Made by a program: the position numbers and the translations under genes
The notes under the pieces: model-generated
Databases searched by the model: none
What the model was told of the DNA's origin: nothing
The model's input: only the letters and a program-made list of their open reading frames with translations
NCBI GenBank assembly: GCA_029262835.1
Contig: JAJCYQ010000081.1
Span: 1 to 36,632 of the forward strand
Reading direction: 5' to 3'
Origin: Bacteroidota bacterium
Lineage (GTDB): Bacteria; Bacteroidota; Rhodothermia; Rhodothermales; UBA10348
DNA: 36,632 bases
Shown here: positions 1 to 36,632 of the stretch, one piece after another
How the letters are laid out: every line of letters starts with the position of its first letter
Position numbering within the stretch: position 1 is the stretch's first letter

Positions 1-97
1 CTTTGGGTTCGGGCGGCATGACAGCATCTTTTGTGTCGTCACTCCTATGCGTAGCTATGGCTATGCAGACGTCGTGACTCCTTGAATCTGCTGTCAT
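1..97 (-). CDS. Possible 5' end of an unidentified gene (partial, runs off left edge)
   Basis: Downstream of the SpoIIE phosphatase gene, on the same strand, an open frame starts with ATG at 97 and stays open to the window edge. A second in-frame ATG is at 19, giving a start that reads MPPEPK. About 32 codons are visible from the first ATG and they match no family I recognise. The stretch between the two ATGs is part of an inverted repeat (17-26 with 89-98), so it may be an untranslated leader, with the real start at 19. This could also be no gene at all. Confidence 0.25.
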   Translation of the reverse strand, partial: MTADSRSHDVCIAIATHRSDDTKDAVMPPEPK

Positions 98-138
98 GGC
101 GCTCCGAACGAGAGGTCCGCTACTTCTTCAACGGGCTT

Positions 139-1338
139 CTAGACGGCCCGCTTGATGATCAGCAGCGTCGAGTCATCCTCCAGAATGTCCGACTCGTGGT
201 CGAGCGAGAGTGCTTTTTCAAATATCAGGTTGACCATGTCCTCAGAGGACTGGTCCCGGTGGTCATTAACGAGCTGAATGAGGCCATTTTCGCCGAATTC
301 GCTGCCATCCTCTTCGACGCGTTCGGTAATGCCGTCGGTGTAGAGCACGAGAATATCGCCTTTCTCCATGTGCACATAGGCGCGCTCAAGGGGAATGTCG
401 GGCAGCGGACCCATGATGGTGCCCGTCGGATTGAGCATGGTTACGCTACCCTCCGTGAAGAGCAGTCCTGATGTGTGGCCGGCGTTGGCATAAAGGATGC
501 CCCCGCTTGCTTCGAGCTCTGCGAAGAATACGCTGATGAACCGCGACGAAAACGTGCTCTCGTGGATGACCCGGTTGAGCTTTTTCATCGTGAAAATCAT
601 TTTCAGGTTCGTACCGATGCCCATTCTGAGGCCCATCAGTACGTCGCGAACGAGCAGGGCGGCGGGCAGGCCGTGCCCCGATGCATCTCCAATGGCCACG
701 CCCAGGATATCGTCGCCCAGGTCGATGAAGTCATACAGGTCTCCACCCACGGCTTCCGCCGGCTGCGTGCGCACGGCAATGTCGTAACCCTTGAAGACAG
801 GAGGCTTCGTGGGCAGGAGGCTGCGCTGGATGGCCGCGGCCTGGTCCATATCCGAACGGGCGGCCTCGGCCTTGAGGCGGTAGTTGATCGCGAACCGCGC
901 CCCATTGAGGCAGAAGGCAATTTCTTCGCGTTGCCAGCCCGGCAGCAGTCCGAAAAGAATGAGCGCAGACGGCCCGCCGGGAGGTCCCTGCACGAGAAAG
1001 CCAACAAAGGCCACGAATGGTCGCAATCCGTAGAACCACTCGGCGGCCAATTCAGGGTCATCAAAAATGTAGCCGCCTTCCTGCTCAATGCGCTCCAGAA
1101 CAGGATCGTCCGGCGCAATCCTGTCCGGAAACACGGCGGGTGGATGCGTCACCTCCACCAGATGAAATCCTTCGGTGGACTGCTGATAGAGGTGGCCGTT
1201 GCCAAACTCCAGATCAGCCCCGAACGCTTCTTCCAGATCCACCAGTATGTGGCCAATAAATGTGTCACCGGAGCTGGACTCGGATATTTTTCCGAGTACC
1301 CGGTCCATTTTCCGGTAGAACTGCTTGGGGTCTATCAT
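139..1338 (-). CDS. GAF-like / SpoIIE-type PP2C serine phosphatase (RsbU-like)
   Basis: A 399-residue soluble protein. Residues about 20-155 look like a GAF-type sensor fold. Residues about 160-180 form the helical linker with the AAIQRSLLP motif seen in RsbU-family phosphatases. Residues about 185-397 are the PP2C-like SpoIIE domain. Metal-binding landmarks are present: D200 in AVGGDLYDF, D218 in IGDASGHG, D335 in YTDGITE, and D388-D389 near the C-terminus. Such enzymes dephosphorylate anti-anti-sigma proteins (STAS domain) and so drive partner switching, or act in other phospho-signalling. No STAS protein or anti-sigma kinase is visible beside it, so the target is unknown. It lies 12 bases downstream of dnaB on the same strand and is probably the last or next-to-last gene of that run. 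The catalytic class is secure; the physiological role is inferred. Confidence 0.88.
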   Translation of the reverse strand: MIDPKQFYRKMDRVLGKISESSSGDTFIGHILVDLEEAFGADLEFGNGHLYQQSTEGFHLVEVTHPPAVFPDRIAPDDPVLERIEQEGGYIFDDPELAAEWFYGLRPFVAFVGFLVQGPPGGPSALILFGLLPGWQREEIAFCLNGARFAINYRLKAEAARSDMDQAAAIQRSLLPTKPPVFKGYDIAVRTQPAEAVGGDLYDFIDLGDDILGVAIGDASGHGLPAALLVRDVLMGLRMGIGTNLKMIFTMKKLNRVIHESTFSSRFISVFFAELEASGGILYANAGHTSGLLFTEGSVTMLNPTGTIMGPLPDIPLERAYVHMEKGDILVLYTDGITERVEEDGSEFGENGLIQLVNDHRDQSSEDMVNLIFEKALSLDHESDILEDDSTLLIIKRAV

Positions 1339-1350
1339 GCGTTTCGGCCG

Positions 1351-2802
1351 TTAGAATGGCGCGTCGGTATCGTCGCCCGGTGTGGGCTCTCCCACGGGAG
1401 GAATGTAGTCCGTGGGTCCGTAGAACGTCGTCAGGTTCTCGAAACGGGCATGCTGGTCCACGAACGCGAGCGTGACGTCTCCGATGGGCCCGTTTCTCTG
1501 TTTTCCGATGATGATTTCAGCAATGCCTTCCGTGGAGTTTCCATTCTCATCTACCGTGATTCCGTAGCGCTCAGCGCGGTAAATGAAGGCCACGACGTCG
1601 GCATCCTGCTCAATGGATCCCGATTCGCGTAGATCCGACAGCTGTGGTCGCTTGTCACCGCCCCGCGTTTCGACGGCGCGGGAAAGCTGCGAAAGCGCCA
1701 CAACAGGAACATTCAGCTCCTTGGCCAGCCCCTTGAGCGCACGCGAAATACCAGCAATTTCCTGCTCGCGGTTGGCATTCTTGCCCAGACCCGACCCGTG
1801 CATAAGCTGCAGGTAATCCACGATCACCATGCCAATGTCGTGCTCCGCCTTGAGTCGGCGGCACTTGGCACGCAGCTCGAGCGCCGTGAGCCCCGGTGTA
1901 TCGTCGATGAAAATGGGGGCATCCGACAGGCTTCCCGCCGCACGGGCGAGACGGGGCCAGTCGGCGTCGGAGAGCCGGCCTGTACGCGCGGCCTGCGCAT
2001 CGACCCGCGCTTCGGAGGTCAGAAGGCGCTGTGCAAGCTGTCCGGAGCTCATTTCAAGCGAAAAAATGGCGACGCCCGTTTTGTGCTCCTTGTGCATGGC
2101 CGCATTGCGCGCCATGGCGAGCGTAAGCGCTGTTTTTCCCATCGAGGGCCGCGCGGCGATGATGATCAAATCGGACGGCTGCCAGCCGCCGGTCATCTGG
2201 TCAAGGCGCGTGAATCCGCTCGGCACACCCGTAATGCCGCCGTCACGCCCATGGATGGATTCGAGCCGGGTGAGTGTCTCTTTGAGCACTTCGCTGAGCG
2301 ACGTGGCCGACTTGCGCAGCTGCGACTCGGAGATCCGGAAAATATCCCCTTCGGCCTCATCGAGCAGCTCGAAGGCATCGGCCGACGGGTCATAGGCCTT
2401 TCCCACGACAGCCGTCATGGTTTCAATCATCTTGCGCAGGAGCGACTTTTCGGCAATGATGCGCGCATGGTACTCCACGTTGGCCGCCGAGGCGACGGTA
2501 TTCGTGAGCTCGGACAGATAGTAGGCACCGCCGACGGATTCCAGCTCACCCGCGCGCGTCAATTCGTCCGAAAGCGTAATTACATCGACCGGATTTCCAC
2601 GGTCAAACAGGCCGAGGATGGCTGCATAGATCTTGCGGTGCCTGGCGCTGTAGAACGCATCTGGAGCCAGAATTTCAACTGCCCGCGGAATGGCCTCCCG
2701 CTCGAGCAGCATGGCGCCGAGTACGGACTGCTCGGCGTCGGTGGCCTGGGGCGGCAGTCGTCCCGGCGAACGGGACGTACGGATTTCGTCAGGAGGCATC
2801 AT
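1351..2802 (-). CDS. dnaB: Replicative DNA helicase DnaB
   Basis: 483 residues, normal length for the hexameric replicative helicase that unwinds DNA ahead of the replisome. The N-terminal DnaB domain spans about residues 20-125 (TDAEQSVLGAML at 21-32). A linker leads to the RecA-like ATPase domain from about 190. Walker A is ARPSMGKT (217-224). Walker B is VIVDYLQLM (326-334). The SQLSRAVE and DLRESGSIEQDADVV motifs of the C-terminal core follow. No intein is present. The start ATG at 2802 overlaps the stop of the uracil-DNA glycosylase gene by 4 bases (ATGA), implying translational coupling. A second ATG directly follows the first, so the start may be one codon later. Confidence 0.97.
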   Translation of the reverse strand: MMPPDEIRTSRSPGRLPPQATDAEQSVLGAMLLEREAIPRAVEILAPDAFYSARHRKIYAAILGLFDRGNPVDVITLSDELTRAGELESVGGAYYLSELTNTVASAANVEYHARIIAEKSLLRKMIETMTAVVGKAYDPSADAFELLDEAEGDIFRISESQLRKSATSLSEVLKETLTRLESIHGRDGGITGVPSGFTRLDQMTGGWQPSDLIIIAARPSMGKTALTLAMARNAAMHKEHKTGVAIFSLEMSSGQLAQRLLTSEARVDAQAARTGRLSDADWPRLARAAGSLSDAPIFIDDTPGLTALELRAKCRRLKAEHDIGMVIVDYLQLMHGSGLGKNANREQEIAGISRALKGLAKELNVPVVALSQLSRAVETRGGDKRPQLSDLRESGSIEQDADVVAFIYRAERYGITVDENGNSTEGIAEIIIGKQRNGPIGDVTLAFVDQHARFENLTTFYGPTDYIPPVGEPTPGDDTDAPF

Positions 2803-3536
2803 GGGGACGCTACCAGGCTGTCGTAGTGGTCGCGCAGCTTCTGCACGTCCTCCCAGGTGGGTCGCTTCCAGTTCGGATTGCGCAGGAGCGCCGCCGGATG
2901 GTAGGTGACCATGACGGGAATGCCATGGAAATCATGGAAGCGCCCGCGCAGATCGGCAAGTGAGGACTCGACGCCGAGCAGCGACGTTCCCGATGTGCGA
3001 CCGACGCACAGAATCAGTTTTGGCCGGATGAGCGCCATCTGCTTGAGCAGGATGGGCATGTGGGCCGCGACTTCGTCTGCATGCGGCTTGCGATTCTCCG
3101 GGGGGCGGGACTTCAGGATATTCGCGATGTAGACGTCCTCGCGATGGAAAGAAATGGCCTCCAGGATTTTGGTCAAAAGCTTTCCGGCGCGTCCCACGAA
3201 CGGCTCTCCCTGCGCGTCCTCATCGGCTCCGGGTGCCTCTCCGATTACCATCAGATCGGCCGCTGGATTACCCGTTCCAAACACCGGGTTGATCCGCGCC
3301 GAATCGAGTGGAATGAGGACGGTGTCGGCCACCCACGCTTCGAGTTCAGCGAGCGTGCCCAGCTGCGCCATGGCATCGTAAGGTGGTGTGTTCGGAATCC
3401 GGGATTCGATCATGGACAAAGGGGCACGTGGGGCTACAGGGGGCGACTTGTCATCAAGGGTAATGGGAAAAAAACGCCCGTACGCCTCCAGGTGCCACGC
3501 CAGTGCGTGTTTCAGGCGGCGTAATTCATGGTTCAT
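2799..3536 (-). CDS. Family-4-like uracil-DNA glycosylase lacking the iron-sulfur cysteines
   Basis: From the ATG at 3536 the protein has 245 residues. Family landmarks are clear: the GEAPG motif (99-103), GEPFVGRAGKLL (110-121), LKSRPPENR (141-149) and YHPAALLRNP (212-221). These mark the uracil-DNA glycosylases that remove uracil from deaminated DNA in base-excision repair. Canonical family-4 enzymes hold a [4Fe-4S] cluster with four cysteines (CxxC near the N-terminus, KCRPP, and a later AC). Here those places read T72, I75, S143 and H159, so no cluster is expected. About 70 residues precede the conserved core. An upstream in-frame TTG at 3623 would add 29 residues that do not look protein-like, so I prefer the ATG. 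The gene overlaps dnaB by 4 bases. A phage-SPO1-type polymerase-associated glycosylase relative is the main alternative. Confidence 0.88.
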   Translation of the reverse strand: MNHELRRLKHALAWHLEAYGRFFPITLDDKSPPVAPRAPLSMIESRIPNTPPYDAMAQLGTLAELEAWVADTVLIPLDSARINPVFGTGNPAADLMVIGEAPGADEDAQGEPFVGRAGKLLTKILEAISFHREDVYIANILKSRPPENRKPHADEVAAHMPILLKQMALIRPKLILCVGRTSGTSLLGVESSLADLRGRFHDFHGIPVMVTYHPAALLRNPNWKRPTWEDVQKLRDHYDSLVASP

Positions 3537-3627
3537 GGCGTCAGGGTCTGAGCCGGGAAAATAAGGGATCCCGGGTCCCAGTGTATGACTCCGTGGGCGC
3601 CCGAACGCGTTCTGCACGCACAATTTA

Positions 3628-4845
3628 TCAACACTCGAGCAGCGTATGGTGAATAAGGGCCGCTGCTACTTCGGCCTTGGGCAGGACCGGGAGGTTCACA
3701 GTAGACCCATCGCGGCCAAGAAGCGTAACCTTGTTCGTTCCCGCGCCGAAGCCGGCTCCCTCGTCGCCGAGCACATTGAGCACGATCCAGTCCAGGTTCT
3801 TGCGGTCCAGCTTACCGCGGGCGTTTTCCGGGCCGTCGTCCGTCTCCAGCGCAAACCCGATGAGTTGCTGCTGCGCCGTGCGGCGCGCCCCCAGGTCGGC
3901 CAGGATGTCAACCGTGGGGGTGAGTTCGAGCGTGAGCGGCGCCCCATCCTTCTTGATTTTACTGGTAGATGCGCGGGCCGGGGCATAGTCGGCGACGGCG
4001 GCCACCATGACGATGACGTCGTCCTCATGGCGTGCGATCACCGCCTCGTGCATGTCGGCTGTCGACACGACGTCCACGCGGCGTGCGACACCAGGCGGCG
4101 TTGCGAGCGCTACAGGTCCGGCAATTAGCGTGACCTCGGCGCCAAGACGGGCGGCCGTTTCGGCGATGGCAAAACCCATCGTGCCCGACGAGTTGTTGGA
4201 AATGAACCGGACGGGATCGATCGCTTCGCGCGTGGGCCCGGCCGTGACGGTGATCGTTTTGCCAGCCAGTGGACCTGTTCGCTTTGGCGCGGCGCTATCG
4301 AGAACGCGCACCGTCGCATCTACTATCTCCCTCGGCTCAGGCAGGCGTCCGTCGCCGATCAGGCCACTTGCCAGCTCGCCGTGGGCGGCCTCCATGACGG
4401 TGTCGCCTCGCTCGCGCAGCGTCTCCATGTTGGCCTTCGTCGCGGCATGAAGGTACATGTCGTGGTCCATGGCCGGGCAGACGAGCAGGGGACAGCGACG
4501 TGAGAGGGCCACGGCGGTCAGCATGGAATCGCACGCACCATCAACCAGTTTGGACATTGTCTGCGCCGTCGCCGGCGCAATGACCATGATGTCGGCCCAC
4601 AGGCCGAGTCCAACGTGGCGGGTCCAGCTGCCCTCTTCGTTGGGCGGAAAAATCTCGGTATGGACCTCTTCTTCGCTGAGCGTTCCAAGCGTGAGCGGCG
4701 TCACGAACCGGTGGGCGCTCTTGGTCATGACCACGCGTACGCGGGCGCCGGCCTTCTTGTAGAGGCGAACAAGCTCGGCCGCTTTATAGGCGGCAATGCC
4801 GCCGCTGACGCCGAGCACGATATGTTTTCCCTGCAGCGATGTCAT
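3628..4845 (-). CDS. coaBC: Bifunctional phosphopantothenoylcysteine decarboxylase / phosphopantothenate-cysteine ligase
   Basis: 405 residues, full length for the fused CoaBC enzyme that makes 4'-phosphopantetheine in coenzyme A synthesis. The flavoprotein CoaC half covers about 1-185: it has GVSGGIAAYKAAEL (12-25), the catalytic His at 77 (TRHVGL), IAPATAQTMSKL (89-100) and the PAMDHDM substrate-binding stretch (124-130). The CoaB ligase half starts near 190 with ITVTAGPTREAIDPVRFISN, followed by SSGTMG and KxKxD-type motifs. The clamp motif reads GELASGLIGDGRLPEP; the cysteine of the ACG form in E. coli is Ser160 here. I believe ASG is common in Bacteroidota homologues. The gene overlaps gmk by 4 bases, and the rpoZ gene often found between them is absent. 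Confidence 0.96.
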   Translation of the reverse strand: MTSLQGKHIVLGVSGGIAAYKAAELVRLYKKAGARVRVVMTKSAHRFVTPLTLGTLSEEEVHTEIFPPNEEGSWTRHVGLGLWADIMVIAPATAQTMSKLVDGACDSMLTAVALSRRCPLLVCPAMDHDMYLHAATKANMETLRERGDTVMEAAHGELASGLIGDGRLPEPREIVDATVRVLDSAAPKRTGPLAGKTITVTAGPTREAIDPVRFISNNSSGTMGFAIAETAARLGAEVTLIAGPVALATPPGVARRVDVVSTADMHEAVIARHEDDVIVMVAAVADYAPARASTSKIKKDGAPLTLELTPTVDILADLGARRTAQQQLIGFALETDDGPENARGKLDRKNLDWIVLNVLGDEGAGFGAGTNKVTLLGRDGSTVNLPVLPKAEVAAALIHHTLLEC

Positions 4846-5426
4846 GCCACGGCCTCGCAGGCTGCCATGTGGTGCTCGACGAGACGGGTGAATGCGGCGA
4901 GTGCCTTGTCCAGGTCGTCGTTGACAATCGTCACGTCGAACCGATCGGCAAGTGAGAGTTCGTACTGTGCCCGGGTCATTCGCACAGCAAGGGTCTCGTC
5001 CGTCTCCGTCCCGCGCTCGCGCAGGCGTTTCTTCAGGGTCTCAAGCGATGGTGGGGCAATGAAAACGGTGAGCACCGCGTCGCCATACCGCTCCTTTACG
5101 CTGAGGGCGCCGTGCACGTCGATGTCGAGAAGAACCGGCTTTTCGGCGCTCGATGCCTCGACTTCGCTGCACGGCGTACCGTAGAAGCAGCCCGGATAGA
5201 CCTCCTCGTATTCAAGCAGGCGGCCCTGTTCAATGGCCTCGTGGAACGCCGTCCTGTCCATGAAATGGTAGTCGTATCCATCGCGCTCATGGGAGCGTGC
5301 GGGCCGTGTGGTGGCCGACACCGAGAACGTGACCTGCGGCAGGCGCTCCATCAGGCCCCTGGCCAGGGTGGTTTTTCCGGCTCCGGAGGGAGACGTAACA
5401 ACGACAACGCACGGCTTACTCGACAT
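4842..5426 (-). CDS. gmk: Guanylate kinase
   Basis: 194 residues, standard for the enzyme that phosphorylates GMP to GDP. The P-loop SPSGAGKTT lies at 12-20. The GMP-binding region follows: SATTRPARSHERDGYDYHF, then EYEEVYPGCFYGTP. LDIDVHGALSVKE forms the Walker B-like strand, and RLRERGTETDE is the lid. It overlaps yicC upstream by 11 bases and coaBC downstream by 4 bases, so the four genes yicC-gmk-coaBC-udg are very likely one transcript. The yicC-gmk pairing is widely conserved in bacteria. Confidence 0.97.
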   Translation of the reverse strand: MSSKPCVVVVTSPSGAGKTTLARGLMERLPQVTFSVSATTRPARSHERDGYDYHFMDRTAFHEAIEQGRLLEYEEVYPGCFYGTPCSEVEASSAEKPVLLDIDVHGALSVKERYGDAVLTVFIAPPSLETLKKRLRERGTETDETLAVRMTRAQYELSLADRFDVTIVNDDLDKALAAFTRLVEHHMAACEAVA

Positions 5427-6300
5427 TTTCGACCTGCTCGCGGATTTTTTCGAGTTCTTCCTTCATGCCCACGACAAGATGGGCCATCTCGGCATCGTTC
5501 GACTTGGACCCGATCGTATTGACCTCGCGGTTCATTTCCTGGGTCAGGAAATTCAGCTTTCGGCCTACAGGCTCGTTGGAGGCGAGGGCTTCGTTGAAGA
5601 GGTGTACGTGCGAGCGAAGCCGCACGCATTCCTCACGGACATCCAGTTTGTCGGCGAGCAGCGCCATTTCGACTTCGAGGCGGCCACGGTCCACGCGCTC
5701 ATCGGCGAGCAGCTCGGCGAGGCGCTCACGAAGGCGCTCGTGGGACGCGGTGACGCGCTCAGGCCCATGAGTCTCAATCCGCGCAAGGCGCTCTTCAAGG
5801 CCACCGATACGCGCCGAGAGCTCGGCGTGCAGGGCTTCACCTTCCTGCCGGCGCATGTGCTGAAGGGAGACGAGCGCGTCCTCGAGTGCCGCCCGGGTCG
5901 CCACCCAGGCACCTTCGTCCTTTGTGGGGTCAGATGCACTCGTTTCAAGTACTTCGGAAAAGCGGAGTATGTCCGGCAATGAAATACTCGCCTCGGGGAG
6001 GCGGGCCGCCAGGCAGACCTCCTCCAGTACACGCCGTGCCTGGGCCGCAGCCTCCTGGTTCACACGAACCGGGAGCGCGTCTGCCACAGCAGCCTCCAGC
6101 TGCACCTGGACACTTATCCGCCCGCGGGGAATGACCTGCTTGATGAGCCGCTGCATCTCCGTTTCGCGGCTTGCCAGAAGGGACGGCAGGCGCGTGGAGA
6201 CTTCGCAGAAGCGGCTGTTCACGGAGCGAACCTCGACAGTAGCTGTCTGGCCCTCAATGGTGGCTTCTGCTCGGCCAAAGCCGGTCATGCTCGCGATCAT
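5416..6300 (-). CDS. yicC: YicC family endoribonuclease-like protein
   Basis: 294 residues. The N-terminal YicC domain begins MIASMTGFGRAEA, the diagnostic start of the family, and continues with VEVRSVNSRFCEVSTRLPSL. The C-terminal DUF1732 part carries KLNFLTQEMNREVNTIGSKS and ends in a helix with KEELEKIREQVENVE. E. coli YicC has been reported as an endoribonuclease that takes part in small-RNA turnover; activity here is inferred from family membership. It is the first gene of the compact minus-strand run towards dnaB. The 72 bases between it and the FG-GAP gene hold no promoter or terminator that I can recognise, so weak read-through from upstream is possible. Confidence 0.94.
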   Translation of the reverse strand: MIASMTGFGRAEATIEGQTATVEVRSVNSRFCEVSTRLPSLLASRETEMQRLIKQVIPRGRISVQVQLEAAVADALPVRVNQEAAAQARRVLEEVCLAARLPEASISLPDILRFSEVLETSASDPTKDEGAWVATRAALEDALVSLQHMRRQEGEALHAELSARIGGLEERLARIETHGPERVTASHERLRERLAELLADERVDRGRLEVEMALLADKLDVREECVRLRSHVHLFNEALASNEPVGRKLNFLTQEMNREVNTIGSKSNDAEMAHLVVGMKEELEKIREQVENVE

Positions 6301-6372
6301 GAATGGGTCCGGTGATGTGGTTAGATCGCGTGTACGCCGAACGTGCCCTGCCGATCCACTCGCCCGGTCTCG

Positions 6373-9348
6373 TCACGGGATGCGCTCCGGGAACTGCCGG
6401 TTCATCAGGAAGCGGGTTACGGGCTGGCCGTCAGTTCCGGTTCCGATGAGTACGATATCTGCGTCCCCGTCACCATTGTAGTCGCCTACAGCGAACCGGC
6501 CAAAGAGTGATGCAGACACGTTCAGTTCTGGAAGGAGACTGCTGCCGTCATTGCGGTAGAGCGTGGCGAAGCGTTCCCCGAATACGGACGCGGCGCCGAG
6601 TTGGAACAGGTCTTCGTCTCCGTCTCCATCATAGTCGGTCCATGCACTCTGCCCATGTATAATGCCGGCAAGCGGCGCGGCAACCCGCTCAAAGCCCCCG
6701 TTTCCCGTGTTCCGGAAAACGAGCGATACGCCCTCCATGAGTTGTGGTGTATAGGTGCCGCCCGAGAGAGAGAGGTCTGCGAGGCCATCTCCGTCCAGGT
6801 CGCCCCAGGCCACGGCGCCGGCCACCAGATGCGGCATGTCCGGGACGACAATGGGCACGAACGTGCCGCCCTCATTGCGGAAAATGCCGGAGAGCGGCTG
6901 TCCATTGCCAGCGTCGCCTGCGAGCGCCACGTCCAGGTCGCCGTCGCCATCTATATCGGTCCAGGCGGCCTCGCCTCCCATGACGCCGGGTAGCAGGTCG
7001 TCGTGTGCGCGGAAGGATCCATTCTCCTGCAGCGCGACGATGGTAACGGGCTCAAACGGGGCAGTGGCCTGACGCGTGCCCGTAATGAGCAGGTCTATAT
7101 CGCCGTCATTGTCCATGTCGCCCGCCGTCATGCTTCCATTCCAGAGCGCCGGAACGCCAATGATGGGGCGCTCGGTCATGGTCAAAACCGTATTCGTGAA
7201 CGCCCGTACGACCGGCTGTCCCGAGTCTGGGTCGCGACCCGTGATGACAAGATCCGCGAGCCCATTACCATTCAGGTCGCCCCAGGCTGTCATGGTGCCC
7301 AGCAGGTCAGGAAATACGAAAGATGTCTCCAGGTACGTTTTGAACGTAAAGAAAACGTCTTCGAGACCTGGAATGGGGAGTGTTACATCTTCGGCGCGGA
7401 AAAGGGTCGATGCAAAGTCCGAGCCGGTTGCCCCACTTACGAAGAGGTCAAGATCTCCATCGTTGTCCACGTCAATGAGGTCGACCGTGCCGTCGTTGAC
7501 ATTGGGCAGGTCAAAGTTGAAAAATATCGGCTGGGCGAGGGTGGATTGCGGCGTATCGGGCTGTCCGAAAGCGAACGTGGATTCATTAAGGGCGCCACGG
7601 ATGTCAAAACCGTCGGTGGCCAGGACGGTCCATGTATAGAGCCGGTTGGGGACGAGAGCGCTCGTACCGAGTTCGAAAAAAGGTTCTTCGATATCTGGAA
7701 TGGACAGGTCCACACCCGAACCGGAAACCACAAGTGTGTATCGAACCTCTTCGCCGTCGGGATCCACCGCGGCCTCCCACGAAAACGGGATGGAGTCGTC
7801 TGTTGCCGGAATGAAGCCACCCTGTGCGGGGGCGGTGATGGTAAAGGTGTCGGGTGCTCCGTTCTGACCTTCGCCTTCGACGAACTGCAGTGTCTGATTC
7901 GGGCTGAATGGACCCTCATGGGTTTCCGTACTCCCGCTGGGCCAGGTAATCACGATACGCTCAACTGTCGTGGTCGCCGGACCCAGGCCGAAGTGGGCGG
8001 TCAATTCGTCGCTCTGGCTGGCGAAGCCGTCTCCTGCCGCTATGCGCCGGAAAAGAGACCCGTTCTGAGTTACAACTTCAATCCGGGCACCCACGGCAAA
8101 ACGGTTGGCGATATCCGACCGGGTCCGGACTTTGATCCAGCTGTTCTGTCCGGCTTGTCCAAGGAAAACACGGGTGTTGCCGGGGGCGGGCAGAATGAGG
8201 TCGACCCATCCATCATTGTTCACGTCACCTGAAACAACGGCGGGGCCCTCTGGGATGTCGCCGGCAAACGCGGCACCAGCTACGTCCTCGAACGTGCCGT
8301 CACCCTGGTTTCGGAACAAACGTGCCGGGTTTCCCTCGCGCGTTACGAAGAGGTCTTGCCATCCGTCGTTGTCGAAATCTGCCGCAACAGCGCGAAGACT
8401 GTTTTCGCGGTTTGTTGGTGAAATGCCGCTTGCCGATGTGATATTCTGGAACAAAAGGCTGTTGAAATTACCCTGGTCACTGACTCTGTACAGCTCGTTT
8501 TCGCCAAATGCGAATCCAAAGCGTTCGTTGGCAATGAAAAGTTCGTCGCGCCCGTCATTGTCAACATCAATCCAGGTGGATGAGTTGGACGACATGGTGC
8601 GCATGCTGTTGGTACTGTTCTGGACATAGCGATCACGCGGGGCATCGTACCGCAGGAAAATATTTGGGCGTCCATTTTCACCGCATCGGGTCAGGAAAAT
8701 GTCGAGGTCCCCATCATTGTCGGCATCGCGGATCGATGCACCACAGACGGGCCCGGGAGCATCGGCCTCGGCTGGTCCTGTCAGGTTGGCAAACGTGCCG
8801 TCAGGCCGGCCCGAAAAGAGGCCGTTTGTTCCGGTCGATGTGGCTACGAAGAGGTCGATCAGGTCGCTTCCAGCGAAATTCCCGACAAAGCCAGCCAGAT
8901 TGCCAGCCGGAATAGACAGGTTGCTGGAGAAGGGCGCGATCCGGAACGAGCTTCCAGACCTGTTCAGCCAGGTCCGGCTTCCGGATCCAGTCGAGGGGAT
9001 GTGTAGATCGAGCAGTCCATCCCGGTTGATGTCTCCAAAGACGCCGCCCTGCGGTCCGTCCCCCTCCGCATCAATGCCCGAGACGCCGAGGATATTTTCG
9101 AATGCACCGTCGGCGCGTTGCCTGTACAGGCGCCCCGGGTGGTAGAGGTCAAGCAGTCCGTCGGCATTGAAGTCGGCAAGGGCGGCGCCTGTAAACGGAA
9201 GTGTGGCGTCGGGCTGCTGTAGAATAAGCTCGGAGGCATCTGTAAACTGCTGTCCGTTGGTGGTAGCAGGCCACATCACGGCTCCAGCCAGAAGGAGAAT
9301 GAACAGACGGAAAGGTGATGGGCGATGGAAAACAGGGTGGCAGGACAT
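6373..9348 (-). CDS. Large secreted FG-GAP/VCBS-repeat protein with ASPIC/UnbV domain
   Basis: 991 residues from the ATG at 9348, which is followed by a signal-peptide-like stretch (FRLFILLLAGAVMWPATTNGQ, about residues 13-33). About thirteen calcium-binding-loop repeats of the form D-x-D-x-D-G-x-x-D-L are visible, such as DADNDGDLDIF, DFDNDGWQDLF and DIDGDGDLDVA. They form two blocks, about 45-400 and 600-985. Between them sit an ASPIC/UnbV domain (RIVITWPSGSTETHEGPF, near 465) and a fibronectin-III-like segment (about 500-595). The repeats suggest a beta-propeller-type extracellular or surface protein that binds calcium; its ligand is unknown. The protein stops right after the last repeat (NRQFPERIP), with no type IX secretion sorting domain or anchor visible. 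The frame stays open upstream to 9756, but that part is encoded by repeats and lies before the signal peptide. Confidence 0.9.
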   Translation of the reverse strand: MSCHPVFHRPSPFRLFILLLAGAVMWPATTNGQQFTDASELILQQPDATLPFTGAALADFNADGLLDLYHPGRLYRQRADGAFENILGVSGIDAEGDGPQGGVFGDINRDGLLDLHIPSTGSGSRTWLNRSGSSFRIAPFSSNLSIPAGNLAGFVGNFAGSDLIDLFVATSTGTNGLFSGRPDGTFANLTGPAEADAPGPVCGASIRDADNDGDLDIFLTRCGENGRPNIFLRYDAPRDRYVQNSTNSMRTMSSNSSTWIDVDNDGRDELFIANERFGFAFGENELYRVSDQGNFNSLLFQNITSASGISPTNRENSLRAVAADFDNDGWQDLFVTREGNPARLFRNQGDGTFEDVAGAAFAGDIPEGPAVVSGDVNNDGWVDLILPAPGNTRVFLGQAGQNSWIKVRTRSDIANRFAVGARIEVVTQNGSLFRRIAAGDGFASQSDELTAHFGLGPATTTVERIVITWPSGSTETHEGPFSPNQTLQFVEGEGQNGAPDTFTITAPAQGGFIPATDDSIPFSWEAAVDPDGEEVRYTLVVSGSGVDLSIPDIEEPFFELGTSALVPNRLYTWTVLATDGFDIRGALNESTFAFGQPDTPQSTLAQPIFFNFDLPNVNDGTVDLIDVDNDGDLDLFVSGATGSDFASTLFRAEDVTLPIPGLEDVFFTFKTYLETSFVFPDLLGTMTAWGDLNGNGLADLVITGRDPDSGQPVVRAFTNTVLTMTERPIIGVPALWNGSMTAGDMDNDGDIDLLITGTRQATAPFEPVTIVALQENGSFRAHDDLLPGVMGGEAAWTDIDGDGDLDVALAGDAGNGQPLSGIFRNEGGTFVPIVVPDMPHLVAGAVAWGDLDGDGLADLSLSGGTYTPQLMEGVSLVFRNTGNGGFERVAAPLAGIIHGQSAWTDYDGDGDEDLFQLGAASVFGERFATLYRNDGSSLLPELNVSASLFGRFAVGDYNGDGDADIVLIGTGTDGQPVTRFLMNRQFPERIP

Positions 9349-9396
9349 GGAGTGATAAAATTGGGCACCTGAATGGATGAACCAGCAATGTAGAGT

Positions 9397-9408
9397 TTGC
9401 GATCGCAA
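9397..9408. promoter_or_regulatory. Perfect 12-bp palindrome upstream of the FG-GAP gene
   Basis: TTGCGATCGCAA, with further near-symmetry at the flanks, lies 49 bases upstream of the FG-GAP gene start. It could be an operator for that gene. It contains the octamer GCGATCGC, which is a common palindrome in some genomes, so it may also be chance or a methylation site. Confidence 0.3.
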
Positions 9409-9435
9409 CACGGAAATGCAAAAAGGAGTCCCCAT

Positions 9436-9786
9436 GCTCGTGCGGGGCACGGCTCGCGTGGGCACGGCTCGCGGAGGGGGCGCTTGGCTAAGCGCTGGCG
9501 CTTCTGCAGGAGGAATTACGTCGCGCTCGCCTGTCGGCGCGCGCTCCGTTAGCGATTGAGACGGGCTTTTGCACGTCTTACTCGCTCGTGCGGGGCACGG
9601 CTCGCGTGGACGCAGGTCGCGGGAGGGTGGAGATTCCGCGGGAGGAATTACGTCGCGCTCGCCTGTCGGCGCGCGCTCCGTTAGCCCTTGGGAGGAGGGT
9701 CGCAGGAAAAAAAGCCCTGGCCGCTCGCTGCGCTCGTGGCCTTGGGGCTTTTGCACGTCTTACTCGCTCGTGCGGGGCACGGCTCG
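9436..9786. repeat. Alternating A/B direct repeats between FG-GAP gene and tRNA-Ser
   Basis: This is the main content of the gene-free stretch 9349-9835. Repeat A (42 bases) is identical at 9563-9604 and 9745-9786; a 26-base portion recurs at 9436-9461. Repeat B (45 bases) is identical at 9509-9553 and 9641-9685. The order is A(partial)-B-A-B-A. Repeat A contains GGGCTTTTGCACG, which matches the edge of the tRNA-Ser terminator, so the repeats may have grown from that terminator. No transposase or coding frame of interest is present. Confidence 0.8.
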
Positions 9787-9836
9787 TATACGTGCAAAAG
9801 CCCCGCACGCTGGCGCGTGCAGGGCTTTTTTCCTGC
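9702..9836. repeat. Inverted duplication of terminator-like sequence beside tRNA-Ser
   Basis: Two nested inverted repeats occur here. The outer arms are GCAGGA-A7-GCCCTG at 9702-9720 and its near-exact complement at 9819-9836. The inner arms GGGGCTTTTGCACG (9744-9757) and CGTGCAAAAGCCCC (9791-9804) are a perfect 14-base pair separated by 33 bases. Each half also contains its own terminator-like hairpin, so the block looks like a terminator copied in inverted orientation. It overlaps the A repeats. Confidence 0.65.
9796..9831 (-). terminator. Bidirectional intrinsic terminator after tRNA-Ser
   Basis: Arms of 13 bases at 9798-9810 and 9815-9827 pair with one mismatch around a 4-base loop. Read on the minus strand, just 3' of tRNA-Ser, the stem is followed by TTTT. 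On the plus strand it is followed by six T residues. It would end the frr/tRNA-Ser transcript and isolate the FG-GAP gene. Confidence 0.75.
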
Positions 9837-9925
9837 GGAGAGGGAGGGATTCGAACCCTCGATACGGGGTCTACCCGCATACTCGCTTTCCAGGCGAGCC
9901 CCTTCAGCCACTCGGGCACCTCTCC
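9836..9925 (-). tRNA. tRNA-Ser (anticodon GGA)
   Basis: A complete class II cloverleaf reads on the minus strand. The 7-bp acceptor is GGAGAGG/CCTCTCC. The anticodon arm is CTCGC-CTGGAAA-GCGAG with anticodon GGA. A long variable arm pairs around TAGA, as serine tRNAs require. The T arm is GAGGG-TTCGAAT-CCCTC. The discriminator base is G at 9836, and CCA is not encoded. It lies 23 bases downstream of frr on the same strand and may be cotranscribed with it. It decodes UCC/UCU. Confidence 0.95.
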
Positions 9926-9932
9926 TTTTGAG

Positions 9933-9946
9933 GCGGCATGTGCCGC
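9933..9946 (-). other. Small hairpin between frr and tRNA-Ser
   Basis: GCGGCA and TGCCGC pair directly after the frr stop codon. No T tract follows on the minus strand, so it is unlikely to be a complete terminator. It may mark an RNA processing point between the frr message and tRNA-Ser, or slow 3' decay. Confidence 0.35.
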
Positions 9947-9948
9947 GC

Positions 9949-10518
9949 TCAGACTTCCATGATTTCTGCTTCTTTGTGGTCCATCAGGCGATCCACTTTT
10001 TCAATATGCTTGTCGGTGAGCTCCTGCAGCCGCTCCTCGGCGTCATACTGCATGTCTTCGGGCAGGTTTTCGTCGGCCTGCGCCTTCTTGATCTCGTCCT
10101 TGGCATGCCGACGCACGTTCCGGATGGCGATCTTGGCATCTTCGGCCCGCGTTTTTGCCGCCTTGGCGAGTTCCTTGCGACGATCTTCCGAGAGGGGAGG
10201 CACAGGTAGCCGGATGACCGAGCCGTCGTTCGATGGGTTGAGACCGAGATTGGACGACTGGATGGCCTTTTCAATTTCCTGCAGCGCCGAGCGGTCCCAT
10301 GGCTGCACCATGAGCAGGTCAGACTGGGGCGCGCTTACGCTGGCCATCTGGTTGAGTGGCGTAATGGATCCATAATAATCCACACGGATGTTCTCCAACA
10401 TGGCTGGCGAGGCCCTTCCGGCACGAATGGATTTGAACTCGCCCAGAAGATGTTCAATGCTGGCATCCATGTGTTCGGATGCATCGTCCAGAATCAATTT
10501 CAGTGAGTCGGCTATCAT
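9949..10518 (-). CDS. frr: Ribosome recycling factor
   Basis: 189 residues from the ATG at 10518, the usual length. The protein splits post-termination ribosomes together with EF-G. The family signature is clear: [28 protein letters not shown], with the conserved RAGRAS motif, then [16 protein letters not shown] and [14 protein letters not shown]. The C-terminal helix ends [21 protein letters not shown]. The start overlaps the pyrH stop by 4 bases (ATGA). A GGGGAG stretch stands about 7 bases upstream and could act as a ribosome-binding site. The frame is open further upstream inside pyrH, but the conserved protein begins at this ATG. Confidence 0.97.
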
Positions 10519-11249
10519 GATGCTTCTCCCCAGTAGACAAGGGTACCGACATCTTCGCCTCGTGCGACGCGGCTGAGATGTCCTTCCTTGTTCATGTTGA
10601 ACACAATGAGCGGCATTTCCGACTCGTGGCACAGCGTGAAGGCCGTCATGTCCATGACCCGAAGGTTTTTTCGAATGACGTCCTCACCGTGGATACGGTC
10701 GAACCGCTTGGCATCCGGATCTTTTTCCGGATCGTCCGTGAATATACCATCTACACGCGTTCCCTTCAGGATCACATCGGCATCGATCTCAAGGGAGCGC
10801 AGCGCGGCCGCCGTATCGGTCGTGAAATAGGGGTTTCCAGTGCCAGCACCGAAAATCACGACACGTCCTTTCTCCAGATGCCGGATGGCCCGGCGCGGAA
10901 TGAAAGGCTCAGCGATTTCATTCATGTTCAGCGCCGACTGCAACCGGGTCTGGAGCCCTTCCTGTTCAAGGGCGTCCTGCAGCGCCATGGCATTGATCAT
11001 GGTCGCCAGCATACCCATGTAGTCGGCGTGGGAGCGGGTCATGCCTTCCGATGCATTCTTCATGCCCCGAAAAATATTCCCGCCTCCGATGACCAGAGCG
11101 ATCTCGGTGCCGAGCTCACGGACGGCACGGATTTCGCGTGCATACCGGCATATCACCTCGTTGTCAATACCGTAGTCGGCGCTACCCAGGAGCGCCTCGC
11201 CACTGAGTTTGAGCAGTATGCGGCGGTATCGGGGAGGTGTCTGGTCCAT
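10515..11249 (-). CDS. pyrH: UMP kinase
   Basis: 244 residues, matching the hexameric bacterial UMP kinase that makes UDP for pyrimidine nucleotide synthesis. Features seen: [14 protein letters not shown] at the N-terminus, [10 protein letters not shown] (phosphate-binding loop), the [17 protein letters not shown] helix, and [16 protein letters not shown]. The adenine-binding end reads [14 protein letters not shown] and MDMTAFTLC. The gene sits 4 bases downstream of tsf and overlaps frr. The order rpsB-tsf-pyrH-frr is conserved across bacteria. Confidence 0.98.
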
Positions 11250-11253
11250 GGGT

Positions 11254-12084
11254 CTACTCGCCGAGCGCGAACCGGGTAAAACCGTGCAACGTGGCGCCCT
11301 TCGACGAGAGCATCTGCTCGACCGTCTGCGAGGAGTCCTTCACGAAGGGCTGCTCAAGCACCACGTGGTCCTTGTAGTAGCGCTCCACCTTGCCCTGGGC
11401 AATCCGATCCACGATGTTTTCGGGCTTGCCCTCGAGGAGCGCCGCTTCACGCGCAATCGTCATCTCGCGCTCGACCACGTCGGCCGGTACCTCGTCCCTG
11501 TGGGCGGCAACCGGGTTCATGGCGGCCACCTGCATGGCCACGTCGCGCCCGGCTGTCTCGAGGTCGCCGTCACCGGATACGTGTACGAGAACCCCGAGGC
11601 GCGAACCCGGGTGGATGTAGGAAATCAGTTCGCCATCCTCGACAGAGACCACGGCCACCTGACGGACATCGATTTTTTCACCAATCTTGCCTGTCATATC
11701 CGTGAGGGCCGTCTCGACCGTTCGCCCGTCGGGAAGCGTGAGCGCCACAAACGCATCGCGGTCGCTCACCTTGCTTGGCAGCGTGAGGTCGGCCAGTTCG
11801 TCGGCAAACGCCTGGAAGCCCTCGTTGCGGGCCACGAAGTCTGTTTCACAGTTGACTTCGACGAGGCTCGCCGTTTTCCGGTCGTCTGTGGACCGGGTCA
11901 GGACAAGACCCTCCTTTGCATCACGGTCAGCACGCTTCTCGGCTACCTTCTGACCCTTCTTGCGCAGCAGGTCAATGGCGACGTCAAAATCGCCGTCTGC
12001 CTCCTGGAGGGCCTTCTTGCAATCCATCATGCCGACGCCAGTGACGTCGCGCAACTTTTTCACATCCGAGGCAGAAATAGCCAT
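11254..12084 (-). CDS. tsf: Elongation factor Ts
   Basis: 276 residues. EF-Ts exchanges GDP for GTP on EF-Tu. The N-terminal UBA-like domain contains [19 protein letters not shown], the most conserved family motif, and the helical [10 protein letters not shown]... [16 protein letters not shown] segment starts the core. It lies 24 bases downstream of rpsB with no terminator between them. No Shine-Dalgarno sequence is seen before the ATG, in line with most starts in this window. Confidence 0.98.
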
Positions 12085-12108
12085 GGGACCAGTCGGGTTA
12101 AATGGTGA

Positions 12109-12972
12109 TTATTTTTCTTCTTCGCTGTCGTCCGCGCCCGCAGACAGGACATCGGCCGACGCTTCGGTTTTCTTGCGACGCTTGCGCTTGGTTTCCTTCT
12201 TGGGCTCTGCCGTGTCCTGGGCTTTCTTCTCTTTCTCGGCCCGGGCTTCTGCCTCGGCCACTGAACGCTGCTTCTCTCCCTCCTGGATGGCCTGGCTGAT
12301 CACAGACGCAATCAGTTCAATCGACTTGACGGCATCGTCGTTGGCCGGAATCGGGTAGTCCACGACGTCCGGATCACAGTTGGAGTCCACGATGGCAATG
12401 ATCGGGATACCCAATTTCTGGGCTTCCTTGACGGCGATGTGTTCGCGGTTGATATCGACAATGAAGATCGCGCCGGGAAGGCGCGACATGTCCTTGATAC
12501 CTGAGAGCACGGTCTGCAGCTTCTCCCGCTCGCGCGCCCGCATGAGGCGCTCCTTCTTCTTGAGCTGTTCGAGCGTTCCATCCTCTTCCATCTTGACCAG
12601 CTCTTCCATGCGGCGGATGGACTTGCGGATGGTCTGGAAGTTCGTAAGCGTTCCACCGAGCCAGCGTTCCACGACGTACGGCGAGCCACATGCTTCGGCC
12701 TGTTCGCGGATTACCGCGCGGCCCTGCTTCTTCGTTCCAGCGAAGAGGACATTCTTACCACGCTTGGCAAATCGGGCCACGGCATCGGCCGCTTCATCGA
12801 GATAGGCCTGCGTGTGGTTGATGTTGATGATGTGGATTCCGTTGCGCTCCATGAATATGTGGTCGCGCATTTTCGGATTCCAGCGGCTCGTAAGGTGGCC
12901 GAAGTGGACGCCTGCCTTGAGCAGGTCTTCTATGGACGCCCGGTGGGTCGTCACGTCTTTGTTTTCACTCAT
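12109..12972 (-). CDS. rpsB: 30S ribosomal protein S2
   Basis: 287 residues, with an S2 core and an extended charged tail. The core shows LLKAGVHFGHLTSRWNPKM, FAGTKKQGRAVIREQA, ERWLGGTLTNFQTIRKSI and PIIAIVDSNCDPDVVDYPIPAND. After about residue 237 a tail rich in Lys, Arg, Glu and Ala follows (KKETKRKRRKKTE, ending DDSEEEK), which most S2 proteins lack or have in short form. The gene starts a transcript with tsf, pyrH and frr, since an intrinsic terminator stands between it and rpsI. I could not pin down its promoter. Confidence 0.98.
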   Translation of the reverse strand: MSENKDVTTHRASIEDLLKAGVHFGHLTSRWNPKMRDHIFMERNGIHIININHTQAYLDEAADAVARFAKRGKNVLFAGTKKQGRAVIREQAEACGSPYVVERWLGGTLTNFQTIRKSIRRMEELVKMEEDGTLEQLKKKERLMRAREREKLQTVLSGIKDMSRLPGAIFIVDINREHIAVKEAQKLGIPIIAIVDSNCDPDVVDYPIPANDDAVKSIELIASVISQAIQEGEKQRSVAEAEARAEKEKKAQDTAEPKKETKRKRRKKTEASADVLSAGADDSEEEK

Positions 12973-13064
12973 TGTAGTCGGGTTTATTGACCTCTACATC
13001 CTTCCATTGCCGTCCGAAACCGCATGTACGGCCACCCCGGACGACATCGGGATGTATGTGTTGT

Positions 13065-13092
13065 AAAAAAGGTATCCGAACATGCCGGATAC
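13065..13092 (-). terminator. Intrinsic terminator of the rplM-rpsI operon
   Basis: On the minus strand, 10 bases past the rpsI stop codon, GTATCCG and CGGATAC form a 7-bp stem with a 7-base loop. One C then six T residues follow (13070-13065). It separates rplM-rpsI from rpsB-tsf-pyrH-frr, which therefore needs its own promoter in 12973-13064. Confidence 0.8.
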
Positions 13093-13102
13093 GCGGATGA
13101 TA

Positions 13103-13504
13103 TCAACGCTTCGAGAACTGGAAGCGTTTGCGGGCCTTGGGCTGTCCGTATTTTTTCCGCTCGACCATGCGGGGGTCACGCGTCAGGAAGCCGGCCTGGC
13201 GAAGAGGGCTGCGCAGCTCTTCGTTGAAATCAACGAGCGCCCGGGAAATTCCGAGGCGGATGGCTTCTGCCTGGCCGGAAATTCCGCCACCCTTGGCGTT
13301 GACGACGACATCGAACGAGCCGGTCGTCTCCGTCACATCGAACGGAGAGGTGACGCTCTTCTGGCGCCATGCAGTGGGAAAGTAGGTGTCGTAGGCTTTC
13401 TTGTTGACTACGATCTTACCGCTGCCACCGGGCCGGAGGTAGACCCGTGCGACGGCATTTTTACGCCGACCGACGGCGGTGAACTGCTGGAGTGCTGTTG
13501 CCAT
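13103..13504 (-). CDS. rpsI: 30S ribosomal protein S9
   Basis: 133 residues. Conserved blocks are present: AVGRRKNAVARVYLRPG at the N-terminus, GGGISGQAEAIRLGISRAL in the middle, and the basic C-terminal tail DPRMVERKKYGQPKARKRFQFSKR whose last residues reach the P-site tRNA. It lies 14 bases downstream of rplM, the usual partner gene, and is followed by a terminator. Confidence 0.98.
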   Translation of the reverse strand: MATALQQFTAVGRRKNAVARVYLRPGGSGKIVVNKKAYDTYFPTAWRQKSVTSPFDVTETTGSFDVVVNAKGGGISGQAEAIRLGISRALVDFNEELRSPLRQAGFLTRDPRMVERKKYGQPKARKRFQFSKR

Positions 13505-13518
13505 GATATCGAGTTGTA

Positions 13519-13962
13519 TTACAGAGCCAGGGTTTGCGGTTGCTGGGCATCGTGTGGATGCTCGGCCCCGGCGTACACGTGGAGCTTCTTGATCATTTTG
13601 CGCCCGAGGCTGTTCTTCGGAAGCATGCCTTTGATGGCATTCTCCAGAATGAACGTGGGGCGCATTGCGCGCACCTCCTTGGGTGTGCGGCTCCTGAGGC
13701 CACCCGGATAGCGGGAGTGGCGATAGTATTTCTTGTCAAGCTCCTTGGCACCCGTGAAGCGGACCTTTTCGGCGTTGACCACGATGACGTGATCCCCGGT
13801 ATCCACATGAGGGGTGAAAGAAGCTTTGTGCTTACCACGCAGAATGGCGGCGACCTCGCTGGCGAGGCGACCGACCACCATGTTCTCTGCATCCACTACA
13901 TGCCATGAGCGGACGACTTCTGCCGGCTTGGCACTGACGGTCTTGAAACTGTTGACGTCCAT
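13519..13962 (-). CDS. rplM: 50S ribosomal protein L13
   Basis: 147 residues from the ATG at 13962. The start [16 protein letters not shown] aligns with the normal beginning of L13. Conserved parts follow: [68 protein letters not shown]. The frame is open upstream with ATGs at 13977 and 14088, but those add non-conserved residues. A sigma-70-like promoter lies about 75 bases upstream, so this gene starts the rplM-rpsI operon. Confidence 0.96.
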
Positions 13963-14038
13963 GGGACAACCTGTCATTGATAACCTTGTGACGCGATCCG
14001 TGAACAGTTCAGACTGTTTCAAAAAATCGCAGACTGCC

Positions 14039-14067
14039 AAAATAGGAAACATCTGGTCCTCGGTCAA
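14039..14067 (-). promoter_or_regulatory. Sigma-70-like promoter for rplM-rpsI
   Basis: On the minus strand TTGACC (14067-14062) and TATTTT (14044-14039) are separated by exactly 17 bases. The predicted start of transcription is near 14032, giving a leader of about 70 bases before rplM. Such a leader could hold an L13-type autoregulatory structure, but I did not recognise a known one. Confidence 0.5.
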
Positions 14068-14218
14068 TCGTCTCCGCAGAGGGTTCATCCAGTTTGCACA
14101 CGACCGGGACCATTTGTCCGCGTGGATTCACGGAAACCGAAAGAATATGTTCGGCCGCGTCCGTCGTATTCGGCCAATCTTTGAATTTGGGTAGTGTTTG
14201 CGCGCCTTGGGGCCGTGG

Positions 14219-14239
14219 TTTTCGGCGCCCCGCCGAAAA
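14219..14239. other. Perfect hairpin in the rplM / sigma-factor intergenic region
   Basis: TTTTCGGC (14219-14226) and GCCGAAAA (14232-14239) pair around a 5-base loop. The T-rich part is inside the stem, and no T tract follows on either strand, so it is not a standard terminator. The divergent region 13963-14394 otherwise holds the rplM promoter, a TTTGCGT direct repeat at 14271 and 14296, and no gene I can support. Confidence 0.4.
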
Positions 14240-14394
14240 AAGTCACCGATGCGAGGTTAGGTTTTTTCAGTTTGCGTGTCAGTGTAGGGACGCTTTTTGC
14301 GTTTATGTACATACGAGCCCTCCAGACGCTTCACCTCACCTGCCAGCGTGATGGACCACCATCAAACGAAAAAAGACAGACCCGCACGCATCCC

Positions 14395-15033
14395 ATGTCG
14401 TATCGCACTGAACTGCGCTCCCTCGATACGCTGGCAGCCCACTTGCCCTTCTCCCTTGATGAATCGGAGAGGGTCAATGAGACCTATGCCCGCTATGCTG
14501 CCCAGAACCGCCTTCCTGATGCCCAGATGGTGGACCTCTGGACGTATTGTTATATCCGCCGCTACTTCCTTATCAAGTTCATTCGCTCCGGAGGATTCCG
14601 GAGCTCGGAGCTCGAGCAGGTCGTCGAGAAAACCTATCGCAAGGTCGACGAGGCCCGGGGTCGACTGCAGCACAACGACCGGTACGCCCAATGGGTGTCT
14701 GTCGTGTGTCGGAACGCCTTCTACAACTTCGTGTCGAGGAGGCTGCGTCTGACGCCGCTCGAAGACATCGTCGAGATCAAGGCGGCGGCGCCGGATGTCG
14801 AACTGGATGTGGATTCGGGGGCACTGTTTCTGGCGCTTACGGCCGCTATTGAGGAACTGCCCCCCTTCCTGCAGCAAACCGCGCGTATGCGCTTCGTTGA
14901 AAACCTCTCCTACGAGGAAATAGGCCGCATTCTTGGGAAAAGGGCACCAACCATCCGGTCGTACATCCACAAGATCTGCCAGCGCTTCCGCCGAAACAAG
15001 GAGCTCTCGATCTGGGCCGAGAGGTATCTGTGA
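14395..15033 (+). CDS. ECF-type RNA polymerase sigma factor
   Basis: 212 residues from the ATG at 14395. Residues about 45-125 resemble sigma-70 region 2 (YIRRYFLIKFIRSG, then a helix ending VVCRNAFYNFVSRRLR). Residues about 148-202 are region 4, a helix-turn-helix: IEELPPFLQQTARMRFVENL, then SYEEIGRILGKRAPTIRSYIHK. It would direct polymerase to a small regulon. The 40-residue N-terminal extension is longer than usual. It is transcribed against its neighbours rplM and dnaN. A gene for a single-pass membrane protein follows 99 bases later and is the likely anti-sigma partner. The longer open frame back to 14194 has no conserved content. Confidence 0.85.
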   Translation: MSYRTELRSLDTLAAHLPFSLDESERVNETYARYAAQNRLPDAQMVDLWTYCYIRRYFLIKFIRSGGFRSSELEQVVEKTYRKVDEARGRLQHNDRYAQWVSVVCRNAFYNFVSRRLRLTPLEDIVEIKAAAPDVELDVDSGALFLALTAAIEELPPFLQQTARMRFVENLSYEEIGRILGKRAPTIRSYIHKICQRFRRNKELSIWAERYL

Positions 15034-15132
15034 GCGAAACACACCACACCCATTTTTTTTCACCGCGCAGGTTATGGATGACGCTTTCTTGTGTCTTACC
15101 CATAGACTACCTGAGCTAACTGCATACATCCT

Positions 15133-15879
15133 ATGAACCGTTGGTCAAGGTCTGACAAAGCGGGCAGGCTCTCACGCCTGTTGACCGATGCACGGTTTCT
15201 GGCCGAACCCGATTGCGACGAAGAGGCGGCCCCATTCTGGCATGTATCCATGCCACAGGGCAGTACCACAGCGCTCGATGCGCTTCGAGAGCGCTTTCAT
15301 AACCGGCTCCGCCGAAAGCCGGAGCTGCGCGACGAGTGGCTGCGTCTGAATGAGCGCCGTTCCGAGCTTGAGCCCGAGGAAGGCGCACAGGCGCACTTCG
15401 AATGCGTCACCGGCCACCGGGTCGCCGATTTTTCCTGGAGGCGGGACGCGGCGCGGCAACCGCTGCCGAAGAGGCGCCTGCGCCGGGTGAACGGCATGGC
15501 CGTCGCGGCGTGTCTCGTCGCGGCGCTGTCGGTGTCGGCCGTACTGCGCCTCACGCCTGGGCCGCCCGACCCGTTCAATACCGAAACGGCGAGCCTGTCC
15601 GGCTACCGCTGGGACGAAGTGGGTGAGCGCACGCGCCGCTACCGCGCAACCGGCGAGGAGTCCAGGGGCGGCGCCGTTTCCTATGCCGACGCCATCGCTG
15701 AGGCGCGCCGTGCGCGCACGGTCTATCTGGGCTTTGTGGAGCGCTATGACCGGGAGGGCCTCATGCGGGCCCGCAACCTGCTCATCGAGGCGCGGCGAGT
15801 CGATACCGGATATCCGGAGCCTGTTCAAGTCGAGCAGATGGCCCAGGTTCTTGACTCGCTGATCAGGCGTACGTATTGA
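15133..15879 (+). CDS. Single-pass membrane protein, candidate anti-sigma factor
   Basis: 248 residues, no family recognised. Residues 1-115 are charged and probably cytoplasmic. One transmembrane segment lies at about 119-138 (NGMAVAACLVAALSVSAVLR), preceded by the positive stretch KRRLRR. The C-terminal 105 residues would be outside and are rich in Arg, Ala and Glu, possibly helical. The topology and the place directly after a sigma factor gene suggest an anti-sigma factor, although I see no zinc-binding HxxxCxxC motif of the ZAS type. Its 3' end overlaps the convergent dnaN gene by 17 bases. The function is inferred from context only. Confidence 0.7.
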   Translation: MNRWSRSDKAGRLSRLLTDARFLAEPDCDEEAAPFWHVSMPQGSTTALDALRERFHNRLRRKPELRDEWLRLNERRSELEPEEGAQAHFECVTGHRVADFSWRRDAARQPLPKRRLRRVNGMAVAACLVAALSVSAVLRLTPGPPDPFNTETASLSGYRWDEVGERTRRYRATGEESRGGAVSYADAIAEARRARTVYLGFVERYDREGLMRARNLLIEARRVDTGYPEPVQVEQMAQVLDSLIRRTY

Positions 15880-16984
15880 GCATGACGGGCATGATGAGCA
15901 TCATCATCACTTCGCCTTCTTTCTGCTCACTCGGCGTGACGACACCCGCCCGGTTGGGCGAGCTGAATTCGAAGAGGACCTCCTCGGAATCCACGTTCTG
16001 CAGCACTTCGGTGAGGTACTGGGCATTGAATCCGATGACGAGCGGCTCTCCTTCGTAGTCGCAGAGCACGTCCTCATGGGCAGAGCTCGAGCGCTCCAGG
16101 TCTTCAGCTGAGATACTTACCCGGCCGTTTTCCACGGCAAGTCGGATCTGGTTGGTCATGGACGAGGAGTAGAGGGCGACGCGCTTGGCAGCTGCCAGCA
16201 TGGCATCGCGCTCCACGGTCATCCGCTTGTCATTGTCGACGGGGATGACGGCCTGGTAATTGGGATAGGGCTCATCTATAAGGCGCGTCAGCACGCGTGA
16301 GGCGCCAAAATCAAATCCCGCGTAGCCACTGTCCACGATCAGCCCACAGGCGCCGTCGGTGGCTACCTTGGCGGCCAGGACCATGGCCTTTTCCGGGACA
16401 ATGAATTCAATGTCCTCGCTCGACGTGAGCTCGCTGAGGGTAAGCTTGACAAGGCTGCGCCCGTCGGTCGCGACAGCGCGCCCGGAAGAGCCTGTGATCT
16501 GGAAGAAAATGCCCATCATGGCCGGCCGCAGGGCATCCTTGCTGACCGCGAAATTGGTTTTCTGTATGGCCCGCCTCAGTAGCTCCCCGGTCGTCTCAAT
16601 GCGTGTAGTCTCGGAAAGCTCAGGCAGGGCCGGGTAGTCGGCGCCGTCGTAGCCCACCATTTTGTACTCGCCCCGATCGGTCGTGAGGATCACATTGTAC
16701 TCGTCGTCGGCGCTGAACTCGACCGGCAGGTCGGGAAGCGCCCTCAGCGTATCGATGAGCCGGCGCGCCGGGACCGCTACACGGCTCGATCCGGCCGCCA
16801 CAACATCGACGGAGACCCGCTGCAGGATGGATATTTCAAGATCTGTCGCGCTCAGGCGCAGCCCACCGGCGTCCTCTTCAAACAGGATACACTCCAGAAT
16901 AGGAAGCGCATGTTTGGTTGGAACAGCACCATTGACCGTTTGGAGGGCTTTGAGCAGGTCGGAACTGGAGGCAGCAAATTTCAT
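15863..16984 (-). CDS. dnaN: DNA polymerase III beta subunit (sliding clamp)
   Basis: 373 residues from the ATG at 16984. The start MKFAASSSDLLKALQTVNGAV is typical of DnaN. Three clamp domains are visible from conserved stretches: ALPILECILFEED in the first, RRAIQKTNFAVSKDALRPAMMGI in the second, and VISADDLERSS-like sequence plus IGFNAQYLTEVLQ in the third. The C-terminus MLIMPVMLNTYA matches the usual MPMR-type end in a diverged form. It follows dnaA by 95 bases on the same strand, the classic origin-side order. The upstream frame to 17029 is not conserved. Confidence 0.97.
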   Translation of the reverse strand: MKFAASSSDLLKALQTVNGAVPTKHALPILECILFEEDAGGLRLSATDLEISILQRVSVDVVAAGSSRVAVPARRLIDTLRALPDLPVEFSADDEYNVILTTDRGEYKMVGYDGADYPALPELSETTRIETTGELLRRAIQKTNFAVSKDALRPAMMGIFFQITGSSGRAVATDGRSLVKLTLSELTSSEDIEFIVPEKAMVLAAKVATDGACGLIVDSGYAGFDFGASRVLTRLIDEPYPNYQAVIPVDNDKRMTVERDAMLAAAKRVALYSSSMTNQIRLAVENGRVSISAEDLERSSSAHEDVLCDYEGEPLVIGFNAQYLTEVLQNVDSEEVLFEFSSPNRAGVVTPSEQKEGEVMMMLIMPVMLNTYA

Positions 16985-17079
16985 GGGGCAATCCGCATGT
17001 GTGAGATGACACGGGAAGTTAACGCTCACCCATGGCCAAGTCTACCCCTGGGAGCGTGTCGAGCACGCCTGGAGTCGTC

Positions 17080-18573
17080 CTACCGTGAGCGCAGCTCGAT
17101 GGCGTGGGCAATTTCTTCGACGACCTGCCGAAACGCACTGTCGGTTTCCACCTGGTTCTTGATGCTCTGCCGCGCATGGATAACCGTTGAGTGGTCCCGG
17201 CCCCCAAAATGGAGGCCAATCGTCTTGAGAGAGTGGTGGGTCAGTTCTTTCGCAAAATACATGGCCACCTGACGCGCCTGGACGACCTCGCGCTTGCGCG
17301 TCTTGGCGCGGACGAGATCCTCGCTCACATTGAAGTACTGGCATACAACGCGTTGGATCTGGTCAATGGTGACCGGAGCACGCGTATCGCTTACAAGGTC
17401 CCGAAGCACGTCGCGGGCCAGTTCCAGGTCCACGTCGCGGTTGTAGAGCGTGCCGTGCGCGAGCAGTCGGATGAGTGCGCCTTCCAGTTCGCGGATGTTC
17501 GAGGTGATGTTGTGCGCTACGAACTCGAGGATATCCTCACTGATGTCGATTCCGTCTTCTGAGGCCTTGCGGTGCAGGATGGCCATCCGCGTTTCGAACT
17601 CGGGCGACTGTACGTCGGCCGACAGGCCCCAGTGGAAGCGCGAGAGCAGCCGCTCTTCCACGCCTTTGATATCCCTGGGCGCCCTATCGGCCGAGAGTAC
17701 GATCTGTTTTCCGCTCTGGTGCAGGGCGTTGAAGATGTGGAAGAACTCTTCCTGGGTTTTTTCCTTACCCGAGAAGAACTGCACATCGTCGATGATAAGC
17801 AGATCTATCTGTCGGTACATGAGCGAGAAGTCACTCACCTTGTTATGCTGGATGGCCTGCACGAATTCGTTGGTGAACTGTTCTGACGACACGTAGAGAA
17901 CGGTGTCGCTGGGAGCATTGGCCTGCACGTAATTACCAACGGCCTGGATCAGGTGGGTCTTTCCGAGCCCGACCCCGCCGTAGAGCAGGAACGGATTGAA
18001 GCTGGTTCCGCCAGGGTTCTGGGCAATGGCCAGCGCCGCGCTGCGCGCCAACCGGTTGCAATCTCCTTCTATGAATCGGTCGAACGTGTAATTCGGGTTC
18101 AGCCGGCTGTCCACATGCACCTTGCGGATACCTGGAATCACGAACGGATTGGATATTCCGTGCTCGGACGACGCGGGGGGTGAGGCCGTGTGCCGCGGCG
18201 CCTCGGAGGCCCGCTCAGCCCAAAGGGCGCGACCGGGCGGCTCGTTGGCGGGCCGTCTGGCTGGTAGATGCATGCTCGTTCCCGTATTTCCCGCCTCCAC
18301 GTCCTCCTTCTCGATCGTCACGTCATAGAAGAGCTTCCCCGTCGGACCGAGCACGCGCGTCACCGTCGATCGCAAGAGTGAAAAGTAGTGCTCTTCCAGC
18401 CACTCGAAATAAAACCGGCTTGGGAGCCGCACCGTGAGCGAGAGTTCGTCGTCTTTCTCTTCAAGCCGCGCCGCACGCAGGGGCTCGAACCACGTACGGT
18501 AGCTCTGGACACTGACATTGTCGCGTATCACATCGAGGCACTCCTTCCAGGCTTTGTCGGCTGTCAGCTCCAT
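17080..18573 (-). CDS. dnaA: Chromosomal replication initiator DnaA
   Basis: 497 residues. Domain I (1-85) starts with WKECLDVIRDNVSVQSYRTWFEP. A variable Pro/Ala/Arg-rich linker (about 90-150) is domain II. The AAA+ domain begins at LNPNYTFDRFIEGDCN. Walker A is GGVGLGKT (199-206), and Walker B is LLIIDDVQFF with D262-D263. RLLSRFHWGL holds the arginine-finger region. Domain IV ends with the DnaA-box-binding signature GGRDHSTVIHA (457-467). DnaA-ATP opens oriC and loads DnaB. The start ATG is only 6 bases from a good -10 element, so the transcript may be leaderless. Confidence 0.98.
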   Translation of the reverse strand: MELTADKAWKECLDVIRDNVSVQSYRTWFEPLRAARLEEKDDELSLTVRLPSRFYFEWLEEHYFSLLRSTVTRVLGPTGKLFYDVTIEKEDVEAGNTGTSMHLPARRPANEPPGRALWAERASEAPRHTASPPASSEHGISNPFVIPGIRKVHVDSRLNPNYTFDRFIEGDCNRLARSAALAIAQNPGGTSFNPFLLYGGVGLGKTHLIQAVGNYVQANAPSDTVLYVSSEQFTNEFVQAIQHNKVSDFSLMYRQIDLLIIDDVQFFSGKEKTQEEFFHIFNALHQSGKQIVLSADRAPRDIKGVEERLLSRFHWGLSADVQSPEFETRMAILHRKASEDGIDISEDILEFVAHNITSNIRELEGALIRLLAHGTLYNRDVDLELARDVLRDLVSDTRAPVTIDQIQRVVCQYFNVSEDLVRAKTRKREVVQARQVAMYFAKELTHHSLKTIGLHFGGRDHSTVIHARQSIKNQVETDSAFRQVVEEIAHAIELRSR

Positions 18574-18579
18574 GTCTCA

Positions 18580-18608
18580 ATTGTAGTACGAAATGTGTCC
18601 ATTATCAA
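18580..18608 (-). promoter_or_regulatory. dnaA promoter, predicted to give a leaderless mRNA
   Basis: On the minus strand TTGATA (18608-18603), a 17-base spacer, and TACAAT (18585-18580) form a strong sigma-70-like promoter. Only TGAGAC lies between TACAAT and the dnaA ATG, so the expected transcription start is the A of the start codon. Confidence 0.6.
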
Positions 18609-18653
18609 GTTGTCCTTCACGGGGTTTTCGGCATTATCCACCCGCTCCTGCCG

Positions 18654-18683
18654 TTGCCCCGCTCCCGCAACATGCCGTATATT
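18654..18683 (+). promoter_or_regulatory. Candidate promoter of the yceD-rpmF-plsX-fab operon
   Basis: TTGCCC (18654-18659), an 18-base spacer and TATATT (18678-18683) face right. The predicted start near 18690 would give a leader of about 50 bases before yceD. It is a weaker match than the dnaA promoter. Confidence 0.4.
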
Positions 18684-18740
18684 CAATGTTCTGTAGGTGT
18701 ATCCTACGGGCTGATCGGCGTTCTTCTACGAGCTGTTGCC

Positions 18741-19247
18741 ATGGTACGCATCGACATACATACGCTGAAGCCGGGAGTGCATGAGTTTGATCTTGCACCC
18801 TCGGCAGAGGACCTGGACGTCGATGTGGATCAATTCCAGGATATTTCCATCCACGTTCGGCTGGAAATGTCGCGACGGAACATCATGGCCATGCTCTCGA
18901 CGCGCGCCACGGTCCGGCTCGAATGTGACCGGACGCTCGTAGCATTCACACAGCCCATTACCGGGTCCTTCGGGGTGCTGTTTGCCCCGCCGGAAACCAT
19001 TGAAAACCTGGAACCTGAACATGAAGGGGATGACATCCGGCCGCTCAGCGAGTCGGATGAATACATAGATCTGACGGACGTAGCGCGGGACACGCTGTTG
19101 CTCTCTGTACCGGTGCGAAAGGTGGCACCGGGAGCGGAAGACGCCGAGATCCCAACCACGTTCGGCGAACCGGATGAGACCGAGATTGACCCACGCTGGG
19201 CAGAATTGGCCAGAATCCGGGACCAGATGAACAAAGACAATCCCTGA
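18741..19247 (+). CDS. YceD/DUF177 family protein
   Basis: 168 residues from the ATG at 18741. Beta-rich sequence typical of DUF177 is seen: VRLECDRTLVAFTQPITGSF in the core and the C-terminal IDPRWAELARIRDQ. YceD is linked to 23S rRNA and large-subunit biogenesis in plants and bacteria, and its gene nearly always precedes rpmF, as here. Many members have a CxxC pair; here the place reads C62-D-R-T65, so the second cysteine is lost. The gene begins the plus-strand fatty-acid operon, 27 bases before rpmF. The open frame upstream to 18654 overlaps the promoter and is not conserved. Confidence 0.9.
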   Translation: MVRIDIHTLKPGVHEFDLAPSAEDLDVDVDQFQDISIHVRLEMSRRNIMAMLSTRATVRLECDRTLVAFTQPITGSFGVLFAPPETIENLEPEHEGDDIRPLSESDEYIDLTDVARDTLLLSVPVRKVAPGAEDAEIPTTFGEPDETEIDPRWAELARIRDQMNKDNP

Positions 19248-19274
19248 CAGCCTTCACGGCGAGACAACGATACT

Positions 19275-19472
19275 ATGGCACATCCAAAACGAAAGCACTC
19301 CAAGGCACGCTCGCGCACGCGTCGGGCCGCCTATTATGGACGCCTCAAGGCACCCAACACGGCGGAATGCCCGAACTGCAGCGAAACGAAGCTCATGCAC
19401 CGGGCCTGTCCCAGCTGCGGGCACTACCGCGGCCGGGCCGTGATTGACCGGGCCGACGCAACCCAGGTATGA
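19275..19472 (+). CDS. rpmF: 50S ribosomal protein L32
   Basis: 65 residues, usual length. It begins MAHPKRKHSKARSRTRRA, the basic L32 start, and carries a zinc-ribbon with C32/C35 and C45/C48 (CPNC and CPSC). This is the zinc-containing form of L32. Its stop overlaps the plsX start by 4 bases (ATGA). Confidence 0.97.
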   Translation: MAHPKRKHSKARSRTRRAAYYGRLKAPNTAECPNCSETKLMHRACPSCGHYRGRAVIDRADATQV

Positions 19473-20476
19473 CGCCTGAAACGACACGGGTAGCACTCGA
19501 CGCCATGGGGGGAGACCATGCCCCGGGCGTCGTGGTGGAGGGGGCCGTTGCCTATCAGCGCGCCCACCCGGGTCGGGTCCATGTATTGCTGGTTGGGGGC
19601 GAAGACGCCATTGGCTCGCTTCTCGATAAGCACGACCCGAAAAGGGAGTGTGACATCGACGTCATTCCGGCCGCCGAGGTCATCGGCATGGAAGAATCGC
19701 CGGCATCGGCCATCAAAACGAAGACACGCTCTTCCATCCACGTGGGGCTCGGGCTCGTCAAGGCCGGCAAGGCCCATGCATTCGTATCGGCGGGGAATAC
19801 CGGCGCCGTCATGGGTGGTTCGGTCTTTCTGCTCGGCCGTCTGGCGGGCATATCGCGACCGGCTATCATCGGATACTTTCCGACCACGAAGGGCACGTCC
19901 GTGCTCGTAGATGTCGGCGCCAACGTGGATTGCCGGGCCGAGCACCTGCTCCAGTTCGCCCACATGGGGAGCGCCTACGTGGCCGCTATTTTCGGTGTGG
20001 ATGCGCCGAGCGTCGCCCTTATGAACATCGGCGAGGAACCAGGCAAGGGTAACGACCTCACGAAGGAGGCGTTCAGCCTGCTCGAAGCATCGAGCCTGAA
20101 TTTCATTGGCAACATCGAAGGGCGCGATATTCTTCGCCACGCCGCCGATGTTATTGTAAGCGACGGCTTTGTCGGCAACACGCTGCTCAAGCTCGGCGAG
20201 TCGGTTGCATCTGTGCTTCCCCGCATGATATTCCAGGAAATGGAACGCCTCGGCATGGGGCCCCAGGACCAGGCGACGGTGGCCCGTGCGCTCGAGGGCG
20301 TACGCTGCCGTTTCGACTACGAGGAATTCGGCGGCATGCCGCTGCTCGGCGTGGACGGCGTGGTCATGATTGGTCACGGCGGGTCATCGGCCCGTGCCAT
20401 CACCAACCTCATTTCTGCTGCGGATAACATGGTTCGCCGTGGCGTATCGACGGCCATTTCGGCCTCGGCCTCGTAA
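19469..20476 (+). CDS. plsX: Phosphate acyltransferase PlsX
   Basis: 335 residues. PlsX turns acyl-ACP into acyl-phosphate, the first step of phospholipid synthesis in most bacteria. The N-terminus [20 protein letters not shown] is diagnostic. Further conserved parts: [63 protein letters not shown] and [19 protein letters not shown]. It is coupled to rpmF by overlap and precedes fabH by 19 bases, which is the normal order. Confidence 0.97.
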
Positions 20477-20495
20477 CACAACACGACAGCGTATC

Positions 20496-21512
20496 ATGAC
20501 GGAAAGAAAGGCGGCCATTACGGCTGTCGGACACTATCTCCCTGAAGAGAGGCTCACGAATCGTGACCTGGAAAAACTGGTCGATACGTCGGACGAGTGG
20601 ATTACGAGCCGCACAGGGATAAAAGAGCGCCGCATTCTGCGCGATCCGGACAAGGCCACCAGTTACATGGCCATTCGCGCGGCACAGATGGCGCTGGACC
20701 GGCGCGGCATCGGCGCCGACGAAATCGATCTGATCATCGTCGCCACGGTCACGCCCGACATGTTTTTCCCGGCCACCGCGTGCCTGGTGCAGGCGGGCAT
20801 CGGCGCATCGAACGCCTGGGGCTACGATGTGTCGGCGGCGTGCTCCGGCTTTCTGTTTTCCCTTTCCACGGCAGCGCAGTTCATTGAATCGGGCAAGCAC
20901 CAGAAGGTGCTGGTTATTGGAGCCGACAAAATGAGCAGCATCGTAGACTACACCGACCGGACGACCTGCATTCTGTTCGGTGATGGTGCCGGAGCCGTTC
21001 TGCTTGAAGCCAATTCCGATGGGTTCGGACTCCTGGATTCCATTGAGCGCGTGGATGGCAACGACTGGCAGGGACTCTGTATGCTCGGCGGAGGAAGCCT
21101 GCATCCGCCCTCACCGGTGACACTCGAGAAACGGCTGCACCGGTTGCATCAGGATGGGCAGCCTGTTTTCAAAAAAGCCGTTGTGGGTATGGCCGGTGTG
21201 GCCGAAGCAATAATGAAGCGTAATAATCTGACGGGTGACGACGTGCGCTACCTGGTACCGCACCAGGCAAACCTGCGCATTATCGATGCCACGGCGCGCC
21301 GGATGGGTATTTCGATGGATAAGGTCATGCTCAATATTGAGCGCTATGGCAATACGACGGCCGCCACGCTGCCGCTTTGCCTCGCCGACTGGGAGCACGA
21401 GCTCGTGCCCGGCGACAACCTCATCCTGGCTGCGTTTGGCGGCGGATTTACGTGGGGGTCCGCCTGGATCAAGTGGGCCTACGACGCGGCATCCTTGAAC
21501 AAAGCGAGTTGA
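20496..21512 (+). CDS. fabH: 3-oxoacyl-ACP synthase III
   Basis: 338 residues from the ATG at 20496. FabH condenses acetyl-CoA with malonyl-ACP to start fatty-acid chains. The catalytic triad is visible: C116 in [11 protein letters not shown]256 in [10 protein letters not shown] and N286 in [27 protein letters not shown] (29-46) is the usual N-terminal signature, and [11 protein letters not shown] is conserved. The frame is open back to 20370 inside plsX, but only this start gives a normal protein. Length is normal, with no insertion. Confidence 0.97.
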
Positions 21513-21515
21513 TTC

Positions 21516-22445
21516 ATGTCCAAGACGGCATTTCTTTTTCCTGGGCAGGGCGCGCAGTATCCCGGTATGGCCGCCGATCTGGCAGGCGCCTTTCCAGCGG
21601 CGCGTCGCGTGCTTGAAGAGGCCAACGCCGTGCTGGGTTTTGATCTGGCCGCCATCATGTCGTCTGGCACCGAGGATGAGCTCAAGCAGACGGACATCAC
21701 GCAGCCGGCACTGTTCGTGCATTCCATGGCCGCGCTGGCGGCCCTCGGACAGGAAGCGGACACGATGGCCGCCGCCGCCGGACACAGTCTGGGCGAATAC
21801 TCGGCGCTGGCCGCTTCGGGCGCGCTTTCGTTTGAAGACGGTCTCCGGCTCGTACGGCGGCGCGGCGAGCTCATGGCTGCCGCCGGAACCGAACGCCCGG
21901 GCACGATGGCGGCCATTCTCGGCATGGACGATGCCGCCGTCGAGGCGCTGTGCCGGGACGTTTCCGAGCCCGGCTCGGTGGCGCAGGCCGCCAACTACAA
22001 TGCGCCCGGCCAGATCGTGATTTCAGGTGACCGGGCGGCCATAGGGCGCGCGGTCAACGAGGCGAGCGCGCGCGGCGCAAAACGGGCCCTCGCGCTGCCG
22101 GTATCGGGCGCCTTCCACTCTGAACTCATGCAGGCGGCGGCCACCGGCCTGGCGGAAGGACTCGAAAAGGTGACTATTTCTGCGCCCCGCGTGCCAGTCT
22201 TCATGAATGTGACAGCCGCGCCCACTACCGACCCCGAAGAAATACGTCACCGGCTCCTCGAACAGCTGACGGCGCCCGTGCTCTGGAGCCAGACGCTCAC
22301 CCGCATGCGGGACGGCGGCATGGAGTCGTACATGGAAGTTGGCGCGGGGCGCGTACTTTCAGGGCTTGTCAAGAGGACGCTTGGCCGGGATGCCCGGACC
22401 GAGGCGCGTGGACGCACGGACGACTATAACACGGAGGCAGCATGA
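21516..22445 (+). CDS. fabD: Malonyl-CoA:ACP transacylase
   Basis: 309 residues. FabD moves malonyl from CoA to acyl carrier protein. Motifs: FLFPGQGAQYPGM (7-19), nucleophile S91 in GHSLGEYSAL (89-98), and catalytic His201 in SGAFHSELM. The C-terminal part YMEVGAGRVLSGLVKRT is conserved. It starts 4 bases after fabH and overlaps fabG by 4 bases. Confidence 0.97.
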   Translation: MSKTAFLFPGQGAQYPGMAADLAGAFPAARRVLEEANAVLGFDLAAIMSSGTEDELKQTDITQPALFVHSMAALAALGQEADTMAAAAGHSLGEYSALAASGALSFEDGLRLVRRRGELMAAAGTERPGTMAAILGMDDAAVEALCRDVSEPGSVAQAANYNAPGQIVISGDRAAIGRAVNEASARGAKRALALPVSGAFHSELMQAAATGLAEGLEKVTISAPRVPVFMNVTAAPTTDPEEIRHRLLEQLTAPVLWSQTLTRMRDGGMESYMEVGAGRVLSGLVKRTLGRDARTEARGRTDDYNTEAA

Positions 22446-23191
22446 ATCCAGGACTTTCCAATCAGCGGGCACTCGTAACGGGCGGGACGCGCGGCATCGG
22501 GCGCCAGATCGTACTTGATCTGGCGGCAGCTGGCAGCGACGTGGCCTTCACCTACCGATCGTCGACCGACGAAGCCGAGGCGCTCGAGCGCGAAGTCGCC
22601 GCGCTCGGCGTGCGCGGCATGGCGTTCCAGGCCGACGCGGCCGATTTTGAAGCCGCAGAGACGATCGTACATCGCCTCGTCGACGACTGGGGCGCGCTCG
22701 ATATTCTCGTCAACAACGCCGGCATTACGCGGGACGGCCTCATGCTGCGCATGAGCCAGAAGGACTGGTCGGACGTGATCGAGACCAACCTGGGCAGCGT
22801 CTTCAACTACTGCAAGGCGGCCTACCGGCCCATGATGAAGGCGCGGCGCGGGCGCATTGTGAACATGAGCTCGGTGGTGGGCGTCATGGGCAACGCCGGT
22901 CAGACCAACTATGCGGCGTCCAAGGCCGGCATCATCGGCTTTTCGAAAAGCCTCGCCAAGGAACTCGCCGCGCGCGGCGTGACGGTCAACGTCGTCGCCC
23001 CCGGATACGTGGAGACCGACATGACGTCCGAACTTTCTGAAAAGGCCCGTGAGGCCATGCTTTCTGCCGTGCCCGCGGGGCGCGCGGCCACGCCATCCGA
23101 CATCTCGTCGGCGGTTCTATTCCTGGCATCTGACGCCGCCGCGTACATTACCGGGCACGTGCTTCATGTAGACGGCGGGCTCGCCATATAG
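22442..23191 (+). CDS. fabG: 3-oxoacyl-ACP reductase
   Basis: 249 residues, a short-chain dehydrogenase that reduces 3-oxoacyl-ACP with NADPH. The cofactor loop is TGGTRGIG (13-20). NNAG is at 91-94, and the catalytic Ser144, Tyr157 and Lys161 lie in NMSSVVG and YAASKAG. The C-terminus YITGHVLHVDGGLAI is typical. Coupled to fabD by the ATGA overlap, with GGAGG a few bases before the start. acpP and fabF, which often follow fabG, are not here; a helicase gene follows after 36 bases. Confidence 0.96.
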   Translation: MNPGLSNQRALVTGGTRGIGRQIVLDLAAAGSDVAFTYRSSTDEAEALEREVAALGVRGMAFQADAADFEAAETIVHRLVDDWGALDILVNNAGITRDGLMLRMSQKDWSDVIETNLGSVFNYCKAAYRPMMKARRGRIVNMSSVVGVMGNAGQTNYAASKAGIIGFSKSLAKELAARGVTVNVVAPGYVETDMTSELSEKAREAMLSAVPAGRAATPSDISSAVLFLASDAAAYITGHVLHVDGGLAI

Positions 23192-23227
23192 CCAGACTCC
23201 CGGTACAGCCCGGCCCAGAACAAAACT

Positions 23228-24646
23228 ATGTCGAAAAACAAATATACCACGGTCATTGATCTGACCTCCCGCGCGCAGGCTGAAAAGGCCGCTGAGACCG
23301 CGCGCACCGAACTGGAATCGAGCGAGACGAAAGTCCGCGAAATCACCATGGAAGAACTGCCGGACTCGGTCCGGCGCGCGGTCACATCCGCCGGATGGAC
23401 CTCGCTCATGCCCGTGCAGGCCCAGTCCGTGCCGTTTCTCATGGATGGCCGCGACCTGATCGTACAGTCGCGAACGGGTTCGGGCAAGACCGGCGCTTTC
23501 CTGCTGCCGCTCTTCGAAGTCCTCGACCCGGATGTCCACAGCGTCCAGATGCTGGTGCTCTGCCCGACGCGCGAACTCGCCAAGCAGATCTATCAGGAGT
23601 TCGATCGCATCCGCGGCGGCTCGGACATTTCGGGCGTGATGATCTACGGAGGTGTCAAGTACGAGCCACAGATCAAGGCGCTTCGCGATGGCGCGCAGGT
23701 CGTCATTGGTACGCCGGGCCGCATCCTGGACCACATCCAGCGGGGCGATCTGAGGCTCGGAGATCTACGCATGCTGGTCTTTGACGAAGCCGACGAAATG
23801 CTCTCGATGGGTTTCTTCCCGGACATGAAGCGCCTCCGGCGTTACGTACCGGATGGCTGCCAGGCGTGCATGTTCAGCGCCACCATTCCGCCGCGCGTTC
23901 GCAACCTCTCATCCGAATTCCTGACCAACCCCGCGTTCCTCTCGCTCTCGAGCGGCAACGTATCGGTCGATGCCATTGAGCACAGGATCTACCAGGTGAG
24001 CGCCATGGAGAAGGACCGCGTGCTGGTGCGGCTTTTCGAACTGGAAAACCCGGAAAGTGCCATCATTTTCGCCAATACAAAGCGGGAGGTGGAATACCTG
24101 GGCACGTTCCTGAAGAATTATGGATTCGACGCCGACACGATTTCCGGGGACCTCACGCAGCAGGCCCGCGAGAAGGTCATGAAGCGCATCCGCGACAACG
24201 ACCTCCGCTTCCTCGTGGCTACCGACGTGGCGGCCCGCGGCATTGACATTTCGGACCTCAGCCATGTGTTCATGGTCGACGTTCCACAGGACCCCGAGTA
24301 CTATGTGCACCGCGCCGGGCGGACGGCCCGCGCCGGCAAGACGGGTACAGCGATCGCGCTGACCACCATCGAAGATCACCGAAAAATGCTTGCCATTGGC
24401 CAGCGCTACGGAATTCCCATGACACGACACGAAGTACCCAGCCAGGAAGACGTCGAAAAACGCGTCCGCGAGCGCCTCACCGTTATTCTCGAGGCCAAGT
24501 ACCGCGATCGCAGCAACATAGAAAAGGAGCGCCTGGCGCGGTTCAAGTCGCTCGCCGAGGATCTGGCAGGCGAAGAGCCCGAACTGCTCGCCATGCTGCT
24601 CGATGCCGTTTACCACGAGAGCCAGCATGCAAAAAAGGACAAATAA
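23228..24646 (+). CDS. DEAD-box ATP-dependent RNA helicase
   Basis: 472 residues with both RecA-like domains. Motifs in order: Q motif (MPVQAQSV, 61-68), Walker A SRTGSGKT (81-88), PTREL (113-117), TPGR (162-165), DEAD (186-189), SAT (217-219), IIFANTKREVEYL (279-291), ATDVAARGID (331-340) and HRAGRTAR (361-368). About 35 extra residues precede the Q motif. The C-terminal tail after about 400 is short and helical, without the RNA-binding domain of DbpA or DeaD. It probably acts in rRNA or mRNA remodelling (RhlE/CshA-like); the exact substrate is unknown. Its last 20 bases overlap the following gene. Confidence 0.93.
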   Translation: MSKNKYTTVIDLTSRAQAEKAAETARTELESSETKVREITMEELPDSVRRAVTSAGWTSLMPVQAQSVPFLMDGRDLIVQSRTGSGKTGAFLLPLFEVLDPDVHSVQMLVLCPTRELAKQIYQEFDRIRGGSDISGVMIYGGVKYEPQIKALRDGAQVVIGTPGRILDHIQRGDLRLGDLRMLVFDEADEMLSMGFFPDMKRLRRYVPDGCQACMFSATIPPRVRNLSSEFLTNPAFLSLSSGNVSVDAIEHRIYQVSAMEKDRVLVRLFELENPESAIIFANTKREVEYLGTFLKNYGFDADTISGDLTQQAREKVMKRIRDNDLRFLVATDVAARGIDISDLSHVFMVDVPQDPEYYVHRAGRTARAGKTGTAIALTTIEDHRKMLAIGQRYGIPMTRHEVPSQEDVEKRVRERLTVILEAKYRDRSNIEKERLARFKSLAEDLAGEEPELLAMLLDAVYHESQHAKKDK

Positions 24647-25634
24647 CCTCTTTGGCCGGGCCTTGGGTCGGAGCCGGGCTGTGGCGCTCGGCGCCCTGAC
24701 GCTCCTGGCGGCCTGCCTTCCCGGCGCCCTGGTCATGGCCGCACCCGGCCCCGCCGCCGGGACTCCGGGCGTAGCGCCCATCCCGGCGCGCGCCGACACG
24801 GTCGAAGTGACGGCCGACGACTTCCGCGTCTACCGCTCGGACGGTGCGCCGTCCTCGATGGATGCGGTCTACGAGGCCATCGAACGCGCCGACGTCGTCT
24901 TCATCGGCGAGCGGCACAACGATCCCGTGTCGCATGCCATCGAGCGGTGGATCTGGGAAAAAGCCCTCGAAGGCTATGCATCCCGCCGCGCGGCGCTCTC
25001 GCTTGAAATGTTCTCGCGCGATGCGCAGTACATCCTCGACGAGTACCTCTCCGGCCTCATCACCGAAGCCCACTTCACGTCGAGCGCCAATCCCTGGCAG
25101 AATTACGACATCGACTACCGTCCGCTCGTGGAAGCCGCCCGCCACGCGGGCGCCGACGTGATTGCAGCCAATGCGCCCCGCCGTTATGCCAACATGGTAT
25201 CGCGGGGCGGCCCGACGGCCACGCGTGTGCTCACGGACGCAGCCCGGCGCCACCTGGCTCCGTGGCCGTGGGCCGCCCCGTCACCGGCCTACCGCGCCGA
25301 GTGGAACGCCATCATGGAGGGCGCGCACATGGCCGATACCGATCTTGACAACATGCTCCAGGCGCAGACGCTCTGGGATGCCACAATGGCGTACTCCATC
25401 GCCGAGTACCTTGTCCGCTATCCGGAAGCGCTTGTCGTGCATGCCGTTGGCGCATTCCACGTGGAGTCCTTCACGGGCATTCCGGAGCACCTGACGCGCT
25501 ATCGCCCGTCCGCCCGACAGGTCGTTGTGACCGTTGTGTCGGAGGACGACATCGCGGCGTTCGACGCCGAGCGCCACAGCGGCCTGGCCGACTTCGTCGT
25601 GATTGGAAGCGCCGCGCTACCGCGTACGTACTGA
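24627..25634 (+). CDS. ChaN-like (DUF399) predicted lipoprotein
   Basis: 335 residues from the ATG at 24627. The N-terminus is positively charged, then hydrophobic (AVALGALTLLAAC), and LAAC at 27-30 fits a lipobox with Cys30 as the lipid anchor. An alternative is plain signal cleavage after about residue 38. The mature part matches the ChaN/DUF399 haem-binding-type fold: DVVFIGERHNDPVSH (E95, H97), then LSLEMFSRDAQ, YLSGLI and DYRPLVEAARHAG; near the end VVHAVGAFHVESFTG carries another conserved His. Campylobacter ChaN binds haem dimers; haem or iron use here is an inference. The gene overlaps the helicase by 20 bases, so it may be cotranscribed with it. It ends the run before the repeat island. 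Confidence 0.85.
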   Translation: MQKRTNNLFGRALGRSRAVALGALTLLAACLPGALVMAAPGPAAGTPGVAPIPARADTVEVTADDFRVYRSDGAPSSMDAVYEAIERADVVFIGERHNDPVSHAIERWIWEKALEGYASRRAALSLEMFSRDAQYILDEYLSGLITEAHFTSSANPWQNYDIDYRPLVEAARHAGADVIAANAPRRYANMVSRGGPTATRVLTDAARRHLAPWPWAAPSPAYRAEWNAIMEGAHMADTDLDNMLQAQTLWDATMAYSIAEYLVRYPEALVVHAVGAFHVESFTGIPEHLTRYRPSARQVVVTVVSEDDIAAFDAERHSGLADFVVIGSAALPRTY

Positions 25635-25646
25635 CGCCCGATACTG

Positions 25647-25676
25647 ATATATCATAGATATATCAATAATATATCA
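25647..25676. repeat. Three 11-bp-phased ATATATCA repeats
   Basis: ATATATCA occurs at 25647, 25658 and 25669, exactly 11 bases apart, just after the ChaN gene. The first copy sits in the palindrome TGATATATCA (25645-25654). It is the most AT-rich spot in a GC-rich area. The helical phasing would suit a cooperative protein-binding site or bent DNA. Confidence 0.7.
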
Positions 25677-25705
25677 GCGCCTTGGGCCTGAAATGCTCGG
25701 TGGAC

Positions 25706-25780
25706 GCTGGGCGCGGGGTGCTGGGCGCGGGGCGCTGGGCGCGGGGCGCGGGGCGCTGGGCGCGGGGTGCTGGGCGCGGG
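25706..25780. repeat. GC-rich 14-bp minisatellite
   Basis: About five units of GCTGGGCGCGGGG plus T or C run in tandem; one unit carries an extra 7-base GCGGGGC step. The strand asymmetry (G-rich on plus) makes it slippage-prone and possibly able to form G-quadruplexes. No coding frame over it looks real. Confidence 0.85.
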
Positions 25781-25831
25781 CCCGTTTCCGGGCCGTTGAA
25801 ACCTGAGCCTGTCGAATCCGGAACAGTGACA

Positions 25832-26014
25832 TAGAAGCGCGTTGAAAAACCATTGCACACCCTTATGCGGCGGCGAAACGACATCTGCTGCGTTGTCCCT
25901 CCTTCTTGCGCCGATACCGGCGCAATTAGCACCACTATTCGGCGTCGGGACGCCTTGCATCTGGCATTCCGGCGCTCGCATTTTGGCGCACGCTGGTTCT
26001 TCAACACGCTTATA
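25832..26014. repeat. Imperfect 30-bp inverted repeats, possible decayed element
   Basis: Arms 25832-25861 and 25985-26014 match at 22 of 30 positions when one is complemented; most differences are transitions. The 123 bases between them carry no supported gene. It could be the remnant of a small non-autonomous element, or an old hairpin. Confidence 0.4.
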
Positions 26015-26032
26015 GCGCGTCAGCCAAGGGCG

Positions 26033-26089
26033 CGCCAAAGAAGCAGGCTCATCTTTCAAAGTCTGAAACCTGAGCCTGCTTCTTTGGCG
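26033..26089. repeat. Near-perfect 57-nt hairpin (REP-like)
   Basis: CGCCAAAGAAGCAGGCTCA (26033-26051) is perfectly complementary to 26071-26089. Inside, after a 2-base mismatch, TTTCA (26054-26058) pairs with TGAAA (26064-26068) around a 5-base loop. No T run follows on either strand, so it is not a simple terminator. It contains one GAAACCTGAGCCTG unit. Confidence 0.75.
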
Positions 26090-26173
26090 GGGCATGTCTG
26101 AACCGCATATATCACCTGGCGAATTTTTGAAACCTGAGCTTGCGCCGATGGCGTTCCGCCGCCGCAGAAAGTT

Positions 26174-26186
26174 TGTTGATACAACA
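26174..26186. promoter_or_regulatory. Palindrome TGTTG-ATA-CAACA, possible operator
   Basis: A perfect 5-bp-arm palindrome with a 3-base centre lies 59 bases upstream of the small ORF at 26245. A promoter in this area would serve that ORF and perhaps gldA. No clean -35/-10 pair is seen. Confidence 0.25.
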
Positions 26187-26244
26187 CATTTAAGACGCGG
26201 GCGCGACCGGCCGATACCTGCAGTGCACCATAGTTGTCACTGCC

Positions 26245-26514
26245 ATGTACATCGACGAACATCTCCTGGCCGGCTATATCTCCGGCGACCTCACGTCTTT
26301 TGACCGCAGCCGCGTCACGCGCGCGCTCATTGCGAGCCCCGAGCTACGCGAATCGCTGCACATGGCCGTCGAGGCGCTTGCCGCGGCGCGAAGCGCCGAA
26401 ATCGACAACCCGCTGCTTAGAGCCATGCCGCCGATGGAGCCATCGCGCCCCGGCGCGCGCCGCGAAGACCGCCGCGCCGTCCCGTCGGAAGCCCGCATGC
26501 GCTACACCGGCTGA
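26245..26514 (+). CDS. Small protein of unknown function, anti-sigma-like N-terminus
   Basis: 89 residues. The start MYIDEHLLAGYISGDL followed by a helix (SRVTRALIASPELRESLHMA) is protein-like and resembles the first helices of anti-sigma or zf-HC2-type proteins, but it has no Cys and no transmembrane segment. The last 30 residues are Arg/Pro/Ala-rich and look low complexity. It may be a truncated relative of an anti-sigma factor, or a genuine small protein. It lies between the repeat island and gldA, 161 bases upstream of gldA on the same strand. Confidence 0.45.
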   Translation: MYIDEHLLAGYISGDLTSFDRSRVTRALIASPELRESLHMAVEALAAARSAEIDNPLLRAMPPMEPSRPGARREDRRAVPSEARMRYTG

Positions 26515-26579
26515 TGCCTGCCGCGAGACGCGCGGACTGACGCCCTGCCGCTCAATTCGCGGGCTGCCGCCCGCCCGCC

Positions 26580-26649
26580 GCCGCGTCCGGAACGCTGGTT
26601 GCCGCGTCCGGAACATTTTTGCCGCTTGTGCCAAAAAAGGCACCCGGCA
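26580..26649 (+). promoter_or_regulatory. gldA upstream direct repeats and hairpin
   Basis: GCCGCGTCCGGAAC occurs at 26580-26593 and 26601-26614, 21 bases apart (two helical turns), a layout that suits an operator. Then TGCCG-CTT-GTGCC (26620-26632), a loop of six A, and GGCAC-C-CGGCA (26639-26649) can fold into a hairpin just before gldA. No firm promoter is visible. Confidence 0.35.
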
Positions 26650-26675
26650 ACCAAGGACAGCTATTTCCGGACAAC

Positions 26676-27605
26676 ATGATCGAAGTCGACCACCTCGTGA
26701 AGCGCTACGGTGCAGAGCGCGCGGTCAACGACATTTCGTTCCAGGTTGAGAAGGGCGAAGTGCTCGGATTCCTGGGCCCGAACGGCGCCGGGAAATCCAC
26801 GACCATGAAGACCATTACGTGCTTCCTGCCCCCGACCGAGGGCACGGTCCGCGTCGATGGAAGCGACGTTCGCACCAACGGCCTCGCCGTGCGGCGCCTG
26901 ATTGGCTATTTGCCCGAGCACACCCCGCTCTACACCGACATGGTCGTGCGCGACTACCTGGCCTTCATGGCGCGCATGCGCGGCGTCGAGGCCCGTGACG
27001 TCGCGGCCCGCATCGGCGAAATGACGGCGCGCTGCGGCCTGGAACGCGTACTCCACAAACCAATCGATGCCCTCTCGAAGGGCTACCGGCAGCGCGTCGG
27101 CCTGGCGCAGGCCATGATCCACAACCCCCCGATCCTGATCCTGGATGAGCCCACGACGGGCCTTGATCCAAACCAGATCGTGGAAATCCGCGAACTCATC
27201 CGCTCCATCGGCCAGGAAAAAACCGTCATCCTTTCGACGCACATCCTGCCAGAGGTCGAGGCCTCGTGCGACCGCGTGCTGATCATCCACCGGGGAAACC
27301 TGGTCGCAGATGGCACGCCCGGCGAGCTCCAGGCCGGGTTTGAGGGCTCCCAGACCGTGCATATCCGGGTAGATGCGGACGAATCTGCCGTCCGCGCGGC
27401 GGTGGCAGGGCTCGAGGGCGTCGAGATGACCCACCACGAGCAGGACCTCGATGGATGGACGCACGCCGTCGTATCGACCCGGAATGCGGCCGATCTGCGG
27501 CCGGAGCTGTTCCGTCTGGCGGTCCGTGAGGGCTGGACGCTCGCGGGTCTTCACCGGGATGAAGCCAATCTGGAAGACGTTTTCCGTCAACTCACCTCGA
27601 ACTGA
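26676..27605 (+). CDS. gldA: ABC transporter ATP-binding protein, GldA-type
   Basis: 309 residues from the ATG at 26676. ABC ATPase domain: Walker A GPNGAGKST (34-42), signature LSKGY (133-137, the GldA/NatA form of LSGGQ), Walker B ILILDEP (153-159), and the H-loop STHILPEVE. A C-terminal domain of about 90 residues ends NLEDVFRQLTSN, typical for drug/gliding-type exporters. With gldF and gldG it forms a three-part ABC system. In gliding Flavobacterium this system is needed for movement, but homologues are also found in non-gliding Bacteroidota, so the transported substrate is not known. The frame extends back to 26619 without conserved content. Confidence 0.9.
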   Translation: MIEVDHLVKRYGAERAVNDISFQVEKGEVLGFLGPNGAGKSTTMKTITCFLPPTEGTVRVDGSDVRTNGLAVRRLIGYLPEHTPLYTDMVVRDYLAFMARMRGVEARDVAARIGEMTARCGLERVLHKPIDALSKGYRQRVGLAQAMIHNPPILILDEPTTGLDPNQIVEIRELIRSIGQEKTVILSTHILPEVEASCDRVLIIHRGNLVADGTPGELQAGFEGSQTVHIRVDADESAVRAAVAGLEGVEMTHHEQDLDGWTHAVVSTRNAADLRPELFRLAVREGWTLAGLHRDEANLEDVFRQLTSN

Positions 27606-27606
27606 C

Positions 27607-28314
27607 ATGCAGCTGATGTGGATACTCACAAGGCGCGAGCTCGGCGCCTATTTCGACAGTCCGGCGGCGTATGTAGTGCTGAGCGTATTCCTGCTGTTCA
27701 CGGGATGGTTCTTTGCCAATCCGCTGTTCCTTGAAAACACGGCATCGCTCCGCAGCGTGTTCGACCTCATTCCGTTCATTTTCCTGTTTTTCGTGCCGGC
27801 GGTCACGATGTCGACGTTTGCCGAGGAGCGGCGCGCAGGAACGCTCGAACTGCTGCTCACGCTGCCCATCCGGGACTGGCAGGTCATTGCGGGCAAGCTG
27901 CTCGCCGTCGTGATTTTTCTGGGCGCGGGCCTTGCGGCCACGCTCCTCTATCCGCTCAGCCTCTCGCTCATGGGCGATCTGGATTTTGGGCAGACGGTCG
28001 GCGGGTACGCCGGTCTGCTGCTGCTCGGCATGACGTGCGGGGCCATCGGGATGTTCGCCTCGAGCGTGACGCGGAATCAGATCGTGGCCTTCATTCTGGG
28101 CTTCGGCATCATCTTCATCCTCTTCCTGCTCGACAAGGTGACGGCGTTCGTGCCGGGCGCCCTGGCGGGCGTCGTGGAATATCTGGGCACGGACTACCAC
28201 GCGCAGAACATGATGCGCGGCGTGATCGATACGCGCGACGTGCTCTACTACGTGAGCGTCACGTTCTTTGCGACGCTCCTGACCGCATACAGTCTTTCGA
28301 AGCGACCCGAATAG
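27607..28314 (+). CDS. gldF: ABC transporter permease, GldF-type
   Basis: 235 residues from the ATG at 27607, one base after gldA. Six hydrophobic segments are visible, starting with AAYVVLSVFLLFTGWFF and LIPFIFLFFVPAVTM. The stretch TFAEERRAGTLELLLTLPI is the typical ABC-2 permease motif, followed by IRDWQVIAGKLLAVVIF. It would form the membrane channel for GldA. The reading frame is open back into gldA, but the conserved permease begins here. Confidence 0.9.
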   Translation: MQLMWILTRRELGAYFDSPAAYVVLSVFLLFTGWFFANPLFLENTASLRSVFDLIPFIFLFFVPAVTMSTFAEERRAGTLELLLTLPIRDWQVIAGKLLAVVIFLGAGLAATLLYPLSLSLMGDLDFGQTVGGYAGLLLLGMTCGAIGMFASSVTRNQIVAFILGFGIIFILFLLDKVTAFVPGALAGVVEYLGTDYHAQNMMRGVIDTRDVLYYVSVTFFATLLTAYSLSKRPE

Positions 28315-28319
28315 AGAAC

Positions 28320-29915
28320 ATGAAACGAGATTGGACTTCACGCTCCACGCTGCTTGTCGTGGGCCTGATTCTTGTCGTGGTGAATGTGATCGGGCTGGAA
28401 GTGTTTGCGCGGCTCGACCTGACGGACGACAGGGTGTACTCGCTCTCCGCGGCATCGCAGGACCTTGTCGAGGGGCTCGACGACCCGCTGACCGTAACGG
28501 CCTGGTTTACCGACAACCTGCCAGCGCCGTATTCGGGTAACCGGCGCTTTCTGAAGGACAAGCTGGACGACTACGCCTCCTACGGAGGGGGTAATTTCCA
28601 GTACCGTTTCGTGGATCCGGCCTCCAGCGAGGAGCTCCGCCGAGAGGCCCAGCAGGCAGGTATTCCGCCGGTCCAGATCCAGGTCATTGAGAGCGACAAC
28701 GTGCAGGTAAAAAACGCCTGGATGGGGCTGCAATTCGAGTATGGCGGGGAGCGCGAGGTCATACCGATTGTACAGGATCTCTCGACGCTGGAGTACGACA
28801 TGACAAGTGCTGTCAGGCGGCTCGTGCGAGAGACGCGGCCGCGCGTTGGATTCACCACCGGCCATGGGGAAATTCCGCTTGCGAACATGCAGCGACTTGG
28901 TGAGGAGCTCAGGCGCAACTACGAGGTTGAGACGGTGGCGCTCGGAGACAGTCTGCTTCTGGATCGTGCACTTCCCGATAGTGCGACCGCAGACCTCCCC
29001 GAGGTACTTGTCATGGTCGCTCCCTCCGATACGCTTTCTTCGCAGGCCCTCGAAAACCTGAACCGTCACGTCATGGACGGCGGCCGCGTGGCCTTCTTCC
29101 TCAACCGGGTAGATGCCGACCTGCAGGCAGGACAGGCCACGGAGCTGACGACGGGGCTTGAGGAGACACTCGCCCGGTGGGGTCTCGCGCTGCGTCCGAA
29201 CCTTGTCATGGATGAGCAGAGCTCGACCGTCCGCGTGCAGCAGCGCCAGGGCATGTTCAACCTGCAGCGGCAAATCATCTACCCGTTTTTCCCCATCATT
29301 ACGAACGTCAACGAGGACCACATGATGGTGCGCCGCCTGCAGGATGTGGCGCTCTTCTATGCGTCGACCATCGATACGACGGAGGCCGTTCCCGCGGGCG
29401 TCCACCGCGAGATCATCATGTCCTCGACGCCGCGCAGCCAGACGCAGCAGGATTTCTTTTTCATTCAGCCCAGCGAGGAGCAGCGCCGGTTTGAGGGCGG
29501 GCCTTACCCGCTGGCGGCGACCTACACGGGCGCGTTTCCGAATGCGTTTCCGGGCGCTGCATCCAGTGCGTCGGCGTCCGGCGCGAGGGCACCGGCGGCC
29601 GTCAGCCCGGACACGCGTATGGTGCTCCTGGGCGATGGGGACCTGCTGGATGAATCCATGGTGGGCGCCATTGGGCAGAACGTCACCTTCGCCCTCAATG
29701 CCATCGACTGGCTGAGTCAGGACGATGCGCTGCTCGCCATCCGCGCCAAGGACATGGCGCCGCGACGACTCCGCGACGTGCCAGAAGGGGCGCGGCCGCT
29801 CATCAAATACGCCAACATGCTCGGTCCCGTCCTGATCGTGGTGGCCATCGGACTCGCCCGCTGGCGCCGTCGCCGCCGCACATCGGAAATGATCACAAGG
29901 AGGAACCAGGAATGA
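28320..29915 (+). CDS. gldG: GldG-type ABC auxiliary membrane protein
   Basis: 531 residues from the ATG at 28320, 5 bases after gldF. An N-terminal transmembrane helix (TLLVVGLILVVVNVIGLEV) is followed by a large outside domain of the ABC auxiliary type (PF09822-like): LTDDRVYSLSAASQDLVEGL, then FVDPASSEELRREAQQAGIPP, and RPRVGFTTGHGE. A second helix near the C-terminus (LGPVLIVVAIGLARW) is followed by a positive tail RRRRR. The auxiliary domain is often compared with intraflagellar transport/GldG folds; its role is unknown. It overlaps the next gene by 4 bases. Confidence 0.88.
   Translation: MKRDWTSRSTLLVVGLILVVVNVIGLEVFARLDLTDDRVYSLSAASQDLVEGLDDPLTVTAWFTDNLPAPYSGNRRFLKDKLDDYASYGGGNFQYRFVDPASSEELRREAQQAGIPPVQIQVIESDNVQVKNAWMGLQFEYGGEREVIPIVQDLSTLEYDMTSAVRRLVRETRPRVGFTTGHGEIPLANMQRLGEELRRNYEVETVALGDSLLLDRALPDSATADLPEVLVMVAPSDTLSSQALENLNRHVMDGGRVAFFLNRVDADLQAGQATELTTGLEETLARWGLALRPNLVMDEQSSTVRVQQRQGMFNLQRQIIYPFFPIITNVNEDHMMVRRLQDVALFYASTIDTTEAVPAGVHREIIMSSTPRSQTQQDFFFIQPSEEQRRFEGGPYPLAATYTGAFPNAFPGAASSASASGARAPAAVSPDTRMVLLGDGDLLDESMVGAIGQNVTFALNAIDWLSQDDALLAIRAKDMAPRRLRDVPEGARPLIKYANMLGPVLIVVAIGLARWRRRRRTSEMITRRNQE
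29897..29903 (+). promoter_or_regulatory. Strong Shine-Dalgarno AAGGAGG before the DUF4340 gene
   Basis: AAGGAGG lies 8 bases upstream of the ATG at 29912, inside the end of gldG. Most other starts here have no such sequence, so this one stands out. It may also be chance, since it encodes part of the gldG tail. Confidence 0.5.
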
Positions 29916-30916
29916 ACAGGACGCTTGTCCGCCTCGTGGCCCTGCTGGCTGCGCTCGTGGGCGTAGCCTGGTTCACGGGCGTTTTCGATACGAACCCGTC
30001 GACGATCCAGGCGCCGGATATGCGTGTGGATGCGGACCAGGTGGCCCGCCTTGAACTCTCGCGGGACAGCCTCTCGGTGTCCGTCCTCCGGCAGGATGGC
30101 GTCTGGCGCGTCGTGCGTGCCGGTAGTGGCGGCGCGCCGCGCGCCGAGCTCCCCTTGGACAGCGCGCCGCGCGCCGACAGCGGCACCGTGGCCCGGACGC
30201 TCGAAAAACTGGCTACAGCCGAGGTGCGCTCGACCGTCACGCGTTCGCCCGAGCGCTGGGACCGTTTTGGCGTCGGGAGCGGCGCGCTGCGACTTGACGC
30301 GATGACGAGCGCCGAGCCGGGCGCGGACCCCGCGTGGACGTTTTTCATCTCGGAAACGGGCCCCGACTTTTCGTCGAGCTACGTGCGCATTGGCGGCGAC
30401 GACCGCGTTTTCAGCGTGAGTCCCCGGCTCTTTGTCGACCCGACCGAGGACCGATGGCGCGACAAGCGCATTGTCCGTATTGAGCCGGATGCCGTCGAGC
30501 GCATTGAGGCGACCCATGGCGCGGACAGCTTCGTGCTCACGCGATCGGGCGAAGGGTGGACCATCGCGGCTGCGGGCGCGACCGGCCCGGCATCCCTCGT
30601 TCCGGCCAACAGACTGGCCTCGGCGCTGAACCCGCTGACGGCCGACGGTTTTTACAGCGCTCCGCCAGGCGAAGATCTGCCAGGCGAAGATCTGCCAGGC
30701 GAAGATCTGCCAGGCGAAAATGCGGCGGGCGAAGACGCGCCCGACACGCGCCGTCTCGAGGTGACAGCCGGCGGCGAGACCTACGTATTCGAATTCGTTT
30801 CCCGTGAAGGCGGGTACGCATTGACACTGGACCGGGAACCCGGCGTTACCTGGAAGGTCTTCGCAACGCGCCTCCATTCTCTTTTTCCCGACCCCGAAAC
30901 GCTTCGCGCCCAATGA
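29912..30916 (+). CDS. DUF4340-like membrane-anchored protein of the gld-type operon
   Basis: 334 residues. One N-terminal transmembrane helix (LVRLVALLAALVGVAWF, about 5-21) and an extracytoplasmic beta-rich part. Features fit DUF4340: VARLELSRDSLSVSVLRQDGVWRV, then RSPERWDRFGV and RDKRIVRIEPDAVERIEATH. DUF4340 genes commonly follow gldG-type genes in ABC auxiliary operons; the role is unknown. A PGEDL repeat (three full copies, 15-base units at 30664-30718) interrupts the last third. It overlaps gldG and htpG by 4 bases each. Confidence 0.8.
   Translation: MNRTLVRLVALLAALVGVAWFTGVFDTNPSTIQAPDMRVDADQVARLELSRDSLSVSVLRQDGVWRVVRAGSGGAPRAELPLDSAPRADSGTVARTLEKLATAEVRSTVTRSPERWDRFGVGSGALRLDAMTSAEPGADPAWTFFISETGPDFSSSYVRIGGDDRVFSVSPRLFVDPTEDRWRDKRIVRIEPDAVERIEATHGADSFVLTRSGEGWTIAAAGATGPASLVPANRLASALNPLTADGFYSAPPGEDLPGEDLPGEDLPGENAAGEDAPDTRRLEVTAGGETYVFEFVSREGGYALTLDREPGVTWKVFATRLHSLFPDPETLRAQ
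30664..30718 (+). repeat. 15-bp tandem repeat inside the DUF4340 gene
   Basis: GCCAGGCGAAGATCT repeats three times exactly (30664, 30679, 30694) and a fourth time in part (30709-30718). The unit is a multiple of three, so changes in copy number would alter the protein length by five residues and keep the frame. Confidence 0.9.
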
Positions 30917-32844
30917 GTACTTCCACGACCGACAATACGGCGGACAACACCGCCACACCCGCGCCCGAAACCTTTGAATACCGGGCCGAGATGAAGCAGC
31001 TGCTTCATCTGATTGTGCACTCGCTCTACACGCACGAGGAAATATTCCTGCGCGAGCTGATTTCGAACGCGTCCGATGCGCTGAACAAGGTGCGTTTCCG
31101 CCTCCTTACGGACCGGGATATTGTAGATGCGGCGGCCGAGCAGCGCATTGACATCCAGCTCGATGAGAAGGAGCAGACGCTCACCATCACCGACACCGGC
31201 ATTGGGATGACGCGCGAGGACCTGATTTCGCGTATCGGGACGGTGGCGAGCAGCGGAACGCAGGCCTTCGTCGAGGAGCTCAAAAAGAAGAAGGACGGCC
31301 CGCTGAACGCTGAGCTGATTGGCCAGTTCGGCGTCGGGTTCTACGCCGCGTTCATGGTCGCCGACCGCATTGTGATCGACACGCGGCACGCCGACCCGGA
31401 CAGCACGCCGCTGCGCTGGACGTCCGACGGCGCGGGATCCTACACCATCGAGGAATCGGATCGCGCGGCGCGCGGCACACAGATCACGCTGCATCTGAAG
31501 GAAGACAAGGATGAGTTTGCCAAGACGTGGCGCATCCAGAGTATTATCAAAAAGTATTCGAACTTCGTGGACTTTCCCATCCACGTGGACGGGGAGAAGG
31601 TGAACACGGTGGCGGCGCTCTGGCACCGGCCCAAGTCGGAGCTGAAAGAGGACGAGCTTGCCGAGTTCTACAAGTTCATTGCGAGCGACAGCGAGCGGCC
31701 ACTCGGGCATCTGCACCTGGCCATCGAGGGCGTCGTCGCCTTCCGGGCGCTGCTGTTTGTGCCGAAGAAGGCGCCGCAGGGCATGTTCAGGGAAGATTTC
31801 GAGCACGGGCTGCACCTCTACTCATCGAAAGTCTTCATCCAGGATGACTGCAAGAGCCTGTTGCCCGAGTATCTCCGGTTCGTGCGGGGCGTTGTGGACA
31901 CGTCGGATCTGCCGCTGAACGTATCGCGCGAGGCCACGCAGCACAGCCCGGTGATGGCCAAGATCCGCAAGACGCTCGTCTCGAAGCTGCTCGGTATGCT
32001 GGCCGAGTGGGCGGCAGATGAGGACCAGGAGCGCTTCAACACGTTCACGCGCGAATTCGGGCCGCTCTTCAAGAGTGGACTCTCGAGCGAGTTCGAGCAT
32101 CGCGACGAGCTCACGGAGCTCATCCGCTTCGAATCGACCCACAATCGAGAAGCGGGTGAAAAGGGCAAGATGACCTCGCTGGCCGCCTACGTGGACCGCA
32201 TGCAGGAGGGCCAGAAGGCCATCTACTACATTCTGGGCGACAACCGGCAGGCGCTCGAGCGCCACCCGAGCCTGGAGTACTTCCGGGCGAATGACATCGA
32301 AGTGCTGCTCATGACGGACCCGGTCGATGCCTTCATTGTGCCCGGCATCCCGAAGTACAAGGACATCGAGCTGACCTCTGTCGAGAAGTCGGACCTCAAG
32401 CTGGACGACAAAAAGAAGAAGGGCGGGCTCTCGAAGAAAGAGGCCGGCAAGCTCATTGACCGCATCAAGTCCGTGCTCGGGGACCGCGTCGAGGACGTGG
32501 CGCCGAGCGAGCGTCTTGTTGACTCCGTGGCGACGCTCGTAACGGGGAAGGCGGGTATGGATGCCCAGATGGAACGCATGATGCGCATGATGGACGAAAA
32601 TTTCACAGGCGCCAAGAAGGTGCTCGAAGTCAACATGCGGCACCCGCTGATGAAGAACCTGGCCGCGCTCCGCAGCCAGCCGGGGCGCGAAAACGACGTG
32701 GAGGCGGCGATAGAGCAGATCTTCGCGGGCGCGCAGCTCATTGAGGGAACGCTCGACGAGCCCGAAACGCTCGTCTCGCGCATGACCGAACTGCTCGTCC
32801 AGGCGACGCGGCCGGACGCCGAGGCGTCGGAGACTGAGGCGTAA
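30913..32844 (+). CDS. htpG: Molecular chaperone HtpG (Hsp90)
   Basis: 643 residues, normal length. The ATP-binding GHKL domain shows LRELISNASDALNKVR (46-61), then TITDTGIGMTREDL, and LIGQFGVGFYAAFMVAD. The middle and C-terminal domains follow, with LYSSKVFIQDDCKSLLPEYLRFVRGVVD and SREATQH. HtpG is an ATP-dependent chaperone that works with DnaK. A polar N-terminal tail of about 20 residues (Thr/Asn/Ala-rich) precedes the domain. It is coupled to the DUF4340 gene by an ATGA overlap, an unusual place for htpG; whether it helps to fold or assemble the ABC auxiliary proteins is speculation. Confidence 0.97.
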   Translation: MSTSTTDNTADNTATPAPETFEYRAEMKQLLHLIVHSLYTHEEIFLRELISNASDALNKVRFRLLTDRDIVDAAAEQRIDIQLDEKEQTLTITDTGIGMTREDLISRIGTVASSGTQAFVEELKKKKDGPLNAELIGQFGVGFYAAFMVADRIVIDTRHADPDSTPLRWTSDGAGSYTIEESDRAARGTQITLHLKEDKDEFAKTWRIQSIIKKYSNFVDFPIHVDGEKVNTVAALWHRPKSELKEDELAEFYKFIASDSERPLGHLHLAIEGVVAFRALLFVPKKAPQGMFREDFEHGLHLYSSKVFIQDDCKSLLPEYLRFVRGVVDTSDLPLNVSREATQHSPVMAKIRKTLVSKLLGMLAEWAADEDQERFNTFTREFGPLFKSGLSSEFEHRDELTELIRFESTHNREAGEKGKMTSLAAYVDRMQEGQKAIYYILGDNRQALERHPSLEYFRANDIEVLLMTDPVDAFIVPGIPKYKDIELTSVEKSDLKLDDKKKKGGLSKKEAGKLIDRIKSVLGDRVEDVAPSERLVDSVATLVTGKAGMDAQMERMMRMMDENFTGAKKVLEVNMRHPLMKNLAALRSQPGRENDVEAAIEQIFAGAQLIEGTLDEPETLVSRMTELLVQATRPDAEASETEA

Positions 32845-32862
32845 TATTCAGATAACCTTACG

Positions 32863-32944
32863 GGATTACTCTGGGGACTGAAAACGAGGCGCGTGTTGTG
32901 AGCCGACAGCACGCGTCCATCGCTCAACCCAAACCGAGTAATCC
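32863..32944 (+). promoter_or_regulatory. Potentially structured leader before the TonB-dependent receptor gene
   Basis: In the 102-base gap after htpG, GGATTACTC (32863-32871) is a perfect complement of GAGTAATCC (32936-32944), which ends 2 bases before the receptor ATG. Between them CGCGTGTTGT (32890-32899) and ACAGCACGCG (32906-32915) form a second hairpin with one G-U pair. Folding would hide the start region, so translational control is possible. I do not recognise a known riboswitch. Confidence 0.4.
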
Positions 32945-32946
32945 TC

Positions 32947-35900
32947 ATGAGAACCGAATTCAGCTGGAGCGCCCTGCTCCTCGTTGCTGTGTTTGTGTTC
33001 CCCGCGCTCAGCAGCCGAGCCCATGCGCAGACGGGAACGTTGATTGGCACCGTCATTGACGGTGAATATGGAGATGGCCTGATCGGGGCCAACGTACAGC
33101 TTGACGGAACGCTTATCGGGACCGCAACGGGTCTTGACGGGTCCTACCGAATTGACGGTATTCCGGCCGGCACGTACGACGTCCGCTTTTCATTCATTGG
33201 ATACCAGACGCTGACCGTTGAAGGCGTCGAAATCCTGGACCGGGACATTACGCGGGTCGATGCGACGCTCGCGCTCGAGGCCTACGAGCTCGGCGGCGAT
33301 GTCGTCGTCGAGGCCCGCGCCATCCGTAACAACGAGGCGACGCTGCTTCGCGACCGCCAGAAGGCGAGCGCCGTGTCGGATGCCATCAGCGCAGAGGCCA
33401 TTTCGCGCAGCGGTTCAGGCGATGCCGCGGCCGCCATGACGAAGGTCACGGGCGCGTCGGTAGTTGGTGGAAAATACGTCTACATACGGGGCCTCGGTGA
33501 CCGTTATACCAGTACGACGCTCAACGGCTCGGCCCTCCCAAGCGCCGACCCCGACCGGAAAGCGTTCCAGCTCGACCTGTTTCCCTCGGCGCTCCTTGAA
33601 AATATCGTAACGCTCAAGACGTTCACGCCCGACAAGCCGGGTGACTTCTCGGGCGGCCTGGTGAATGTTTCGACGAAGACATTTCCGGAGCGGTTCACGC
33701 TCTCCTTCTCCACATCGGTCACATACGACGACCTGGCGACCGGAAATCCGTATCTGACCGCTCCGGGCGGCGATTCCGACTGGCGTGGAACCGACGATGG
33801 TACGCGCTCCCTGCCGTCAATTCTGGACGACAAGGATCCTGAAGCCCGCATGCCGACCGAGCAGGACCTGCGCGACCTGCGGCGCGGCGTGACGAACGAG
33901 ATCCGGGCCGCACGCGCGGACTCGCTGAACGCATTCGCCGATGCCTTCAACGGCGTCATGAACCCGACAACCGACACGGCGCCGGTCAACTACAGCTTTT
34001 CATCGGCTGTTGGCGGTCAGGGCAAACTGTTCGGCGTGCCGCTCGGGTACACGGGCAGCCTGACCTACGGCCGCACCTACACGGTGGCGGACGACGGTGT
34101 GTTCAGCCGATGGGCGCTCACGGGTGGCGGCGTCGATGACGTCGACAACCTGACAACCGACACATTTTTCGGTGGACTCGACAATACGCAGTTCATTACG
34201 CGCGCCGATTCGCTGGAAGTGCCATCGTTCGGCAACCGGCGTGGCAGCGATGAGGTCTCCTGGGGCAGCTCGGCATCGCTTTCCATGCGGCCCTCGCCGA
34301 ACCACGAAATCACATTTACCGGACTGCGCTCGCAGAGTGGTCTGAACGAAGCGTCCCTGATGAGCGGTTTCCGCGACCAGAATGCCACGGCCACTTTCCT
34401 TACGCGCGTCATTTCCTACCAGGAGCGCTCCTTGATTTCCGGGCAGCTCAGAGGAGAGCACGCCGTGAAGCCTCTTACCATTGAGTGGGCACTCTCGGCG
34501 GGCGAAAACACGCAGGAAGAGCCCGACCTTCGTTTCATGTCGAGCGTGCAGAACATCCAGCAGCTCGCCGTCGGCATGGACACCACATTCAGCCTCGGCG
34601 GCGGAAACGCCCCGCCTCCGCAGCGCTACTTTCGGGACCTGTCGGAAGACACGCGCAGCGGCAAATTGGACCTCGGATTCCAGACCCGGTCCTGGGGGCC
34701 GCAGCCCCTGCGTTTCAAAGTCGGCGGCAGCTTTGAGGACACGGACCGCAGCTTCCGCCAGCGCCGCTTCGAATTCGAGACCGGACGCGAAATCAATTTT
34801 GCCGACTTCGAAGGCGATGTAGATGCGTTCTTCAACCCGGAGAACTTTGGCGTTCTCGACACGCTCCAGGTGGGCGATATCACGGCCTTCAACGCCGGTC
34901 TTTTTGTGCTCGAAAACTCACCGGCTCGGGCCAACTACAATGCCACGCGCAACGTCCTGGCGGGCTACGGCATGGTGGACATCCCCGTCACGCGCCGTCT
35001 CAAGGTAATTGCCGGCGCCCGCATTGAGACGACGGATATTGAGACGACGAGCCTCGATGACAGCCTTCCAGACGACATCCGCGTGGGTACGCTCGACGAA
35101 GTGGATGTGCTGCCATCGGTCAACGCTGTCTTCGCGGTGTCTGACAATATGAATGTGCGTCTGGCGGCTACTCGCACTCTGGCGCGACCCACGTTCCGCG
35201 AACTCGCGCCGTTCCAGAACTTCAGCTTCATCGGGGGGGACATCCAGGAGGGCAACCCGCTCCTGGGCCGAACGCTCATTTCCAACTTCGACTTCCGCTG
35301 GGAATGGTTCATGCAGCCCGGTGAACTTGTGGCCGTGAGCCTCTTCTACAAGGAATTCGACGATCCGATTGAACGCGTGCTCCGCACGGTCGGTGAGGGG
35401 CGCTTTGTCTCGTTCCAGAATGTGGATGAAGCCCGGGTCTACGGACTCGAGCTGGAAGCCCGTAAGAACCTGCGGGCCTTCACCTCGAGCCGCCTCCTTC
35501 GCCACGTATCGGTCGGGGGAAATTTCTCGCTCGTCGAGTCATTTGTCGACATCCCGGAAGAGGAGCTTGCCATTATCCGCACGGCGAACCCCGATGCAGA
35601 CGACACGCGGAGCCTCGTTGGACAGTCCCCCTTCCTGCTGAACCTGAGTCTCGCCTACGAGAACCCGGCGTCGCGCACCGCGATCGGACTCTTCTACACG
35701 GTGTTCGATGACCGGCTTGCGGCCGTCACCGAGGGCGCTACGCCCGACATCTTCGAAAAGTCGCGCGGAGACCTCGATTTGACCATCTCCCAGCAGATGA
35801 ATCAGCGGTTCCGCCTCAAGTTCACAGCCAAGAACCTGCTTGGCAGCGACAACCGCCAGATTCAGACCTTCAAGAATGTTGAGTACGACTATACGTCGTT

Positions 35901-35949
35901 CTCACGGGCCACGACGTTTTCGTTCGGCCTCACCTACGATGCATACTAA
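32947..35949 (+). CDS. TonB-dependent outer-membrane receptor with N-terminal carboxypeptidase-regulatory-like domain
   Basis: 1000 residues. The signal peptide is about 1-28 (SALLLVAVFVFPALSSRAHAQ). A CarboxypepD-regulatory-like beta-sandwich covers about 29-115 (GTLIGTVIDG, then DGSYRIDGIPAGTYDVRFSF). The plug spans about 125-255 and includes YVYIRGLGDRYTSTTLNGS, SADPDRKAFQLDLFP and GDFSGGLVNVSTKTFPE. The remaining 740 residues form the beta-barrel, with repeated aromatic/alternating strands; it ends TFSFGLTYDAY. Such receptors take up substrates across the outer membrane using TonB-ExbBD energy. The substrate is not evident. A secreted beta-helix-like protein gene follows 20 bases later and is probably a partner. 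No SusD-like gene is adjacent. Confidence 0.93.
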   Translation: MRTEFSWSALLLVAVFVFPALSSRAHAQTGTLIGTVIDGEYGDGLIGANVQLDGTLIGTATGLDGSYRIDGIPAGTYDVRFSFIGYQTLTVEGVEILDRDITRVDATLALEAYELGGDVVVEARAIRNNEATLLRDRQKASAVSDAISAEAISRSGSGDAAAAMTKVTGASVVGGKYVYIRGLGDRYTSTTLNGSALPSADPDRKAFQLDLFPSALLENIVTLKTFTPDKPGDFSGGLVNVSTKTFPERFTLSFSTSVTYDDLATGNPYLTAPGGDSDWRGTDDGTRSLPSILDDKDPEARMPTEQDLRDLRRGVTNEIRAARADSLNAFADAFNGVMNPTTDTAPVNYSFSSAVGGQGKLFGVPLGYTGSLTYGRTYTVADDGVFSRWALTGGGVDDVDNLTTDTFFGGLDNTQFITRADSLEVPSFGNRRGSDEVSWGSSASLSMRPSPNHEITFTGLRSQSGLNEASLMSGFRDQNATATFLTRVISYQERSLISGQLRGEHAVKPLTIEWALSAGENTQEEPDLRFMSSVQNIQQLAVGMDTTFSLGGGNAPPPQRYFRDLSEDTRSGKLDLGFQTRSWGPQPLRFKVGGSFEDTDRSFRQRRFEFETGREINFADFEGDVDAFFNPENFGVLDTLQVGDITAFNAGLFVLENSPARANYNATRNVLAGYGMVDIPVTRRLKVIAGARIETTDIETTSLDDSLPDDIRVGTLDEVDVLPSVNAVFAVSDNMNVRLAATRTLARPTFRELAPFQNFSFIGGDIQEGNPLLGRTLISNFDFRWEWFMQPGELVAVSLFYKEFDDPIERVLRTVGEGRFVSFQNVDEARVYGLELEARKNLRAFTSSRLLRHVSVGGNFSLVESFVDIPEEELAIIRTANPDADDTRSLVGQSPFLLNLSLAYENPASRTAIGLFYTVFDDRLAAVTEGATPDIFEKSRGDLDLTISQQMNQRFRLKFTAKNLLGSDNRQIQTFKNVEYDYTSFSRATTFSFGLTYDAY

Positions 35950-35969
35950 CTGACCTCAATACCATCATC

Positions 35970-36632
35970 ATGCACAGAACAACTACAACACTTTTTGCAG
36001 CGGCGCTCCTGCTGTTGACACTGCCCGTCCAGGCGTGGGCGCAGGCCACGGACGTTGAGTCGCGCCCGACGGTAACCGTGACGGACGCCTCCATCAACGC
36101 CGGTGAAACCGTCACGTGGACGGCCGACAACGTCTACGTGCTTGACGGCGTGGTCTTCGTCGAGGACGGCGCGGAGCTTCACATTGAAGCAGGCACCGTT
36201 GTCAAGGCTGAAGACGGCCAGGGCACGAGCGCCTCGGCGCTTGTCGTTACGCGCGGCGGCAAGATATTCGCGATGGGAGAGCCTGGAAACCCTATCGTAT
36301 TCACGTCTGTGCAGGACAACATTTCGAGCCCTGACCTTCTGACGTACGAGAACCGTGGCCTCTGGGGCGGCATTGTCCTGCTCGGCCACGCCCGTACGAA
36401 CAACCCGGGCGATGCCACGGGCGACTTCAAGGAAATCGAGGGTGTGAACGAGATCGTGACGGCGGGCGACACGCGCGCCGAGTTTGGCGGTACGGATGAC
36501 GAGGACAGCTCGGGCATCATGCGCTACGTGTCCATCCGCCACACGGGTATCAATATCGGCGAGTCGGACGGCAATGAGATCCAGGGCCTTACGCTTGGCG
36601 GTGTTGGCCGCGGCACGACGCTCGAGTTCATC
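35970..36632 (+). CDS. Secreted beta-helix-like protein (3' end beyond window)
   Basis: 221 codons from the ATG at 35970 are open to the window edge. A signal peptide is clear (LFAAALLLLTLPVQAWAQA, cleavage near 25). The mature part is beta-rich with short repeating strands: VFVEDGAELHIEAGTVVKAE, ALVVTRGGKIFAMGEPGNPI, GLWGGIVLLGHARTNN and IMRYVSIRHTGINIG. It also has an acidic GGTDDEDSSG loop. This pattern is that of right-handed parallel beta-helix surface proteins often annotated only as lipoproteins or hypothetical in Bacteroidota and found beside TonB-dependent receptors. It may help bind the substrate of the receptor; that is inference. It may end in a sorting domain, which cannot be seen. 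Confidence 0.85.
   Translation, partial: MHRTTTTLFAAALLLLTLPVQAWAQATDVESRPTVTVTDASINAGETVTWTADNVYVLDGVVFVEDGAELHIEAGTVVKAEDGQGTSASALVVTRGGKIFAMGEPGNPIVFTSVQDNISSPDLLTYENRGLWGGIVLLGHARTNNPGDATGDFKEIEGVNEIVTAGDTRAEFGGTDDEDSSGIMRYVSIRHTGINIGESDGNEIQGLTLGGVGRGTTLEFI

Follow-up and report, generated by a model that had tools for sequence, protein, structure and literature searches.

The window analysed here, a 36,632 nt stretch of DNA from a member of the Rhodothermales, carries two adjacent genes that encode an ECF sigma factor and a single-pass membrane protein. The probability that these represent a vertically inherited pair of the Rhodothermales, consisting of an ECF sigma factor and a membrane anti-sigma factor, is put at about three in four. 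Judged from its sequence, the partner most likely serves as an anti-sigma factor in the membrane that lacks zinc and has a TPR domain on the periplasmic side. The pair looks like an undescribed but recognizable kind of envelope-sensing switch, situated near dnaN in most Rhodothermales examined. It is unnamed in the titles and abstract openings of the literature on ECF and anti-sigma factors, Rhodothermales, Salinibacter and Rhodothermus; an ECF group number for the sigma factor may exist in the tables of the 2021 re-classification. The portion of a Roseithermus paper that was covered (PMC7409140) makes no mention of the pair.

The sigma factor gene, identified by Pfam and NCBIfam matches and by its orthologues, is on the plus strand at 14395-15033 (ATG at 14395, stop at 15033) and encodes 212 amino acids. 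It is followed on the same strand, at 15133-15879 (ATG at 15133, stop at 15879), by the gene for the membrane protein, a probable anti-sigma factor of 248 amino acids recognized through its homologues. This second open reading frame shares 17 bp with the 3′ end of the convergent dnaN (15863-17029, minus strand). Both genes are oriented against their flanks, rplM-rpsI and dnaN-dnaA, and every other recognizable gene from 139 to 18573 is on the minus strand (dnaB, coaBC, gmk, frr, pyrH, tsf, rpsB, rpsI, rplM, dnaN, dnaA and others, most of these names being assigned from translations). A preliminary description of this DNA was right that the two frames lie between rplM-rpsI and dnaN and that they are the only plus-strand genes of the left arm. 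It also called the pair inserted, which does not hold: a pair between rplM and dnaN is the normal layout of the Rhodothermales, kept across 64 genomes, which goes far past what chance would produce. As the same arrangement is found order-wide, a local insertion or mobile element is ruled out. A search of the window for an origin of replication revealed neither a cluster of DnaA boxes nor a clear turn in GC skew. Elsewhere in the window, beside a tRNA-Ser, a large FG-GAP/ASPIC-UnbV repeat protein is encoded on the minus strand at 6373-9756.

Sigma orthologues were detected in 92 of 114 Rhodothermales genomes; none of the 16 genomes listed for one group, f15, has a match, and neither have six others. 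Of 394 sampled genomes of the phylum, 38 carry the sigma factor; apart from G074 and G126, which belong to the same class and represent a single genus (group f16), all are Rhodothermales. A scan of 84,980 species, the sole source for phyla beyond the window's own, yielded 46 sigma loci, and the taxa named are Rhodothermales, Rhodothermia, Rhodothermaceae, Salinibacter, Salinivenus, Rhodothermus, Roseithermus and Bacteroidetes/Bacteroidota. The gene order was compared in 64 loci, one per genome; this count leaves aside L081, whose genome is already represented by another contig, and L082 (G006), a contig that starts just before the partner gene and in which no sigma factor was found. The sigma gene is opposite rplM in all 53 contigs that show both genes and opposite dnaN in all 46 that show both.

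So constant an address could mean that the position itself matters, the pair regulating rplM-rpsI or dnaN-dnaA and thereby tying envelope state to ribosome and replication output. The place is kept in all loci having both flanks, and the gap that separates the sigma gene from rplM in the window is a region of divergent promoters. Such a role is nevertheless very improbable. About 3 kb or more separates rplM from the sigma gene in a number of genera within the window's family (L083, L089-L095, L097-L099), three f15 genomes lack the pair and have rplM adjoining dnaN, and the strong upstream element described below is found at the sigma gene only. The link between envelope and growth put forward in the preliminary description finds support in the conserved position only; in the three f15 genomes dnaN lies directly beside rplM, 83-103 bp apart by tblastn limits, with nothing in between. 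In these loci (L173, L174 and L175) dnaA-dnaN-rplM-rpsI-rpsB-tsf form one run, and their dnaN has a very long branch. Group f15 is likewise on a long branch in a DnaN tree in which many forks are open; it may have lost the pair or may have split off before the pair arrived. In the class outgroups f16 (two genomes), f17 (one) and f18 (six), rplM was not within the fetched flanks of dnaN. One of the loci with wide spacing, L092, displays two open reading frames at 2806-5340, of 239 and 576 amino acids, neither of which matches Pfam; the start of the first is signal-like, that of the second lipoprotein-like.

The sigma protein of the window has both regions expected of an ECF factor. It matches the NCBIfam sigma70-ECF model TIGR02937 over residues 59-199 with 55.4 bits (cut-off 42.9). 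Region 2, whose limits are approximate, comprises residues ∼44-117 (14524-14745) and holds a conserved WTYCYIRRYFLIKF block; region 4, residues ∼144-200 (14824-14994), matches Pfam Sigma70_r4_2 (PF08281) at 2e-8. The Pfam search gave no match in the window protein for region 2 by itself. Its 212 residues, with no region 3 family among the Pfam matches, conform to the ECF plan of ∼200 residues without region 3. When 47 orthologues are combined into a profile, it matches ECF factors of solved structure, among them E. coli RpoE (1or7_A) over residues 62-194 at 5.7e-13, with query residue 62 aligned to residue 38 of the chain. From this offset an extra N-terminal stretch of ∼24 residues is deduced (residues 1-24; 14395-14466), in agreement with the preliminary description. 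The stretch carries an LPF motif (14443-14451), with L17 in 98%, P18 in 100% and F19 in 98% of the 47 rows. On average, the commonest residue has a frequency of 0.54 in the extension, 0.57 in region 4 and 0.67 in region 2.1, which includes the block mentioned above. N-terminal extensions occur in other ECF factors, as parts of two papers report (PMC8103513, PMC8999054); the near-invariant LPF extension is an unusual feature of this pair. A single-sequence structure model of the sigma factor was of no use (pLDDT 50.9).

The membrane protein of the window has one hydrophobic span, residues 122-140 (15496-15552; hydropathy 2.16). The N terminus is predicted to lie inside because a basic stretch precedes the span. 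On the cytoplasmic side is a conserved juxtamembrane motif, HFECVTGH (residues 88-95; 15394-15417), which belongs to a module of helices termed H4-H7. The periplasmic part (15553-15876) consists of the first TPR-like helices, with YLGFVERYD at 15724-15750. An AlphaFold model of a full-length relative, L116, built on a 37-row alignment (mean pLDDT 83.9), displays N-terminal helices at residues 4-9, 16-28 and 30-51 and a second set of cytoplasmic helices at 59-70, 78-93, 95-114 and 117-125, the last over HFExLTGH. These are followed by the span (165-192) and by TPR-like helices (225-329). The HFExLTGH segment is the most conserved cytoplasmic piece, with F121 found in 97% of the 37 rows. The TPR part of the model matches TPR structures with Z ∼11-12 over ∼90 residues; the fold matches are dominated by TPR proteins, barely probe the N-terminal part and include no anti-sigma entry among those listed. 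PF14559 (TPR_19) is the most frequent Pfam match, in 23 of 42 partners at E up to 1 (best 3.8e-6), and for member 1 it falls below gathering cut-offs. A periplasmic TPR domain is a property of the partner family, of which the window copy keeps the first part only, with no Pfam match.

The window protein starts within helix 3 of its relatives and is without helices 1-2 and the last TPR repeat. The six codons from the upstream stop to its ATG offer no usual start. The short form is not an assembly error, since the proteins of two congeners, G001 and G003, align with it end to end and are likewise short (∼267 and 260 amino acids). Two parts of the partner are unusual: the TPR domain as presumed sensor, and the second cytoplasmic helical module with HFExLTGH, which is kept even in copies, that of the window among them, without the usual N-terminal helices.

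A profile built solely from 16 partners belonging to the window's family recovers the frame at the partner position in all 25 of the other loci at E 2.2e-5 or better, whereas no competitor among 1178 frames does better than E 0.18. The A3 profile, in which many of these proteins recur, detects a homologous membrane partner behind the sigma gene in 55 of the 64 loci; co-occurrence of both genes, named as a check in the preliminary description, is clearly positive. Five loci have no partner, and dnaN follows 18-182 bp after the sigma frame (L057, L075, L078, L190 and L279; sigma is broken in one). Another four were outside this judgement: two at contig ends (L080, L277) and two, of group f6, in which other genes follow the sigma gene. 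The partner of the L080 genome sits on another contig, L081. In f6, at L069:6864-10463, a frame of 165 amino acids and an SMC ATPase stand after the sigma gene on the same strand, in place of the usual partner and dnaN. A genome-wide search detected no partner in G039, G058, G400, G041 and three f15 genomes; the sigma factor is absent from the f15 genomes, broken in G058, divergent in G041, and intact in G039 and G400.

A series of losses is found in group f14. Partners of 138-147 amino acids without the periplasmic part, reduced to the helical cytoplasmic part and the span (L120 and L118, with duplicate records L053 and L280, respectively), are followed by loci with no partner (L057, L190, L279) and by a broken sigma frame with no partner (L075, in G058). 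This series would fit a pair that is decaying and merely carried along by its essential neighbours. As an account of the whole order, decay is very improbable: elsewhere the sigma factor is strongly constrained, with a mean column identity of 42% over 47 rows and invariant P18, Y51, P156 and R188.

In class I anti-sigma domains three helices bind sigma region 4 and a fourth binds region 2, according to PMC7406223. The optional zinc motif of this class, HxxxCxxC, does not occur in any row of two partner alignments (A2, 42 rows; A3, 37 rows), so its absence from the window protein, stated in the preliminary description, is general. The same description proposed a new type of anti-sigma factor from this absence. 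The anti-sigma reading is the best supported one, but the lack of zinc does not imply a new type, because the motif is missing in ∼44% of class I domains and in about half of the membrane-bound ones (PMC7406223). As to the three-helix bundle, the L116 model displays three N-terminal helices and the partner family has weak profile similarity to zf-HC2 domains, so the family may belong to class I; the window protein, which begins in helix 3, falls short of formal class I membership in helices 1-2.

The zf-HC2 comparison set 24 N-terminal segments (helices 1-3), picked by eye from the partners as having the motif, against 16 zf-HC2 anti-sigma rows from the same genomes. These rows came from 50 places (30 + 20), of which 17 were recognized; L213, an odd row, was left out, and L209 duplicates the protein of L229. 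With trimmed segments the probability was 45.2 and the score 21.2, compared with at most 17.8 in 200 column shuffles, 7.4 for the reversed profile and at most 12.4 for sigma slices. The match is weak in sub-sets of the zf-HC2 rows (probability 14.8 and 1.8) and absent with untrimmed 130-residue segments (1.8). Ten of the 42 Rhodothermales partners weakly match the NCBIfam anti-sigma factor model NF052375 (best 2.9e-4). The distance matrices of sigma and partner over 31 loci correlate with r 0.29, and with r 0.14 after removal of dnaN and dnaA, a value equalled or exceeded in 289 of 5000 permutations. These values are below the 0.5-0.6 given by non-interacting controls in PMC7406223 and, if anything, speak against an interaction; saturation of the fast-evolving partner may lie behind the low correlation.

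The two f16 genomes have homologues of the partner (E 6e-33 and 4e-32 with the partner profile), located at L274:5254-5997 and L275:5521-6267 beside a tatC-like gene. The pair is unlinked there, with the partner on another contig in G074 and ∼310 kb from the sigma gene in G126. That f16 retains both proteins indicates that the two are kept together even when unlinked, in one lineage. By eye, the f16 partners have helices 1-3 and the TPR part, and the HFExLTGH module is absent; LPF is absent from the f16 sigma factor. These partners match NF052375 over the N-terminus and membrane span at 4.1e-7 and 8.6e-6, below the model cut-off of 100 bits. Such matches argue against a role of the membrane protein as an effector or envelope scaffold under sigma control, a TPR protein like E. 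coli YfgM and not an inhibitor. Single-span TPR envelope chaperone partners do exist, PpiD-YfgM is among the fold matches, and inside the order the resemblance to anti-sigma models is weak. The helical cytoplasmic part is, however, kept throughout and, with the span, is the sole remnant in the f14 copies, and an effector role is considered unlikely. On the strength of sequence comparison, the most probable mode of action of the pair is that of a membrane anti-sigma system.

Upstream of the sigma gene is a promoter-like element, present in the window as a degenerate copy at 14255-14285 (plus strand) and strong in relatives. In nine loci belonging to the window's family (L083, L089-L093, L095, L097, L098) it reads CGTTCGRTT-N11-CGTTTCTRT with small variations; three congeners have GCGTTC...GTCGTG with the same spacing (CGTTC-N15-CGT), and the window copy is degraded. 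Once six near-copies are set aside from 49 upstream regions, CGTTC-N15-CGT is found in 11 of the remaining 43; in 20 shuffles no pair of this size exceeds 6. The strong element, at up to one mismatch, occurs at nine places in nine of 16 genomes, and every one of these places precedes the sigma gene. The element is read as a probable autoregulated promoter; a site for a bound regulator or an RNA element are alternatives. No regulon was found with it in the 16 genomes: the two places with two mismatches gave no clear result, and matches with three mismatches are near control level in several genomes. A second motif, CACGC-N15/16-GTTT, is located upstream of the sigma gene in L050, L056, L058, L067, L070, L085 and others; in six sources CACGC-N15-GTTT matched no Rfam family at the gathering threshold, and the motif may be part of the promoter or leader of the divergent rplM.

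In the proposed mechanism, the cytoplasmic helices of the partner would at rest hold the sigma factor at the membrane, away from RNA polymerase, and the periplasmic TPR domain would bind an envelope protein or peptide. A change in the TPR ligand would free the sigma factor, through proteolysis or conformational change, and the free factor would transcribe a limited number of genes, with its own operon, reached via the conserved upstream element, probably among them. More tentatively, H4-H7 and HFExLTGH might hold the sigma factor by its LPF extension and by the WTYC..RRYFL.KF block of region 2.1, an anti-sigma binding mode of its own. If so, this mode would let the N-terminal sigma-4-binding helices be lost, as in the window's genus and f14, or kept alone, as in f16. 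LPF and H4-H7 are missing together in f16, and LPF is lost in the partnerless G041; the partnerless f14 genomes keep LPF.

Only 6% of Bacteroidetes ECF factors have a class I anti-sigma factor nearby (PMC7406223), and for this reason their control is largely open. An order-wide pair with a fixed address, a periplasmic TPR domain and a possible second docking module represents a testable case in the culturable Rhodothermus, Salinibacter and Roseithermus, and natural truncations of the partner separate its modules. Several known systems are similar in part. E. coli YfgM is an inner-membrane protein with a single span and a periplasmic TPR domain, as in the partner; it is not known to be part of a sigma gene pair. 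The ECF42 group (PMC8103513, PMC8999054) also has an ECF sigma factor regulated through TPR repeats, which there are fused to the cytoplasmic sigma factor; here they belong to a membrane protein distinct from the sigma factor and lie in its periplasmic part. Class I anti-sigma factors such as RseA, RskA, RsiW and ChrR (PMC7406223) are alike in having the gene beside that of an ECF sigma factor, N-terminal helices and often one span with a C-terminal sensor, many being zinc-less. Unlike them, the partner has a second cytoplasmic module, H4-H7 with HFExLTGH, together with a periplasmic TPR domain, and helices 1-2 are lost in the window's genus and in f14.
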